From Deltaproteobacteria bacterium (GTDB lineage: Bacteria > Desulfobacterota > GWC2-55-46), in the NCBI GenBank assembly GCA_016177845.1, contig JACOUO010000011.1:316326-380325 (forward strand): 64,000 nt of DNA, read 5' to 3'. Positions 1 through 64,000 of this stretch are shown here, piece by piece. Position numbers and translations under genes: made by a program. Below the pieces are notes generated by a model. It worked only from the letters and a program-made list of their open reading frames with translations, made no database searches and had not been told where the DNA came from. Position 1 is the stretch's first letter, and each line of letters starts with the position of its first letter.

Positions 1-828
1 CTCATCAGTCAAGGTCAGGTGGTGGGGTGTGGCTTCTGCAGTCACATTTACCCCTCTCTTTTTTGCGGCCCTGATAAGCTCAACCGCCCCCTTTGTGCTG
101 ACATGCGCTATATGGAGCCTGCCACCCGTAAGTTCGGCAAGGCTAATATCCCTTGCCACTATCATATCCTCAGCGGCATTAGGAATGCCCTTGAGCCCAA
201 GCCTTGTGGCAACAACGCCTTCGTTCATCACTCCTGAGCCTGCAAGGTGCGCGTCTTCGGCATGGCTTATTACAGGCATTTTAAAGGCCTTTGAATATTC
301 AAGGGCGCGCCTCATAAGGCCGGGGTCTTCTACAGGCACTCCGTCATCAGAGATGGCGGCGCAACCTGCTGCCTTAAGCTCTCCAATCTCAGTCAACCTC
401 TCGCCCTTCTGGCCGGGGCTGAGTGCGCCGATTGGCAGGACATTGACTCCGCTGCCTTCCTCGGCTGCCTTCTTTTTTATGTAGCTTGTGACTGATTCGC
501 TGTCGTTTACAGGCCTTGTATTAGCCATGCAAAGGATGGTAGTAAATCCGCCCGCAGCCGCGGCCCGCGTACCGCTCTGAATTGTCTCTTTATACTCATA
601 GCCCGGCTCCCTAAGGTGCGTATGGAGATCGATAAGACCGGGTATTACGAGAAGGTTTTCAGCGTCTATTATGTCAAGGCCCGGACTGCCGGGAATTATC
701 TCGGAGGTATCCGTATCAGCCTTTTTTATGGAGGCTATCCTGCCTCCCATAATATAGATGTTATATATGCCGTCAACACCTGAGGCAGGGTCAACAAGTC
801 TTCCGCCTTTTATGACAAGCCTGTTCAT
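1..828 (-). CDS. pyrC: Dihydroorotase, C-terminus cut by window edge
   Basis: Hydrolyses dihydroorotate/cyclises carbamoyl-aspartate, the third step of pyrimidine synthesis, in the cytoplasm. The frame is open from an ATG at 828 to base 1, giving 276 residues of a family usually near 430, so the C-terminal third lies outside. Seen directly: the amidohydrolase metal motif DLHTHLREPG at residues 67-76, SDDG near 160, HAED at 189-192 and HVSTKGA at 242-248. It follows pyrB by 23 bp on the same strand and is probably co-transcribed with pyrR and pyrB. The metal-binding histidines argue for an active PyrC rather than a PyrX-type inactive partner, although the last metal ligand is not visible. Confidence 0.95.
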   Translation of the reverse strand, partial: MNRLVIKGGRLVDPASGVDGIYNIYIMGGRIASIKKADTDTSEIIPGSPGLDIIDAENLLVIPGLIDLHTHLREPGYEYKETIQSGTRAAAAGGFTTILCMANTRPVNDSESVTSYIKKKAAEEGSGVNVLPIGALSPGQKGERLTEIGELKAAGCAAISDDGVPVEDPGLMRRALEYSKAFKMPVISHAEDAHLAGSGVMNEGVVATRLGLKGIPNAAEDMIVARDISLAELTGGRLHIAHVSTKGAVELIRAAKKRGVNVTAEATPHHLTLTDE

Positions 829-851
829 GTTCTGTCCTTACAATTTGTTTT

Positions 852-1790
852 CTATACTACTGCGTCTTCCCTTGCGGCCCCAAGGAGGAGGTAGAAAAGC
901 GCCATCCTTACAGCCACACCGTTTGTGACCTGATCGAGTATCAATGAATAAGGGCCGTCAGCTACTTCAGAGGATATCTCGACCCCTCTGTTAATGGGGC
1001 CGGGGTGAAGTATTATCACATCATCCTTTGCGCCTTTGAGCTTACTCTCGTTGAGCCCGTAAAACCTTGAATACTCCCTTAAAGTGGGGAACAAAGACTC
1101 TTTCTGCCGCTCAAGCTGGATTCTAAGCATCATTATGACATCAGCGCCTTTTAGGGCAGCCTCGACATCGGATGTCGCCTTGCAGCCTAAATTCTCTATG
1201 CCCGGAGGCAGCATAGTGGGAGGGCCTGCAACCGTCACTTCAGCCCCGAGTTTTGTAAAACCGTATATGTTCGAGCGTGCCACCCTTGAATGGGTGATAT
1301 CGCCTATTATCGCTACTTTAAGCCCTTCTATCCTGCCTTTTTTCTCCTTTACCGTAAGCATGTCAAGGAGCGCCTGGCTCGGGTGCTCATGCGCCCCGTC
1401 GCCTGCGTTGATTACAGAGCAGCCCACATATTTGGCAAGCATATGCGGAGTGCCTGATGACGAATGACGGACAACTATGCAGTCAGGCCTCATCGCCTCA
1501 AGGTTTTTTGCGGTATCCTTGAGGGTCTCGCCTTTTACCACCGAGCTTGTGGATACCGAAATATTTACGGCGTCCGCGCTCATCCGTTTTGCGGCTATCT
1601 CAAAAGAGGTGCGCGTGCGTGTGGATGGCTCATAAAAGAGGTTGATGACTGTTTTGCCGCGAAGGGTCGGGACTTTCTTTATTTCCCTTGCGGAGACTTC
1701 CTTGAAGGATTCGGCTGTGGCAAGAATTCTCTCCAGTTCGTCGGGTGTTAAATCTTCTATTCCTAAAATGTCTTTTCTTTTAAGTCTCAT
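852..1790 (-). CDS. pyrB: Aspartate carbamoyltransferase catalytic subunit
   Basis: Condenses carbamoyl phosphate with aspartate, the committed step of pyrimidine synthesis. At 312 residues it has the normal length. The carbamoyl-phosphate loop STRTRTSFE is at residues 56-64 and HPSQALLD at 136-143, both hallmarks of ATCases. It lies 8 bp after pyrR and 23 bp before pyrC on the minus strand, so the three form an operon. No pyrI regulatory gene is adjacent; in this arrangement ATCase is usually unregulated or complexed with dihydroorotase. Control probably comes from the PyrR-type leader upstream of pyrR. Confidence 0.97.
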
Positions 1791-1798
1791 TATCGGCT

Positions 1799-2347
<549 letters not shown>

Positions 2348-2379
2348 TTAATTCCCCGGGAATTTTATTGAAGGCCGGC

Positions 2380-2420
2380 AAAAAAAAATACCTCCGCACA
2401 CTTCTAAGCGCGCGGAGGTA
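2380..2420 (-). terminator. Rho-independent terminator in the pyrR leader
   Basis: On the minus strand a 9-bp stem (TACCTCCGC / GCGGAGGTA, plus-strand arms 2412-2420 and 2389-2397) closes a 14-nt loop and is followed by nine consecutive T residues (2388-2380). It sits about 30 bp before the pyrR start and after the PyrR-like binding hairpin, so it is best read as the terminator of a pyr attenuator. It would also stop read-through from the upstream gene. Confidence 0.85.
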
Positions 2421-2454
2421 CATAAAATTTTGAATTTCTCTTCAGCTTCAACTC

Positions 2455-2496
2455 TACTCCCCGTTTTTAATCTCGCAGGATTAAATTAAATGGGTC
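2455..2496 (-). promoter_or_regulatory. Candidate PyrR-binding hairpin with antiterminator arm (pyr attenuator)
   Basis: The minus strand reads AATCCTGCGAGATT at 2482-2469, matching the PyrR-loop consensus ARUCCNGNGAGGYU at 13 of 14 positions. The hexaloop CUGCGA fits CNGNGA and is closed by a perfect 7-bp stem (2479-2485 with 2466-2472). A lower stem can form between CCC (2494-2492) and the GGG that follows. The same G-rich stretch, CGGGGAGTA (2463-2455), can instead pair with the 5' arm of the downstream terminator with one bulged A. This gives the mutually exclusive anti-antiterminator, antiterminator and terminator set known from Bacillus pyr operons. Pairings were worked out by eye. Confidence 0.75.
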
Positions 2497-2513
2497 TATT
2501 GTATTTTTAAAGC

Positions 2514-2921
2514 TTATTGTAAAACCCTGCTCGGGTCTTTCAGAGGCTTTTGTACTTCTATACTGAATTCAAGGTCTTTTGAATACTTATTGAAAAAATT
2601 GAGAGTCTCTGTGTAGTGGACATTTATACTAATGTCGTACGCGTCCCTCTCTATCTCCAGATTTTCGCTCTCAAGCGGTATAGACCACGCATTAGCCTTT
2701 TGGAGGATGCGCCTCTCAAGTGCGTCATCCGTGTACATATGCGCAATCTTCGCCTCATTGGAGACATCGGTCCTAAGCATATAGTAGGTAAAGTACGGCG
2801 GGACAAATTTATACGCGCCGTATATGCCGGAGCCCAATACAAATATCCAGAACAGGGCTTTAAAGCTTATGGAACCGCTTTTATCTCTAAGGAGTCTTTC
2901 AAACTTCACTTCTTTAAACAT
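2514..2921 (-). CDS. Small single-pass membrane protein of unknown function
   Basis: A 135-residue protein with a basic N-terminus, one hydrophobic segment at about residues 20-39, then a mainly polar domain. This resembles the DUF4845-like layout of short N-terminally anchored proteins, but I cannot assign a family firmly. It sits between UDP-glucose dehydrogenase (50 bp upstream) and the pyrR leader, which begins right after its stop codon. Transcription of this gene would run straight into the pyr attenuator, so it may share a transcript with pyrimidine genes. No catalytic motif is visible. Confidence 0.7.
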   Translation of the reverse strand: MFKEVKFERLLRDKSGSISFKALFWIFVLGSGIYGAYKFVPPYFTYYMLRTDVSNEAKIAHMYTDDALERRILQKANAWSIPLESENLEIERDAYDISINVHYTETLNFFNKYSKDLEFSIEVQKPLKDPSRVLQ

Positions 2922-2971
2922 TACAACTTTTGGTCCGGCTTAGTCAATACAATTTTTATTTTTTCTTAAGC

Positions 2972-4333
2972 TCAATTCTCAGCGACAGGCTCCCCTAAAG
3001 AAGGCTGAAAGGCAAACTCATTCCTCTTCTCAGACCTGCCGACCGAAACATACTCAAAGCCCATCTTCTTCATGCTCGCTGGCTCATAGATATTCCTCAA
3101 ATCGACTATCTTGGGGCTCTTAAGCAGGCCTTTTACCTTCGCAAGGTCGATTTTTCTGAACTGGTTCCATTCCGTAAGGATTACCAGCGCGTCGCAGTCC
3201 TTTGCGACCTCATAGGCATCATTGCAGTATGAGACCGTATAAGGCATAAGGCGTTTTGCGTTCTCCATTCCGGCAGGGTCATATGCCTTTATGATAGCGC
3301 CCTCATTTAACAGGAGGTTTGCGATATCAACGGCAGGAGACTCCCTTACATCGTCCGTATTAGGCTTGAAGGCAAGGCCTAAGATACCGATATGCTTGCC
3401 TGAGAGGTTGCCTACAAGGCCTCTTATCTTATCCATCATGAGGGTTCTCTGTATATCGTTCACCTCAATGACGGATTCAACGATCTTAAAAGTATAGCCG
3501 TGCGCCTTTGCTATCTTTGTTATTGCCATCGTGTCTTTGGGGAAGCATGAACCGCCGTAACCGGGGCCCGGATGAAGGAACTTAGGGCCTATCCTCTGGT
3601 CAAGGCCCATGCCCTTGGCTACCATGTGTACATCAGCCCCTACCCTCTCGCAGATATTGGCTATCTCGTTGATAAACGATATCTTTGTGGCAAGGAAGGC
3701 GTTGGAAGCATATTTTATCAGCTCCGCAGTCTCAATGTCTGTGACTACGACCGGTGTTTCTAAAAGATAAAGGGGCGAATAAAGGTCTTTCATGATGGCT
3801 ATCGCCTGCTCGCTCCTTGCGCCTATGACAACCCTGTTAGGCCTCATGAAATCCTCAACAGCAGAGCCTTCTCTCAGGAACTCGGGGTTTGAGGCCACAT
3901 CAAACTTATGGTCCTCGCCCTGTTCCTTATTGATTATGCCCTCTATCAAGCTGCCTGTGCCAACAGGCACAGTGCTCTTTGTGACTATTACCTTGTAACC
4001 GTTGAGGTTTTTGGCAATGGTCCTTGCGACTTCCTCGATATAGCTCAAGTCAGCGGAGCCGTCCTCCTTGGGAGGAGTGCCGACCGCGATAAAGATGACG
4101 AGGGATTTTTTTATGGCATCGCTTAGATCTGTAGTAAATGTAAGCCTGTTCTCATTTACATTCTTCTCGACAAGCTCCTTAAGGCCGGGCTCGAAAATGG
4201 GTATCTCACCCCTTTTGAGCATCTCGATCTTCTCTACATCTTTATCAACACAGGAGACATTCACGCCGAAGTCAGCGAAACAGGTTCCTGTCACAAGCCC
4301 TACATAACCTGTACCGATAACGCAAATATTCAT
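2972..4333 (-). CDS. UDP-glucose 6-dehydrogenase
   Basis: Oxidises UDP-glucose to UDP-glucuronate with two NAD+, supplying an acidic sugar donor for surface glycans. The Rossmann motif GTGYVG is at residues 7-12 and the catalytic cysteine lies in GPGYGGSCFPKDT (Cys263). The length, 453 residues, is normal for the UDP-glucose/GDP-mannose dehydrogenase family. I chose the ATG at 4333, not the upstream one at 4357, because GGAGG lies 9 nt before it and the protein then starts at the usual MNICVIGTGYVG. It is the last recognisable enzyme of the glycan locus. Substrate (UDP-glucose rather than UDP-GlcNAc or GDP-mannose) is inferred from overall resemblance. Confidence 0.93.
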   Translation of the reverse strand: MNICVIGTGYVGLVTGTCFADFGVNVSCVDKDVEKIEMLKRGEIPIFEPGLKELVEKNVNENRLTFTTDLSDAIKKSLVIFIAVGTPPKEDGSADLSYIEEVARTIAKNLNGYKVIVTKSTVPVGTGSLIEGIINKEQGEDHKFDVASNPEFLREGSAVEDFMRPNRVVIGARSEQAIAIMKDLYSPLYLLETPVVVTDIETAELIKYASNAFLATKISFINEIANICERVGADVHMVAKGMGLDQRIGPKFLHPGPGYGGSCFPKDTMAITKIAKAHGYTFKIVESVIEVNDIQRTLMMDKIRGLVGNLSGKHIGILGLAFKPNTDDVRESPAVDIANLLLNEGAIIKAYDPAGMENAKRLMPYTVSYCNDAYEVAKDCDALVILTEWNQFRKIDLAKVKGLLKSPKIVDLRNIYEPASMKKMGFEYVSVGRSEKRNEFAFQPSLGEPVAEN

Positions 4334-4487
4334 TCCAGAACCTCCATTATTTTTCACCTAAAAACCCCTTTTAGAAGTAATAGTAGTAATTAACAGAAAA
4401 AAAGCAACAGCGCAACACAGCCCCAACCCAAGGGGTGTCAGGGAGGGCTTTTCTTTCATCCGACCGTATAAAGCCTTGAAGAAAGGC

Positions 4488-4583
4488 TTATTCCAGCGGA
4501 AGATTTGAGAACATAAGCTTGGCGGCAAGCGTCAGGATGAAAACCCCTGCAAGCAAGCCCGCGGTGAAGAACAAAGCTGTCAT
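4488..4583 (-). CDS. Possible 31-residue single-TM microprotein
   Basis: An ATG at 4583 opens 31 codons ending in TAA at 4488. The product is almost one hydrophobic helix (TALFFTAGLLAGVFILTLAA) with a short polar tail. AGGTGG lies 7 nt before the ATG, a reasonable ribosome-binding site. It starts 25 bp after the GT9 stop, on the same strand, so it would be co-transcribed. A short open frame can arise by chance; the ribosome-binding site, hydrophobicity and operon position are the only support. Confidence 0.4.
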   Translation of the reverse strand: MTALFFTAGLLAGVFILTLAAKLMFSNLPLE

Positions 4584-4607
4584 AACCAGGCCACCTGAGT
4601 ATTAAAT

Positions 4608-5789
4608 TTAGGCTTTTGATTTAAGCCGTACAACCTTTGAATTCTTATGGAAATCCAGATATCTGCTGGCTTCCTTAAGGCAGTCGTCAACCCTTATTTC
4701 CATGCATTCCATCGAAGAACAGCCGTTCTTGCGGAAACAAGGAGAGCAGTCAACTTCGTTTTTAACCACCCTTACGCTCCTGCCCACAGGACGCCACTGC
4801 ACTGAGTCATTTATGCCGCACCAAACCGCAACAACAGGTGTTGAGAAGGACGCGGCAAGGTGCGCGGGCAGAGAATCAAGCCCTATGAAAAGAGTCGCCC
4901 TTTTAGCGGCAGCGGCAAACAATTCAAAAGATATCAAAGAGGGCAGCTTTATGCAACCATTTAAATCCCCGAATTCGGTATCATAGACAAGCACCTTTAT
5001 TTCGTAAATGCCTGACAACTTATCTATTAATTCCTGCCAGCATTCCTTTTTCCACTGCTTTTTGGGGTTGCCGCAGCCGGTGTGTATAAGGACGAACTGC
5101 TCGCCTTCGGTTATGCCGAGGCCTTCCAGTATCCTTGAACACTCTTTAAGGGCTGTTTTTGAAGGAGTAAATTCAGGTTTTATGTCTTTATCCGGGACAA
5201 ATATGCCAAGCGCCTTGAGTGTGTCATTTACATGGGATATTTCATGGACCCCTTCCCTGTAAGGAACTATCTTATCAAGGAGAAAGCCCCAGCCCCCTGT
5301 TGCAAAGCCGACCTTGCATCTTCCGCCGCCAAGATACATAAGCGGGATTGAATTAAAAGGGTACGCTCTGAGGTCAATGCAAAGGTCATAGCCCTCTGCC
5401 CTCATCTTTCTTACATTGCCGACAAAGCCCGACAATGCTGTCCGGGCATTTTTAAGCAAACCTTTTGCCCTGTTATGCCTGATGGAATTATAGATCAGTA
5501 CCCGGTCTATGTTAGGGTTTGACCTTAGATAGCTCTTTGCCCACTCGCCTGCCATAAAATGTATCTTGGCTGATGGATAGGCTATTTTCAGGTGCGGAAG
5601 TATGGAGCTGGCTATGAAAACATCGCCGAAATGGTCAATCCTTGAGACAAGTATCTTTTTTATATTTGAAGGAGCCTGGGCATTGCCTGATTTCCTGAAA
5701 ATACTATAGCCGAGGAAATCAATGATCCCCTGTCCTATTGCCATATAAGGCTTCTGGAATAAATAACTTCTGCCCAACGCTTTTCTCAT
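4608..5789 (-). CDS. Family 9 glycosyltransferase (heptosyltransferase-like)
   Basis: GT9 enzymes such as WaaC and WaaF add heptose to LPS core on the cytoplasmic membrane face. This 393-residue protein has the family's Rossmann pattern: the RIDHFGDVF segment at residues 50-58, matching the usual R-x-D-x-x-G-D loop, and GLDSLPAH at 303-310, matching the G-x-D-S-G-P-x-H donor motif with Leu for Gly. The C-terminal tail has five cysteines (348, 351, 357, 362, 370), unusual for the family. A near-consensus promoter lies 51-79 bp upstream, so this gene probably starts a unit with the microprotein and UDP-glucose dehydrogenase. Acceptor and donor sugars are unknown. Confidence 0.88.
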   Translation of the reverse strand: MRKALGRSYLFQKPYMAIGQGIIDFLGYSIFRKSGNAQAPSNIKKILVSRIDHFGDVFIASSILPHLKIAYPSAKIHFMAGEWAKSYLRSNPNIDRVLIYNSIRHNRAKGLLKNARTALSGFVGNVRKMRAEGYDLCIDLRAYPFNSIPLMYLGGGRCKVGFATGGWGFLLDKIVPYREGVHEISHVNDTLKALGIFVPDKDIKPEFTPSKTALKECSRILEGLGITEGEQFVLIHTGCGNPKKQWKKECWQELIDKLSGIYEIKVLVYDTEFGDLNGCIKLPSLISFELFAAAAKRATLFIGLDSLPAHLAASFSTPVVAVWCGINDSVQWRPVGRSVRVVKNEVDCSPCFRKNGCSSMECMEIRVDDCLKEASRYLDFHKNSKVVRLKSKA

Positions 5790-5839
5790 AGTCGGGGTGA
5801 ACTCTCGCTGCTGATGTTTGGATTTTCAAAACAAAATCA

Positions 5840-5868
5840 AGTATAATCAGAGGGTTCAGCTATGTCAA
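5840..5868 (-). promoter_or_regulatory. Near-consensus sigma-70-type promoter for the GT9 gene
   Basis: On the minus strand TTGACA (5868-5863) is followed by 17 nt and TATACT (5845-5840). The predicted start site is near 5833, giving a leader of about 45 nt before the GT9 ATG at 5789. It is the best promoter match in the locus, in a 113-bp gap that separates the GT9/UDP-glucose dehydrogenase unit from the GT4 genes upstream. Confidence 0.75.
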
Positions 5869-5902
5869 GACAGAAGTACGGCTTCACATTTAAACCCTAA
5901 AT

Positions 5903-7042
5903 TCATTCAAGGCCCTCTTTATATATTTCGGTTAATCTTTGGGCAACGCTCTTCCATGTAAAGCGCTTTAATACCCTTTCCCTGCCTGCCTTTGCGTATG
6001 ATTCTCTCAGTCCTTTATCCTGTATGAGTTTTCTCAGGGCCTCTGTAAGGGCAATAGGGTCGCCTTCCCTGAATACCAGTCCGGCATTTCCGATAACATG
6101 GGGGATCTCCCCTGAATCAGAGCCTACAACAGCAACTTCGCAGGACATTGCCTCGGTCAGCACTCTGCCGAATTGTTCTTTCCAGCCTTTCGTGGTGCGG
6201 GAAGGCAGGACTAAAATATCTGCCTTGCTGTACAGGGCAGGAAGAAGCCGGCTCTCAAGGGCATCAATAAAGGTTATGAGGCCGGAAACTCCCTTTTCCC
6301 GAGCTATCCGCAAAAAGGTCTCCTTTTCACCGCTGCCTGCTATCACAAGCTCGCAGTTGACCTTTTCTTCCCTAAGGTTTGCGATTGCCTCTATCAACAG
6401 GTCCACGCCTTTATCATGCGTCAACCTGCCTACATAACAGATACGCGCTCTTTCTTTTCTGTCCGGGAACTCACAGCCCTTTAAGCTGACCTCTGTCCTT
6501 TTAAAGAGGTTTTCGTCAAGCCCTACCGGGGCCTGAGCTATTTTTTTTGCGAATCCTTTTGAGGACCATATTTTTCTGCCTTCTTCGGGTATCGCTATCA
6601 GGGTATCGGTATTGCGAAGCACAAACTTCTCAAGATACGAAAATAAAAAATTTTGAGGCATTATCATATTCTCAAAACTTTCAACGACTATCTTCGCCCC
6701 TGGAGTAATCCTTCTTGAGAGCATGGCCATCTGAAAGCAGGACAGGGAATACGGCTCTTCAAAAATATGCACAATCTCAGGATTTACGCTCCTGAACAGT
6801 CCTGCAAGCTTTTTAATATCCCTGTAAAGGAAACGCTTCAGCTTGTTTTGAAATAATATAGGCACAGGGATGACCTTATACCCATCCTGTTCCAGAACGC
6901 CTTTGATTTCTTGAAGCCTGCCGCTTTCAAACCATTTTTCAGGTGTAATAACGGTAAGCTCGTTGCCTTGAGCTGCTATCTCTTTAAAGAGCTTTCTGTA
7001 TTCAGGCTCTACGGCAGCATGCCATGTAAAAAGTATCCTCAT
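5903..7042 (-). CDS. Family 4 glycosyltransferase
   Basis: A retaining GT-B glycosyltransferase of 379 residues. The C-terminal donor domain starts with YVGRLTHDKGVDLLIEAI (from residue 203) and contains the GT4 E-x7-E motif (Glu289 and Glu297 in EQFGRVLTE). It probably transfers one sugar from a nucleotide donor to a lipid-linked or core glycan in the cytoplasm. Its ATG overlaps the stop codon of the preceding GT4 gene (ATGA, 7039-7042), so the two are translationally coupled. The donor and acceptor cannot be told from sequence. Confidence 0.9.
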   Translation of the reverse strand: MRILFTWHAAVEPEYRKLFKEIAAQGNELTVITPEKWFESGRLQEIKGVLEQDGYKVIPVPILFQNKLKRFLYRDIKKLAGLFRSVNPEIVHIFEEPYSLSCFQMAMLSRRITPGAKIVVESFENMIMPQNFLFSYLEKFVLRNTDTLIAIPEEGRKIWSSKGFAKKIAQAPVGLDENLFKRTEVSLKGCEFPDRKERARICYVGRLTHDKGVDLLIEAIANLREEKVNCELVIAGSGEKETFLRIAREKGVSGLITFIDALESRLLPALYSKADILVLPSRTTKGWKEQFGRVLTEAMSCEVAVVGSDSGEIPHVIGNAGLVFREGDPIALTEALRKLIQDKGLRESYAKAGRERVLKRFTWKSVAQRLTEIYKEGLE

Positions 7043-8142
7043 GCCAGGCTTTCAAATACCTTTAAGGTTTGTTTGGCTGTTTTTTCCCAGCTGAAAATCT
7101 TTGCGCGCTCAAGGCCTTGTTTTATCATCCGCTCCCTTAATGCGCTGTCGCAGGTAATCTTATCCATGGCTGAAGCCATGGCATCCTCATCAAGCGGGTC
7201 GATTAAAATCCCGCAGTCACCCGCAACCTCAGGCATGGATGACGAATCAGATGTTATGACCGGACACCCGCAGGCCATCGCTTCGACTATGGGAAGCCCA
7301 AACCCCTCATGCAAAGACGGGAAGACAAGGGCCTGTGCGCCGCTTATAAGTACCGGCAGGTCCTCCACGGGAACATAACCTAACAGTATGACATTATCCT
7401 TTAGGCCGAGTTCATCTATTGTTCTGATGATCTTTTCGTAATCCTCGCCCCTTCTGCCAGTAATAATGAAGTTCATTTCACTTCTACCTTTGAATCCGGC
7501 AAATGCCCTTACGACCCTGGGCAGGTTTTTTCTGTACCAGAGAAGACTGCTTGTATTTATCAAATACTTCTTTTTTATCCCGTACTTCTTCCTGACCTTT
7601 TCAATTTCTTCAGGCCCTCTTTTGTAGAAAAGCCTTGAGTCATATCCAAGCGGAGTTACGATGACCCTGGAGGCATCGACACCTGTCACATCAAGGATGC
7701 TTCTTTTGGTGGATTCTGAAATTGCAAGTATCCTGTCGGCCCTTTTTATCGTGCAGGTAATGGCTGCAAGAAAATGGAGTTTGGCTGAAATGGAAATAGG
7801 GCTCCTGAAATATTGTTTCAGGCTGTGCAGGTCGAAAACAGTTATTACCTTCCTGCCCTTTGAGAACGGAGGCATTTTCTCATGCGGCACGAAGATTATG
7901 TCATGCCTGTCTTTCCTCAACTCCACAGGAAGCCTAAGATATGTCCAGAACTTCGGGAATTCGATTATCTTCTCATGGAAATTTTCAGCATCGATTTTAT
8001 GGATTAAAGGATGGCTGGAATATAAGTCGTAGCTGTTTGACCTGTCAATGGAGGCAATGGCCTTAAGGAGATTATAAGTATAATATCCCATGCCATTAAG
8101 CGTATCCTCGCTTAACATCTTTGCGTGCACGGCAATCTTCAT
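7039..8142 (-). CDS. Family 4 glycosyltransferase
   Basis: A 367-residue GT-B enzyme. The N-terminal acceptor domain has the GMGYYTYNLL segment (residues 17-26) seen in mannosyltransferase-like GT4 proteins. The C-terminal domain carries EGFGLPIVE with the E-x7-E pair Glu279/Glu287 followed by AMACGCPVITS. It overlaps the next GT4 gene by 4 bp and follows the methyltransferase by 6 bp, so all three are likely one transcript. It resembles the GT4 protein at 16417-17523 in this window, suggesting a related linkage. Sugar specificity is not known. Confidence 0.9.
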   Translation of the reverse strand: MKIAVHAKMLSEDTLNGMGYYTYNLLKAIASIDRSNSYDLYSSHPLIHKIDAENFHEKIIEFPKFWTYLRLPVELRKDRHDIIFVPHEKMPPFSKGRKVITVFDLHSLKQYFRSPISISAKLHFLAAITCTIKRADRILAISESTKRSILDVTGVDASRVIVTPLGYDSRLFYKRGPEEIEKVRKKYGIKKKYLINTSSLLWYRKNLPRVVRAFAGFKGRSEMNFIITGRRGEDYEKIIRTIDELGLKDNVILLGYVPVEDLPVLISGAQALVFPSLHEGFGLPIVEAMACGCPVITSDSSSMPEVAGDCGILIDPLDEDAMASAMDKITCDSALRERMIKQGLERAKIFSWEKTAKQTLKVFESLA

Positions 8143-8148
8143 CCGGTC

Positions 8149-9048
8149 CTACGCCTTCAGTTTCGCGATACATGTCAAATTGCTTCCCTTGAACCTTAAA
8201 AGGCCGCATAAAATTCCGGGAGGCATTGAAATGGTATTGAAAAAAACATTTTTTACTTTCATCAACAGGCCGGCTTTTTTGATGCTTTCATTATTATTTG
8301 TTTCAAGCCCTTTTTTGACCATGCCGTGGGCAAGCCCAAACCTTATCTTGCCTTTCAGATAGTGCGCTATATCATCCGAGTTCAAGGGCTTTTCCACAAG
8401 GTCTATCACCACAAAGCCCTGCTCGGCAATGAAATTCCTGAGTGCGCCTGCGCTCCACTTTGTGAGGTGATTCGGCGGGGCATCTCCGATGCCGATTGTG
8501 TCTATAAACCTGTTCCTGTTCGGCACGCTCAGTGCGATAACGCCTCCGGGAGTGAGCAGGTCTTTTATGTCATCAAGAAATTTCTTTGGTGAGTCAAGGT
8601 GCTCAAGCACTTCGAAAAAAGTGACAATATCGAACCGGTGCTTTCCGAACTTCTTTTTAAGCTCAGCGACGCTATAACAAAAGACATTTTCTATCTTATA
8701 TTTTTCTTTGGCTACCTTTATATTACTCCGGTCAAAATCAATCCCATAGACATCATAACCGAGCTTTTTTGCCTCGCTGAGGAAAATCCCCGTTCCGCAG
8801 CCTATGTCAATCAGGGACTTTCCCTTTATTTTCCGGCCTAATACCTGCTTATGATACCATTCCGTGGTTTTCGTGATCACCCTTCCAACGGTGTACATCT
8901 CGGCGTTCTCATACCAGGAAGCGCCAGGGGCCTTGAAAGGGTCGGCGAACACGACATCGCATGAGGGGCAATGGAACATTTTATATTTGCCTGCCTCACT
9001 TACTTTTTTCTGGTCTGATTTCTTGAGGCATACAGGACAGCGGCGCAT
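8149..9048 (-). CDS. Class I SAM-dependent methyltransferase with N-terminal zinc-ribbon-like motif
   Basis: A 299-residue protein. Two CxxC pairs, CPVC (4-7) and CPSC (27-30), form a likely zinc ribbon. The SAM-binding motif DIGCGTG is at 81-87 and FFEVLEHL follows in the usual place for methyltransf_23-like enzymes. This layout is common in methyltransferases of surface-polysaccharide clusters, where they methylate sugars or act in branched-sugar synthesis. It lies between a B12-type radical SAM gene and two GT4 genes with 6-25 bp gaps. The substrate is unknown; a sugar hydroxyl or nucleotide sugar is the likely one given its neighbours. Confidence 0.85.
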   Translation of the reverse strand: MRRCPVCLKKSDQKKVSEAGKYKMFHCPSCDVVFADPFKAPGASWYENAEMYTVGRVITKTTEWYHKQVLGRKIKGKSLIDIGCGTGIFLSEAKKLGYDVYGIDFDRSNIKVAKEKYKIENVFCYSVAELKKKFGKHRFDIVTFFEVLEHLDSPKKFLDDIKDLLTPGGVIALSVPNRNRFIDTIGIGDAPPNHLTKWSAGALRNFIAEQGFVVIDLVEKPLNSDDIAHYLKGKIRFGLAHGMVKKGLETNNNESIKKAGLLMKVKNVFFNTISMPPGILCGLLRFKGSNLTCIAKLKA

Positions 9049-9073
9049 ACCAATCTCGCTTTTCGGACTTGAT

Positions 9074-10459
9074 TTAATATTCTTTGTGCGTGTATTTATT
9101 CTTGTTTTTGACTAACACCCTTTTAAAATATCTGGCTATCTTCTGCTTTTTTGAGAATGCAAATTTCAGGATGAAACGCGCGGCATTCAGATTCCCTCTA
9201 AGGCGCTTGCTGCTAAGCACAATGAGAAAACCCCACCACTGAAGTTTTTCGGCGGAATGTTCGATTGTGAAAAAAGGCGGCGGGCTCTCAGTCAGCCAAT
9301 AGTCGTCTGTTATGAAGCCGTTTTTCTTGGCAAGCTCAAAAAGCTGTGTTCCGGGATAGATTTCCGCAACAGCAACCGACTGCACATCAAGGTCCAGCCT
9401 TTTAACCAGTTCAATGGTCTCTTTCACGGTGCTGAAATCTTCACCGGGGTTGCCAACCATAAGGAAGGCTCCCCTTGAAAGTCCAAACTCCTTTAAAAGG
9501 TCAAAGGCCTTTTCAATCTGGTCGAGCGAGATCTTTTTGCCGATTGTCTTTATAATTTTGGGGGAGCCTGATTCAATGCCCATGACAATATGGTCGCAGC
9601 CGCTTTTTGTCATGTATTCGAGCTGTTCCCTGTCAATGGTATTGACCCTGGTGCTGCAGCTCCATTTAATCTTTACATTCCTTGATAAAAGTTCATTGCA
9701 TATATCTAATGTGCGTTTCCTCTGAAGAGTAAATTCATCATCGAGAAAATTCACATAATTAATGCCATACTCCCTTATAAGCATCTCTATTTCATCAACT
9801 ACATTTTTTGCGCTTCTGGCCCTCCATGACCTGCCCCAGAATTCAGTGGTTGAACAGAACTGGCACCCGTATGGACAACCCCTGCTGGTGATGACATGGG
9901 CCCTTTTGGATGCGATAAGATAATCTCTATAGATATCATGCGCCGGAAAAGGAAGGGTATCCAGATTTTTCACGAATTCCCTTCTGCCAGTCATTACGAC
10001 TTTCCCATTCTTTTTAATGGCTATGCCCTTTATATTATCAAGCGGCGTATTCTTCCTGAACGCGTCCGCTATCTCAACAATGGTCTCATCGCCCTCACCT
10101 ACGCAGACCACATCAACGGGCAGGGCCTCAAGTATCTGCCTGTACATGAAAGACGGATGCATACCGCCCATTATGATCTTAATGGCGGGATTTATCTTTT
10201 TAACCAATTCCGCGGTCTTAAAACCAGCGACACGGTTGATGGTAAAGCAGCTTATCAAGACAATATCAGGTTTAAGTTCCTCAACAGCCTTTTGCGTCAG
10301 TCCCTGCGTCTCAGTCCAGGGGGCGTTAAAGAAAATACGGCTTTCTATATCAGCATATCCAGCTGCCCTGAGAGCGGAAACAAGGTAGGGTATGCCGAGT
10401 ATATATTCCCTCTTATTCTCAGGCGCCGAAGATGAAGGGTTTATCATTAAGATTTTCAT
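9074..10459 (-). CDS. Cobalamin-type radical SAM enzyme (BchE-like)
   Basis: A 461-residue protein with an N-terminal Rossmann-like B12-binding domain (about residues 1-140; segments MGGMHPSF and VGEGDETI) and a radical SAM core whose cluster motif CPYGCQFC holds Cys195, Cys199 and Cys202. The C-terminus has the basic helical tail common in this family. Members methylate unreactive carbons or rearrange rings, using cobalamin and a 4Fe-4S cluster. Here it sits between the methyltransferase and the MurJ-like flippase. It is one of four such genes in the glycan locus. The substrate is unknown; whether cobalamin is bound cannot be judged from sequence. Confidence 0.88.
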   Translation of the reverse strand: MKILMINPSSSAPENKREYILGIPYLVSALRAAGYADIESRIFFNAPWTETQGLTQKAVEELKPDIVLISCFTINRVAGFKTAELVKKINPAIKIIMGGMHPSFMYRQILEALPVDVVCVGEGDETIVEIADAFRKNTPLDNIKGIAIKKNGKVVMTGRREFVKNLDTLPFPAHDIYRDYLIASKRAHVITSRGCPYGCQFCSTTEFWGRSWRARSAKNVVDEIEMLIREYGINYVNFLDDEFTLQRKRTLDICNELLSRNVKIKWSCSTRVNTIDREQLEYMTKSGCDHIVMGIESGSPKIIKTIGKKISLDQIEKAFDLLKEFGLSRGAFLMVGNPGEDFSTVKETIELVKRLDLDVQSVAVAEIYPGTQLFELAKKNGFITDDYWLTESPPPFFTIEHSAEKLQWWGFLIVLSSKRLRGNLNAARFILKFAFSKKQKIARYFKRVLVKNKNKYTHKEY

Positions 10460-10521
10460 AGCCGCTCCGATGACCAGGACAAAAATGATGAATAAACAGA
10501 GGATTATAAAATAAAAAAAAA

Positions 10522-12060
10522 CTAAATTCTATTGTTTTGTGAGTACATGGAATGTAATTTTTTAACCACATAATCAGCCTCTTTTATTTTAAAGACGGCT
10601 GATAAAGAGAGATAGCTTGCAAAACCCAAGGAGGCCCCGACTCCAAGGGATATCATAAGGCTGATCTTATTCGAATAATCCATGTGATTGCCCAAATACT
10701 CGAAAATGACGGCGCATATGATACCCATGACCACCGATGCCGCACCGTGGCCAAGCACGGACTTCAAAAAACTGAGTACCGAGCTGGAACTGAATTTTTT
10801 GTCGAGCAGCAGCAGCATTACTAACATTTGTATCGTAGCAGTGATGGAAAAAGTAAGGGGAATGCCTATAAAACCGAAAAGCCTGCTTAGTAAAAGCATC
10901 AGAGCGATATTGAGAACAATTACGAAAGTACCTAAAATGCTGAGGGTTTTCAAATCCTTCAAGGCGTAGAAGACCCTGCTCATTATGCTCACGGAGGCAA
11001 GCCCTAAAAGCCCGATGGAGTAGAAAAGCACTGCCAAAGAGGTCACTTCAGTTGAATGCTGTGAAAACTGCCCTCTTTCAAAAAGTATTTTTATTATCGG
11101 ATATCTGTATACTGCTAAAAAAGTTATTATAGGCAAGATAAAAAAGGATACAAAACACAACCCTCGATAAGTTATATCCCTCAGCCCTTTCAAATCCCCT
11201 CCCGCGGCATACTCTGAAAAGACTTGCATAATGACCGTCATTCCCCCAAGGACAAATAGGTTCAAAGGGATGTTGACCAGCTTGAAGGCGTAGGTCAGGG
11301 CTGAGATGCTGCCCTCTTCAAAACCCGCGGCAATGCTTCTTTCTATGAAGATATTGACGTAATTGACCATTGTTGCGGCTATAAGAGGCGCAAGCAGTAT
11401 TGCTATCTCCTTTAAAGCAGGGTGCCTGAGGTCCATGGAAAGCGAATAGCCGAGCTTCTCTTTTTGAAGGAGAAATGAAAGCGCTGCAATAAATACCAAA
11501 TTCCCTAAAATGTACCCGATCGGTATCGAAAAGATATCAAGGCCGCCTTTGAAAAAAAGAAGGGCTATGATTATAAAAAAGAAATTAAACGATTTTCCGA
11601 GAGCAGGCAGGGCAAAGCGGTTATGGGCGTTGAGCCTGCAGGAAAGTATCGTGGAGAGCGGCAGCGTTAGAATAAGGAGCAGCAGTATCCTTGTCAGGGA
11701 AGTTGCCAAAACCTTTGCCTCAGAAGTGAAATTTGTTGCCATTATACCTATCAGAAATGGCGCAAAGAAAAAAAGGAGAGTTCCGATACCAATGAAAATC
11801 ATCAAGGAGGCGTTAGTAAAGGTGCTGAAAAAATCTTCCGCTCCGCCCTTCTTTTGGTGTTCCATGTATGAGGGGATGAAAACGGCGTTTATGGAGAGCA
11901 TGAAAAGGTCTGAAAATATTACCGGTATTACAAGCGCAAGGAAGTACGAGTCAGCCTTCCAGGTCGTCCCGAAATTATTGGCAATGAGTATGTCTGCAAA
12001 AAAACCGAGTACCTGCCCAAGGAATGTGGCTATTATGGTGAGACTTATTGATTTAAACAT
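10522..12060 (-). CDS. MurJ/MviN-like lipid-linked oligosaccharide flippase
   Basis: A 512-residue integral membrane protein of the MOP superfamily, with many hydrophobic segments along its length. The N-terminus (IATFLGQVLGFFADILIANNFG) and the SINAVFIPSYMEH segment are typical of MurJ, which flips lipid II. Because it lies inside a glycan locus beside a polyprenyl-phosphate sugar transferase, it could flip another lipid-linked glycan. A second, Wzx-type flippase is at 19076-20497. It follows the 188-residue membrane protein gene by 12 bp. Whether this is the cell's essential MurJ or a dedicated paralogue cannot be decided from this window. Confidence 0.85.
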   Translation of the reverse strand: MFKSISLTIIATFLGQVLGFFADILIANNFGTTWKADSYFLALVIPVIFSDLFMLSINAVFIPSYMEHQKKGGAEDFFSTFTNASLMIFIGIGTLLFFFAPFLIGIMATNFTSEAKVLATSLTRILLLLILTLPLSTILSCRLNAHNRFALPALGKSFNFFFIIIALLFFKGGLDIFSIPIGYILGNLVFIAALSFLLQKEKLGYSLSMDLRHPALKEIAILLAPLIAATMVNYVNIFIERSIAAGFEEGSISALTYAFKLVNIPLNLFVLGGMTVIMQVFSEYAAGGDLKGLRDITYRGLCFVSFFILPIITFLAVYRYPIIKILFERGQFSQHSTEVTSLAVLFYSIGLLGLASVSIMSRVFYALKDLKTLSILGTFVIVLNIALMLLLSRLFGFIGIPLTFSITATIQMLVMLLLLDKKFSSSSVLSFLKSVLGHGAASVVMGIICAVIFEYLGNHMDYSNKISLMISLGVGASLGFASYLSLSAVFKIKEADYVVKKLHSMYSQNNRI

Positions 12061-12072
12061 ACCGGATGAGAG

Positions 12073-12639
12073 TTATCCGCCTATCCCTAATCTTAGAAAA
12101 TCTTTCAGGAACCTGAATACGCGGGCCTCAAGCCTCCCCTTTCCCGTATTGGAGTAATAGCCTGCTTCGACCTTTAGATAACTGCCCTCTACCATATGTT
12201 CAAGACGGCGTGAAAGCATGCCTGAGAACGGGTAGACCTTCTGCATCTCTTCGTAACTAAGCCTTTTAAGGGGCGCCCTCTCCAGCTCTATCATGAGCCT
12301 TACGGAAATTGACCTGTCCACTATGAAGTAGAACTGGCAATAGCCGAGAAAGAGAAAGGCATAGAGCATGAGCCCGCTCAGGAAATAAAGGGCTGCCGTT
12401 ATCTTATATATCGCGTCCATTGAAAGGAACGGCACAAAGGCCCTGTCGCCAACTGGCGTCAGTATCATGTATCCTGTCGGTATCAGCCAATACAAGGCTA
12501 TATATATGGGGATTATCGAGTAAAATATCAGGGTCATCGCCCTGAAACGCTCTTTTAGAGTAAAGAAACGAAAGACTATTATGTGAAGAACTAAAAAAAG
12601 GATAAAACAGGCAAAGCCCAGAATAACTGCCTTTAACAT
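12073..12639 (-). CDS. Membrane protein of unknown function
   Basis: A 188-residue protein with about four hydrophobic segments in the first 115 residues and a basic C-terminal part ending in a helical stretch. I do not recognise a family with certainty. The cytosolic tail contains LSYEEMQKVYPFSGMLSRRL, which looks like a small helical, possibly winged-helix-like domain. It sits 12 bp before the MurJ-like gene and 101 bp after the epimerase, so it may be an accessory of the flippase. A perfect 12-bp palindrome, TGTAAATTTACA (12658-12669), lies upstream of its start and could be an operator or chance. Confidence 0.65.
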   Translation of the reverse strand: MLKAVILGFACFILFLVLHIIVFRFFTLKERFRAMTLIFYSIIPIYIALYWLIPTGYMILTPVGDRAFVPFLSMDAIYKITAALYFLSGLMLYAFLFLGYCQFYFIVDRSISVRLMIELERAPLKRLSYEEMQKVYPFSGMLSRRLEHMVEGSYLKVEAGYYSNTGKGRLEARVFRFLKDFLRLGIGG

Positions 12640-12740
12640 CTATCTCCATACCTTCATTGTAAATTTACAGAATAATACCATATATGGAGCTGAAATTCAG
12701 CCATGTTTTTAATGAATCTTCTTTGACCTGCATCTTAAAA

Positions 12741-13808
12741 TCAGCTGAAAAGCACTCCCCTGACATCTGCCTCATTTCCTTTTATCCATTCAAAGATGTC
12801 TTTAAGTATTTCAGGAGCGTTTTTCCTCGGCTTCCAGCCCATAATATTGTACGCATGGCAGGTGTCTGACATATAAATCCTCACATCAGCCTCCCTCTCC
12901 TTCATCTGCTCTTTTATGTTGACCTTATTGCCAGTAATTTCATTACAGAGGCTTGTTGTCTCATGCAGTGACAGGCTTACATTTTTACCTCCCCCTATAT
13001 TAAAGACCTTGCCGTTTACCTTATCAAGGTTCTCAACCTGCCATTCAATAAGGGTGAACAGGTCATCTATATGAAGCAGGTCTCTCACCTGTTTGCCGGT
13101 GCCTCCGTACCCGAAGTAGCTTAAGTCCTTTTTAAAATAATGCGACCCCACCCAATGGACAAATACCCCTTGGTCTATTTTGCCCATCTGCCAGGGGCCT
13201 GCGATTACGCCGCACCTGTTCACCACCCCTCTAAGCCCGTACATCGCATGATATTCCTCAAAGAGATGCTCGCTGCACAGCTTTGTCATACCATAAAGCG
13301 ACCTGTGGCCTTCAAGGCTAAACTCATGCGAGATGCCATTGCCCGAAGCTCCACGAAAAGTCTGGTTGCGGTTGAGCTCAAACCTTGTACAGTTCTCTGT
13401 AAATTTAAGGAAATTAAGCTTCTCGATGGGGTAGACTCTGCTCGTGGATAAAAAGATGAAATCCGCCCTCCACTTACGGGCAGCTTCAAGGCAGTTTATC
13501 GAGGCGCAAAGGTTTGTATTGAGAAGATATGACGGGGAGGAATTATAGCCTGCCAGCACCGATGGTTCAGCCGAGCACTCGATGATGACATCAGGCGTGA
13601 AGTCAAGCTCAAGGTCTTCCGGGTTTCTTATGTCGCCGTGGATAAAGGCCACCCCGTTCCTTTTAAGCCTTGGGAGATTTAATTCAGAGCCCCGCCGTTT
13701 GAGGTTATCGAGGGCAGCGACTTTGATTCCGGGCTTTTGTGAAAATGAGATGGCGAGATTGGAGCCGACAAAACCTGCTCCGCCTGTAATGAGGATGTTT
13801 CTGTCCAT
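12741..13808 (-). CDS. Extended SDR sugar epimerase, CDP-paratose 2-epimerase-like
   Basis: A 355-residue NAD-dependent nucleotide-sugar epimerase/dehydratase. GGAGFVG near residues 9-15 binds NAD, STSRVYP carries the active-site Ser region and YGMTK supplies the catalytic Tyr and Lys. The segments NLKRRGSELNLPRL and SAEPSVLAG resemble CDP-paratose 2-epimerase (tyvelose synthesis). However, no CDP-glucose pathway genes (RfbF, RfbG, RfbH) are in the window, so the substrate may differ. GGAGG lies just before the ATG. It follows the polyprenyl-phosphate sugar transferase gene by 70 bp. Confidence 0.85.
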   Translation of the reverse strand: MDRNILITGGAGFVGSNLAISFSQKPGIKVAALDNLKRRGSELNLPRLKRNGVAFIHGDIRNPEDLELDFTPDVIIECSAEPSVLAGYNSSPSYLLNTNLCASINCLEAARKWRADFIFLSTSRVYPIEKLNFLKFTENCTRFELNRNQTFRGASGNGISHEFSLEGHRSLYGMTKLCSEHLFEEYHAMYGLRGVVNRCGVIAGPWQMGKIDQGVFVHWVGSHYFKKDLSYFGYGGTGKQVRDLLHIDDLFTLIEWQVENLDKVNGKVFNIGGGKNVSLSLHETTSLCNEITGNKVNIKEQMKEREADVRIYMSDTCHAYNIMGWKPRKNAPEILKDIFEWIKGNEADVRGVLFS

Positions 13809-13878
13809 TTTACCCTCCTAAAACAAAAGTTTTTCAGGAGGCATCTGTCCAAGGCGGGAGTCAAGATGTGATGCCGTC

Positions 13879-15282
13879 TTAGTAAGCGTTACGGTTTATA
13901 AGTCCCTTCCAGATTGTCAGCCAAAGTATCTTTATGTCAAAACTTAAAGACCAGTTCTCTATATAGTAGATGTCATGCTCAATCCTCTTTTTGAGGTCTG
14001 TATTGCCCCTCCATCCGTTGACCTGGGCCCATCCCGTGATGCCGGCCTTCATCTTGTGCCTGAGCATGTATTTGGGTATCTCTTTCCTGAACTCTTTTAT
14101 GAATACGGGGCGTTCGGGCCTCGGACCGACAAGGCTCATATCTCCCTTTAGCACATTGAAAAACTGGGGCAGCTCATCAAGGCTTGTGCTCCTTAAAAAT
14201 GTCCCAAGCCTTGTCCTCCTCGGGTCATTCTCCCTTGCCCATACAGCCCCTGTCTCTTTTTCGGCGTCTATCCTCATTGAGCGGAATTTCAGTATTTCAA
14301 ATGTATCGCCGTCTATGCCCATCCTCTCCTGCCTGTAAAGAATAGGGCCGGGAGAGGCAAACTTGACCAGAACCGCTATTGCAAGCATGACGGGGGATAA
14401 AATGATAATGGCAATTGAGGAGAGGATGATATCAGCCGCCCTCTTTAGAATAAGGTTCCAGCCGTAAAGCGGCGAGTTCTGAAGATTGAGTATCGGCAGG
14501 CCGTCAAACTCCTCTACTCCTCCCCTGAGCGTCATGAACTCATAGACATCGGGGATTACCTTTATGTCGACCGTCTCATCCCCAATGTTCTTAAGCACCT
14601 CTACTACCTTTGCGTGCTCATTCCAGGAGAGCGCTATAAAGACATTATCAATCCTGCGTTTAAGGATTACTTCCCTGATATTCTCATGCGTATCAAGCAC
14701 ATTGATACCGGAGACTTTTTTCCCTAACTGTGTATTATCGGTTGTGATTATGCCTTCGACCTTTATCCCAACCTCCGGGTGCTTTTCAAGCCTTGAGATA
14801 ATGTTTTTTGCGGGCTCTCCCGTTCCCACGATAAGGGCGTATCTCAGGTTGTGCCCTTTACGCCTCAGATACCTTAAGGTCTCCCTGAAAATCCATCTCT
14901 CGATGCTCAAAAAAATTATGTTGAAGACCGCGAAGAACACAAAAACGAGCCTTGAGAATTCATACTGCCTGAAGAAAAATGTGGTGGAAATCAGTACAAG
15001 AACGGAGATGGTGCATGCCTTTGTAATGTCAAATATCTCTGCAAGATGAGAGCCGATGCGCTTGGGACGGTACAACCCGAAACCCTTGAAAGCGAATGCC
15101 CAGATAATGATAATCGGGCCAAGAAGAAGGCTGTACATGAAGAAATCAGGTATGCCCTTTGGCGCAGGCACAAGGTTGCTGGTAAAACGGAAGTAATATG
15201 ATATCAGCCATGAGAAGGCTATTATCAGGAGGTCAGCAAAAAAGAGGAGCGATTCGAATAATTGGCTGTGTTTTTTTAGCAT
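13879..15282 (-). CDS. Polyprenyl-phosphate sugar-1-phosphate transferase (WcaJ/WbaP-type)
   Basis: Starts a lipid-linked glycan by moving a sugar-1-phosphate from a nucleotide sugar to undecaprenyl phosphate. The 467-residue protein has the standard layout: several N-terminal membrane segments (residues 1-115), a Rossmann-like central domain (about 140-250) and a C-terminal bacterial sugar transferase domain after one more membrane helix. Visible motifs are KFRSMRIDAE, LRSTSLDELPQF and LVGPRPERP. It follows a GT4 gene by a single base (stop and ATG nearly touch), so they are coupled. Glucose is the commonest sugar for this type; galactose is also possible. Confidence 0.93.
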   Translation of the reverse strand: MLKKHSQLFESLLFFADLLIIAFSWLISYYFRFTSNLVPAPKGIPDFFMYSLLLGPIIIIWAFAFKGFGLYRPKRIGSHLAEIFDITKACTISVLVLISTTFFFRQYEFSRLVFVFFAVFNIIFLSIERWIFRETLRYLRRKGHNLRYALIVGTGEPAKNIISRLEKHPEVGIKVEGIITTDNTQLGKKVSGINVLDTHENIREVILKRRIDNVFIALSWNEHAKVVEVLKNIGDETVDIKVIPDVYEFMTLRGGVEEFDGLPILNLQNSPLYGWNLILKRAADIILSSIAIIILSPVMLAIAVLVKFASPGPILYRQERMGIDGDTFEILKFRSMRIDAEKETGAVWARENDPRRTRLGTFLRSTSLDELPQFFNVLKGDMSLVGPRPERPVFIKEFRKEIPKYMLRHKMKAGITGWAQVNGWRGNTDLKKRIEHDIYYIENWSLSFDIKILWLTIWKGLINRNAY

Positions 15283-15283
15283 C

Positions 15284-16420
15284 CTATTTGCCGGTAAACT
15301 CGTTATATTTCTCTGTTACGAATTCCTTTATCTTTTCCTTGAATATGGGCCTATCGAAAAGGAGCGCATGGTTCCTGATGGCAGAAGGCTCGAAAGACCT
15401 TGGATTATTCTCTAAAATATTGATTGCCTCTATCAATGCCTCAGGGGTCTGCCTGTAGAAAAATATGCCTGTAGGGTGGCCGCTATTTGCCTTGCCTGTC
15501 CCTTCAAAAGGTACAATGGTCTCAAGGGCCCCGCCTTTGCCAAAAGCTATTACAGGCCTTCCGCACGCCATTGCCTCAAGGGGCACTATGCCGAAGTCCT
15601 CTTCACCCGGGAAGATGAGCGCCCTGCACCTGCGGTAATAATCCGCTATTTCAGCATCAGACTTCCAGCCGAGGAACTCGATATTTGCCCCTGCCATTGA
15701 CTTTAGCTTCTGCTCATCCTGCCCTGTGCCAATTATCTTAAGCTTAGCGCCTATTTTATTAAAGGCCTCTACAGCTATATCAAGCCTTTTGTAAGGGGCG
15801 AAAGCCGATACTATCAGGTAAAAATCATCGCCTTTGGAGTCAAGGAGGCTGAAGCGTCCGCAGTCCACAGGCGGGTTTATTACGGCTGAATCCCTCCTGT
15901 AGAACTTCTCGACCCGTTTAGCCACATGGCGGGAGTTCGCAATATAATGGTCAACCCTGCTGCTTGAGGAAGCGTCCCACATCCTTAAGTAATGCGAAAA
16001 TGCTGCTATTGCCTTACCGGAGAGCTTTCCTTCCTTATTGCCGAAGTACTCATAGTACATATCCCAAACATAGCGCATCGGCGTGTGTATGTAGGAGATA
16101 TGGAGCGTTTTCGGAGAAGGTATTACGCCCTTTGCGACACAATGGCTGCTTGATAAAATAAGATCGTAGCCATTGAGATTGAAACTCTCTATGGCCATCG
16201 GAAAAAGCGGCAGGTAAGCCCTGTAACGCTTTTTCACAAGCGGAAGCCTCTGCACGAAAGATGTCTTAATCTTTCTGTTCTCAATTATATTTGATACGCT
16301 GCCGGGGATATGGATAAGGGTATAGAGGTCTGCCTCAGGGAATATCTCGCAGAAGACCTCCAGCACCTTTTCCCCGCCCCTCATGCCGGTAAGCCAGTCG
16401 TGTATAAGAGCTACTTTCAC
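15284..16420 (-). CDS. Family 4 glycosyltransferase
   Basis: A 378-residue GT-B enzyme. The N-terminus MKVALIHDWLTGMRGGEKVL is characteristic of a GT4 subgroup common in exopolysaccharide loci. The donor domain includes PGEEDFGIVPLEAMACGRPV with the paired glutamates. It starts with GTG, which overlaps the TGA stop of the preceding GT4 gene (GTGA, 16417-16420). The next gene, the polyprenyl-phosphate sugar transferase, begins one base after its stop. It probably adds the second or third sugar of the repeat unit; specificity is unknown. Confidence 0.9.
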   Translation of the reverse strand: MKVALIHDWLTGMRGGEKVLEVFCEIFPEADLYTLIHIPGSVSNIIENRKIKTSFVQRLPLVKKRYRAYLPLFPMAIESFNLNGYDLILSSSHCVAKGVIPSPKTLHISYIHTPMRYVWDMYYEYFGNKEGKLSGKAIAAFSHYLRMWDASSSSRVDHYIANSRHVAKRVEKFYRRDSAVINPPVDCGRFSLLDSKGDDFYLIVSAFAPYKRLDIAVEAFNKIGAKLKIIGTGQDEQKLKSMAGANIEFLGWKSDAEIADYYRRCRALIFPGEEDFGIVPLEAMACGRPVIAFGKGGALETIVPFEGTGKANSGHPTGIFFYRQTPEALIEAINILENNPRSFEPSAIRNHALLFDRPIFKEKIKEFVTEKYNEFTGK

Positions 16421-17523
16421 AGGTTCATCACCTCTTCATATACCTTCAAGGTCTCCCTTGCAGTCCTCTCCCAACTGAATTCGGCTGCCCTCTTCAAGCC
16501 TTTTTCCTTCAACTCCTGCCTGAGGCTTGAGCTTGATAAGATACTCTCCATACTCTCTGCAAGTTCTTTTGTATTCAACGGGTCTATTGTTATGCCTGCA
16601 TTGCCTACAACTTCGGGCAGTGATGTAGTATTGGATGTTATTACAGGGGTACCGCAGGCCATTGCCTCAAGCGGCGGCAGCCCAAAACCCTCATAGAGCG
16701 ACGGAAATACAAACATCCTTGCCATTGAATATAGCGCGGGCAATTCTTCTTCTGGCACCGGGCCGATAAAAAGGACCCTGCCATCAAGGCCGAGTTCCTT
16801 TACAGAATTATAAAGCTCAGCCCTCCGCGGGTCAATCTTGCCTGTCAGCACAAGCCGGCAATCCTTACGGTTTTTCAATATTGAAAACGCTTCAATAAGA
16901 CGCCTGAGGTTCTTCCTCGGCTGGTGGTTTCCAGCGTAAAAGATGTAATCTCCGTCAATGCCGTACCTCTTTCTTACGGCCTCAAGGGTTTTCGCATCCT
17001 TTACAGGCCTGTATATCTCATCAACTCCGTGATAGATAACCTTAATTTTATCAGGAGATACGCCAAGATGCTTAACTATATCATTTTTTGTGTAAATGGA
17101 AACTGTAATTATACTGTCGGAACGCTTTGCCGCCATATTAAGCATGAACCGGGCATAATAATGGGCTATCTTATTCGGGCAAGCCTCAGGCATGACATAA
17201 TAGATAAGGTCATGGATAGTTGTTACCACAGGCTTTAAATTGACTACGGGTATGTTAAAGCTCGGATAGTGCAGAAGGTCGGGCTTGCTGCCGTTCATTG
17301 CAACAGGCAGCCTTATCTGCTCGCCGATTGAATATACAGGGATATTACGGGTAAGTTTGTTGTAGCTGATATTCCTTAAATCTTTAAGGTCAATCTCCTC
17401 ATTATTTAATAAGATACTGAACTGATGATCTTTGGCTATCACGGGGAGATTTGCAATAAGGTTTTGGATATACCTGCCTATGCCGGTGTATGTGATCATC
17501 CGGGCATCTAACGCGATTTTCAA
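16417..17523 (-). CDS. Family 4 glycosyltransferase
   Basis: A 368-residue GT-B enzyme with TYTGIGRYIQNL near the N-terminus and EGFGLPPLEAMACGTPVITS in the donor domain (E-x7-E motif). This pattern resembles mannosyl- and rhamnosyltransferases of GT4. The likely start is TTG at 17523, with a GGGGGAG ribosome-binding site just upstream. It is coupled to the next GT4 gene by a GTGA overlap. The 108-bp gap upstream is AT-rich and could hold a promoter, but I see no clear -35/-10 pair. Donor and acceptor sugars are unknown. Confidence 0.9.
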   Translation of the reverse strand: MKIALDARMITYTGIGRYIQNLIANLPVIAKDHQFSILLNNEEIDLKDLRNISYNKLTRNIPVYSIGEQIRLPVAMNGSKPDLLHYPSFNIPVVNLKPVVTTIHDLIYYVMPEACPNKIAHYYARFMLNMAAKRSDSIITVSIYTKNDIVKHLGVSPDKIKVIYHGVDEIYRPVKDAKTLEAVRKRYGIDGDYIFYAGNHQPRKNLRRLIEAFSILKNRKDCRLVLTGKIDPRRAELYNSVKELGLDGRVLFIGPVPEEELPALYSMARMFVFPSLYEGFGLPPLEAMACGTPVITSNTTSLPEVVGNAGITIDPLNTKELAESMESILSSSSLRQELKEKGLKRAAEFSWERTARETLKVYEEVMNL

Positions 17524-17631
17524 ACAACTCCCCCGTTCCCTGAATAATATAATTAATCAATATATAATAGTTATTTTACTCCTGAGCGTCAAATGTTTTT
17601 GGAATTTGAAGAAGATGGAAAAAGATATCAA

Positions 17632-19053
17632 TTATGGCTGACCTGGATTCTGAATAGGCAACAAGGCCCATTTGGGGAACTCTTTTTGGCGGACTGCGAG
17701 CCCAAGCAAACCTTTTTCAAGAGTATGTATCATCACATATGGCCCGATTCTGTAGATTTTAAGACCTTTTCTAAGGTTTTCTTCAGAAGATATCTCAATA
17801 TAATTATCATAGGTTATAAGCCAGTCAGGGTCTTTTTCAATGGCCTCCTGTATCATGTAGTCTGTCCAGTCCCACCTGCCCCTCTCCTGTATAAAAGCCC
17901 CGTGTATCCCATGTATGAACTGCCCCTTAGCCTCGGTTTCAAGGATTCTGATAATCTCCCTGTCGTCAGAATAGCCGAAGGCGTAGATTCCGATATTCTT
18001 ATGGAGGGAAATACCCGTAGCCATGGCATTAAAAGCTATAAATTGCATAAAGACCACTGCAAAGGCAACAGTGGTGAACTGCCTCCTTAAGATGAACGCG
18101 CCAATTGACCTTTCGTAAATCATCTTTAGCCCTGCGCCTGAAAAAATGCTCAGAGTTGCAATAAGAGGTAGCGGATACTGTGTAACCCCTCCGTCAACTA
18201 TAAAGCCGTGTATAAGGCTTACGATTGCAATCTGCGGCAGGACCAAAAGAAGAATTCGCCTGTTACGGCCCAATGTTCTAATGAAACCGGCTATAACAAG
18301 AATATTGAGAATACTGAACTCGACCCACCCTCTTAGAAGCTGCCTGAGATAGCCTCCGAAACCATGCCCGAATACAGAGGCATGGAAATTTTTCATCAAC
18401 GCGCTTTCAAAAAGATAGAGCCTTAATACCTGTAAGTTTGAAGTGAATAAAAGAAAGATAATAAAACCAAGGACTCCGGCTACGGCAGGCGTAACAAATA
18501 AAAGCCTTTCTCTCCTGCCCTGAATGTATAAAAGAAGGAACGGGTAAACCACAAGCCAGTATTCCCTTGCCAGTATTGCGGCAAGGGCTGATATGCCAGC
18601 GAATGAGTACCTCTTATCCATGAGAAGGTATAACGAGAGAAGAAAGAAAAAAGCGCCATATTGGTCAAGGTAATATCTGCCCCCAAACCTTAATGCCTGA
18701 AAAGAGAACAGGAAAAGAAACGCCCCGATGAGCCCCTCATCCCGTCCGAACTTTCTCTCACCGATAAGAAAGACCAGAATAAATGTGCCTATGGTAAATA
18801 GAGATGAAATGACCCTTGCGGTAAATATGTGAGGAACGATCTTCAGAAAAGGAGCAGTTGCGAAAAATGGCAGAGGCATATGCCAGAAGAAGAGCCTGTT
18901 GTTGGATGTCTCGCTGACCGCGCCCAGGCCGGAGGCTATGTTAGAGGCAACCTCCCAGTAAATGACCTCATCGGAATGGAGCCGTTCAAAAAATGACGGC
19001 AGGGTTATGAAAACAAGCCCGATAGCCAGCAACAACAGGACAGGTCTTTTCAT
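17632..19053 (-). CDS. GT39/GT83-like membrane glycosyltransferase
   Basis: A 473-residue polytopic membrane protein with about ten hydrophobic segments. The first periplasmic loop has RLHSDEVIYWEVA (about residues 24-36), matching the acidic D-E motif of GT-C enzymes such as ArnT and protein O-mannosyltransferases. These use polyprenyl-phosphate sugars outside the membrane. The C-terminal 100 residues form a soluble part ending in a VRQKEFPKWALL segment. It lies between the Wzx-like flippase (22 bp upstream) and the GT4 genes. It may decorate the flipped glycan; the lipid-linked donor is unknown. Confidence 0.8.
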   Translation of the reverse strand: MKRPVLLLLAIGLVFITLPSFFERLHSDEVIYWEVASNIASGLGAVSETSNNRLFFWHMPLPFFATAPFLKIVPHIFTARVISSLFTIGTFILVFLIGERKFGRDEGLIGAFLFLFSFQALRFGGRYYLDQYGAFFFLLSLYLLMDKRYSFAGISALAAILAREYWLVVYPFLLLYIQGRRERLLFVTPAVAGVLGFIIFLLFTSNLQVLRLYLFESALMKNFHASVFGHGFGGYLRQLLRGWVEFSILNILVIAGFIRTLGRNRRILLLVLPQIAIVSLIHGFIVDGGVTQYPLPLIATLSIFSGAGLKMIYERSIGAFILRRQFTTVAFAVVFMQFIAFNAMATGISLHKNIGIYAFGYSDDREIIRILETEAKGQFIHGIHGAFIQERGRWDWTDYMIQEAIEKDPDWLITYDNYIEISSEENLRKGLKIYRIGPYVMIHTLEKGLLGLAVRQKEFPKWALLPIQNPGQP

Positions 19054-19075
19054 GCTGAATGCCCCTTAAGAGAGA

Positions 19076-20497
19076 CTATTTCCCATTGAGCCATTCTCCC
19101 CATTCCTTTATGGATACGGCACGGATAAAGAACAAAATGGACAGATAAGCGCTGAGGCTGAGGATTACGCTCACCTCAGGCAGGAACGGCAGAAAGAATA
19201 ACACTGTAAGGGTCAACAGACCGCTAAGCAAAAACTTGGAGAGCACTGGAACTACATTTATGCCGAGGACTCTATAGCCAAGAAAAATATTCAGAAGAAG
19301 CCCCGCGCCAAGCGAGCCTACAAAGCCCATGGCCGCGCCCATATGAAGCTGCCCAGGGATAAGGAGCGCGCAGAGCATAACAGAAACGCCCGACACAACA
19401 CACCAGACTATCGTGTTCATCTTCTGTCTGCCCGCAGCGGTGAATATGTAGAAGAAAACAGTATTGACAAAATATATGAGAGTACCCCATATCATGAGTG
19501 ATAACGCAGGAGCTGAGCCCATGTATCTGCCTCGGGTAAATGTATCAATAATATTTGAGGAATAATAATCCGTAAGCACCGCAATAGGCACTCCGATAAG
19601 GAGTACCATTTTCAAGCCTTTCAAAAAACCCTCTTTAACGAGGTCTTCTGACCTTAATGCGTCCCTGCTGATCTTTGGAAAGAGCGATATCATCAAAGCC
19701 ACAGGTATGATCCACAGCGATGAGACAAGCCTGAAAGGAAGCGAGTAGAGCCCGAGCGCCTCTTCAGTAGCAAGTCTTGAGAGGATAAAGATAGGTATTA
19801 TAATAAAGATGCCTTCAAGGAGGACTGCGCCTCCAAGCGGCAGGGCCTCAGTGAATATCTTCTTCCACATGGTTAAATCAATAGAGAACCTTGGCCTTAT
19901 GACCTTTGAAGAAAAATATATGATCGCAACAAAACCGGGAATATTGACAAGATTAATGGCAAGGACAAGCCCAAGAAGGGATACATTCTGCTTAATCAGC
20001 AAAACAATAAGCCCAAAGGTAAGTATCTCATTTAAAAAGTTTATTGCCGAAGGGTAGCTCATCTTAAGGTTAACCTGAAAAGGCACATCAAAAACAGTAC
20101 GGAAGAACAGGCCCCTGAAAGAAAGGAACAGCGAGAGCGATGCGGCGGCTGTAATGCCAAGCACTTCAACAGGATAGCCCATTGCATAAAGGCTGAGGAT
20201 GGAAACCGCAGCAGTAGAGACGGAGAGAATGAATCTTATGATTATCGCATGCCCGAACCCTAAGGATGCATCTATGGAGCCGCCTGATATCTCCCTCGTA
20301 ATGAGGGTATTAAGCCCCATATCGGTAAAGATACCGAAGAACGCGATATAAGAGATCGCGAAGGAATACCGCCCGAACTCAGCAGGTGAGAGATAACCTG
20401 TAAGATAGATAAGCACAACAATGCTTATTATCTTATTCAGGAAATTACCTGTAAGTATCGAGGCGCAGTTCCAGAAAATTTTAATTCCTGACGCCAT
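19076..20497 (-). CDS. Wzx-like polysaccharide flippase
   Basis: A 473-residue member of the MOP/RfbX superfamily with about twelve to fourteen hydrophobic segments. The N-terminus (FWNCASILTGNFLNKIISI) and the TDMGLNTLITREIS segment are typical of Wzx proteins that move undecaprenyl-linked repeat units across the membrane. It lies after the 150-bp palindromic element and before the GT39-like gene. Together with the MurJ-like protein it makes two flippases in one locus. No clear Wzy polymerase is present in the window, so the glycan could be a single unit or the polymerase could lie elsewhere. Confidence 0.88.
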   Translation of the reverse strand: MASGIKIFWNCASILTGNFLNKIISIVVLIYLTGYLSPAEFGRYSFAISYIAFFGIFTDMGLNTLITREISGGSIDASLGFGHAIIIRFILSVSTAAVSILSLYAMGYPVEVLGITAAASLSLFLSFRGLFFRTVFDVPFQVNLKMSYPSAINFLNEILTFGLIVLLIKQNVSLLGLVLAINLVNIPGFVAIIYFSSKVIRPRFSIDLTMWKKIFTEALPLGGAVLLEGIFIIIPIFILSRLATEEALGLYSLPFRLVSSLWIIPVALMISLFPKISRDALRSEDLVKEGFLKGLKMVLLIGVPIAVLTDYYSSNIIDTFTRGRYMGSAPALSLMIWGTLIYFVNTVFFYIFTAAGRQKMNTIVWCVVSGVSVMLCALLIPGQLHMGAAMGFVGSLGAGLLLNIFLGYRVLGINVVPVLSKFLLSGLLTLTVLFFLPFLPEVSVILSLSAYLSILFFIRAVSIKEWGEWLNGK

Positions 20498-20563
20498 AGA
20501 GACATACCTGATTTTTTTAGTTCTGGAAGCGTATTCGGGATGGAAAAGGCGTATGTATGGGAT

Positions 20564-20713
20564 TTAAGGAACCTCTGATTAATTCATTGAGTAGTCTTTG
20601 CGAGCGGCAGCGAAGCAATCTCGTTTTCTGGCAAATCAAGCAGTTAGAGATTGCTTCGTCGTTTCACTTCTCGCAATGACAGCAGAAACGAGAATTAATC
20701 AGAGCTTCCTTAA
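20564..20713. repeat. 150-bp element with 22-bp terminal inverted repeats
   Basis: Left end TTAAGGAACCTCTGATTAAT... (20564-20585) and right end (20692-20713) are inverted copies matching at 21 of 22 positions. Inside is a second palindrome: TTGCGAG and GCGAAGCAATCTC on the left, GAGATTGCTTCG and CTCGCAATGA on the right. It codes for nothing and fills the gap between the Wzx-like gene and the membrane protein gene. The inner palindrome is the same kind as in the 57.9-59.2 kb array. It looks like a non-autonomous, MITE-like element; no transposase is near. Confidence 0.8.
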
Positions 20714-20716
20714 GCG

Positions 20717-21925
20717 TTAATCCTGCCGTTTAAGATCAAAGATACGGAGCAGGACGCCTAACACAAGTGAAAAATATGCTATGTCTGCCATCCTCTCGGC
20801 TATATCCTGTCTTTTAAAGATCATGAATGCCCCTGCTGATGAAAGAAGTATCATGAACGAAACTATGGCGATTGTAGCGGCATGCTTAATTAAAAACCAG
20901 ATAATCGAACCCGCCAGACCTTCGTCGTTTTCATGCGTTGCATTGAACTTCAAAAATGAAAATTTGGTTGCAATCCCTTTTATGGGTATTCCATCTTTCC
21001 TAACCTTCGCCATAAAGACAATAAGAAGCCTTGAAGGATAATACACGAATATGAAGGCGGCAGGAATAAAGACAAAAGTATAGAAACTGTCGGGATGGAG
21101 AACAAGTATATTTTCGGTCATTTTTGAGTAAAGAAATAACCCGAAAAAAGACAGCGCAAAAGGCGCATGCCACAATATGACTGTCCTAAAACCCCTTACC
21201 AATGAAATATCGTTTGCCGCGCGGATAAAGTTAGCGCCTATAACCCAGACCAGGAACATTGAGGCAGTGAAAAACAAATAAGCGTATGGCTTGTCCTTAA
21301 AAGAAGGTTCGGGATGATTCTCATCAAAAAAAATGAATGAGCGCGGGAACCTCTTACTTACGCCAATATAATTTCTGAGATTGATTGTTTCATATCCTGC
21401 CTTTATGTTGTGAGCGCCATCTGTTTTGAATTCGATTTGATTATTCCCTTCACTCAAAAGGCTTCCCGCAATATTAAATTCAAACCTGCTTAATTTACCA
21501 TTCCAGTCTGGTTCATATTCATATGCCCTATTGCCATTTACGGTAACAAGCACGGAAGGGCCTGATTTCATCTCAGGAAAAAACGCTCTTACCTTCACCC
21601 TCAGGGCCTGCGGGTCTGTGATTTTAAAAGGGATTGATGAACGGCTGTCTCCGCCAAACCATAAGAGAAATGTATCATTGCCCCTGATAGTCTTTTTATC
21701 TCTTGTATTTAGAATTGGGTCATCGGCAATAAGGCTGTTATCAGCTTCCGAGAGCATATCGAGCTTGAACTGCTCAAAATTCCTTGAGACATATTTGTTT
21801 TCAAAATAGGCATAAAATACGCCTACAAGAAGCATGAACGCAAGCATCAACCAGCTTGCGATAGAACCCGTGCGTTCAGGTTCTTCAAGAGATGCCTTAT
21901 CGGTTATAAAATTCTCAGAGCCCAT
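20717..21925 (-). CDS. Membrane protein with periplasmic beta-rich domain, unknown function
   Basis: A 402-residue protein. One membrane helix at about residues 24-42 is followed by a soluble, beta-rich region (about 60-200; includes VLVTVNGNRAYEYEPDW), which suggests a jelly-roll, then about five more membrane helices. GGAGGAGAA precedes the ATG. It overlaps the upstream 1065-residue gene by 11 bp and ends the tight eleven-gene run. No family is recognised. The mix of an extracytoplasmic sandwich domain and membrane helices is shared by its neighbours and suggests a role in glycan assembly outside the membrane. Confidence 0.7.
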   Translation of the reverse strand: MGSENFITDKASLEEPERTGSIASWLMLAFMLLVGVFYAYFENKYVSRNFEQFKLDMLSEADNSLIADDPILNTRDKKTIRGNDTFLLWFGGDSRSSIPFKITDPQALRVKVRAFFPEMKSGPSVLVTVNGNRAYEYEPDWNGKLSRFEFNIAGSLLSEGNNQIEFKTDGAHNIKAGYETINLRNYIGVSKRFPRSFIFFDENHPEPSFKDKPYAYLFFTASMFLVWVIGANFIRAANDISLVRGFRTVILWHAPFALSFFGLFLYSKMTENILVLHPDSFYTFVFIPAAFIFVYYPSRLLIVFMAKVRKDGIPIKGIATKFSFLKFNATHENDEGLAGSIIWFLIKHAATIAIVSFMILLSSAGAFMIFKRQDIAERMADIAYFSLVLGVLLRIFDLKRQD

Positions 21926-24900
21926 CTTCTCCTCCTGCTTTGCTTTCGGATTTCTTTTTTGCTATACCGTAGAAAGGCACAAAGATGAAAGATATGACCC
22001 CGGATGCGATTGACATGAATACGCCTGTAGTGAATTTCCTATGCGGAGTAAACTCGATGATAATCGGTGTGCCCGGCTTATCGACCCACCATGCGTTTGC
22101 GTACCCATTGACCATGTAATGATGCCTGAGTTCCTCTCCCGAACTAAAACCAAAGTCCGGCATGTGAGCGATTGCAGCCTCTTTAATTCTTTCTTTTGCT
22201 GAAGGCGTTATGTATGCCTTCCATCCTTCATTGAAGGCTTCATTGAAAACAAGCCAAAATGGTTCATTTGCTCTGGCGCCGGTTTTAACAATGTATTTGG
22301 ACGGGCTTATCTTTTCAATTTCAACTTCTTCAATTTGAGGATTTTCACCGTCTTCTTTGCGTATCCCTGTGATTTCCAGAAGCATTGTTGATGATCTATC
22401 ATTGCCGTTATATTTAAAAGTATGTATTCCGGCAGGAATATTTGTATTAGATTTAAAAATATTACCGGTTCTTTCCGCAGTTATACTCCTGCTATCCAAG
22501 ACAATATTAATCCTGTCAACATCTTTGGATTTAAAGGAGGGCAGGTTATAATAAAAATGAACCCCCTTGATTGTCAGCGACTGATTCTCGGCTTCTGTAG
22601 CAAAAGGATTCTTTTTCAGTTCAAATGATATCCGTACCGGCACATAAGTACTCCTGCCCGGATAACCAAAAGTCTCCTTAAGTAGTTTCCCGATATTGAC
22701 CGGTTCTTCTTTTTCGCCTCTTATGACAGGGACCCTTATTTTGCTATCTGCCCAGCCGTCATCATCTGTATCAAGCCCGATGACTGCATCCAAATCAAAA
22801 TACCCTTTTTGTGTGCTTGTTGTGGTTACTTTCAGATAAGGGTATTTTTCAATGTCAAAATTCCGAGATTCGAAATTTATTAATTTTGTAGCGCCGGCAG
22901 CCTGCTCGCCTTTCGGAAGTTTTAGAATGATGCCTTTTCCCGTTGAAAAATCAGCGCTCCCTCTAACAGGAAGCCACTCTTTCAGAGGGCCTTTTGAATA
23001 ATCTTCAGTAAACCCTGACTGCTCATCACTAACAGGACTTTGCAGCAGTTGAGCTTTCAGCAATCCGGAACTTGTGTTTACATATGCTTTTTTTTCAGTG
23101 CCGCTTACTTTCAGGATTTGGCTCTGAGAAATCCCTGCACCATCAAGGGCAACTGTCACTCCGTCATTCGGCAAATGCTGTTCTCTGTTATCAGAGTCAA
23201 CAAAAGCTGCCCTCGCAATACTTTTTTCCGGCACAGGCAACTTATCGATTTCATCTTTTTGTATTGTGAGAAAAACAGGATTTTTAGAGTAATCCGTCTT
23301 CATAAGAGTCTGCAGCGCGCCTGCATCTCCAAACAGGAGATTAGCTTTCTTTGAGGCAAACGCGTGCGGCAGGGCAAATCTGTTCTCATATATGAAAGCT
23401 TTCCCGAATTGTGCCGTTTTTTTTATTCCGTCCGTTTTTCCAATGACTTCATGCAAAATCTCATTTGAATCCGCATCAGGCTGATATCTCCTCAACACAT
23501 CATCCGTAACAGCTATATATTTTACGCTCAAAAGTCCAAGAAACTTTTCAAAACCTCCAAAGTCCCAGTCCCAGAACCTTTTATCAAAAGAGCCGAGAAG
23601 ATTATGGAACCCTGAATTCCCGAATATCAGTTCCTGACTGAATTTAACTGTCTGTGGGGCATCTATAACCTTTGGGCTGATATCGGTCGATGAGTAGCCC
23701 CATGCATAGTTAAGGTATGATTGATTATTGAATGAATGTACTCTGAAATAGCCTTTTTGCTCTTTGAGCCACCTGTTCAGGTCCTCATAATACGGAGGGA
23801 TGTCAAAAAAAATGGATGGGTAGAGGATATCACCTTGAACAGTTCTGAAAATCGTATTCCTGCTGAATATCGGCCACGAATGAAAGAAGATCAAGGCAAT
23901 GACAAAAACACCGGGAATTGCCCTGACAAACCTGTTTTCAGGAAGAACTTTTTTTATGAACGATGTCATTTTCGCAACACTGTAGCCCAGAAGAACGGCA
24001 AGCGTAAAAGTGTAAATAAGAGGAAAGTACCTGCTTGGAGCCCTGAATATAAAGAAGTACGGGACATTGGTATAGAGCCACTCATAAACCCCGGAAAACG
24101 GAGGAGCCGTACCTTTGGACAACCAAAGCCCAACGAGAGAAGCTGTTGAGAAAAAGAGGATATATCCGTTTCTGCTGAACAGAAGAGCCGCAAACGCAAT
24201 GACAGGAAAGATGAGCGTGCCGGGCCTGTAAAACTGGGTATTGAATTCAACCGCAGTAGGGTACATTGAGAAAAACCACATTTTCATCAGGTTCAGAAGC
24301 GTTGCCCAGGATGAATAATAATGCACCAGTTCAAGGTCGTTTGTCGTGAAAGAAGTTATCGAAGCAGCCCCGCTGTGTATTCCGGACCAAAGCGGAATAA
24401 ACCACCACAAACTTCCTAAGAACGCTATTACAAGGAGAAGTACGGCATTCACAAGCGTTCGCAGGCTGAATGTGGCTATAAGTCTCCAGATGCCAAAAGA
24501 CGCAACAAGGGCCGATATTATAAGAAAATCAGCTGAATGGCCCAATGTGACAGGATAGAAGAAGAGTACGAAATAAAACACAAGAATGAATTTCAGGTTA
24601 AGCGATTCCTTAAGTCCTCTCTCGACAAACGCAAGGTAAATAGGAAGCATTCCGTATGAGAAAAGTGTTATCAGCTCTCCCCTGTTCCATTTGACAACGA
24701 CAAAGGTATTGAGCATGTAAAAGATGGAACCGAAAAATGTGACAGTGACTTTCTCTTTTACATCTTTAAAAATAAGACGAAGAAAATAAAACATGGTCAG
24801 CCCGGGCAACATCAGGACTAATGTAAAAAATAACATCTGCCCTCTGTAAAGGCTGCCGGTCAGTTCAGAAAATATATACTGCAGCAGAAAATAAGGAAGC

Positions 24901-25112
24901 GCGCCTATTGAAAGCACATTCGGGGCGCCTGCGTAGAGCCTGTCGTCCCAGACAGCTATTGATCTTTTAAGGTCGTCAAGAGGATTCAATGAAGTCGCGA
25001 AGTCGTAGCCGCCGACTGCGCCGTACTGTCCCCTGAACCAGGTAAGAGCTGTAAGGCCCAGTATCACTATTAATGCTAAGTTGAGTATTGTTTGCAGCCT
25101 CTCCTTATGCAT
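21915..25112 (-). CDS. Very large GT-C-like membrane protein (YfhO/AftD-like)
   Basis: A protein of about 1065 residues. The N-terminal half has about a dozen membrane segments; the first periplasmic loop includes GGYDFATSLNPLDDLKRS and VWDDRLYAGAP, similar to the acidic loop of AftD/DUF3367-type arabinofuranosyltransferases. The C-terminal half is a large extracytoplasmic beta-rich region ending in FNEAFNEGWKAYI, a motif seen in YfhO-like proteins, and a last membrane helix. I chose the ATG at 25112 because GGAGAG lies just upstream and it overlaps the previous stop by 8 bp; an in-frame ATG also exists at 25145. It probably transfers a sugar from a lipid donor; donor and target are unknown. 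Confidence 0.75.
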   Translation of the reverse strand: MHKERLQTILNLALIVILGLTALTWFRGQYGAVGGYDFATSLNPLDDLKRSIAVWDDRLYAGAPNVLSIGALPYFLLQYIFSELTGSLYRGQMLFFTLVLMLPGLTMFYFLRLIFKDVKEKVTVTFFGSIFYMLNTFVVVKWNRGELITLFSYGMLPIYLAFVERGLKESLNLKFILVFYFVLFFYPVTLGHSADFLIISALVASFGIWRLIATFSLRTLVNAVLLLVIAFLGSLWWFIPLWSGIHSGAASITSFTTNDLELVHYYSSWATLLNLMKMWFFSMYPTAVEFNTQFYRPGTLIFPVIAFAALLFSRNGYILFFSTASLVGLWLSKGTAPPFSGVYEWLYTNVPYFFIFRAPSRYFPLIYTFTLAVLLGYSVAKMTSFIKKVLPENRFVRAIPGVFVIALIFFHSWPIFSRNTIFRTVQGDILYPSIFFDIPPYYEDLNRWLKEQKGYFRVHSFNNQSYLNYAWGYSSTDISPKVIDAPQTVKFSQELIFGNSGFHNLLGSFDKRFWDWDFGGFEKFLGLLSVKYIAVTDDVLRRYQPDADSNEILHEVIGKTDGIKKTAQFGKAFIYENRFALPHAFASKKANLLFGDAGALQTLMKTDYSKNPVFLTIQKDEIDKLPVPEKSIARAAFVDSDNREQHLPNDGVTVALDGAGISQSQILKVSGTEKKAYVNTSSGLLKAQLLQSPVSDEQSGFTEDYSKGPLKEWLPVRGSADFSTGKGIILKLPKGEQAAGATKLINFESRNFDIEKYPYLKVTTTSTQKGYFDLDAVIGLDTDDDGWADSKIRVPVIRGEKEEPVNIGKLLKETFGYPGRSTYVPVRISFELKKNPFATEAENQSLTIKGVHFYYNLPSFKSKDVDRINIVLDSRSITAERTGNIFKSNTNIPAGIHTFKYNGNDRSSTMLLEITGIRKEDGENPQIEEVEIEKISPSKYIVKTGARANEPFWLVFNEAFNEGWKAYITPSAKERIKEAAIAHMPDFGFSSGEELRHHYMVNGYANAWWVDKPGTPIIIEFTPHRKFTTGVFMSIASGVISFIFVPFYGIAKKKSESKAGGEDGL

Positions 25113-27024
25113 CTGTTCTCTCCGCTGAGACATATTCGTTTCCAAGCCTTTGTGCTATCATCAGTAGCATTACTATGCTAAGCCCGGCTGATATGGAATG
25201 GCTTAATGTTTCAAGATCAACGCGTGAGAAATAATTTATTTTTTTATAAAAAATAGAGACCAGCTGATATATGTCAAAGGGCCATGTATAAAAGACATAA
25301 TAAGGAAAGAAACCTGTCTCCCCTGCCCTGTCGTCAGCGCCTCCTGTATTAACAAAAAAAGAGCCCCATGTAATAAGCGCGGTTATGTATAAGCTGTAGA
25401 AGACCTCCTGCCTGAGCCTGCAAGCCCAGATGATAATAAAGGGCTGAAACGCAACTGTCCATGCAAGGAAGTAAGGAGCCCCTATATTAAGATATATTAA
25501 TGATGATAGAGCGAATGTAGCAGAAAGTGAGCCGTAGTCAAGTTCAGGTTTTTTCAGCCAGAGCCATGAAAGGAGCACGCCGTAAAGAAGTGCAGTCACT
25601 CCTACACCACCCAGCTTAAGCCCAAGATGCATGCTCATCCATGTTGCTATGCCCGCACCCATGACCCTCAGATTAAGGCCCGCGGGGTCGATTATCTGGT
25701 AAGGGATTAAGATCAGAAAACCAGGCGCAATAGCCAGAAGCGTCATCAAGACTATCTGTTTGAAACCAAAATTACGCAGATGGAAAAGAAAAGGCGGCAG
25801 CAGTAAAGCAGCCGCTGACATGTAAGCCATTGCAAGGCCGAAGACAAATGAAGCTGTATAGAATGCCTCTTTTTTTACAAAATAAAGACAGAGGAGCAGG
25901 AGAAAAGCGAGCCCGAAGTACATCGAATTAGCAGCAACAGTAAAAATAAGGATTGAATTGAATGCCCATAAAAAAACACCCCTGTTGCCCTCAAGCTTAT
26001 ACAAAAGAACTCCTGTCCCAATGACAAATGGAATGACAATAATCTTACTGAGAAGGAGCGATAAGGGCGTTATGCCATCCATCGTGCCAAAAAGTGAAAA
26101 CACAGTGCGCAGCCCTATGAGGAGCGCAGCTATCGGCGGAGGATAGACATACCTGTGGTGGAGCGCGTCGCCTTGAGTATAGATTGAGGCAAGCGTAAAC
26201 TCCTTAGTTTGCGTAAGCCATATCCAAAACCCTCCATCCGTATCTATCCACATCACGGAAAGAATTGAACTTAAGAGAATCGAATAAAACATATACATAT
26301 GCGCCTTGCATTTACGGCCTCTTTCTTTCCTTACATAGAGCCAGACAGCAACAGGAAATCCTATTATCAACATGGGAGCAAAAAACTCTGACATCTGCCT
26401 CGGAAGCATCTCAAACTGCCCCGGAATAAACCCTTTATCAGTTGTAATAAGAATACCATCGATATTAACCCCGCCTTCTGAGGAGCCTGCCTTGGCAAAA
26501 CTTATTGTGTGCTCCCCTGCCTTGAGGTTTGCCGGAATTTGAGCCCACCTGTACCTGTGTCTGCCCTCCTGCTTGACTATCACGGAAGGCCCGTCGTCGA
26601 TTTGAACGGCTAACTCCAAAGGCTCGGTTGAGCCGAACAGGTCAATATATTTAAATGAGTTAGTATATGCGCGCCTCCATAAAGCAAGGTCATGCGGTCC
26701 GTGATTGCCGAAATATTTTATCCAGATATGCTGTTCTCCATCTTCTGCCGTTTTAAAACTGACTGAAGCCGGAGCATCAGTTTTCCCTGTCATCAATCCC
26801 CTGCTGCCTGAGAAATTTACATCTCCAAGGACAATCCATGTTTCCTTTGAAAATGAAAAATCCTCAGCCTCAAGCCAAGTTGAGCCTTTTGGCATACTGT
26901 TGAAATGGAGGTACACAAGTGAGATAATAACAATAATAATCGTTATGGCAAAGCCATGCAGTAAAAGCCCGCCTGCTCTTTCCTCAAAAAATCGATATCT
27001 CATATAAAGGTATGCTGTTCTCAT
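25105..27024 (-). CDS. GT-C-like membrane protein with N-terminal carbohydrate-binding-like domain
   Basis: A 639-residue protein. After a membrane helix (about residues 22-40) comes a beta-sandwich region (about 50-205) that begins LEAEDFSF and ends GGVNIDGILIT, the pattern of CBM6/35-like modules. About ten membrane helices follow. The loop GDALHHRYVYPPPIAALLIG resembles GT87/mannosyltransferase-type GT-C enzymes. The combination suggests a membrane glycosyltransferase that binds a glycan outside the cell membrane. It lies 9 bp after a SPASM radical SAM gene and overlaps the next gene by 8 bp. The exact family was judged by eye. Confidence 0.7.
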   Translation of the reverse strand: MRTAYLYMRYRFFEERAGGLLLHGFAITIIIVIISLVYLHFNSMPKGSTWLEAEDFSFSKETWIVLGDVNFSGSRGLMTGKTDAPASVSFKTAEDGEQHIWIKYFGNHGPHDLALWRRAYTNSFKYIDLFGSTEPLELAVQIDDGPSVIVKQEGRHRYRWAQIPANLKAGEHTISFAKAGSSEGGVNIDGILITTDKGFIPGQFEMLPRQMSEFFAPMLIIGFPVAVWLYVRKERGRKCKAHMYMFYSILLSSILSVMWIDTDGGFWIWLTQTKEFTLASIYTQGDALHHRYVYPPPIAALLIGLRTVFSLFGTMDGITPLSLLLSKIIVIPFVIGTGVLLYKLEGNRGVFLWAFNSILIFTVAANSMYFGLAFLLLLCLYFVKKEAFYTASFVFGLAMAYMSAAALLLPPFLFHLRNFGFKQIVLMTLLAIAPGFLILIPYQIIDPAGLNLRVMGAGIATWMSMHLGLKLGGVGVTALLYGVLLSWLWLKKPELDYGSLSATFALSSLIYLNIGAPYFLAWTVAFQPFIIIWACRLRQEVFYSLYITALITWGSFFVNTGGADDRAGETGFFPYYVFYTWPFDIYQLVSIFYKKINYFSRVDLETLSHSISAGLSIVMLLMIAQRLGNEYVSAERTDA

Positions 27025-27033
27025 TGTTACGCT

Positions 27034-28107
27034 CTATATCCCAAGGGCCTTATATTTGAGAAAACTCGAAATCGGAAAAGTGACTCTTGGTTCTATATAG
27101 CAGACAGAGTAACTTTTTTGACAAAACCTGCAGTCCTCAAGTCTTTTGATATCATCTCTGTATTCATTGCTGTAATAGATATTTTTAATCCCTTGCTCAA
27201 CAGGGTAGCCGCCCTTCCAGCCTGTGCCGCCAAGGCATGGGTACATTTTTCCGTCCTCTCTGAACTCACAGAAAAACTTAGGCAGAAGACATCTCTCATT
27301 AAAAAGGCCGTGCGTGTTGCTATTTGAAAAATAATCAGGGATTGATTTAAGAAAATATGGTGAATTCGCTACATTCTTTTTCCTAAGCAGAAAACATATT
27401 AATTCCTCTATTTCGGCTCTGACGAACTTCTTTTCTTTTTCAATCGAATATTGTCTTGTTTGCCCGTCAAAGAACGGATGCTCATTCAACGGCTGGAATT
27501 TGTGAGTGACTCCGAGCCTCTCTACAAAATTCGTCAATTCATACAGTTCATCTATATTCCACGGAGTGATAACGGTATTGACTACGACCTTCACCTCATG
27601 GGCAAATCTTTTGAGGTTCTCAATCGCGTTTACTGTTTTTGAGAACGCGCCTTTTAAATTCCGGATGCGCTCATGGGTTGTCTCCATCCCGTCAAGGCTG
27701 ACTGAAACTGAATCAACACAGGTTTTACCAATCTCCTTTGCAGCCTCTGCTTCAAGCAGTATGCCGTTAGTAACCATATTGACGGATGGGATATTAGCTT
27801 TAGCGAAGTTTAAATATTCGAAAAAATTCTGTATAGTTAAGACCTCTCCGCCTGAGAGAGAGACGAAACAGCAGCCGAGAGAGGAAAGCTCTCTTACAAT
27901 CAATGAGAAAACATTTAATGGCAGAACGCCCTGATTAGGATTATTCGGGATATTACACATGATGCAGCGCAGGTTGCATTTGTTAGTAAGCTGAAATGTG
28001 GCCGCAAGCGGAAAATCCCTGCCCACCAGATAATGGCTCAAATGCCAATACGCGCTCTTATACAGAAGTCTTGCTTTTCCTCTTTTAAAACTAATGATCC
28101 TGCTCAT
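27034..28107 (-). CDS. Radical SAM protein with SPASM-like C-terminus
   Basis: A 357-residue protein with cluster motif CNLRCIMC (Cys44, Cys48, Cys51), the SGGE motif (SLSGGEVL) and a cysteine-rich C-terminal region (CLLPKFFCEF, CLGG, CRFCQKSYSVC) that would bind extra Fe-S clusters. SPASM enzymes often modify peptides, but others act on sugars and lipids. No small precursor-peptide gene is visible nearby. It is coupled to the upstream B12-type radical SAM gene by a 4-bp ATGA overlap and followed at 9 bp by the carbohydrate-binding membrane protein. The substrate is unknown. Confidence 0.85.
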   Translation of the reverse strand: MSRIISFKRGKARLLYKSAYWHLSHYLVGRDFPLAATFQLTNKCNLRCIMCNIPNNPNQGVLPLNVFSLIVRELSSLGCCFVSLSGGEVLTIQNFFEYLNFAKANIPSVNMVTNGILLEAEAAKEIGKTCVDSVSVSLDGMETTHERIRNLKGAFSKTVNAIENLKRFAHEVKVVVNTVITPWNIDELYELTNFVERLGVTHKFQPLNEHPFFDGQTRQYSIEKEKKFVRAEIEELICFLLRKKNVANSPYFLKSIPDYFSNSNTHGLFNERCLLPKFFCEFREDGKMYPCLGGTGWKGGYPVEQGIKNIYYSNEYRDDIKRLEDCRFCQKSYSVCYIEPRVTFPISSFLKYKALGI

Positions 28108-29624
28108 TCCAATGCGCCTGTGGTATCGAGTTGTTTACGGGTGAATATTTTTTTAAGGTGCTGGAGATAATAGCGGATATAATCAACCCCGCGCTCATGG
28201 CCTGTTTTAATGGATACAAATGCCTCACACGCAAGCGCGAACGCCCTTGGCATAAACCTGAGCAGTTTATAAAGTTTTGTTTTAATGAGGAATAATAATA
28301 GCCATGACGGAGCTATCGGCAGCAAGGCATAAAAATTCCTTAATGCCCTGAACACCTTCATCTCATCATCCCTTAAAGAACTCCCGTAAACATAAAGCCT
28401 TGCCTTGCCCTCCTCGATATTATCAACAGCCTCATCGCTCAATATCCCTGCCTTTTTTCCGTCTTCGGTAATCTCAGTCTTAGGATAATAGAACAAGGCG
28501 TAGCAACAGACCCTGATTGCCTTTGTTGTCGAATAAAATTCAGCTGTCTTTTCATGCTCCTTTGGATCAGCGAAAGGAGTGCCAAAAATATGGTCAAGTG
28601 AGTACGGGATATCGAGACTGTCGCAGATAGCAAGCGCCTTTTTGATCTTGTCATCCGTTTCAAAGGACCTTTTAAGCACCTCTTCCCTTGTCTTCTTATC
28701 CATTGTCTGTATGCCGAACATCATCCTGTTGCAGCCGGAATCCTTTAGGAGAGCACCCATTTCCTCATCAATCTGCCCTGTATATGCCATGCAGCTGTAA
28801 GGAAGCCCTATCTCTTCCTTGTACCTTTTTGTAAAGTCTCTGAACCATCTCCTGTTTGTGACAAAGCAATCATCCATGAAAGCGATGTTCGTAAATTCAA
28901 ATTTCTCCTTCATTATCTTTAGTTCATTGATAACGCTCTCCACGCTGCGCTGTCTCACATATTTTTTTTCTTTCCCGTAGACGCTTCTCCTCAGCACATT
29001 GTTGTAGCAATATGAGCATTGATACGGGCATCCTCTGCTTGTCATCATCATGTACTTGCCGTTGCGTATCGGGATATGCCTTTCAAAAAGGCCTTTATCG
29101 GGGTAAGGCAGCACATCGAGGTCGCTTATCAGAGGCCTTACTTCATTCCTGACTATATTGCCGTCCACCTTGAACCAGATATTTCGTATGTTGTGGTTTG
29201 TAATGCCCCTCTGCATGCAGTCTGTCAGTTCGATAATTGCCTCTTCCCCTTCTCCTACGCAGACCATGTCCACGAAGTCGTTCTTGATAACTCTCTCCGG
29301 CACTGCAGTTACATGTATGCCTCCAAAGATGATAGGCACATTCACTTTTTTTTTGATGTTGCGGGCCATCTCGCACGCCCACTGGTAATTATCAGTGCCT
29401 ACAGAAAAGCAGACCAGGTCGGGAGCACTCTTCTTTATCTCTTCAATGACATTCGCGTTCTTGCTGAACGCCTTTTTCAATAATGGGATGTCGAGATACT
29501 GCTTGTCATCAAAAAGACCCGGGTCAAAAGCGAGCTTCACATTGTGGCCTGCGCCTTTCAATACGGCGGATAGTATCTCTATGGCCATGCTCTCAGCGGC
29601 AAGATAAGCAAAGGTAATATTCAT
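28104..29624 (-). CDS. Cobalamin-type radical SAM enzyme
   Basis: A 506-residue protein with an N-terminal B12-binding-like domain (GGIHVTAVP and VGEGEEAI) and the cluster motif CPYQCSYC (Cys199, Cys203, Cys206). The C-terminal 130 residues contain a hydrophobic helix (ALLPIAPSWLLLFLI) that may touch the membrane. Such enzymes typically act on lipids, tetrapyrroles or glycans. Runs of A9 and A8 occur in its coding strand. It overlaps the next radical SAM gene by 4 bp and follows another by 30 bp. The pair may work in sequence. The reaction is unknown. Confidence 0.87.
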   Translation of the reverse strand: MNITFAYLAAESMAIEILSAVLKGAGHNVKLAFDPGLFDDKQYLDIPLLKKAFSKNANVIEEIKKSAPDLVCFSVGTDNYQWACEMARNIKKKVNVPIIFGGIHVTAVPERVIKNDFVDMVCVGEGEEAIIELTDCMQRGITNHNIRNIWFKVDGNIVRNEVRPLISDLDVLPYPDKGLFERHIPIRNGKYMMMTSRGCPYQCSYCYNNVLRRSVYGKEKKYVRQRSVESVINELKIMKEKFEFTNIAFMDDCFVTNRRWFRDFTKRYKEEIGLPYSCMAYTGQIDEEMGALLKDSGCNRMMFGIQTMDKKTREEVLKRSFETDDKIKKALAICDSLDIPYSLDHIFGTPFADPKEHEKTAEFYSTTKAIRVCCYALFYYPKTEITEDGKKAGILSDEAVDNIEEGKARLYVYGSSLRDDEMKVFRALRNFYALLPIAPSWLLLFLIKTKLYKLLRFMPRAFALACEAFVSIKTGHERGVDYIRYYLQHLKKIFTRKQLDTTGALE

Positions 29625-29654
29625 CCTAACTCCGATCAGTTTGAGCCTGACAAA

Positions 29655-31070
29655 TCAATTCGTCAGCGGCTCCTGTTTATTCATCTTGAATCTCAGAAAT
29701 GAATATGCGCCTATCGCATGCTTTCTGAAGGCATCCCATGAATCGATCTTTTTCAATCTCTTTACGATATAGCTCGGCCTGAAATAAAAAGACCAAAGCG
29801 CCTTTTTAGCCCATTGCTCGGCGTCTTTCACGAGATAAGGCGCCCTGTCATACCGCCTTCCTGTCACAAAATCCCTCCAATAGCTCTCCTCTATAATGCC
29901 TCTCTCAACAGCCTTATAGAAAAGCTCCGTGTTTGGCAGAGGCGTTCCAATCGAAAATATCGCGCCGTCGGGGTTTATCTCTTTTGCGAATTTTATTGTG
30001 TCCATTATCTCTTTTTCAGTCTCGTCAATGTAGCCCACCATGAAATAAGCCATTATCTCTATCCCTGCCTCTTTGGTCCATCTCACGGCATCCCTTATCT
30101 GCTTAAGGCTCGTTCCCTTTCCCATGCGCTCAAGGACACTGTCATTACCTGACTCTATCCCGTACCTTACAGTGTGGCAGCCTGCCTTCTTCATGAGCAA
30201 TAGCATCTCCCTGTCAATACAGTCAACCCTTGTCGGCCCCTGCCAGCGTATCTTGAGATTGCGCCTGATTATTTCTTCGCAGATTCCGTAGATATGGCTT
30301 TTTTTGACAGTGACCGTGTCGTTACGGATGTTTATCTCTCTTACTTTAAAATCCTTTATAAGGAACTCAATCTCATCGACTACATTTTTAGGGTCTCTGA
30401 AGCGCACTCTGTTATCAATTGGGCCTCTGATGCAGAATTTACATTTAAATGGGCAACCTCTGCTTGTTACAATCGAGCCAAAAGGATTTTTGGCATTGGC
30501 GAGCGAGTAATGGTCGAGGGGCAAAAGATGAACAGCAGGAAAAGGCAGGCTGTCCAGGTCATCTACTATGGCAATCTTATTTACATGAACCTTCCCGTCC
30601 TTCCTGTAAACCATCCCTTCAATTTTATCTACCGGCTCACCATTTTTCATCGCCTTAACAAATTCAAGGAATGTATATTCAGCCTCTCCGTCCATTGCGT
30701 AATCAACAGCGTTTGATTCAAGAGTCTCTCTTGGGAAAAGAGTAATATGAGGGCCTCCGACAACCGTGACCGCCTTTGAGACCTCTTTTGATATTTTCGC
30801 AACCGCAACCGCGTTGATGGAGATAAGGGTCATCGCGGTTATGCCGACTATATCGGGATTGGCTTTTCTGATAGCCTCTTTGATGCCTGCAGTGCCTAAA
30901 CCGAGCGCGTTGGCATCGAGGATTGAAACTTTTATTTTTTCCTTTTCCAGCATTGCCGCAAGATATGCGATACCGATAGGGGGCTGCGCCCCTATGGCCC
31001 TGTTTGTAGATTCAGGTGTCCATGTATTTATATTGCCTTCGTAAGGAGGATTGATGAGAAGCACCTTCAT
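29655..31070 (-). CDS. Cobalamin-type radical SAM enzyme
   Basis: A 471-residue protein starting MKVLLINPPYEG, the usual beginning of this family. I chose the ATG at 31070 because GGAGG lies just before it and it overlaps the previous stop (ATGA); an upstream in-frame start at 31166 would add 32 unconserved residues. The B12-like domain has VGGPHITLFP and the radical SAM core has CPFKCKFC (Cys206, Cys210, Cys213). The tail FYFRPSYIVKRLKKI is a basic helix typical of BchE-like proteins. It is one of three such genes in the tight run; the reaction is unknown. Confidence 0.87.
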   Translation of the reverse strand: MKVLLINPPYEGNINTWTPESTNRAIGAQPPIGIAYLAAMLEKEKIKVSILDANALGLGTAGIKEAIRKANPDIVGITAMTLISINAVAVAKISKEVSKAVTVVGGPHITLFPRETLESNAVDYAMDGEAEYTFLEFVKAMKNGEPVDKIEGMVYRKDGKVHVNKIAIVDDLDSLPFPAVHLLPLDHYSLANAKNPFGSIVTSRGCPFKCKFCIRGPIDNRVRFRDPKNVVDEIEFLIKDFKVREINIRNDTVTVKKSHIYGICEEIIRRNLKIRWQGPTRVDCIDREMLLLMKKAGCHTVRYGIESGNDSVLERMGKGTSLKQIRDAVRWTKEAGIEIMAYFMVGYIDETEKEIMDTIKFAKEINPDGAIFSIGTPLPNTELFYKAVERGIIEESYWRDFVTGRRYDRAPYLVKDAEQWAKKALWSFYFRPSYIVKRLKKIDSWDAFRKHAIGAYSFLRFKMNKQEPLTN

Positions 31071-32059
31071 ACAGCCTCCATCGACTTCATTAGATTTAAG
31101 ATAGCACCGACTTTGAATGAATAAAGAAAATCGCTTTCTATCAGGGCACAGTAGCATCCGTTGCATCCGAATTTTCCAAGGCTTCTGAAAGCCTTGTCAA
31201 AGCCCATCTTAAGCCCGTTTGGCCATTTGCCTGATTTAAAGACAGGGTAACAGGGGGCCACATCTCCTGTCGGAGTGACCGCGCAGTAGAGCTTGCCTGC
31301 CCAGCATTTACGCTTGTTTATTGCCCATACAGGCACCTTTATATAGTCGAGGTAGTCGAGAGAATGAACAATAGGAGCGCCTTTTTTCTTTAGCTCCTTA
31401 AGGTTTGCTATCAGTTTTTGGTACTCTTTGGAATCTGAGGCAAGCCCTTCTATCTTTGATGATTCTGATGAGTGAGAGTACTCAAGTACAGGCTGAAATA
31501 TCATTTTTACGCCAAGTTCTTTAGCGTCTTCAACGAGCCCGCACAAATGGCTGAGATTGTCTTTCGTTATCACTGTATTTGTCCATACATTCAACCCCGC
31601 CCTCTTGGCAGCGCGTATTCCCTCGATTACCATGCCGTGGGTCCCTTCCATCCTTTGCCTGTCATGCACTTCCTTTGGGCCGTCAAGACTTATGACAAGG
31701 ATATCGAGGTCTCTTAATTTGCTCACATACCTCGGCACAAGCGACCCGTTGGAAAACATTGTCGTAAATATCCCTTTGCTGCGGCAGTGGCTTATGAGGT
31801 CGCCTATGTCATCCCTAAGTAAAGGCTCTCCGCCGTTAAAGCTAAACCTCCTCATTCCAAGAGAGGCAAACTCATCTATCATGGTGATGACCTCTTTTGT
31901 TGACATCTCGTTTTCTTTAAAACGCCAAACCTCGCAGTACTCACAGGTAAAATTGCACCTGTAAGTAGAGATAAAGGTGACTGAAAGCGGATATCGCGCC
32001 CCAAAGATATTGGATTTAGCGACTTTTGAGGCGAAAGAAATATTTTTAAGTACAGACAT
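31067..32059 (-). CDS. Radical SAM protein with SPASM/HpnH-like C-terminus
   Basis: A 330-residue protein with cluster motif CNFTCEYC (Cys35, Cys39, Cys42), FNGGEPLL as the GGE motif and a C-terminal cysteine set (CWAGKLYCAV, CYPV, CNGCYC). It is shorter than most SPASM maturases and similar in layout to HpnH-type lipid-modifying enzymes, though I cannot place it firmly. It overlaps the following B12-type enzyme by 4 bp and lies 3 bp after the YdjM-like gene. With the protein at 27034-28107 it makes two SPASM-like enzymes in one operon. The substrate is unknown. Confidence 0.85.
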   Translation of the reverse strand: MSVLKNISFASKVAKSNIFGARYPLSVTFISTYRCNFTCEYCEVWRFKENEMSTKEVITMIDEFASLGMRRFSFNGGEPLLRDDIGDLISHCRSKGIFTTMFSNGSLVPRYVSKLRDLDILVISLDGPKEVHDRQRMEGTHGMVIEGIRAAKRAGLNVWTNTVITKDNLSHLCGLVEDAKELGVKMIFQPVLEYSHSSESSKIEGLASDSKEYQKLIANLKELKKKGAPIVHSLDYLDYIKVPVWAINKRKCWAGKLYCAVTPTGDVAPCYPVFKSGKWPNGLKMGFDKAFRSLGKFGCNGCYCALIESDFLYSFKVGAILNLMKSMEAV

Positions 32060-32062
32060 ATT

Positions 32063-32629
32063 CTAATCCTCTGCCCTGTCTCGCAGCACTCTGTCGAGGT
32101 TTAATGAACCTGTCTTAAAATAGAACACAGTCAAAAAAAGTAAGCCTGATATGAATGTTTCATACGCAAGCGCAAGCAGCGTGTGCGCGCTGAATATGGT
32201 ATGCAAATACCTTAGCTCAATGCCCATAAAGATTGGCACGGGCGATTCAAAATACCGTTCAGAAAAAGGAGAGAATAATTTAACCCCGCCCCTTTCAACA
32301 AGGTAATCGTATGTAAAAAAGTCGCATAGAGGATGAATTGCCATAGTCAGGAAAAGAAAACTCCAGAACCTTGCTGTTAGCGCGCTATCCCGTTTTTTCA
32401 GATATACGAAAATAAGCGTCGTTATTATAAAAGCGAACAGGAATGAATGTGTGAAGCCCCTGTGCGAGCCGAAACCCATAAAAGGAACTGTTATGAAATC
32501 AACATCAGGGAATAAACCGACAGACATAAATAAAGCGAGCCATTTGTAATCATCTTTGATTGATAGGCTGCCTTTATATGCCACATACATACTGGCGCTT
32601 ATTACAGAGTGAGCTATTGGAAGCGGCAT
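32063..32629 (-). CDS. YdjM/DUF457-like membrane-bound metal-dependent hydrolase
   Basis: A 188-residue membrane protein with the family motif set: HS near the N-terminus (PIAHSVI), FPDVDF, and HRGFTHS, which together give the metal-binding His and Asp residues. About four to five hydrophobic segments are present. Members of PF04307 are predicted membrane-embedded hydrolases, possibly phospholipase-like; their substrates are mostly unproven. Here it sits between two radical SAM genes with 3 and 13 bp gaps, so a lipid or lipid-linked substrate is plausible. It may help make or recycle the lipid-linked intermediate. Confidence 0.8.
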   Translation of the reverse strand: MPLPIAHSVISASMYVAYKGSLSIKDDYKWLALFMSVGLFPDVDFITVPFMGFGSHRGFTHSFLFAFIITTLIFVYLKKRDSALTARFWSFLFLTMAIHPLCDFFTYDYLVERGGVKLFSPFSERYFESPVPIFMGIELRYLHTIFSAHTLLALAYETFISGLLFLTVFYFKTGSLNLDRVLRDRAED

Positions 32630-32642
32630 TATCCTCTCCTGT

Positions 32643-34004
32643 TTATTTCTTTCCTATCTGAAGGACGCCGAAGTCAGCCATCCTGCGGATTACAAAAGGG
32701 ACCTGTGAAGGTTTTATAAACCTCAGTACATTCAACATCTGCCTTGGGCGTAAAAAGAAGCTCTTAAATGCCTTGGACGGTGCTTTCTCAAGCACATCTT
32801 TCCTGACACCCTCAGGTATCCATGTAACTTCCTGATAGCTCCTTTTCTTTGCGTCAGGCTCGTAATTGCTCCTAAGCTCATACCAAAGGGCAGAGCCTGG
32901 AAGCACATCAAGGAGCAGGAACTGCGCCTTATCAAGCGGTATGGTTTTGGCGTAGTCTATTGAATTCTGTATGGTCTGCTCGGTCTCACCAGGAAGGCCA
33001 AAGATAAAAAAGCCCTGGGTCATAAGACCTGCCTTATGGGCTTCATGCACTGCGTTGGTAATGGTCGCAAGGTCTGTTTCCTTCTTTATCTTTCTGAGTA
33101 TCGACTCATTCCCTGATTCGATGCCAAAAGCGATGAAATAACAGCCGCTCCTCTTCATCAGTTTCAGCAGCTTGGGAGTTATCGTATCCACCCTTATCCC
33201 GTTCGGAGTGGCCCAGCTTACCTTAATCTTCCTCTCAAGTATCAGTTCGCATATGCCTTCGACATGGCTTCTTTTAAGGGTCAGGTTGTCGTCCTCGAAA
33301 TGTATTTCTTTTACGCCGAATTCATTTACGAGAACCTCTATCTCATCAACGACGTTTTTCGGGCTTCTGTACCTGATGCGCCTGCCCCATATTTCAGGGC
33401 TCGCGCAAAAAGTGCATTCATACGGGCATCCTCTTGTTGATGTAATGGGAGCAACAGGGAACTTTTTTACGAAGCCGCCATGGGGCGCTTTTTTATATGT
33501 CCTCGGCTGCATCGACGCCCAATCAGGGAACGGGAGCACATCAAGGTCTTTTATGTAAGGGCGCTTATTTACGATTGTATTTTCCCTTGATATAAGGCCC
33601 TCGATGGCAACTGTAGGCTTGCCGCTTTTTAGACACAGGGTCAGCTCATGCATTGTTTCTTCACCCTCTCCTACGACAACGAAGTCAGCGCCTGTTCCGA
33701 TTAGCGTCTCCCTCGGCAGCACTGAGGCGTGCGGCCCGCCTATCACGACCTTTTTACCTGCTGCCTTGAGTAAACTGCAAAGGTCAATTACCTTAGGATA
33801 ATAATCACTGAGGCAGTTAATACCCACGAGGTCTGCATCAGCGCATCTTCTGACGATCTCCTCATTTGTAAGGCCTAGATTAAGGCCGTCAATGATTGAG
33901 GTATTAAAGCCCCGTTCCTTTAAATAAGACGAGATATAGCCGATACCAAGCTGAGGCGTTATCAGGTGGCTGTGGTAATTAGGACGGGTCAGGGTTATTT
34001 TCAT
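32643..34004 (-). CDS. Cobalamin-type radical SAM enzyme
   Basis: A 453-residue protein. The start is the ATG at 34004, with AGGAGG four bases upstream. The B12-like domain has IGGPHASVLP and VGEGEETMHE. The cluster motif CPYECTFC holds Cys193, Cys197 and Cys200. A basic tail follows FFLRPRQMLNVLRF. It resembles the proteins at 29655-31070 and 9074-10459 more than the one at 28104-29624. It is the first radical SAM gene of the run, 22 bp after the lipoprotein-like gene. The reaction is unknown; methylation of an unreactive carbon is the commonest chemistry for this type. Confidence 0.87.
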   Translation of the reverse strand: MKITLTRPNYHSHLITPQLGIGYISSYLKERGFNTSIIDGLNLGLTNEEIVRRCADADLVGINCLSDYYPKVIDLCSLLKAAGKKVVIGGPHASVLPRETLIGTGADFVVVGEGEETMHELTLCLKSGKPTVAIEGLISRENTIVNKRPYIKDLDVLPFPDWASMQPRTYKKAPHGGFVKKFPVAPITSTRGCPYECTFCASPEIWGRRIRYRSPKNVVDEIEVLVNEFGVKEIHFEDDNLTLKRSHVEGICELILERKIKVSWATPNGIRVDTITPKLLKLMKRSGCYFIAFGIESGNESILRKIKKETDLATITNAVHEAHKAGLMTQGFFIFGLPGETEQTIQNSIDYAKTIPLDKAQFLLLDVLPGSALWYELRSNYEPDAKKRSYQEVTWIPEGVRKDVLEKAPSKAFKSFFLRPRQMLNVLRFIKPSQVPFVIRRMADFGVLQIGKK

Positions 34005-34029
34005 CAATCCTCCTGAAAATGGTTATGCA

Positions 34030-35103
34030 TCATTCAACGCTAAAATCCTTATCAACCTGCAGCATTTCCTGATGTATCGCGCTGTCTTCATATCTGATAA
34101 CTTCCTGCTTTGAGCTGAATCCCCTGAAGAAAGACCTTAAGACAGAAAAGATACCAACAGATATCATCAAGACGTAAGCGCCCCTTGCAGCCTTTTCAGC
34201 CGATAAAATAGACCCGCTTTTAAGGGAACTTATCAGCAGAAAAATGGTTATAATGAATAAAGCTCCAAACGGAACGAAAGGCATCTTAAGTAAATTTAAA
34301 ATTGATTCTGCTTTTGCTAACTTCAGAAGGTTTGAAAGGATATATGAGCCAAGCAACAAAGCTGCCCCCCCCCAGACAATACCAGCCGTAACCTCAGCAT
34401 TTACAGGCCTGCCAAGGACAAGCATCAGGTTTGAAAGCACTGCCATAAGAAGAACAGCCTCAAGACTTCTCATCCAAAGCCGTTCACGCCTGTTCCTGAA
34501 GATGTTGAGAATAAAGCCCAGCAGCATGAACATAATCAGAGCCGAAAGCCCTTTGATGATGTCGTTGCCGTTTTTCTGCCCGCCCAGGCTCTTGGCTATA
34601 AGAGGCTCAGTGCCGCTTGACATTGAAGTCTCACGAATCAAACTTGAGCCCTGTTTGTAATTCCTGACCCTGAACTCAACATGTTCAGCTGTCTCCGGCA
34701 CCCTGACAGTTGTCTGCAAAAGATGCCACTGCCCGTCCCCGGGGTGAGGTTCGCTTTTGGAATCATGTCCTGCCCTGTCGGAAAATTCGACTACTGTATT
34801 TCCCGTAATATTTGTTTTAACCCAGGCCGCAAGCGTGACCTGAGTCCCTTTATACCTTCGTTTTACCTCTATGCTCTGGAAAAGAAATGGAGTGCCTGCA
34901 TTTACTGTTGTAAGTTCAGCGCCGTTTCCTTCCGAGCGTTTCACACTGCCTTCGCCCTCCATCTTCCAGTCAATAGGAGCCGAATCTTTCCATTTTTCAA
35001 AATCGGCATTCTTTAAGAGGTTTGACTGATTCCCGCAACTGCCAAGCAACATTGTAATGAGCATTAAAACAAAGAAATGAATCCTTCTGGTTTTGCAATC
35101 CAA
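34030..35103 (-). CDS. Probable lipoprotein with carbohydrate-binding-like domain and C-terminal membrane helices
   Basis: About 357 residues. I chose TTG at 35103 as the start: GGGGAG lies 7 nt before it and it follows the upstream stop by one base. An in-frame ATG at 35166 would overlap the upstream gene by 62 bp. The N-terminus is basic then hydrophobic and ends in a lipobox LGSC (Cys23). A region resembling CBM4/9 modules follows (NLLKNADFE..., VTLAAWVKTN, GDGQWHLLQTT; about residues 28-165), then about five membrane helices. A lipobox followed by membrane helices is unusual. A run of nine G on the coding strand (34365-34373) is a possible slippage site. The role is unknown. Confidence 0.65.
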   Translation of the reverse strand: MDCKTRRIHFFVLMLITMLLGSCGNQSNLLKNADFEKWKDSAPIDWKMEGEGSVKRSEGNGAELTTVNAGTPFLFQSIEVKRRYKGTQVTLAAWVKTNITGNTVVEFSDRAGHDSKSEPHPGDGQWHLLQTTVRVPETAEHVEFRVRNYKQGSSLIRETSMSSGTEPLIAKSLGGQKNGNDIIKGLSALIMFMLLGFILNIFRNRRERLWMRSLEAVLLMAVLSNLMLVLGRPVNAEVTAGIVWGGAALLLGSYILSNLLKLAKAESILNLLKMPFVPFGALFIITIFLLISSLKSGSILSAEKAARGAYVLMISVGIFSVLRSFFRGFSSKQEVIRYEDSAIHQEMLQVDKDFSVE

Positions 35104-35104
35104 T

Positions 35105-37501
35105 TTATATCTCCCCGATATAGAGTCCGTCAAAGTCTCTGAAGTTTTTCTTCTCAAACCTCTCAACTTTTTTTAATACTGCTCCGTTTATGCCTACTCC
35201 GAGTAATGCGCCCTTGCCTGACTCGTTTGCCTGGTCGAGATAGCCTTCTGAAAAAACAAGCGAACTGTCATCAGGCACTTCAAGCTCAAGAGTGGCACCT
35301 TTTGAACGGTTTACATGAATGCCTTTGATTATAAATTCCTTTTCTTGCCTGTTGACATTCAAGACTTGCTCAAATCCTTCTCCTTTAATTCTCAGGACTG
35401 CATTCTCAGTAAGAGCGCGCGCATTAAAATGAAGTTCGTAATCACCATCCCCGTTGATTGCAGTGATGGTAAGACCTGCTCTTTTTCCCATCCACATCCA
35501 TATCTTTTTGTTCTCAATAGTATGCGGGGGCTGAATGAATGGGTTCTCGATGACAAAACCGCCGTTTTTCTTCTCTGAATAATTTAGAAAATATCCGTTC
35601 TTATAAAAATCCGCAAAAGAGATATATGCCTCAGCAGGCCTTGCGGTAATTTCGTAGACTGCGGAATCATTGAATACGGCGATAGGCTTTAGGCCGCTTT
35701 CGCCTGCGATTATCGGATTTGGGATTTTATCTTTGCGGATAATCACATAGTCAACATTGAGGCTTGCGAGCGTTGAGACAGCGTTCAGCGAATTTGCAAA
35801 TATCTCATTTGCGGGCCCGCCCCTTCTGATGAAAGGCTTTAACGCTTCATTTGCGGGGCTGGGGTCATGCCCGACTGCTCCAAAAGGATTGACAATATTT
35901 TTCTTATGAATTGACTGGCCGTAGAAAGGCTCATACCTCTTAAGGTCATAGATGGAAGTGAGAGGATATTCGATTACTGTAAAATTCCCTTGCTGTAAAG
36001 CAAGCCACTTATAAGCCTGTGGCACTCTGCCCATCTCTTTTATGGAAAGGCCGGGATAGAACTCAATGCCAAGGATAAAGAGCAGAGGAAGATACAAAAA
36101 AACCTTGGCAGGATAACTTTTTATGCGTGAGTTGATATTATAATACCCCACCCCTGCAAGAACACATGCAGAGATGAGTATCAGCAAAGAGACCCTTCTC
36201 ACATCTACAAAGGGCGGCACAAGCGCATGGAAGTAGTGCATCGGTCCGTAGAGCGTAAAATCGTTTATTTTTATGGCAGGCGGTAAAGACAGGGCAACCC
36301 CTATCAATAAAAGGCTTATGAAAAAGCCTTTGTTCTTTATCCTGCCATCTTCATTTTTCCTCAAGGCAAAAAGAGTTAGCAATGTGAGCACAAAACCAAC
36401 TCTCACAAACTTGCCCACAAGCGGGTCAGGTGAAGGGATTAGGACTTCAGGCACAAAACTTCCAATCAAGGCATGATCCGGGGACGGTATAAAAAAACTA
36501 TAAACAGGAGCAAAATACGAGGAAGAGATACTTCTGCTCGCAGCGCCGAATATCGGGTACAAAAATACAAAAACAGCAATGACGCTTATCAACGCGCCTG
36601 CAAAAAAGGCAAATCGCCGCCTTGGACTTACTCCCTTTATTTCATCTATGACCTTTTGATATGCACCCTGAATGGCATCAGTATTTTTTGCTGATATAAA
36701 AAGCGCAACAGGAGCGAGAAAAAATACAGCTGTTTTTATTGATGGAAGCACGCCTTCCAGGGTGTTGTCTGCAAGGACAAATAAGAGGTAGGCTGCAAAA
36801 ACCGCCCCTGAAAATTTTAATGGACTTACCTCAAGGTTTGAAAATTTCAAGGCAGGAGGCGCGACCCATTTATATATAAGAAAGAGAGCAACCGAAAGCA
36901 CAATTAGAGGCCCGTGATAGCCAAAAGACAGGATAGAAAAGACGAGAAACAGGAAAAATAGCATTATATCTTTTACATCTTTGGTTCTGGCATACCTTAA
37001 TAAAAAGAAAAGCGTGAATGGCAGGTATTGTATCTGTGCGGCATCCATGCCGCCGGTCGCTGAAAATGTCGTATGGTAAGGAGAAAAAGCATAAGCAACA
37101 GCGGAAAGAAATGAGGCAGTTTTACACACGGTTACCTCATGGGCCAAAAGGTACATGCCCAAAGCTGAAAGGAAAAAAGAAAGCAGTATCATCACATTGT
37201 ATGATGCGACAGGCCCCCACAACCATGTAAAGGGAAGCGCAATCAGATGGTTTACAATCGTGATATGAGAGACCCCTACTCCGAACGGGCTCTCTACAAA
37301 CGCAGAGAAAGAAGGACTAGCATAGAGGTCTAAAAGTGAATATTTAAACCACCATAAATGCCAGAGTATGGCGTAAGCATCGTCAAGAGAGCCGTTTACA
37401 AACCCTTGCGGATTTGCGGCAATCGGAAAATAAACCGCTATCGTGATAGCCGCAAAAATAGATGCGGGGATCAGGATTTTTTTAATATCGCTGTATGGCA
37501 T
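35105..37501 (-). CDS. Large GT-C-like membrane glycosyltransferase candidate
   Basis: A 798-residue protein. About twelve membrane segments occupy residues 1-450; the first periplasmic loop has GSLDDAYAILWHLWW, an acidic motif common in GT-C enzymes. The remaining 330 residues are an extracytoplasmic domain with a beta-rich end. The protein probably uses a polyprenyl-linked sugar. It is the first gene of the tight eleven-gene run; its stop is one base before the likely start of the lipoprotein gene. Upstream are hairpins rather than an obvious promoter. No precise family is recognised, and the donor and acceptor are unknown. Confidence 0.75.
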   Translation of the reverse strand: MPYSDIKKILIPASIFAAITIAVYFPIAANPQGFVNGSLDDAYAILWHLWWFKYSLLDLYASPSFSAFVESPFGVGVSHITIVNHLIALPFTWLWGPVASYNVMILLSFFLSALGMYLLAHEVTVCKTASFLSAVAYAFSPYHTTFSATGGMDAAQIQYLPFTLFFLLRYARTKDVKDIMLFFLFLVFSILSFGYHGPLIVLSVALFLIYKWVAPPALKFSNLEVSPLKFSGAVFAAYLLFVLADNTLEGVLPSIKTAVFFLAPVALFISAKNTDAIQGAYQKVIDEIKGVSPRRRFAFFAGALISVIAVFVFLYPIFGAASRSISSSYFAPVYSFFIPSPDHALIGSFVPEVLIPSPDPLVGKFVRVGFVLTLLTLFALRKNEDGRIKNKGFFISLLLIGVALSLPPAIKINDFTLYGPMHYFHALVPPFVDVRRVSLLILISACVLAGVGYYNINSRIKSYPAKVFLYLPLLFILGIEFYPGLSIKEMGRVPQAYKWLALQQGNFTVIEYPLTSIYDLKRYEPFYGQSIHKKNIVNPFGAVGHDPSPANEALKPFIRRGGPANEIFANSLNAVSTLASLNVDYVIIRKDKIPNPIIAGESGLKPIAVFNDSAVYEITARPAEAYISFADFYKNGYFLNYSEKKNGGFVIENPFIQPPHTIENKKIWMWMGKRAGLTITAINGDGDYELHFNARALTENAVLRIKGEGFEQVLNVNRQEKEFIIKGIHVNRSKGATLELEVPDDSSLVFSEGYLDQANESGKGALLGVGINGAVLKKVERFEKKNFRDFDGLYIGEI

Positions 37502-37640
37502 CTAATTCAGTATTCCGCTTTTATTTTTATTGAAGCTGCTGCTGTAAGGGCGTAAATCCCTTCACATGTCTGGGCCTGGCAGTGCAAGGGATTTAGAAAA
37601 CTTTTTGCATGAAACAAGACTGCTTTGTGGGGCTTGAAAT

Positions 37641-37673
37641 CTCATGCAGCCCGAAAGGTCAGGGCTGCATGAG
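37641..37673 (-). terminator. Strong hairpin downstream of spoVG
   Basis: A perfect 12-bp stem CTCATGCAGCCC / GGGCTGCATGAG with a 9-nt loop lies 9 bp after the spoVG stop. The minus strand continues ATTTCAAG, so the U-tract is poor. It may be a terminator for spoVG or an mRNA-stabilising hairpin. A second stem, AAATCCCTT with AAGGGATTT, lies further downstream between 37554 and 37595. Confidence 0.6.
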
Positions 37674-37681
37674 TGACTCTT

Positions 37682-37963
37682 TTAAACGGCAGCTTTTGTA
37701 AAAGGCGTGAGGTTCACCTTTTTGTATTCATCCATTACCTGGTCTTCAAGCATCTGCCTTGTAGGCTTATCAAGGGGATGCACAAGGTCCCTATAAGTTC
37801 CGTCTTTCATTTTTTTGGCGGGCATTGCGACAAAATAACCTGTGTTTCCCTTGATCACCTTCATGTCCCTGATAACAAAGCAATCGTCGAGTTTTACCGT
37901 TACATAGGCTTTCAGTTTTTCATCACCATCCACAGGCAATACCTTGATCTCTGTAATACGCAT
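37682..37963 (-). CDS. spoVG: SpoVG-family RNA/DNA-binding regulator
   Basis: A 93-residue protein, normal for SpoVG. The start MRITEIKVLPV and the central segment KGNTGYFVAMPAKKMKDGTYRD are diagnostic. SpoVG proteins bind nucleic acids and act as post-transcriptional regulators in several bacteria, well beyond spore formers. AAGGAGGG lies 7 nt before the ATG, giving strong translation. A hairpin follows the stop, so it is probably a single-gene transcript. It sits between the start of the glycan operon and the divergent purM; any regulatory link to the glycan genes is only suggested by position. Confidence 0.95.
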   Translation of the reverse strand: MRITEIKVLPVDGDEKLKAYVTVKLDDCFVIRDMKVIKGNTGYFVAMPAKKMKDGTYRDLVHPLDKPTRQMLEDQVMDEYKKVNLTPFTKAAV

Positions 37964-38245
37964 GCTAAACCCTCCTTGTTTTGTGTGCTATTTATACCCG
38001 ATTGAAAAAAGACGGCTCCCAACAGCTTTTCTATAAGGATTCGGAACTTAAGCGACCTGCCCTTTTAAAAAAATCTATTTGAAACACCCGTCAAGCTCGG
38101 CTGCCCGTATTTAAATGTTTTGGTTTATTGAATCCGTTAATAGTGCAATGCCAATGCCAAACTTTCCATGCTTAAAAAAATTAAATAAAATCATAATGTT
38201 TTTTTATTTTGTTTATTGAAGCATTAAAAAACGGTTGAGGATTTT

Positions 38246-38288
38246 GCACATTTTACTGTGCACCAATGCACAGTAAAATGTGCTTTTT
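38246..38288 (+). terminator. Perfect 16-bp hairpin with T-run, without an obvious gene upstream
   Basis: GCACATTTTACTGTGC (38246-38261) pairs perfectly with 38268-38283 across a 6-nt loop (ACCAAT), followed by TTTTT on the plus strand. It has the form of a Rho-independent terminator. The gene upstream (spoVG) reads the other way and purM starts 160 bp downstream, so what it terminates is unclear. It could also be an operator-like palindrome. Confidence 0.65.
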
Positions 38289-38406
38289 ATGCACTTAGAA
38301 GTCGTGTAGAATATTGGGAAACTGATAAGAAGCCATCATGGACAGAGGCCTGTATGTTTTCAGACTGGAACGCTAAAAAACCGTTTTGAAATTCCTCAGA
38401 CCATTA

Positions 38407-38435
38407 TTGACTTTAATCAAAGTTTGGATTAATCT
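38407..38435 (+). promoter_or_regulatory. purM promoter giving a near-leaderless mRNA
   Basis: TTGACT (38407-38412), a 17-nt spacer and TAATCT (38430-38435). The -10 box ends 8 nt before the purM ATG at 38444, so transcription would start about 2 nt before the start codon. No ribosome-binding site is present in those 8 nt, which fits leaderless translation. Confidence 0.7.
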
Positions 38436-38443
38436 ATTCGCCT

Positions 38444-39484
38444 ATGAAAAAACTTACATATAGTGACGCAGGCGTTAATATCGATGAAGGTCTTAAGCTG
38501 GTTGACCTTATAAAACCGGCTGTCCGTTCAAGCTACCGTAAGGAAGTACTTGGGGACATCGGCGGCTTCGGGGCCCTGTTCTCAGCCAAGTTCAAGGGCA
38601 TGAAAGACCCGGTGCTGGTCTCCTCCACTGACGGGGTTGGAACAAAGCTGATGCTGGCCTTCATGGCAGATAAGCACGACACGGTCGGCATAGACCTTGT
38701 TGCCATGAGCGTAAACGACATACTCGTAAGCGGGGCAGAACCGCTCTTCTTCCTCGATTACTTTGCCACTGGCAAGCTTGACGCAAAGCGCGCGTCACAG
38801 GTAGTAAAAGGAATAGCCAAAGGCTGTAAAGACGCAGGCTGCGCCTTAGTAGGCGGTGAGACCGCCGAGATGCCGGGGCTGTATAAGCCGGGTGAATATG
38901 ACCTTGCAGGCTTTGCGGTCGGTGTCGTAGATAAGAAAAAAACAATCGACGGCTCTAAGATAAAGGCCGGAGATAAAATAATAGGGCTTGCCTCAAGCGG
39001 CCTCCACAGCAACGGATACTCACTTGCCAGAAAGGTCATCTTTGAAAAGCTCGGCCTTAAACTTGAAGACAGGCCCGAAGGCTTTAAAAAAGACATCGGC
39101 ACAGTGCTCCTCACCCCGACTCGCATCTATGTAAAGCCGGTACTCAAGCTCAAGCAGGAGTTTGACATACTCGGCATGGCACATATCACAGGCGGCGGTT
39201 TCACCGATAACATCCCAAGGGTGCTGCCCAAGGGGCTCAAAGCAGTCATAAAGAAGAACTCATGGCCAATCCCTGAAGTATTCAGGCTAATACAGAAGGG
39301 CGGAGACATAGACGAGCTTGAGATGCTCCGCACATTTAACTGCGGGGTCGGCCTTATCCTTATAGTAAGGGCAAAGGACGAGAAGGCAGTGCTTAAGAAG
39401 CTTAAGGAATACAAGGAAAAACCGTTTGTAATCGGAGAAATAGCTCCCAAAAAGGGCAAAGACTCCGTAGAATACATTGATTAG
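38444..39484 (+). CDS. purM: Phosphoribosylformylglycinamidine cyclo-ligase
   Basis: Makes aminoimidazole ribotide (AIR) from FGAM using ATP, the fifth step of purine synthesis. At 346 residues it has family length. Seen: TYSDAGVNID at the start, SSTDGVGTKLMLA, VAMSVNDILVSGAEPLFFLDY (ATP-site acidic residues), GGETAEMPGLY and HITGGGFTDNIPRVLP. The first residues match normal PurM, so the ATG at 38444 is well supported. The gene leads purM-purN and two smaller genes, with a promoter placing the start site about 2 nt before the ATG. Confidence 0.98.
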   Translation: MKKLTYSDAGVNIDEGLKLVDLIKPAVRSSYRKEVLGDIGGFGALFSAKFKGMKDPVLVSSTDGVGTKLMLAFMADKHDTVGIDLVAMSVNDILVSGAEPLFFLDYFATGKLDAKRASQVVKGIAKGCKDAGCALVGGETAEMPGLYKPGEYDLAGFAVGVVDKKKTIDGSKIKAGDKIIGLASSGLHSNGYSLARKVIFEKLGLKLEDRPEGFKKDIGTVLLTPTRIYVKPVLKLKQEFDILGMAHITGGGFTDNIPRVLPKGLKAVIKKNSWPIPEVFRLIQKGGDIDELEMLRTFNCGVGLILIVRAKDEKAVLKKLKEYKEKPFVIGEIAPKKGKDSVEYID

Positions 39485-39496
39485 GTACATAATCAG

Positions 39497-40153
39497 ATGA
39501 TAAAGACAGGTGTGCTGGTATCAGGTTCCGGCAGCAACCTTCAGGCGATAATAGATGCTATCGAGGCAAAAAGGCTCGATGCCTCAATCAGCGTAGTAAT
39601 AAGCAGCAATCCAAAGGCATTTGCCCTTGAGAGGGCAAAAAAGCACGGCATACCCACTGAAGTCATCCTTAAGGACAGTTTTCCTTCACGGGAGGATTAC
39701 GACAGGGAGGTTGTACGGATACTTAAATCCTACGGGGTTGAGCTTGTCGTACTTGCCGGCTTCATGAGGCTTATCTCAAAAGTCATGCTTGAAGCCTTCC
39801 CAATGCGGATTTTAAATATTCATCCGTCGCTGCTGCCGTCATTTCCCGGCCTTGAGGTGCAGAAAAAGGCAATTGAGCACGGAGTGAAGTTCTCAGGCTG
39901 CACAGTTCATTTTGTGGATGAAGGGCTTGACAGCGGCCCCATTATCATTCAGGCAGTCGTGCCTGTCCTTGATGACGACACCGCAGAGTCCTTAAGTAAA
40001 AGGATACTGGCCGAAGAGCACAGGATATATTCTCAGGCTATCCAGCTTATCTCTGAAGGCAGGCTTGAGGTCCGCGGCAGGCGTGTTACGGTAAAAAACA
40101 ACAAAGTTGAAACTGGCGCAATGGAAAACCCGAAAGCAGCCATTTTCGATTAG
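39497..40153 (+). CDS. purN: Phosphoribosylglycinamide formyltransferase
   Basis: Transfers formyl from 10-formyl-THF to GAR, the third step of purine synthesis. The 218-residue protein begins KTGVLVSGSGSNLQAIIDAI (phosphate-binding loop) and has GFMRLISKVMLEAFPMRILNIHPSLLPSFPG, containing the catalytic His of the NIHPSLLPSFPG motif, and the GCTVHFVDEGLDSGPII segment with the catalytic Asp. It follows purM by 12 bp and is likely co-transcribed with it. Its C-terminus is about 10-15 residues longer than typical bacterial PurN. Confidence 0.97.
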   Translation: MIKTGVLVSGSGSNLQAIIDAIEAKRLDASISVVISSNPKAFALERAKKHGIPTEVILKDSFPSREDYDREVVRILKSYGVELVVLAGFMRLISKVMLEAFPMRILNIHPSLLPSFPGLEVQKKAIEHGVKFSGCTVHFVDEGLDSGPIIIQAVVPVLDDDTAESLSKRILAEEHRIYSQAIQLISEGRLEVRGRRVTVKNNKVETGAMENPKAAIFD

Positions 40154-40189
40154 ATTTCCCCCTCAAAATTCTTAGAACCCCTTAAAATT

Positions 40190-40624
40190 ATGTCTGAAAT
40201 AATCATTGTAAGCGCCTGTCTTTTGGGCATTAATACAAGATATGACGGCAAAGACGCATTTTGCCAAGCTGTTATTGATGAGCTTAAGGGCAAAACAATC
40301 ATCCCTGTATGTCCTGAACAGCTTGGCGGCCTTTCCACCCCTCGCCCAAGGTCTGAGATAATCGGCGGAGAAGGCAAAGATGTGCTTGAAGGGCGAGCAA
40401 ATGTAAAGGTCGAGTTCGGCGGCGATGTGTCTGATAAGTTCACCAAAGGCGCAAAAGAGGTCTTGAAAATTGCGAAACTTACCGGTGCTACAAAGGCTTT
40501 TCTCAAAGAAAAAAGCCCCTCATGCGGAGTAGATACTATCCGCAGGGGCAAGGAATGCGTACATGGCTCCGGGGTAACAGCGGCTCTGCTTAAAAAAGAA
40601 GGTTTTGAGCTGAAAGGTTTTTAG
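40190..40624 (+). CDS. TudS-like (DUF523) 4Fe-4S protein
   Basis: A 144-residue DUF523 protein. Three conserved cysteines are in the expected places: Cys10 (SACLLG), Cys41 (CPEQLGG) and Cys112 (SPSCG); in characterised TudS proteins these ligate a 4Fe-4S cluster that removes sulfur from thiouracil and related thio-nucleobases. It lies 36 bp after purN and before the UPF0173 gene. A role in clearing thiolated bases beside purine synthesis is possible but only inferred from family and context. No ribosome-binding site is visible, so translation may rely on coupling. Confidence 0.85.
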   Translation: MSEIIIVSACLLGINTRYDGKDAFCQAVIDELKGKTIIPVCPEQLGGLSTPRPRSEIIGGEGKDVLEGRANVKVEFGGDVSDKFTKGAKEVLKIAKLTGATKAFLKEKSPSCGVDTIRRGKECVHGSGVTAALLKKEGFELKGF

Positions 40625-40653
40625 TTTAATTTAACTTAAAATACGGAGCGAAA

Positions 40654-41322
40654 ATGAAGATAACTTTTGAAGGACATTCCTGTTTCACAGTTGAATCAAA
40701 CGGGAAAAAGGTCATTATCGACCCGTTTCTGAACGGAAACCCCAAGGCAAGGCTAAAGCCCTCCGATGTCAAGGTAGATGCAGTGCTTGTAACGCACGGG
40801 CACGCTGACCACCTCGGTGACGCCGTTGAGATATCAAAGAAGAACAATGCCCCGATAATAGGCCCTTATGAACTGGTAAACTACTGCGTCGCACTGGGTG
40901 CAACAGGGCACACCATGAACATCGGCGGAAGCTACAACTTCCCTTTCGGTAAAGTCAAGATGACAATAGCGCACCACGGCACACCGGCTGAAACAGGGGC
41001 CGGTAACCCGTGCGGCTTCCTCATCACAATGGACGGCAAGATGCTCTATCACGCGGGCGATACCGGACTTTTTTCTGATATGTCGCTTATCGGGCAGACC
41101 GGTAAGATCAACTGCGCGCTGCTGCCCATCGGGGATAACTTTACCATGGGAATAGAAGATGCCATAGTGGCTGTTGACATGCTTAGGCCCGGAGTGGTCG
41201 TCCCGATGCACTACAATACCTTTGATATTATAAACCAGGACCCTGAGGCATTCAGAGCGGGGATAAAGGACAAGGCTGTAAAAGTTGAGATACTTAACCC
41301 GGGTGAGAGTTTAGAGGTCTGA
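40654..41322 (+). CDS. UPF0173 metallo-beta-lactamase-fold hydrolase
   Basis: A 222-residue metallo-beta-lactamase-fold protein. The metal motif HGHADHLGD is at residues 48-56, with later ligands in AHHGTPAE, YHAGDTGLF and VVPMHYNTFD. This is the YtkL/UPF0173 group, whose cellular substrate is not established. A ribosome-binding site (GGAG) precedes the ATG and the gene lies 29 bp after the TudS-like gene. It is the last gene of the purM unit; a bidirectional terminator follows. Confidence 0.9.
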   Translation: MKITFEGHSCFTVESNGKKVIIDPFLNGNPKARLKPSDVKVDAVLVTHGHADHLGDAVEISKKNNAPIIGPYELVNYCVALGATGHTMNIGGSYNFPFGKVKMTIAHHGTPAETGAGNPCGFLITMDGKMLYHAGDTGLFSDMSLIGQTGKINCALLPIGDNFTMGIEDAIVAVDMLRPGVVVPMHYNTFDIINQDPEAFRAGIKDKAVKVEILNPGESLEV

Positions 41323-41324
41323 TA

Positions 41325-41358
41325 ACAAAAAATGCACAGGCCTCAAGCCTGTGCATTT
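41325..41358. terminator. Bidirectional Rho-independent terminator
   Basis: A 12-bp stem AAATGCACAGGC / GCCTGTGCATTT (41330-41341 with 41347-41358) closes a 5-nt loop. On the minus strand the stem is followed by further T residues and TTGTTATC. It lies between the convergent UPF0173 (+) and DUF218 (-) genes and would serve both; the minus-strand U-tract is the better one. Confidence 0.85.
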
Positions 41359-41375
41359 CAGAAAAACACATTCCT

Positions 41376-41957
41376 TCACATATCTACAATTCCTATATTA
41401 AATCCAATCATATATAGATAATACTTAAAGAACTCTATTAATATTACGACAAATCCTTTTCCGCTCCACCATCTGTCCTCATCAAAGTTCGGGGTTGAGA
41501 TGCCGTAGGGTATGACCTTGACCTCTGGGGGCATCATTTTACCGAAGATATAATCTGCCCTTTTTATATGATAGCCTGAGGTTATAAGCACAATGGATTT
41601 AAGCCCTTTTTCTTTTACAATACTCCTCACCTCAATTGCGTTCTCGTAGGTGCTGGTAGATTTTTTCTCAAGTATTATATTCTTCCTCTCAAGGTCGGTT
41701 ATCTTATCAGGAAAGAAGATAGAGTCCACATCAGCGTCCTCGTGCACACCGCTTAAGATAAGGGCTGAGCCGTCTTTCCTTAAAAGCCTAAGTCCCTCCT
41801 CTGTCCTGCCAAACCCGCCGGTAAGGACGACAATGGCCTGAGCTTTTTGGGAATTGAGCGACTTATAATCCTTAATTCCTTCCACAAAATCGAAGAAAAG
41901 ATAAAAGACCACCGCGCTTAAAAGGGCTATCGAATATAAGTACCAGCGTTTTTTCAT
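41376..41957 (-). CDS. DUF218 (YdcF/SanA-like) envelope protein
   Basis: A 193-residue protein with an N-terminal membrane helix (residues 6-22) and a DUF218 domain: AIVVLTGGFGRTEEGLRLL, LILSGVH, STSTYENA and VLITSGYHIKRA. ElyC and SanA of this family affect envelope and undecaprenyl-lipid metabolism, but the enzyme activity is not established. It ends with a shorter C-terminal region than ElyC. It is a single gene in the opposite direction to its neighbours. TATAAA lies a few bases before the ATG, but the -35 is weak. Confidence 0.85.
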   Translation of the reverse strand: MKKRWYLYSIALLSAVVFYLFFDFVEGIKDYKSLNSQKAQAIVVLTGGFGRTEEGLRLLRKDGSALILSGVHEDADVDSIFFPDKITDLERKNIILEKKSTSTYENAIEVRSIVKEKGLKSIVLITSGYHIKRADYIFGKMMPPEVKVIPYGISTPNFDEDRWWSGKGFVVILIEFFKYYLYMIGFNIGIVDM

Positions 41958-42025
41958 AACTTTTATACGGCTTTTTTCGGCAGGAACGCCTCTTTACTTT
42001 AAAAAATCTGTTGCAAAGTCATTGT

Positions 42026-42053
42026 TTGTATGCTAATTATTTAAGATTACAAT
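42026..42053 (+). promoter_or_regulatory. Candidate rpmB promoter
   Basis: TTGTAT (42026-42031), a 16-nt spacer and TACAAT (42048-42053). The start site would be near 42060, followed by GGAGG 8 nt before the rpmB start. Unlike purM, PBP1A, rel and ccsA, this gene has a short leader with a ribosome-binding site. Confidence 0.45.
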
Positions 42054-42075
42054 TTTTAGTGGAGGTATTTCAATC

Positions 42076-42267
42076 ATGGCAGCTAATTGCGACATTTGCG
42101 GGAAAGGGCCTACATTCGGTAACAATGTAAGCCATGCCCATAACAAGACCAAGAGGAGATGGAACCCTAACCTTCAGGCAGTCCGCGCTATCAAAAACGG
42201 CCAGGTCAAGAAGATAAGGGCTTGCAGCAGGTGCATCCGTTCCGGCGCCGTTGTAAAGGCCGCCTAA
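42076..42267 (+). CDS. rpmB: 50S ribosomal protein L28
   Basis: A 63-residue L28 of the zinc-binding (C+) type: CDIC at residues 5-8 and CSRC at 50-53. The segment [20 protein letters not shown] is diagnostic. GGAGG lies 8-9 nt before the ATG. It is transcribed alone, followed by a GC-rich hairpin. Retention of the four cysteines suggests no need for a zinc-free form under zinc limitation, though a second copy could exist elsewhere. Confidence 0.97.
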
Positions 42268-42324
42268 TCCTTTCACCTCGTTTTTCCTGTTTTTTCCCAT
42301 AAACATTCGGTCATAGTTGATTAT

Positions 42325-42352
42325 CTGCCGGCGTTTTGAACAGCGCCGGCAG
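42325..42352. terminator. GC-rich hairpin between rpmB and ridA
   Basis: CTGCCGGCG (42325-42333) pairs with CGCCGGCAG (42344-42352), 9 bp with a 10-nt loop. It lies between convergent rpmB (+) and ridA (-). The flanking T-tracts are short on both strands, so it is a probable bidirectional terminator of moderate strength. Confidence 0.6.
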
Positions 42353-42370
42353 TATTTGACCACCCTTGTC

Positions 42371-42760
42371 TTATTCATCCCCTATTACTGCTATCGCGTC
42401 AATTTCCACTTCCACTCCCTTGGGAAGCGCGCTTACCTCTACAGTTGCCCTCGCAGGGTAAGGCTCAGTAAAAAACTCTCCGTATAAGCTGTTCATGTCA
42501 GTAAAATTCGCAAGGTTCTTAAGGAACACCGTAGTCTTGACTACATCCTTCATGCTTGCCCCTGATTGCTCCAGTACCGCCTGAAGGTTTTTAAGCACCT
42601 GCCTTGTCTGCGCTGCAATATCACCGTCTATAACATCGCCGGTACGCGGGTCAATGGGTATCTGTCCTGAAAGGAATATCTGCCTGCCTATCTTTACGCC
42701 CTGTGAATACGGGCCTATCGCCTTGGGCGCGTTATCTGTCTTTATCTCTTCTTTTTTCAT
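42371..42760 (-). CDS. ridA: RidA family reactive enamine/imine deaminase
   Basis: Hydrolyses 2-aminoacrylate and related imines formed by PLP enzymes such as threonine dehydratase. The 129-residue protein has the family features: AIGPYSQGV, LSGQIPIDPRTG and PARATVEVSALPKG, where Arg of PARATVEV is the active-site residue. AAGGAGAG precedes the ATG and the gene follows rel by 21 bp, a common pairing. It probably shares the rel transcript. Confidence 0.95.
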   Translation of the reverse strand: MKKEEIKTDNAPKAIGPYSQGVKIGRQIFLSGQIPIDPRTGDVIDGDIAAQTRQVLKNLQAVLEQSGASMKDVVKTTVFLKNLANFTDMNSLYGEFFTEPYPARATVEVSALPKGVEVEIDAIAVIGDE

Positions 42761-42781
42761 TTTCTCTCCTTAGGGGGTTAA

Positions 42782-44956
42782 TCAGCTTCCGCTTTCGTGC
42801 TCGCTTTCCTTAAGGCTCCTGATGCGTTCTACCTTCAGTACCTTCTTTATCTTCTGGAGGGATTTAATGATATTCTTAAGGTGGGTCAGGTCATTTACCT
42901 CCACCTCAAATGTGCATATCGCCTTGTTCTCCTCGTTTGTCTTTATCTGCGCGCTTGAGATATTGGCATCAGCCGCTTTTATCGCATTGGTCATCTCGGC
43001 AAGCAGGCCCTTTTCGTTCCTGCATACGACTTCAATCCTTGCGGGCCTTGTTGTCTTTGCCTTCTTATCCCACTGGACGTCTATTAGCCTGTCCTTGTCG
43101 ATTTGCAGGAGGCTTGTGCACCCTGCCGCGTGTATGGCTACACCCTGGCCGTGTGTTATGAACCCTGATATCTCATCTCCGGGCAGAGGGTTGCAGCATT
43201 TGGCGAACCTGACAAGCACATCCTCCTCACCCCTGACAACGATGGCGTTATTGGACTTCTCAGTGCCCTTGAACTTATCAAACATCTTCCTGATCGAGAA
43301 CTTGTTGCTCTGCTCAAGCTTCTCGGGAGGAAGTATCTTTCCAAGGAGCTGTCTGACGGATATCTTACCGTAGCCTACGCCCGCAAGCAGGCCCTCAAGC
43401 CCCTGAAGCCCGAAGCCTTCGGCAATCTTTTCAAGCTCGCCTGATTTTATAAGCTTTCCGTACTCAACCCCGTGCTTGTTGAACTCTTTTTCGCATATTT
43501 CCTTGCCAAGGGTGATGCTCTTCTCCCTTTCCTCAGTCTTTATCCACTGCCTTATCCTTGTCTTTGCCTTTGAGCTTATGACAAACTTAAGCCAGTCTTT
43601 TGAAGGGTGGTGGGTAACTGAGGTAAGTATCTCGACAACATCCCCGTTCTTAAGCTTGTATTTAAGGGGGACCATCTTGCCGTTTATCCTTGCCCCCATG
43701 CACCTGTTTCCCACATCCGTATGAATGGTATAGGCAAAATCAACGGGGGTAGCGCCAACGGGGAACTGCTTTACGGCTCCTTTGGGGGTGAACACGAATA
43801 CTTCCTCGGGGAAGAGGTCGACCTTGAGGGATTCCATGAACTCATCAGAGTCCTTAAGGTCTCTCTGCCATTCAAGGAGCTGCCTGAGCCATGCAAAGCT
43901 CTTGTCGTCCTTATCGTCAATCTTGCCTTCCTTGTATTTCCAGTGCGCGGCAATACCGTTCTCGGCAACCCGGTGCATCTCATCTGTCCTTATCTGGACC
44001 TCCATCCTCACCCCGTAAGGGCCGACAACGGTTGTATGGAGTGATTGATAAAGGTTTGCCTTGGGAATCGCTATATAGTCCTTGAACCTTCCCGGCACAG
44101 GCTTCCAGATGGAGTGGACTATGCCAAGGACTCCGTAGCAGTCCTTTAAGCTCTCCACAATTACCCTGAAGGCAATGACATCATAGATATTCTCAAACTC
44201 CACATCCTGGTCCAGCATCTTTTTATAGATGCTGTAGAGCTGCTTAGGCCTGCCTGTAACCTCACCGGCTATTTCATGCTCATTTAGGTTCTGCTCTATT
44301 ATGGCCTTGACCTCGCCAATGAAGTTGCCCCTGATATCCAGCAGCTTTACGACCTTCTCCTTAAGCCTTGAATACTTCTCAGGCTCAAGGTACATGAAAG
44401 ACAGGTCCTCAAGCTCGGCCTTTATCCACCCGATACCAAGCCTGTTCGCAAGAGGAGCATAGATATCAAGCGTCTCCTGCGCTATCTTCCTCTGCTTTTC
44501 AGGCGAAAGGGCTGAAAGCGTCCTCATGTTATGCAGCCTGTCAGCAAGCTTTATCAGTATGACCCTGATATCCCTGCCCATGGCAAGGATCATCTTGCGG
44601 AAGTTCTCAGCCTCGTGGTCCCGTCTCTTATCGAAAGTCATGCGGCTTAACTTGGTCAAGCCGTCGACAAGGGCCGCCACCTCAGGGCCGAAAAGCTCTT
44701 CTATCTTCTCTACTGTTGTATGGGTATCTTCTACTGTATCGTGGAGCAGGCCTGTTGCAATGCTCTGGGAGTCGAGTTTGAGGCCTGTGAGTATGTCAGC
44801 TACTTCTATAGGGTGTATAAGGTAAGGCTCTCCCGACATCCTTGTTTGGCCCTGATGGACAAAACCAGAAAAAACATAAGCCTTTTTTATGATCTCAAGG
44901 TCTGCGGAAGGGTTATAGGAAACTACTTTTTCAAGTATGTCCTCTAATCTGACCAT
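42782..44956 (-). CDS. Bifunctional (p)ppGpp synthetase/hydrolase Rel
   Basis: A 724-residue Rel/SpoT protein. The HD hydrolase domain has HDTVED at residues 72-77. The synthetase domain carries RFKD in GRFKDYIAIPK, the RxKD form typical of bifunctional enzymes rather than synthetase-only RelA (ExDD). A TGS domain (VFTPKGAVKQFPVGATPVDF) and a C-terminal ACT domain follow. It makes and degrades the stringent alarmone. The promoter upstream ends its -10 box 8 nt before the ATG, suggesting a near-leaderless mRNA. ridA follows in the same direction. Confidence 0.96.
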   Translation of the reverse strand: MVRLEDILEKVVSYNPSADLEIIKKAYVFSGFVHQGQTRMSGEPYLIHPIEVADILTGLKLDSQSIATGLLHDTVEDTHTTVEKIEELFGPEVAALVDGLTKLSRMTFDKRRDHEAENFRKMILAMGRDIRVILIKLADRLHNMRTLSALSPEKQRKIAQETLDIYAPLANRLGIGWIKAELEDLSFMYLEPEKYSRLKEKVVKLLDIRGNFIGEVKAIIEQNLNEHEIAGEVTGRPKQLYSIYKKMLDQDVEFENIYDVIAFRVIVESLKDCYGVLGIVHSIWKPVPGRFKDYIAIPKANLYQSLHTTVVGPYGVRMEVQIRTDEMHRVAENGIAAHWKYKEGKIDDKDDKSFAWLRQLLEWQRDLKDSDEFMESLKVDLFPEEVFVFTPKGAVKQFPVGATPVDFAYTIHTDVGNRCMGARINGKMVPLKYKLKNGDVVEILTSVTHHPSKDWLKFVISSKAKTRIRQWIKTEEREKSITLGKEICEKEFNKHGVEYGKLIKSGELEKIAEGFGLQGLEGLLAGVGYGKISVRQLLGKILPPEKLEQSNKFSIRKMFDKFKGTEKSNNAIVVRGEEDVLVRFAKCCNPLPGDEISGFITHGQGVAIHAAGCTSLLQIDKDRLIDVQWDKKAKTTRPARIEVVCRNEKGLLAEMTNAIKAADANISSAQIKTNEENKAICTFEVEVNDLTHLKNIIKSLQKIKKVLKVERIRSLKESEHESGS

Positions 44957-44964
44957 ATTCTTCC

Positions 44965-44993
44965 AATTTAACGCAAAGCATAGAACTTTTCAA
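44965..44993 (-). promoter_or_regulatory. rel promoter giving a near-leaderless mRNA
   Basis: On the minus strand TTGAAA (44993-44988), a 17-nt spacer and TAAATT (44970-44965). The -10 box ends 8 nt before the rel ATG at 44956, the same geometry as the purM, PBP1A and ccsA promoters. The 8 nt contain GGAAGA, but a start site about 2 nt before the ATG would leave it out of the mRNA. Confidence 0.65.
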
Positions 44994-45093
44994 TAGACAA
45001 GGGGCTGCATGCCAATTAAAGTTGATTTTAAAATGCGTATTCCCGCCCTGGAGAACCCCTTTTTCCCTAAAAGAACTAAAATAGGCGTTTACC

Positions 45094-45122
45094 TTGCTTT
45101 ACCGCCATGTTTTTGTTATATT
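45094..45122 (+). promoter_or_regulatory. PBP1A promoter giving a near-leaderless mRNA
   Basis: TTGCTT (45094-45099), a 17-nt spacer and TATATT (45117-45122). The -10 box ends 8 nt before an ATG at 45131. This places the start site downstream of the alternative in-frame ATG at 45107, so it supports 45131 as the true start. Confidence 0.65.
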
Positions 45123-45130
45123 TTGGGTAT

Positions 45131-47503
45131 ATGCGTCTCTTGAAATTGCTCCTATTCGCCACTATTGCCCTGATTATAACAGGGTTTGGCACATATTTTT
45201 ACTTCACGCGGGGGCTCCCCTCGCTTGAGACACTCCAGGACTACCACCCCAATCTCGTTACCACGGTATATTCCCATGACGGCAGGGTTATAGGTGAGTT
45301 CTATATAGAGCGCAGGATCGTAGTGCCGCTTGAGAAGATGCCCCCTCACCTCGTAAACGCCTTTCTGGCTGCGGAGGACACCAAATTTTTCGAGCATAAA
45401 GGCATTGATTATACCAGTATTTTCAGGGCCCTCCTTAAAAATGTAATGGCGGGCAAGGTCGTCCAGGGCGGCTCCACCATAACCCAGCAGCTTGCCAAGA
45501 GCATCCTTTCATCCGAAAGAAAGCTTTCAAGAAAGGTGCGTGAGGCAATACTGGCCTTCAGAATCGAGAAAAACCTCAATAAAGATGAGATTCTGCACCT
45601 CTATCTTAACCAGATATATTTCGGCAACGGAGCGTACGGCATACAGACAGCGGCTGAGACATACTTCGGCAAGGATGTAGAAGAGCTTGACCTTGCGGAA
45701 TGCGCCCTTCTGGCAGGGCTTCCAAAGGCCCCAAGCAAGTACTCGCCCCATGCCAACTATGACCTTGCCAAAAAGAGGCAGGAATTCATATTGGGCCGCA
45801 TGGTAGAGGAAAAGTTCATAACCATTGAGCAGGCGCAGGCAGCCTTAAACAGAAAGCTCAGGATAAGGCCAAAAAAATCAGACAGCCTCGGCGTTGCACC
45901 TTATTTCACGGAAGAGATAAGGAAGTACATGGAGGATAAATACGGGGTCGATGCCCTTTACAAGGACGGCCTTGAGATATTCACCACCCTCGATGTCGAG
46001 ATGCAAAAGGCAGCCAACATAGCAGTAATGGACGGGCTCAGGGACCATGACAAGAGGCGCGGCTTCAGGGGCGCAATAAAGACCCTTGCCTCTGAAGAGA
46101 CCATAGATTCATTCAGGGCTGAGATTGATAAAAAACTTGCCGTTGACCCCCTTGAGGCAGGAAATATCTATGAGGGAATAATAACCGCCGTAAACACAAA
46201 GAATATGACCTTAAGCGTGGATATCGGCAGCGCTCACGGCATCGTTGCCCAGTCTGACATGGAATGGGCAAAACTTTATAATCCCAAAGGCTCGCCTGAC
46301 GGCGGTAAATACGAAGAGCTTAGTAAGCTATTCAGGGCAGGAGATGTAATTCAGGTAATGGTCAAATCCGTTCCCGCAAGCTCCTCTACCCTCGTTCCCT
46401 TAAGGCTTGAACAGGAGCCTCTCGCGCAGGCTTCTCTCTTAGCCATAGAGCCTGAAACAGGCGGCATCAAGGCAATGGTCGGCGGGTCGGATTTCACAAA
46501 GACCCAGTTCAACAGGGCAACCCAGGCCCTAAGGCAGCCGGGCTCTTCATTCAAGCCCATCATATATACTGCGGCATTGGATAAGAACTATACGCCTGCA
46601 TCAATTGTAATAGATTCGCCTCTCGTATTCGATGAGATAAAGGACGACCAGTGGAGGCCTAAGAACTATGACGACCAGTTCTACGGCCCGACTACCGTAA
46701 GGGAGGCCATAGCGCGCTCCCGTAATATCATAACCATCAAAATACTGCAGGATATAGGGATTGACCACGCTATCACATACGCCAAGGCGCTTGGCATAAA
46801 CTCCCCTCTTGCAAGGGACCTGTCTCTGGCGCTCGGCTCATCCGCGGTAACGCTTACCGAGATGACAACGGCCTTCTCCACATTGGCGGCGCAGGGCATA
46901 AAGCCTGAGCCCTACTCCATCACAAAGATAGTGGACAGAACAGGAGCGGTGCTTGAAGAGAATAAGCCGTTTACCACGACTGTCATCAGCCCCCAGACAG
47001 CTTACATAATGACAAGCCTGCTGCAAAGCGTTGTTGAGCATGGCACAGCCGCAAGGGCAAGGGCGCTCGGCAGACCGGCGGCAGGAAAGACAGGCACGAC
47101 AAACAACTTAAATGACGCATGGTTCGTTGGATATGTGCCGGGGCTTACCGCAGGCGCGTGGATAGGCTATGACGAAGAAAAACCGCTTGGACACGGCGAG
47201 ACTGGCTCTCAGGCCGCGCTTCCCATCTGGCTTAAGTTCATGCAGGGAGCTGCCTCCCAGATGCCTGTGCGAAACTTCCCCATACCTGATGGGCTTGAGT
47301 TCGCGAAGATAGACCCTGAGACAGGGCTTCTTGCAAACGCTTCGACTCAGGATGCGATATTCGAGGTATTCAAGGCAGGAACAGCCCCGAAGGAGTTCGC
47401 CCCTGTTACTGGCAAGACACGCTCTACTGATTTCTTTATGATAGATACAGATTCTAAACCGGTAAAGGTCAAGAAACCCGACATTACCAAATTCGTGGAT
47501 TGA
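45131..47503 (+). CDS. Class A penicillin-binding protein 1A (glycosyltransferase-transpeptidase)
   Basis: Polymerises and crosslinks peptidoglycan from lipid II. About 790 residues. A cytoplasmic-membrane helix (residues 3-24) is followed by the GT51 domain with catalytic Glu82 in AEDTKFFEHKGID and GGSTITQQLAK. An OB-like linker follows, then the transpeptidase domain with SSFK (Ser472), SRN and KTGT (653-656). I prefer the ATG at 45131 over 45107 because the promoter's -10 box ends 8 nt before it and the helix then starts at the N-terminus. moaA follows after 7 bp. Confidence 0.96.
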   Translation: MRLLKLLLFATIALIITGFGTYFYFTRGLPSLETLQDYHPNLVTTVYSHDGRVIGEFYIERRIVVPLEKMPPHLVNAFLAAEDTKFFEHKGIDYTSIFRALLKNVMAGKVVQGGSTITQQLAKSILSSERKLSRKVREAILAFRIEKNLNKDEILHLYLNQIYFGNGAYGIQTAAETYFGKDVEELDLAECALLAGLPKAPSKYSPHANYDLAKKRQEFILGRMVEEKFITIEQAQAALNRKLRIRPKKSDSLGVAPYFTEEIRKYMEDKYGVDALYKDGLEIFTTLDVEMQKAANIAVMDGLRDHDKRRGFRGAIKTLASEETIDSFRAEIDKKLAVDPLEAGNIYEGIITAVNTKNMTLSVDIGSAHGIVAQSDMEWAKLYNPKGSPDGGKYEELSKLFRAGDVIQVMVKSVPASSSTLVPLRLEQEPLAQASLLAIEPETGGIKAMVGGSDFTKTQFNRATQALRQPGSSFKPIIYTAALDKNYTPASIVIDSPLVFDEIKDDQWRPKNYDDQFYGPTTVREAIARSRNIITIKILQDIGIDHAITYAKALGINSPLARDLSLALGSSAVTLTEMTTAFSTLAAQGIKPEPYSITKIVDRTGAVLEENKPFTTTVISPQTAYIMTSLLQSVVEHGTAARARALGRPAAGKTGTTNNLNDAWFVGYVPGLTAGAWIGYDEEKPLGHGETGSQAALPIWLKFMQGAASQMPVRNFPIPDGLEFAKIDPETGLLANASTQDAIFEVFKAGTAPKEFAPVTGKTRSTDFFMIDTDSKPVKVKKPDITKFVD

Positions 47504-47510
47504 GGCGGTT

Positions 47511-48503
47511 ATGGAAAAGCTTGTTGACGCATATGAACGCAAAATAGATTATTTGAGGATGTCGGTAACGGACAGGTGCAACTTAAGATGCGTCTATTGC
47601 ATGCCCCCTGAGGGCATTGACCTTGCCGACTCACAAAATATCCTGAGATACGAAGAGCTTCTAAGGATAGCAAGGATTGCCATCGGGCACGGCGTCTCAA
47701 AGATAAGGATAACAGGCGGAGAGCCCCTTGTCCGTAAAGGCATACTTGAGTTTCTCAAATCCCTTTCAGAGATACCGGGGCTGAACGACTTAAGCCTTAC
47801 CACAAACGGAGTGCTTCTTAAGCAGTACGCGCAGAACTTAAAGGATGCCGGGCTTAAAAGGGTAAATGTCAGCCTTGACTCACTAAAGAGGGACAGATTC
47901 CAGAAGATGACCAGAGGAGATAATCTTCAGGATGTGCTTGACGGCCTTGAGGAGGCCCTGAAAGTCGGGCTTACCCCTGTTAAGATAAACATGGTCGTCA
48001 TCAAAGGCTTCAACGATGATGAAGTAATCGAGTTCGCCATGATGTCAAAGGTAAAGCCCTATCATGTGCGTTTTATCGAGTATATGCCGTTTAACACCCA
48101 GGAAGGCTGGCAGAGGGACAAGTGCATCTCCGCAAAGGAACTCAGGGAGTTGATAAGCAAGGTCGAGCCCCTTGAGCCTGTTATTGACTCAAGCGGTTCA
48201 GCAGGCCCTGCCAAGAGATATAAATTCAAGGACGCGCCCGGCGAAGTGGGCTTCATAAGCCCAATCTCTGAGCACTTCTGCGGCTCATGCAACAGATTAA
48301 GGCTTACCTCGGATGGTAAGCTCAGGACCTGCCTTTTTTCAGACAATGAGATTGATTTAAGGACAGCGCTCCGTGACGGCTCAGGTGATGAAGTAATAGA
48401 GCATATTTTATTTAAGGCAGTTGCCGAGAAACCGAGCGGCCACAGGATAAATGAGAATGTATTTAAAAAGTGCAGCAGGACGATGAGCCTGATAGGTGGA
48501 TAG
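47511..48503 (+). CDS. moaA: GTP 3',8-cyclase (molybdenum cofactor synthesis)
   Basis: A radical SAM enzyme that converts GTP to 3',8-cyclo-GTP, the first step of molybdopterin synthesis. The 330-residue protein has the SAM cluster motif CNLRCVYC (Cys23, Cys27, Cys30), the GTP-site C-terminal cluster in EHFCGSCNRLRLTSDG plus RTCLF, and the C-terminal double glycine that is required for activity in characterised MoaA proteins. It follows the PBP1A gene by 7 bp, an unusual pairing that suggests shared transcription. A clear terminator follows at 48544-48572. Confidence 0.97.
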   Translation: MEKLVDAYERKIDYLRMSVTDRCNLRCVYCMPPEGIDLADSQNILRYEELLRIARIAIGHGVSKIRITGGEPLVRKGILEFLKSLSEIPGLNDLSLTTNGVLLKQYAQNLKDAGLKRVNVSLDSLKRDRFQKMTRGDNLQDVLDGLEEALKVGLTPVKINMVVIKGFNDDEVIEFAMMSKVKPYHVRFIEYMPFNTQEGWQRDKCISAKELRELISKVEPLEPVIDSSGSAGPAKRYKFKDAPGEVGFISPISEHFCGSCNRLRLTSDGKLRTCLFSDNEIDLRTALRDGSGDEVIEHILFKAVAEKPSGHRINENVFKKCSRTMSLIGG

Positions 48504-48543
48504 GCTTATATTTGAGAGTTGTTAATTTAGTAAGGCATCCTAC

Positions 48544-48572
48544 AAAGCGGGCTCAATCTGAGTCCGCTTTTT
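48544..48572 (+). terminator. Rho-independent terminator after moaA
   Basis: AAAGCGGGCTC (48544-48554) pairs with GAGTCCGCTTT (48560-48570), 11 bp with one G-U pair, around a 5-nt loop, followed by TT on the plus strand to give a run of five T. It ends the PBP1A-moaA unit and lies just before the 3' end of the convergent phosphoesterase gene. Confidence 0.85.
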
Positions 48573-48589
48573 CCATTTCAGCAGATATT

Positions 48590-49324
48590 CTACCACCCCA
48601 GCTTTAGTCTCTCGGCAAGTCTTTCAGGAAGTCCTGCGGCGAGTATCTTTTCAGCGGTAGACTGTATATCGTATTCGATCCTGTGAAAGGTGACAATTGA
48701 CTTACGAGTATCGTATATGATGAAGGATGCCCTTGGGTCCCTGTCTCTCGGCTGTCCGATAGAGCCGGGGTTTATAAGATAGTTGACGCCCTTTTCGATT
48801 TTTATGGTCTGGTCGGTTTTTATGTCAGCGGAGCCGTCATGTTCGGCAAAGGTAACAGGCACATGGGTGTGGCCGAAAAAGCAGAGGTTAGGCCTGCCCA
48901 TCTCTCTTAACAGGTCAAAATTTCTGAGCGCGCTTCTCTCTCCTAAGATATAGGTATCGGTATCGTCTATTGAGCCGTGGACAGCGAGAAATTTATTGTC
49001 TATCAGAAGAGTGCGGGGGAGATTCCTTAAAAACTCCTTGTTCTCGGCATTCAAGGCATGCCTTGTCCAGTAGATGGCGGTCTGCGCCTGCAGATTGAAG
49101 TCAAACGGGTCCTCAAGCCCTGAGGCCCTTGAGTCGTGGTTGCCCATCACGCAGATTATCTTTTTCTTCCTGATGATATCAATGCACTCGTTGGGATTGG
49201 CATTATAACCGACTATATCTCCGAGGCAGATGATCTTGTTTATATCAAGGTTTTCAACTTCGTCAATAAAAGCGGAGAATGCCTCAAGATTTGAGTGGAT
49301 GTCGGAAATAACAGCATAGCGCAT
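48590..49324 (-). CDS. YfcE-like metallophosphoesterase
   Basis: A 244-residue calcineurin-like phosphoesterase of the PF12850 type. All metal motifs are present: DIHSN (8-12), GDIVGY, GNHD, a later His in AVHGS and GHTHVP. Such proteins hydrolyse phosphodiesters in vitro, but the physiological substrate is mostly unknown. It is transcribed after the zinc-ribbon gene (68-bp gap) and convergent with moaA. No ribosome-binding site is visible. Confidence 0.9.
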   Translation of the reverse strand: MRYAVISDIHSNLEAFSAFIDEVENLDINKIICLGDIVGYNANPNECIDIIRKKKIICVMGNHDSRASGLEDPFDFNLQAQTAIYWTRHALNAENKEFLRNLPRTLLIDNKFLAVHGSIDDTDTYILGERSALRNFDLLREMGRPNLCFFGHTHVPVTFAEHDGSADIKTDQTIKIEKGVNYLINPGSIGQPRDRDPRASFIIYDTRKSIVTFHRIEYDIQSTAEKILAAGLPERLAERLKLGW

Positions 49325-49392
49325 AATAAGAGAGTCGCTTTTAACGGCGCGAGTAATTTAGATTCCTTCCTGGATTTGGGAGCGGCGGCTTT

Positions 49393-49701
49393 TTAATGTA
49401 TAGTCCCCTTAAAGTCCTCTCCCTCAAACATGACCTTGCCTGTCTGGAAGGGGTCGTTCGTAAACTTGTCTCTGCATGATTTGCAGAGTATGTAGATGAG
49501 CTCCTTGGAGACATCTTCCTCAAGGGTCTTCGGGTCTATATTTTCCATTGCGTCAAGCAGTTCATTGATGCCTTCTTCGACATCTCCCTCGTAATCCTCA
49601 AGGTAGCCGTCAAAATCAGCGAAACTCCTTATCTCTACAATATATTTCAGGCTGCCCTTGGGAAGTTCCCTGCCGCAGCTATGACACCGTAATTTCTGCA
49701 T
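49393..49701 (-). CDS. Small CxxC zinc-ribbon-like protein, unknown function
   Basis: A 102-residue acidic protein with CHSC (6-9) at the N-terminus and CKSC later (near residue 73), which could together bind one zinc. The middle is rich in Asp and Glu. No family is recognised. A GAAAGGATT stretch precedes the ATG. It is divergent from ccsA and upstream of the phosphoesterase gene, so it may be co-transcribed with the latter. Its function cannot be guessed from sequence. Confidence 0.7.
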   Translation of the reverse strand: MQKLRCHSCGRELPKGSLKYIVEIRSFADFDGYLEDYEGDVEEGINELLDAMENIDPKTLEEDVSKELIYILCKSCRDKFTNDPFQTGKVMFEGEDFKGTIH

Positions 49702-49818
49702 TATTTATAAATCCTTTCTGGAAAATAAGCCTGAAAAAATACCAAAACCCGTCTGAGCAGCGCTCAAATGGGTCTCACTTTTGTGCTTTTGGTTAAATCT
49801 TATCCCTAAAGATGCCGC

Positions 49819-49847
49819 TTGTCAAACTAAATAGGAATATGTTAAAT
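49819..49847 (+). promoter_or_regulatory. ccsA promoter giving a near-leaderless mRNA
   Basis: TTGTCA (49819-49824), a 17-nt spacer and TTAAAT (49842-49847). The -10 box ends 8 nt before the ccsA ATG at 49856. With an 18-nt spacer TAAATT (49843-49848) is an equally good -10 box. No ribosome-binding site is present. Confidence 0.6.
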
Positions 49848-49855
49848 TTAGCCTT

Positions 49856-50740
49856 ATGTCAAGCTACGATTTAATCCTCTCCAGGGACTCTTACCTGCTT
49901 GCGTTTGAACTGAGGCTTTTCTGGTCTATAACATTTCTTTACGGGCTCTCTTTTCTGCTTTTTGCCTTTCATATTCTATCACGCACCCCTGTGCTTGGCA
50001 AGGCAGCCCGGACAACCCTGATTCTATCGGTTATTGCCCATACCGCGCTTATAGTCCTAAGGACATTCGAAGGAGGAAGGGCGCCTTTCCAGACCCTGTA
50101 TGAAAGCCTCTCTTGGTTCGCATGGTCAGCCTCCCTCACCTTTCTATATGTTTCGAGGAAATGGAAAGATATCCATATACCGGGAGTATTTGTAACAGTT
50201 CTGGCAATGGGCGCGTGCCTATACGCCCTGCTTTCAAGGTCTCCTGCCGTGGAGCCGCTTGCCCCTCCCCTGCAAAGCTACTGGTTTGAATGGCATGTCA
50301 TTCTTGCCTTTTTCTCATACGCTGTATTTGTTGTAAGCGCCTCTATTGAGGCAACATATCTTGGGGTAAAGCCCCTTATTGGCCGAGGGGCAGAGGCTTA
50401 CGGATTTTCCTCTGATATGCTTGAGGATTTTCATTCAATGGCATTCAAGCTTGTGCTCTTCGGATTTCCTCTGCTTACATTCGGGATTTTCTCAGGGGCT
50501 GCATGGGCAAATGAGGCATGGGGCCGGTACTGGAGCTGGGACCCGAAAGAGACCTGGTCTCTTATAACATGGACCGTATTTGCGCTCTATCTCCATGCAA
50601 AGGCAATCCCAAGGTTTAAAGGGCTTCCGGCCTCGGTTATAAATATAGTCGGCTTTATTTGCATGATGATGACATTTCTTGGAGTAAACTGGCTTGCAAA
50701 GCTTTTGGGCGTTCCAAGCCTTCATATCTATGCGGTATAA
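49856..50740 (+). CDS. ccsA: Cytochrome c assembly protein CcsA (system II)
   Basis: Haem-handling membrane protein of system II cytochrome c maturation, which passes haem to CxxCH apocytochromes on the outer side of the membrane. The 294-residue protein has about eight hydrophobic segments and the WWD motif WGRYWSWDPKETW from Trp222, the haem-binding signature. It is followed by a ResB gene that overlaps it by 11 bp; CcsA and ResB (CcsB) form the synthase. A promoter just upstream predicts a near-leaderless mRNA. Confidence 0.95.
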   Translation: MSSYDLILSRDSYLLAFELRLFWSITFLYGLSFLLFAFHILSRTPVLGKAARTTLILSVIAHTALIVLRTFEGGRAPFQTLYESLSWFAWSASLTFLYVSRKWKDIHIPGVFVTVLAMGACLYALLSRSPAVEPLAPPLQSYWFEWHVILAFFSYAVFVVSASIEATYLGVKPLIGRGAEAYGFSSDMLEDFHSMAFKLVLFGFPLLTFGIFSGAAWANEAWGRYWSWDPKETWSLITWTVFALYLHAKAIPRFKGLPASVINIVGFICMMMTFLGVNWLAKLLGVPSLHIYAV

Positions 50741-52190
50741 TTCCTTTACGGAAAAACTGAAAAACTATTTTACGGGGCTTGGGGACAGGCATGCCGGTTC
50801 CCGCAGATTTCTCTGCTGGAGCTACAAACAGCTTTCCTCCATCACGACCTCTGTCTATCTGCTTGGCCTGATGGCTCTCTTTTTCATGGTGGGTACCATT
50901 TTCCCTCAGGGCGGCAGCATAGATGATTATATAAAAGAAGGGGGCGGATTCGTATTTTTTGTAAAGCTCTTCGGCCTGCTCGATTTCTTCAGCTCGCCGC
51001 TTTTTCTGATACTCGCCTTCATTTTCTTTCTTAACCTTGCCATATGCACATATGAAAGGCTGCTTGTGCTTCAGGAAAGTCCAACCTTTCCCAAATCTTA
51101 TGAGCCTACCCACATTTTAATGCTTGCGCCGGATTTCAGTAATGCTCACTCAGAGCTGCGCAATGCCTTTGCAAAACTGAAATTCAAGGTCGTCTCGAAA
51201 GATGATGACTGGACTGTAGTTGAGAAAGGGCTGCCTTACAAATGGCTTACATGGCTCTATCACTTAGGCATAATCCTCTGCTTTTTAGGATTTATCCTGA
51301 CTTACCTGTTCTCGTTTGAGGGTACCATCACCTTAAAGCCCCGTGAGGCTCAGACGCTTGTGCCTGACACGACAGGCCGCATTCAGAGCCTTTGGAAAGA
51401 CAAGACCGGGCAGACAGACTTTCATCTCAAGCTTGATTCATTCCATACCGAATACGCTGAGGCCCCTGAGCTTGATTTCCCCAAAGACAAGCTCTCAAGG
51501 CTTGCCATCGGGCTTGGCTGGAAGTCCCCTGATTACGAGATGAAGGGGGAATCCCTCACCGCAAAGGACTGGAGGGCAAAGATAAAGGTAATCAAGGGCA
51601 GCGGCACCCTTGCGGAGCAGACAGTAGAGATAAATGAACCGCTTGAGTATGGCAATTACACATTCTATCTCCTTGGTTTTGAGCAGAACTTCAGATTGAG
51701 CGTTGAGGATAACCCGATACTGCTTGAGGCAAAAGAAGATGAGGATATCTTCATACCCGGCCTTGGGGATTCGATAAAGTTCGGCACTTTCAGGTCAGGC
51801 ACTCTCTATAAGCTTGACGGCACGATAGAAATGCTTAAGCCCTACACCATCGTTAAGCATACGGGCAAAGACACTGACGAGGAACTTGGAAGGATAGAGC
51901 CAGGAGCAATTATGGAGATAGACGGGGTCAATATAAAGCTTGTCGAGGTAGAAGAATCAGCTATTTTAAGCTATAGGTACGACCCCGGTGTCGGAATACT
52001 TTGGTGGGGCGGGATTCTTGTGCTTGTTGCCATGGCGCTCAGGTTCTACGGCAGCTGGTACAGAATCGCCTATCAAGTTACTGACACTGCCTCAATTGAA
52101 CTTAACATAATGACAAGAGGCCTCGGCTCAAGCTCTACCAAAATCATCAAAAGCCTTGAAAAGCACCTTCCGATTACGAAGCAGTCCTGA
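50730..52190 (+). CDS. resB: Cytochrome c biogenesis protein ResB/CcsB (system II)
   Basis: Partner of CcsA. About 486 residues with three membrane helices in the first third (LLGLMALFFMVGTIFPQGG; FSSPLFLILAFIFFLNLAIC; LYHLGIILCFLGFILTYLF), a long periplasmic domain and a last helix near the C-terminus (LWWGGILVLVAMALRFYG), as in the family. I chose ATG at 50730, overlapping ccsA by 11 bp; an in-frame ATG at 50694 would overlap by 47 bp. No strong ribosome-binding site is seen, which fits coupling with ccsA. Confidence 0.93.
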   Translation: MRYNSFTEKLKNYFTGLGDRHAGSRRFLCWSYKQLSSITTSVYLLGLMALFFMVGTIFPQGGSIDDYIKEGGGFVFFVKLFGLLDFFSSPLFLILAFIFFLNLAICTYERLLVLQESPTFPKSYEPTHILMLAPDFSNAHSELRNAFAKLKFKVVSKDDDWTVVEKGLPYKWLTWLYHLGIILCFLGFILTYLFSFEGTITLKPREAQTLVPDTTGRIQSLWKDKTGQTDFHLKLDSFHTEYAEAPELDFPKDKLSRLAIGLGWKSPDYEMKGESLTAKDWRAKIKVIKGSGTLAEQTVEINEPLEYGNYTFYLLGFEQNFRLSVEDNPILLEAKEDEDIFIPGLGDSIKFGTFRSGTLYKLDGTIEMLKPYTIVKHTGKDTDEELGRIEPGAIMEIDGVNIKLVEVEESAILSYRYDPGVGILWWGGILVLVAMALRFYGSWYRIAYQVTDTASIELNIMTRGLGSSSTKIIKSLEKHLPITKQS

Positions 52191-52256
52191 TTTTCCCATT
52201 TCAAAACCCCACTCCCCTTCGTAGCAATACCGCATCAGAAATGTTATATTTTTCTA

Positions 52257-54542
52257 ATGGACATAAAAACCTTCATTGATGAGATAAAGAAAAGGCGGGA
52301 CCTTAAGGAAGTGGTCCATCATCAGATAATCCCTCCTGTTGAGCCGTCCTATGAAGAGTCTTTACCGCTTCTCCCCGAGGTCAAGGAAGCCCTTGATAAG
52401 GCAGGCATCGGAAAGCTCTATTCACATCAGGCAAAAGGCATTGAGCTTATCAGGCAGGGAAAGAATGTAGTCATAATGACGCCTACCGCAAGCGGTAAAA
52501 GCCTTATCTACAACATCCCTGTTGTAGAGTCCATACTGAATGACCCTGACTCCCACGCAATGTATATCTTCCCGCTTAAAGGGCTTGAGCAGGACCAGTT
52601 GAGCGCGCTGCGCGAACTGACTGACAGCCTTCCGATAAAGCGTGAGACAACGCAGGAGAAAAAGAGAAAATCCTTTGTGCCTTCGGTAAGCGAGATATAT
52701 GACGGGGATACAACCGCTTACAGGCGCAAAAAAATACGAGAGCAGCCTCCTTCAGTAATCCTTACAAACCCTGATATGCTGCACCTTGCGATAAACGCCT
52801 TCCACCAGAAGTGGGAGAGTTATTTCAGGAACCTTAAATATGTCATTATAGATGAGGTGCATACATACAGGGGTGTTTTCGGCTCACATGTGGCAAATGT
52901 CTTAAGACGCTTCAGGAGAATTGCAAACCTGTACGGCTCAGACCCCATATTTATAGCTTCATCGGCAACCATTGCAAACCCGAAGGAACTTGCGGAGATG
53001 CTCACAGGCCTTGAATTCGAGGCAATCACTGAAAACGGCGCCCCTCAGGGCAAGCGCAATTTCCTGTTTTTAAACCCTTCAAGCGAGGTCAGCCCGTATA
53101 CCGTTGCCACTCGCCTTTTCATCGCCTCAGTCAGAGCAGGCCTTAAGACAATCGCCTTTACAAAGGCACGAAAGATAACCGAGCTCATACACACATGGGT
53201 AAAGGAAGGCGCGCCTGATGTGAGCGGGAATATCAGTTCATACAGGGCAGGATTCCTTCCCGAAGAGAGGCGCGAGATTGAAAAGAAACTTTTCAGCGGA
53301 GAGCTCTCAGGAGTGATATCCACAAGCGCGCTTGAGCTTGGCGTAGACATCGGAGGACTTGATGTGTGCATCCTTGTCGGTTATCCGGGCACCATAAGCT
53401 CCACTTGGCAAAGAAGCGGCAGGGTCGGCAGAAGCGGCAAGGATTCCCTCATCGTTATGGTAGCCATGGCTGACGCGCTTGACCAGTACTTCATGCGCAA
53501 CCCCGATGACTTCTTTATACGGAGTGCCGAGGCAGCGGTGCTCGATAAAGATAATAAACCAATTCTCAAATCTCATCTCATGTGCGCGGCCTCTGAATAC
53601 TACATCAAAGCAGATGACAAGGTCTTTGATACGCATAAATACGCGCCCATTTTAAATGAACTTGAACAGGAAGGGAAAATCAGGCACTGGGTAAAAGGAG
53701 ACATCTGGTATCCGAGGAAGAGACTCCCGCAGATGGAAGTATCCATAAGGGGCGCGGGAGAGACTTATACCATCATCAAGGACGACGGCAAGGCCCTGGG
53801 AGAATCATCAGCCTCAAGGGTCTTGTTCGAACTTCATCCCGGAGCGGTCTATCTCCATAAGGGGATGCAGTACCGTGTCGCAAGGCTTGACATGGAAGAT
53901 AAAAAGGTATTTTGCAGGGCGGCAAATGACCTGCCCTACTACACGCGCGCCATCACCAATGAAGAGTCCGAGATAATCTCCGTTGAGGATACCCTTGGCC
54001 TGAATAAGACTACTGTCAATCTCGGCAATCTCAGGATAACAGAGAGGGTGACAGGCTACAGGAGAAAGAATATACACACTGACCAGACGCTTGGGGAATT
54101 TCCGCTCGACCTGCCTCCTTCGGTCTTTACCACAACAGGCATATGGATGGAAGTGGATAACGGGATACTTGGTGAGATAAAAGATAAAGGGTTTAGTGTT
54201 GCGGGCGCGCTACACGGCGCAGAGCACGCCGCAATAGCCACCCTCCCCCTCTTTGCCCTGTGCGACAGGATGGACCTCGGAGGAGTAAGCTATACATTCA
54301 ACCCGGAGCTTGGGAGCGCCGCCATATTCATCTATGACGGGCACGAAGGCGGAGTAGGGCTTACCAGAAGGGGCTTTGAATGCGTAAGGGAGTGGTTTAA
54401 ATCAACCATACGCCTGATGGAGGAATGCCCTTGCGATGTCTCATGTCCTTCCTGCACTCAAGACCCAAAATGCGGAAATAATAATGAACCGCTTGATAAA
54501 AGAGGGGCGATAATGATACTGAAACACTGGCTTAAAAATTGA
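52257..54542 (+). CDS. MrfA/YprA-like DEAH-box helicase with C-terminal zinc-binding domain
   Basis: A 761-residue superfamily 2 helicase. Motif I TPTASGKS at residues 75-82, motif II DEVH, motif III SSAT and motif VI RSGRVGRSG are all present. The C-terminal DUF1998-type region has the four-cysteine set in CPCDVSCPSCTQDPKC. This is the MrfA/Hrq1 group; MrfA repairs mitomycin-type DNA damage in Bacillus, and Hrq1 acts in interstrand crosslink repair. TATATT ends 6 nt before the ATG, but no good -35 is visible. The 3' end overlaps the convergent GGDEF gene by 11 bp. Confidence 0.93.
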   Translation: MDIKTFIDEIKKRRDLKEVVHHQIIPPVEPSYEESLPLLPEVKEALDKAGIGKLYSHQAKGIELIRQGKNVVIMTPTASGKSLIYNIPVVESILNDPDSHAMYIFPLKGLEQDQLSALRELTDSLPIKRETTQEKKRKSFVPSVSEIYDGDTTAYRRKKIREQPPSVILTNPDMLHLAINAFHQKWESYFRNLKYVIIDEVHTYRGVFGSHVANVLRRFRRIANLYGSDPIFIASSATIANPKELAEMLTGLEFEAITENGAPQGKRNFLFLNPSSEVSPYTVATRLFIASVRAGLKTIAFTKARKITELIHTWVKEGAPDVSGNISSYRAGFLPEERREIEKKLFSGELSGVISTSALELGVDIGGLDVCILVGYPGTISSTWQRSGRVGRSGKDSLIVMVAMADALDQYFMRNPDDFFIRSAEAAVLDKDNKPILKSHLMCAASEYYIKADDKVFDTHKYAPILNELEQEGKIRHWVKGDIWYPRKRLPQMEVSIRGAGETYTIIKDDGKALGESSASRVLFELHPGAVYLHKGMQYRVARLDMEDKKVFCRAANDLPYYTRAITNEESEIISVEDTLGLNKTTVNLGNLRITERVTGYRRKNIHTDQTLGEFPLDLPPSVFTTTGIWMEVDNGILGEIKDKGFSVAGALHGAEHAAIATLPLFALCDRMDLGGVSYTFNPELGSAAIFIYDGHEGGVGLTRRGFECVREWFKSTIRLMEECPCDVSCPSCTQDPKCGNNNEPLDKRGAIMILKHWLKN

Positions 54543-55833
54543 GGCCAATAACCTTTTTCCCGATTTCAGAGCTATTCTTGTCTTTCGCCGTTATCACCCT
54601 GTCCCTGCCTTGTTTCTTTGCTATGTAGAGAGCCTTATCAGCCGCAGCCAGGAGCTCTTCACAGCTCCTGCCGTTTTCAGGGAATGCTGCTACACCTATT
54701 GAAAGCGTAATAGAGCCTAAAGACCTTCCATGGTGCTCTACAATCAGGTGTTTTATTTGCTCAAGCAGCCACTGCGCTTTTTGCATGCTTGACTCAAGGC
54801 TTGCCTCAGGTAAAATTATCGTAAATTCCTCTCCTCCGTAACGGCAGGCGATATCATCTTTTCTGAGGTGCTTTTTGAAGAAAATCCCAAGCTCTTTTAA
54901 AATCACATCTCCTGCGTGATGCCCAAATGTATCATTAAACCGCTTGAAGTAGTCTATATCCAGCATCATCACGCCAAGCTGATTTTTCTTTCTGGCCGCC
55001 CTGTGCAGTTCACGCTCAAGAGAGACTGCCATATGTCTTCTGTTATAAAGCCCTGTCAACGGGTCCTGGACAGACTGGATGTGCAATTTCTCATTAAGCC
55101 TAAGATTTGAGATTGCCAGCGATATATGTCGGCTGATTCTGATAGCCAGTTCCTCTACTCTCCAATCAATAGACTCCGGGCTTTCAAGATAAAACACGCC
55201 AAGGGCCTCGCTCTTTGCTGAAAGGGGAACGCACATATAATTACATTTTTCAGAGCCGCTGATATGCGTACAACGCACGCTATTGGAGTCGTTTACAAGA
55301 TGCGGCTGCCCCCTCCGTAAAGCCCAGCAATCGTCAGGGTTGCAGGCCTCATGGGTACAAGAGCTTTTCTTTACACCCCATACGCTTACTTCTTCCGAAT
55401 AATTCCGCGAGGCTGCAAGGAGACAAATAGAGCCTGATTTATCCGGAAATAATTGCTGCGCGGAGCTGTTTATGACCTTATAAGCCTCCTCAAATGTCCT
55501 TGAGCTTTGCAGCAGGTCATCCATTTCCCTCAGGATATTATTCTCCCGGTTCCTGTCCTCAAGCTCACTTATCACCGCCAATAAACGCTCATTGGCTTTC
55601 TTAAGCTCTTCTTCAGAAAACTTCTGCTCTGCCGTTTGCTTAAGAAGCGGACGGAAAAGCATATAGTGCAACACCGGGAAAATCAGACCCGAGATCAGCA
55701 ATGAATCCAGGAAGGCTTCAAAGTATTTATTGGTATAAGTCAGATTTGGAAGTATGAGAAGCATTATAGCTCCTTCAATAGTAAAGATTGAAACAAGGGT
55801 TATTAGAAGGAGGTGATACGGTTTGTAATTCAT
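54532..55833 (-). CDS. Membrane-bound GAF-GGDEF diguanylate cyclase
   Basis: Makes cyclic di-GMP from GTP. About 433 residues: two N-terminal membrane helices, a coiled-coil stretch, a GAF-like region (about residues 85-240) with several cysteines and histidines, and a GGDEF domain with GGEEF at 333-337 and an RKDD inhibitory site five residues before it. I prefer ATG at 55833, because AGGAG lies 7 nt upstream; an in-frame start at 55860 overlaps the previous gene. It follows the HD-GYP gene by 20 bp, pairing synthesis with breakdown. Confidence 0.93.
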   Translation of the reverse strand: MNYKPYHLLLITLVSIFTIEGAIMLLILPNLTYTNKYFEAFLDSLLISGLIFPVLHYMLFRPLLKQTAEQKFSEEELKKANERLLAVISELEDRNRENNILREMDDLLQSSRTFEEAYKVINSSAQQLFPDKSGSICLLAASRNYSEEVSVWGVKKSSCTHEACNPDDCWALRRGQPHLVNDSNSVRCTHISGSEKCNYMCVPLSAKSEALGVFYLESPESIDWRVEELAIRISRHISLAISNLRLNEKLHIQSVQDPLTGLYNRRHMAVSLERELHRAARKKNQLGVMMLDIDYFKRFNDTFGHHAGDVILKELGIFFKKHLRKDDIACRYGGEEFTIILPEASLESSMQKAQWLLEQIKHLIVEHHGRSLGSITLSIGVAAFPENGRSCEELLAAADKALYIAKKQGRDRVITAKDKNSSEIGKKVIGLNF

Positions 55834-55853
55834 GATTTTACTCCTGACATTTA

Positions 55854-57692
55854 TTACCATTCCATCTTTAAGAACACATCTACCATTACAGGGTCAAAAT
55901 CCTTGCCTGCCAGATCGAAGATATGGTCCTTAATCTTCTCCAAAGGCCATGCGGGCCTGTAGGGCCTGTCTGAATGGAGGGCATCCCATACATCGACTAC
56001 TGAAAATATCCTTGCCGCAATAGGGATAGCCTCTCCACGAAGCCCTCTCGGATAACCTGTGCCGTCCCATTTTTCGTGGTGGCAGTAGGGGATATCAAGC
56101 GCGCTGCGCAGGTATTGGATGGGCTGAAGCATCTCATAGGCATATACAGGGTGCTTCTCCATTATCTTCCATTCATCTTCGGTAAGCGGGCCGGGCTTGA
56201 AAAGTATCGAATCAGGTATACCCATTTTTCCGATATCATGCAAGAGAGCGCCTCTCCTTATATGCACAAGGTCATCTTCTTTAATTCCGATTGCCCGCGC
56301 AATGCGAAGAGTTGTATCAGTCACCCTATGGGAATGCCCTTCTGTTTCCTTATCCCTCAGGTCAAGCGCGTGCGACCATCCTTCAATGGTAGTTTCATAA
56401 GCGAGCATCAGTTCCATATTGGAATGATAGACCTCGTTGAACATCTTAGAGTTGTCAATGGCTATTGCCGCCTGCAAAGCAAGGGCCTCAACGAACGCGA
56501 GCCTCTCAGGGTCATGGACTACATGAGAGCGATGAAAAATCTCCAAAACCCCTTTGACATTGCCCTTCGCTATCATAGGAACGCAGCAATAAGAGACAAA
56601 GTCCTCCTTATGGAATAATGGTGAGCTTGAAAAACCTCCGTTATCGCTCTTGAGGTTTGTAATACAGATGACCCTGCCTTCTATCGCTGATTTGCCGGCA
56701 AAACCCTCGCCTACCCGAAGCCTTGTATGCTTAAGGGCATCTGTCCTGAAGCCCCTGCCTGCATTGAATTCAAGCCTCATTGTATTATGGTTCAGGAGCA
56801 ATATGTCAGATGCGTCAACATGGAGCGAACCTGTGATCTGGTCGAGCAGTATATTAAGCGTCACTCTAAGGTCGAGGCTTGATGAAATGGCCATATCAAT
56901 TGTGCGAAGAGCCGTGAGCCTCTCAAGCTGGTCTTTTATCTTGACCTCAGCCTGTTTGCGCTCGGTAATATCCCTGATGATGGATGTGATATATTTCTCG
57001 TCTTCGCTGAGATATGATGAAAAACTGATCTCCATTGGAAACAATCTACCGCATTTCCTGCGCCCCTCAGCTTCCGGAATTTTTTCAAATTCGCCTGTAC
57101 CGATAAATTTCCTGAAATGCCCTTCATATTCCAGCCTGCATTTTTCAGATAGTATCAAGTCTGAGAATTTTCTTCCTATAGCCTCCTCACGGCTGTACCC
57201 GAATGCTTCTTCGGCTATATGGTTCCAGAATAGTATTTCCTGTTGTTCGTTTAAAACTATGATGATATCGTTGGAGTTCTCCAGAAGCGCCTTGAACTGG
57301 TCGTCTGTATTCTTAAGCTCCCTTACCTTTTCATTCACAGCCTGTTCAAGGTTATGTGAATAATCAGCCAATTTTTCATTTGCTTGCTTAAGCTCCTGCT
57401 CGACTCTTATACGCTTACTTATCTCCCTTGTAAGCGGCATATGGATAAGAAAATAAAAAGAAGGAGACAATAGAACGATTAAAAGAAGGCTGTCCGCAAG
57501 CGTTCTGAAGAAGAGGTCCTCAATCGGGAAGTAAGAAAAGAAAAACATGATAAGGGTTTCAATAAGGAAGACAAGCGAAAGGACGCGCAGAGCATAACTT
57601 CGGGAAGAATATGAATCTAGAGCCTTGCCAGTTAAGTCATTCATATCAAAAGGCAAACCGTTTGAGCCACTCTTGGATTTCCGCCCAAACAA
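55854..57692 (-). CDS. Membrane-bound PAS-GAF-HD-GYP cyclic di-GMP phosphodiesterase
   Basis: Degrades cyclic di-GMP. 612 residues if translation starts at the TTG at 57692; an ATG at 57644 gives 596 residues. Two membrane helices (about residues 32-80) are followed by a coiled coil, a PAS domain (about 125-245), a GAF domain (about 255-410) and an HD-GYP domain with HDIGKMGIPD (His485/Asp486) and HHEKWDGTGYPRGLRG. All key residues of an active HD-GYP are present. The membrane module resembles that of the GGDEF protein downstream. Its upstream neighbour is the repeat array; CATAAT lies just before the TTG. Confidence 0.93.
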   Translation of the reverse strand: MFGRKSKSGSNGLPFDMNDLTGKALDSYSSRSYALRVLSLVFLIETLIMFFFSYFPIEDLFFRTLADSLLLIVLLSPSFYFLIHMPLTREISKRIRVEQELKQANEKLADYSHNLEQAVNEKVRELKNTDDQFKALLENSNDIIIVLNEQQEILFWNHIAEEAFGYSREEAIGRKFSDLILSEKCRLEYEGHFRKFIGTGEFEKIPEAEGRRKCGRLFPMEISFSSYLSEDEKYITSIIRDITERKQAEVKIKDQLERLTALRTIDMAISSSLDLRVTLNILLDQITGSLHVDASDILLLNHNTMRLEFNAGRGFRTDALKHTRLRVGEGFAGKSAIEGRVICITNLKSDNGGFSSSPLFHKEDFVSYCCVPMIAKGNVKGVLEIFHRSHVVHDPERLAFVEALALQAAIAIDNSKMFNEVYHSNMELMLAYETTIEGWSHALDLRDKETEGHSHRVTDTTLRIARAIGIKEDDLVHIRRGALLHDIGKMGIPDSILFKPGPLTEDEWKIMEKHPVYAYEMLQPIQYLRSALDIPYCHHEKWDGTGYPRGLRGEAIPIAARIFSVVDVWDALHSDRPYRPAWPLEKIKDHIFDLAGKDFDPVMVDVFLKMEW

Positions 57693-57911
57693 AAAGGATT
57701 ATGGTATCAGTAGAAGGAAGCGCCGAGGAAGAAGAGCAACGGGAAAAGGCGGATTTGGGAAATTTAAGCTAAGTTCTTGATTTATAAGTCAATATACACC
57801 AATTTCCGACAAGATACAAATCTTATATTTCTTGATAAAAAAAGATAGAGCTTTTAGCTATAAGAAATCATTCAGGAGCCTTAGTACAAAAAAAGCCCAG
57901 CCTGGAAGGAC

Positions 57912-59210
57912 GGAATGCCCCTTGGTGTTATTTAAAGGCAAAACAAAACAAAACAAAAACCATATTGCGAACGAAGCGAAGCAATCTGTTTTTATCTCCA
58001 ACCTAAAGCTAAGATTGCTTCGGGCTTAACGCCCTCGCAATGACGACCTTCCCAAGCCGTCATTCCCGAATGTCTCTATCGGGAATCCAGTATTAAAGAT
58101 TTTGACTGCCTCTACGGAATGCCCCTTGGTGTTATTTAAAGGCAAAACAAAACAAAACAAAAACCATATTGCGAACGAAGCGAAGCAATCTGTTTTTATC
58201 TCCAACCTAAAGCTAAGATTGCTTCGGGCTTAGCGCCCTCGCAATGACGAGCAATCTGTTTTTATCTCCAACCTAAAGCTAAGATTGCTTCGGGCTTAGC
58301 GCCCTCGCAATGACGACCTTCCCAAGCTGTCATTCCCGAGTGTCTTTATCGGGAATCCAGTATTAAAGATTTTGGCTGCCTCTACGGAATGCCCCTTGGT
58401 GTTATTTAAAGGCAAAACAAAATAAAACAAAAACAGTCATTGCGAGCGAAGCGAAGCAATGACTGTTTTTATCTCCAACCTAAAGCTAAGATTGCTTCGG
58501 GCTTAACGCCCTCGCAATGACGACCTTCCCAAGCCGTCATTCCCGAATGTCTCTATCGGGAATCCAGTATTAAAGATTTTGATTGCCTCTACGAAATGCC
58601 CCTTGGTGGTGTTTAAAGGCAAAACAAAATAAAACAAAAACCGTCATTGCGAACGAAGCGAAGCAATCTGTTTTTATCTCCAACCTAAAGCAAGATTGCC
58701 TCGGGCTTAACGCCCTCGCAATGACGACCTTCCCAATCCGTCATTCCCGAATGTCTCTATCGGGAATCCAGTATTAAAGATTTTGGCTGCCTCTACGGAA
58801 TGCCCCTTGGTGTATTTAAAGGCAAAACAAAATAAAACAAAACCGTCATTGCGAGCGAAGCAAAGCAATCTGTTTTTATCTTATTCTAAAGCTAAGATTG
58901 CTTCGGGCTTAGCGCCCTCGCAATGACGACCTTCCCAAGCCGTCATTCCCGAGTGTCTTTATCGGGAATCCAGTATTAAAGATTTTGGCTGCCTCTACGA
59001 AATGCCCTTGGTGGTGTTTAAACGCAAAACAAAACCACAAAACAAAAACCATATTGCGAACGAAGCGAAGCAATCTGTTTTTATCTCCAACCTAAAGCTA
59101 AGATTGCTTCGGGCTTAACGCCCTCGCAATGACGACCTTCCCAATCCGTCATTCCACATGGGTCATTCCCGAATGTCTCTATCGGGAATCCAGTATTAAC
59201 AATTTTGGAA
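57912..59210. repeat. Array of six tandem ~205-bp palindromic repeats
   Basis: Units begin with G(G/A)AATGCCC at 57912, 58116, 58386, 58593, 58797 and 58999, spacing 204, 270, 207, 204 and 202 bp. Each holds an A-rich CAAAA tract, a long imperfect palindrome (GCGAAGCAATCT... paired with AGATTGCTTCGGGC...CTCGCAATGACGA) and a shorter one (CATTCCCGA...TCGGGAATCCAG). Unit 2 has an extra 66-bp internal duplication. No supported coding frame occurs. It fills the 1.54-kb gap between the HD-GYP gene and leuB; 57693-57911 is AT-rich with nothing recognised. Confidence 0.92.
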
Positions 59211-59234
59211 AACTAAAACCTTTATCAAACTAAC

Positions 59235-60320
59235 TTATCCCTGTATCTCTTTTAATACTGCCGCGCCCATCTCAGCGCAGCTTGCCTTCTTCTCACCCGG
59301 CTTTGCGATATCAGCAGTCCTGATGCCCTTGTTCAGGACCTTTTCTACTGCGTTCTCTATCACATTTGATGCATCTTCCATGTCAAATGAGTATTTAAGC
59401 ATCATGGCAACGGAAAGAATCGTTGCTATCGGGTTTGCAATGCCTTTGCCTGCGATATCAGGTGCGCTGCCGTGTATCGGCTCATACATGGCCCTGTTCT
59501 TTGTTGCACCCAGGCTTGCGGAAGGGAGCATACCGATTGAGCCGGTAAGCATTGAAGCCTCGTCCGAAAGTATATCTCCAAAAGTGTTCTCGGTTACAAT
59601 GACATCGAACTGCTTCGGGTTCCTTACAAGCTGCATGGCGCAGTTGTCAACATACATATGGCTGAGCTCTACATCGGGGTAATCATTGGCTACCCTGATA
59701 ACTACCTTTCTCCAAAGCTCTGTTGTCTCAAGAACATTAGCCTTATCAACGCTGCAAAGCTTCTTTCTTCTCTTCCTTGCCACTTCAAAACCAACCCTTG
59801 CTATCCTCTCAATCTCAGGGGTGGTATATACCATGGTATTTACGCCTCTCTCTGTGCCGTCAGCAAGGAGTTCGACCCCCTTCGGGGTTCCGAAATAAAG
59901 GCCGCCCGTAAGCTCCCTTATCACTACGAGGTCAACGCCTTCGATTACCTCAGGCTTAAGGGTTGAGGCATCAATAAGGTCATTATATATCTTTGCGGGC
60001 CTGACATTGGCAAAAAGCCCAAGCTCTTTCCTCAAGGCAAGGAGCGCCCTCTCAGGCCTGATTGAATAATCAAGCCCTTCCCATTTGGGCCCGCCAACTG
60101 CTCCGAGAAGGACTGCGTCAGCTCCAAGTGCAAGCTTAAGGACTTCTTCGGTAAGGGGAACACCGTTAGCATCTATTGAAACGCCTCCGACAAGCGCCTC
60201 AGTAAGTTTGAACTCAGCATTGAATTTAGTGCCGATAAGATTTAATACTTTTATGGCTTCTCCGACTATCTCAGGCCCGATTCCGTCACCGGGTAAAACC
60301 GCTACATTAAACCGCTTCAC
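59235..60320 (-). CDS. leuB: 3-isopropylmalate dehydrogenase
   Basis: Oxidises 3-isopropylmalate in leucine synthesis, NAD-dependent. About 361 residues. Seen: [13 protein letters not shown] at the N-terminus, [21 protein letters not shown] for substrate binding, and [19 protein letters not shown] for the cofactor. I chose GTG at 60320: GGGGGA lies 7-8 nt upstream and the protein then begins a few residues before the conserved [12 protein letters not shown] at 60335 is the longer alternative. It is the last gene of leuA-leuC-leuD-PUR-like-leuB. Confidence 0.96.
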
Positions 60321-60434
60321 TTTTTCTTCCCCCAAAAAAGATTTTTATTTGTAAAATTTATATAAAAACAACTTAACCGGATATGCCTTTTAAGGCAGGC
60401 TCCGGTAATTGTCATCAGGTATCTATAATATTTA

Positions 60435-60647
60435 TCAGAAGGTGCTTGATATCTTCTGGAGTGTTTCCATGAAAAGCGCCAATCCACTCAAAGGTATCAC
60501 TACAGTGCTTCTCCTGTCGTTGGAGAGTTCCGCTATCTGCAGAAACCTTCCGCCTTCGTTCTCTTTCAAGTCAACAAAAAGGGTCTTGTTCTCGATATGC
60601 AGCTTATCGCTCGAGAGGACCTTACTTTTTGCCCCTTCTTTCTTCAT
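60435..60647 (-). CDS. Small PUR-alpha-like nucleic-acid-binding protein
   Basis: A 70-residue protein. The core LFVDLKENEGGRFLQIAELS, followed by RSTVVIPLSGLALFMETLQ, matches the single PUR repeat (a beta-sheet then a helix) seen in PURA-like single-strand DNA/RNA-binding proteins. Its ATG overlaps the leuD stop (ATGA, 60644-60647), so it is translationally coupled, and leuB starts about 115 bp downstream. Bacterial PUR proteins are known to bind RNA or single-stranded DNA; a role in leucine genes is not established and is inferred only from position. Confidence 0.7.
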   Translation of the reverse strand: MKKEGAKSKVLSSDKLHIENKTLFVDLKENEGGRFLQIAELSNDRRSTVVIPLSGLALFMETLQKISSTF

Positions 60648-61138
60648 AGGACACCCCTCTTTTTAATCGATTCCATCAGGCCTCCGGCCTTGATAAGCTC
60701 CTGCATGAATGGCGGGATGGGACGCGCAGTAAAGAGCTTATTTTTTGTTACATTGAGGATCTCTCCCTTGTCCATGTCTATCTCAACGATGTCACCGTTA
60801 TCAGTGGCATCAAAAACCTCTTCTGATTCAAGGATTGAAAGCCCCATGTTAAATGAGTTCCTGTAGAATATCCTCGCGAAGCTCTTTGCTATGACGCATG
60901 ACACTCCGCTTGCCTTTATGGCAATGGGGGCGTGTTCCCTTGAAGAGCCGCAGCCGAAGTTCTTGTCAGCTACTATGATGTCCCCTGCCTCAACCTTTGA
61001 GGCGAATGTCGGGTCTTCATCTTCCATGCAATGCTTTGCGAGTTCCTTGGGGTCAGATGTATTGAGATACCTCGCGGGTATTATCTTATCAGTATCGATA
61101 TCAGCGCCGTATTTCCAGACTTTGCCTTTCAACTTCAT
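60644..61138 (-). CDS. leuD: 3-isopropylmalate dehydratase small subunit
   Basis: Small subunit of the LeuCD isomerase, which converts 2- to 3-isopropylmalate. The 164-residue protein has DIDTDKIIPARYL and NFGCGSSREHAPIAIKASG, the swivel-domain motif that completes the active site. Its length and the YLNTSDPKELAKHCMED segment match the shorter (archaeal/thermophile-like) LeuD type. It lies 88 bp after leuC; the gap holds a 7-bp stem GAACGAT/ATCGTTC but no gene. Confidence 0.95.
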   Translation of the reverse strand: MKLKGKVWKYGADIDTDKIIPARYLNTSDPKELAKHCMEDEDPTFASKVEAGDIIVADKNFGCGSSREHAPIAIKASGVSCVIAKSFARIFYRNSFNMGLSILESEEVFDATDNGDIVEIDMDKGEILNVTKNKLFTARPIPPFMQELIKAGGLMESIKKRGVL

Positions 61139-61226
61139 TTAAGCCACCTCATATTAAAAAATTTAAATTGTCAGATTTATTTTCAGCTATGCCAGAGAAC
61201 GATACGGTCGCATCGTTCCATCGACC

Positions 61227-62498
61227 TTATTTCTTCATAACCTCATCAGGGTGCGCAATCCTGCCAAGGATTGCTGAAGCGGCTGCAACAGCCGGGTTTG
61301 TAAGATACACTTCGCTCTTTACATCGCCCATCCTGCCGACAAAGTTCCTGTTTGTCGTGGCAACTGCCCTTTCGCCTGCTGCAAGGATGCCCATGTGGCC
61401 GCCAAGGCACGGGCCGCATGTCGGCGGGCTGATAACAGCGCCTGCCTTGAGGAATATGTCAAAGTAGCCGAGCTTCATGGCTTCATTATAGATAAAAGGT
61501 GTCGCCGGTATTACGATAAGCCTCACATACTTTGCTGCCTTCCTGCCTTTGAGTATCTTTGCGGCTATCTGAAGGTCCTCAAGCCTGCCGTTCGTGCATG
61601 AGCCGATTACGACCTGGTCTATTTTAAGCTTCTTTACATCCGAGACATTCTTCGTGTTCTCGGGAAGGTGCGGGAACGCTACCTTGGGCTCTATCTTCGA
61701 GCAGTCATACTCCCTTACCTCAGAGTACTGAGCGTCAGGGTCGCTTGCGTAGAACTTATACGCCCTCTCAGCCCTCTTTGCCACATAGGCCTCGGTTATC
61801 GCATCCGGGGCGATTATGCCGCTCTTCGCGCCAGCTTCGATTGCCATGTTGCACATTGCAAGACGGCTGTCCATGCTTAAGTTCTCGATGGGCTTACCTG
61901 TAAATTCCATTGCTTTGTAGAGCGCGCCGTCAACCCCGATATCCCCGATTACATGGAGAATGAGGTCTTTGCCGCTTACCCATTTATTGAGCTTGCCCTT
62001 GAATACGAACTTGATTGACTCAGGCACCTTGAACCAGAGCTCTCCAGTGACCATTGCCGCGGCAAGGTCTGTTGAGCCGACGCCTGTTGAGAACGCCCCA
62101 AGCGCGCCGTAGGTGCATGTGTGTGAGTCCGCGCCTATTACGAGGTCGCCCGGCACTACAACGCCCTTTTCAGGCAGAAGCGCGTGCTCAACGCCTACTT
62201 CTCCGCCATCATAGTAATGGGTCAGCTTCTGTTCAATTGCAAACTCCCTGAGGACCTTGCACTGTTCGGCTGATTTAATGTCTTTATTGGGAGTAAAGTG
62301 GTCAGGAACAAGAACGACCTTGTTCTTATTGAATACCTTTTTTGCTCCGATGCGCTTAAATTCGTGTATCGCTATCGGCGCTGTAATATCATTGCCAAGC
62401 GCGATATCGACCTTTGCGTTTACCAAGTCTCCGGGGGTCACTTCTTTTACACCGGCGTGCTTCGCGAATATCTTCTCTGTAATTGTCATCGGCCTCAT
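61227..62498 (-). CDS. leuC: 3-isopropylmalate dehydratase large subunit
   Basis: Large subunit of LeuCD, carrying the 4Fe-4S cluster. 423 residues, the length of the archaeal/thermophile-like LeuC. Seen: [35 protein letters not shown] and [13 protein letters not shown], the last two providing the cluster cysteines. The first ATG (62498) has GGTAGAGAAG upstream; an ATG three codons later (62489) is an alternative. It follows leuA by 88 bp and precedes leuD. Confidence 0.96.
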
Positions 62499-62586
62499 AA
62501 AATCTTCTCTACCTTCCTCTTTCAGATTTTCTGTTTGTAAAGCCCTCTATTGGAGGGGAAATTTATCTTTGAACTCTTTGCCTGAA

Positions 62587-64000
62587 CTATAAGACCAGGT
62601 TCTCTTTCCTGTCTTTCTTCTTGTACTCAAGCCTGTTAAGAGCGTTGATGTAAGCCTTTGCGCTGGCAATTATTATGTCTGTGTGAGAGCCCTGCCCAAG
62701 CACAATCTGCTCGCCTTCCTGCACCCTTACGCTGACCTCGCCCTGGGCATCCGTTCCGCCGGTAATGGCGTTTACAATGTATTTCAAGAGCTTGCTCTTT
62801 GTATTCGTCATCTTTGCAATCGTATTGTACGCGGCATCAACCGGGCCGTCGCCCTTGCCAGTATCCTTTACGACAGTTCCGTTGACCTCCATCTCGACTT
62901 CAGCGATCGGAGGAGTGTCAGTGCCGCTTTGCACATTGAGCCTTATGAGCTTATACCTGTCAGGCACTTCTATCCTTAAGACCTCGTCCTGAACAATAGC
63001 CTCGATGTCTTCATCAAAGACTTCTTTCTTCTTGTCAGCGACTATCTTGAATCTCTCAAAGGCCTTATCAAGGCTCTCGCCTGTGATATCGTAGCCAAGC
63101 TCCTTAAGCCTTTCTTTGAAGGCATGGCGCCCGGAGTGCTTTCCGAGCACAAGTGTCGAACGGGAGATGCCTATGGACTCAGGCCTCATAATCTCATAAG
63201 TGGATTTGTCCTTTAAAAGCCCGTCCTGATGTATACCTGATTCATGGGCAAAGGCGTTATCCCCTACAATTGCCTTATTAGGCTGAACCATTATGCCTGT
63301 GATGCTGCTGACAAGCCTGCTTGACGGGAATATCTGCTCAGAGACAATGGAAGTCTCAAGCCCAAGAAGGTCCTTCCTCGTCTTGAGTATCATCACTATC
63401 TCTTCAAGGGAGGCATTGCCTGCCCTCTCGCCTATTCCGTTTATGGTGCACTCTATCTGGCGCGCGCCGTTTACTATAGCGGCCAATGAGTTTGCGACCG
63501 CAAGCCCAAGGTCGTTATGGCAATGGACTGATATTACAGCCTTATCAATATTTTTAACATTCTCCCTGATGCCCCTTATGAGCGCGCCGAATGAATCAGG
63601 CAGCGCGTAGCCCACAGTGTCAGGGATATTCAGCGTGGTAGCTCCCGCATTTATGACAGCCTCAAGCATCTCATAGAGGTACGCAGGCTCTGTCCTCGAG
63701 GCATCCATTGCAGAGAATTCAACATCGGCAACATAGCCCCTTGCGCGCTCTACCATCTCTACAGCCCTCTTAAGCGCCTCCTGCCTCGTAAGCCTGAACT
63801 GGTGCTTAAGGTGAATATCAGATGTTGATATGAATGTATGTATCCTTGTTTTGGGCGCGCCTTCGAGGGCCTTGCCTGCAGCGTCTACATCTTCGGGCTT
63901 TGCCCTTGCGAGACTGCAGATAATGGGGCCTTCGACTTCATGGGCAATCCTTTTTACCGAATCGAAATCACCCGGTGAGCTATAGGCGAAACCCGCCTCA
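62587..64000 (-). CDS. leuA: 2-isopropylmalate synthase, N-terminus cut by window edge
   Basis: Condenses acetyl-CoA with 2-oxoisovalerate, the first committed step of leucine synthesis. The frame is open to the right edge, giving about 470 residues of a family near 510, so roughly the first 40 are missing. Seen: EAGFAYSSPGDF at the edge, the metal motif HCHNDLGLAVANSLAAI, and the C-terminal regulatory domain (DTPPIAEVEMEVNG; GDGPVDAAYNTI; DAQGEVSVRVQEG), the region that senses leucine. It is transcribed toward leuC and is probably the first gene of the leu operon; its promoter is outside. Confidence 0.95.
   Translation of the reverse strand, partial: EAGFAYSSPGDFDSVKRIAHEVEGPIICSLARAKPEDVDAAGKALEGAPKTRIHTFISTSDIHLKHQFRLTRQEALKRAVEMVERARGYVADVEFSAMDASRTEPAYLYEMLEAVINAGATTLNIPDTVGYALPDSFGALIRGIRENVKNIDKAVISVHCHNDLGLAVANSLAAIVNGARQIECTINGIGERAGNASLEEIVMILKTRKDLLGLETSIVSEQIFPSSRLVSSITGIMVQPNKAIVGDNAFAHESGIHQDGLLKDKSTYEIMRPESIGISRSTLVLGKHSGRHAFKERLKELGYDITGESLDKAFERFKIVADKKKEVFDEDIEAIVQDEVLRIEVPDRYKLIRLNVQSGTDTPPIAEVEMEVNGTVVKDTGKGDGPVDAAYNTIAKMTNTKSKLLKYIVNAITGGTDAQGEVSVRVQEGEQIVLGQGSHTDIIIASAKAYINALNRLEYKKKDRKENLVL

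Follow-up and report, generated by a model that had tools for sequence, protein, structure and literature searches.

Eleven closely spaced genes on the minus strand of the 64,000-nucleotide stretch of DNA analysed here (the window), running from 37501 to 20717, probably serve tailoring and extracytoplasmic assembly within a surface-polysaccharide locus, in which radical SAM (rSAM) enzymes would modify a sugar or an undecaprenyl-linked intermediate. The cells that carry it probably build a surface glycan of unusual chemistry.

Composition of the gene run

Contig C18, from which the window comes, belongs to the 3.0 Mb genome of an uncultured deltaproteobacterium. Its ORF listing confirms the original prediction of a tight run: the eleven minus-strand open reading frames are separated by 30 bp or less or overlap. 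They encode three B12-type rSAM enzymes (R1, R2 and R3), two SPASM-like rSAM enzymes (S1 and S2), a hydrolase (Y), a lipoprotein (A2) and the membrane proteins A1, M1, M2 and M3. The long apparent overlaps are in part a matter of start-codon choice: R2 (29655-31166) most likely starts at 31070, which leaves an overlap of only 4 bp with S1 (31067-32059). Promoter and terminator scans within the run gave results near the shuffled background. Directly upstream of A1 is a SpoVG gene (37685-37960), at whose place the related genome G001 has two short ORFs, and a terminator-like hairpin with a 17-pair stem (38246-38283) lies between SpoVG and the divergent plus-strand genes.

The genome contains 53 radical SAM matches. 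Five of them fall inside eight consecutive genes, for which the probability by chance is about 1.5e-4, a value which presumes that the 53 are spread over about 2,900 genes, a gene number assumed from the 3.0-Mb length.

Radical SAM enzymes and the membrane hydrolase

The predicted division into three B12-type and two SPASM-like enzymes holds: the radical SAM domain is above the Pfam cut-off in all five proteins, and the B12-binding domain is above it in R1 (32643-34007, 454 amino acids), R2 and the divergent R3 (28104-29624). S1 and S2 (27034-28107) have no Pfam SPASM match at E<=0.001. In both, the CxxxCxxC motif is followed by a C-x6-C-x10-C ... CxxC-x(1,6)-C block, and because this block resembles SPASM-type auxiliary clusters, the label SPASM-like is fair. 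Y (32063-32629) is, as predicted, a YdjM-family membrane metal-dependent hydrolase (Pfam, 70.5 bits, cut-off 29), with potential metal ligands H7, D42, D44, H56, H61, H99 and D103 invariant in three aligned sequences.

None of the five rSAM proteins belongs to a characterised equivalog: every NCBIfam equivalog score is far below its cut-off. HpnJ is the top family for R1 and R3, and its scores across R1-R3 are 119-197 bits against a cut-off of 577.6. For R1, HpnJ (178.6 bits) is nearly equalled by the P-methyltransferase Sden_1168 (175.6 bits), while R2 scores 222 bits with BchE (cut-off 481) and 197 with HpnJ (cut-off 578). Overall, HpnJ or BchE ranks first for R1-R3, and Sden_1168 and the ladderane enzyme follow. 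S1 matches HpnH with 82 bits over residues 3-242 (cut-off 225), with PTO1314 and heme-type rSAM families scoring above HpnH; AhbD scores 85-93 bits for S2 and S1 (cut-off 500), and S2 shows a weak match (E 6.5e-4) to the tetraether synthase Tes.

PMC13142503 lists HpnJ, BchE and ladderane synthase among the B12-rSAM enzymes that do not methylate. This list and the relative HMM scores are the sole source of a weak lean of R1-R3 towards ring-forming or rearranging enzymes of the BchE, HpnJ or ladderane type over plain C-methylation. The lean is weak because the scores are far below the cut-offs and R1 is about equally close to Sden_1168; the sequence scores of R1-R3 do not separate methylases from ring-forming members.

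A match to characterised enzymes of hopanoid or tetrapyrrole synthesis, which would have spoken against the original prediction, was not found. The hopanoid side-chain enzymes HpnH and HpnJ offer a parallel in the mix of SPASM-like, HpnH-like and B12-binding rSAM proteins, with R1 and R3 nearest to HpnJ, but the scores here are far too low, the genes lie in a glycan locus, and searches of the source genome for the squalene-hopene cyclase N-terminal domain (PF13249) returned no match (a B. subtilis control was positive). Hopanoid biosynthesis was thus ruled out by the scores and the missing cyclase domain, and heme or chlorophyll synthesis (BchE, AhbC, AhbD, NirJ) by the BchE and AhbD scores. 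A literature search of open papers returned nothing on point about cobalamin rSAM enzymes in polysaccharide loci.

Membrane proteins and carbohydrate-binding domains

All four membrane proteins were originally taken for GT-C enzymes. A1, M1 and M2 do look GT-C-like, and in the sequence of each an acidic motif can be seen in the predicted first extracytoplasmic loop; M3 does not. M2 (21915-25145, 1076 amino acids) appears to be a GT-C protein of the AftD type, a weak but real assignment. Its family profile matches the structures 6w98 and 6wbx (E 5e-11) of AftD, a mycobacterial GT-C arabinofuranosyltransferase, and its paralogues exceed the Pfam AftD cut-off, whereas M2 itself is just below it (24.5 bits, cut-off 26). 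A1 (35105-37501, 798 amino acids; acidic first-loop motif NGSLDDAYAILW) exceeds the Pfam cut-off for DUF2079, with PMT_2 below cut-off, and a profile-profile match to the M2 family (96% probability) makes it a remote relative of M2.

M1 (25105-27024) has an N-terminal extracytoplasmic domain that in the predicted structure matches CBM35/CBM6 folds, followed by a membrane part that can be called GT-C-like from its topology and its acidic first-loop motif (IDTDGGFWIWL) only; AlphaFold models this part with low confidence (mean pLDDT 45). An alignment of M1 with the GT-C paralogue of the C16 locus was dropped: identity was 23% and the outer domain is not common to both.

M3 (20717-21925, 402 amino acids) has about six TM helices, one preceding a carbohydrate-binding-like beta sandwich and about five following it. 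The beta sandwich matches CBM35/CBM6 folds with moderate confidence in the predicted structure. The protein is too short for a GT-C and its topology is unsuited, so the three GT-C proteins originally placed at the end of the run become two. A2 (34030-35166) is a lipoprotein with the lipobox LLGSC, a weak CBM_4_9-like domain (E 0.006, below cut-off) and then several TM helices. Homology between M3 and A2 was rejected, as profile comparison gave it 8% probability.

The surrounding polysaccharide locus

Beyond M3, the same strand continues with a Wzx-type polysaccharide flippase (19076-20497; PF01943, 83.7 bits, cut-off 28.2), a PMT_2-like GT-C protein (17632-19053; Pfam, below cut-off), two GT4 glycosyltransferases found by profile match (16417-17523 and 15284-16420) and a WcaJ-type undecaprenyl-phosphate glucose phosphotransferase (13879-15282; TIGR03023, 523.6 bits, equivalog cut-off 410.75). 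Past WcaJ are an epimerase, a MurJ-like flippase, R0 (9074-10459, minus strand), which is the sixth B12-binding rSAM enzyme of the glycan locus, a methyltransferase, two GT4s, a GT9 and a UDP-sugar dehydrogenase. From these same-strand neighbours, the eleven genes form the distal end of a glycan locus that spans about 35 kb. The suspected lipid-linked glycan context is thus supported by WcaJ, Wzx and the GT4s, while the idea of a stand-alone undescribed system gives way to that of one part of a larger, otherwise conventional polysaccharide locus.

With a WcaJ initiator, a Wzx flippase, GT4s and nucleotide-sugar genes, the locus has the makings of an undecaprenyl-linked polysaccharide locus of the WcaJ/Wzx type. 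It differs from these in having several GT-C proteins and six rSAM enzymes, and no Wzy-type polymerase or ligase was found in it, the PF04932 matches of the genome all being at other sites. The genome's 36 PF00535 (GT2) matches all fall outside the window, so lipid-linked donors for the GT-C proteins would come from elsewhere in the genome.

Conservation of the run in relatives

The expectation that relatives would conserve the gene order was borne out. Within the taxonomic order, five other genomes, from three further genera and two families, have all or parts of the block with the gene order unchanged: A1-A2-R1-Y-S1-R2-R3-S2-(M1)-M2-M3-(wzx)-PMT-GT4-GT4-WcaJ. In G008 it is on a single contig and complete except for wzx. 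In G001 it is on two contigs with a 431-bp overlap at their ends (98% identity), and it is without M1 and stops in the second GT4; in G016, G033 and G013 it is in fragments. M1 is missing from genus g2. G008 and G001 have the whole series R1-Y-S1-R2-R3-S2 in this order, and G013, G016 and G033 have parts of it.

The rSAM proteins are the best-conserved part of the block, with 59-84% identity between other members of the order and the window. Y is about 60% identical, A1, M1 and the membrane part of M2 about 47-60%, and A2 and M3 33-41%. Despite the rSAM identity, GC content differs between the window (46%) and the related locus L038 (58%).

R3 scores above 900 bits in five genomes when searched against 63 genomes of the class; in G016, the rest of the locus is present and the contig ends before R3. 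A search of 395 genomes of the phylum gave no further close match, and the distant R3 homologs of G059 (428 bits) and G092 (411 bits) both occur without the cassette. A scan of named genomes with R3 returned loci mainly labelled Deltaproteobacteria, mostly groundwater MAGs, and a scan of genome contigs returned five close matches, one labelled Parcubacteria. This last contig (L060, 37% GC), whose label may be a binning error, carries R1, a single open frame for Y plus S1, then R3, an additional rSAM gene and S2, with R2 absent between S1 and R3. The single frame of Y and S1 (989-2611, 540 amino acids) would be a natural fusion or the product of a lost stop codon; as it is seen on one contig, it could be a sequencing error.

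A proposed pathway and its alternatives

From the gene content, locus context, conserved order and domain assignments we infer the following action of the rSAM enzymes on this glycan, with its order of steps and types of reaction. WcaJ would transfer a hexose phosphate, probably that of glucose, onto undecaprenyl phosphate, and the GT4 enzymes would lengthen the chain in the cytoplasm. At the inner membrane face, the five rSAM enzymes, together with the membrane hydrolase Y near S1, may alter either a sugar residue or the lipid-linked intermediate, and Wzx would flip the modified product. Outside, A1, M1 and M2 would attach more sugars from polyprenyl-phosphate donors made elsewhere in the genome, presumably assisted by the carbohydrate-binding domains of A2, M1 and M3. 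In the original proposal, the lipid-linked glycan context and the conserved order find support, the modification of the glycan or its lipid carrier by the rSAM enzymes is a probable reading, and M3 drops out as a GT-C. The other rSAM clusters of the genome likewise sit among glycan genes.

The main rival has the rSAM enzymes modify a membrane lipid of the isoprenoid, polyprenol or tetraether type, which the GT-C proteins then glycosylate into a glycolipid. We regard this as distinctly less likely than modification of the glycan, but not negligible: the nearest B12-rSAM families include the lipid enzymes HpnJ and ladderane synthase, S1 and S2 resemble HpnH and Tes to the extent given above, and Y is a membrane protein whose frame is joined to that of S1 in L060. 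However, the cyclase domain is absent from the genome, the families that S1 prefers to HpnH are PTO1314 and the heme-type enzymes, the run holds no isoprenoid or lipid synthesis gene, WcaJ in the same locus initiates an undecaprenyl-linked sugar chain, and M1 and M3 carry carbohydrate-binding-like outer domains.

It is improbable that the eleven genes are not one functional unit at all but a loose rSAM set of independent decorations in a variable glycan island. The gene order common to G008 and G001, partly kept in G013, G016 and G033, and the high conservation of the rSAM proteins oppose it, even if the recurrent rSAM-rich glycan loci of the genome and class have differing rSAM sets, L060 replaces R2 by nothing between S1 and R3 while holding an additional rSAM gene, and genus g2 does without M1. 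Least credible, and rejected here, is that a ribosomal peptide is matured by S1, S2 and the B12 enzymes and later glycosylated or displayed: SPASM-type enzymes are often peptide-maturing, and several peptide maturases appear among the lower-scoring NCBIfam neighbours of S1 and S2, but the run leaves no space for a precursor gene, the small ORFs in the two flanking gaps are unlike a precursor, and no peptidase or peptide exporter is present in the run.

A more specific version of the glycan pathway, involving ring chemistry, is in our view doubtful. It would make R1-Y-S1-R2-R3-S2 a new multi-step radical pathway, partly membrane-anchored via Y and S1, that, ahead of export, converts a sugar of the undecaprenyl-linked glycan to a residue that is carbocyclic, ring-contracted or carbon-carbon-linked; we think it unlikely, and if true it would amount to a glycan chemistry not described so far. 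More generally, should the glycan be the substrate of the rSAM enzymes, these bacteria would devote five or six oxygen-sensitive radical enzymes to one surface polymer, the short list of non-methylating B12-rSAM reactions would grow, and surface glycans would be a place to seek such reactions.

Other radical SAM-rich glycan loci

The density of rSAM genes, at first thought to be exceptional, is not unique to the run. The source genome has further rSAM-rich glycan loci on C16, C5 and C9, those on C16 and C5 with M2-like GT-C proteins, and a class relative has six rSAM genes within 12 kb. Since such loci, related to the run but with other rSAM sets, recur in the genome and across the class, density alone is a habit of the lineage, and the specific feature of the run is its conserved gene set and order.

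Four rSAM genes lie close together in the C16 locus (140000-178000; L031/L032), which also encodes a carbamoyltransferase, an FAD amine-oxidase-like protein and an AftD-type GT-C that scores above the Pfam cut-off; loci resembling it are present in G013 and G008. The C5 locus (230000-266000; L033/L034) encodes DUF2079 and AftD-type GT-C proteins and a GT2-methyltransferase fusion (L033, 14749-16281). In the class relative, the six rSAM genes (L080, 2125-13948) lie among glycosyltransferases in a glycan-type locus; one of them has a Pfam SPASM domain, and the locus adjoins an asparagine-synthase-like gene.
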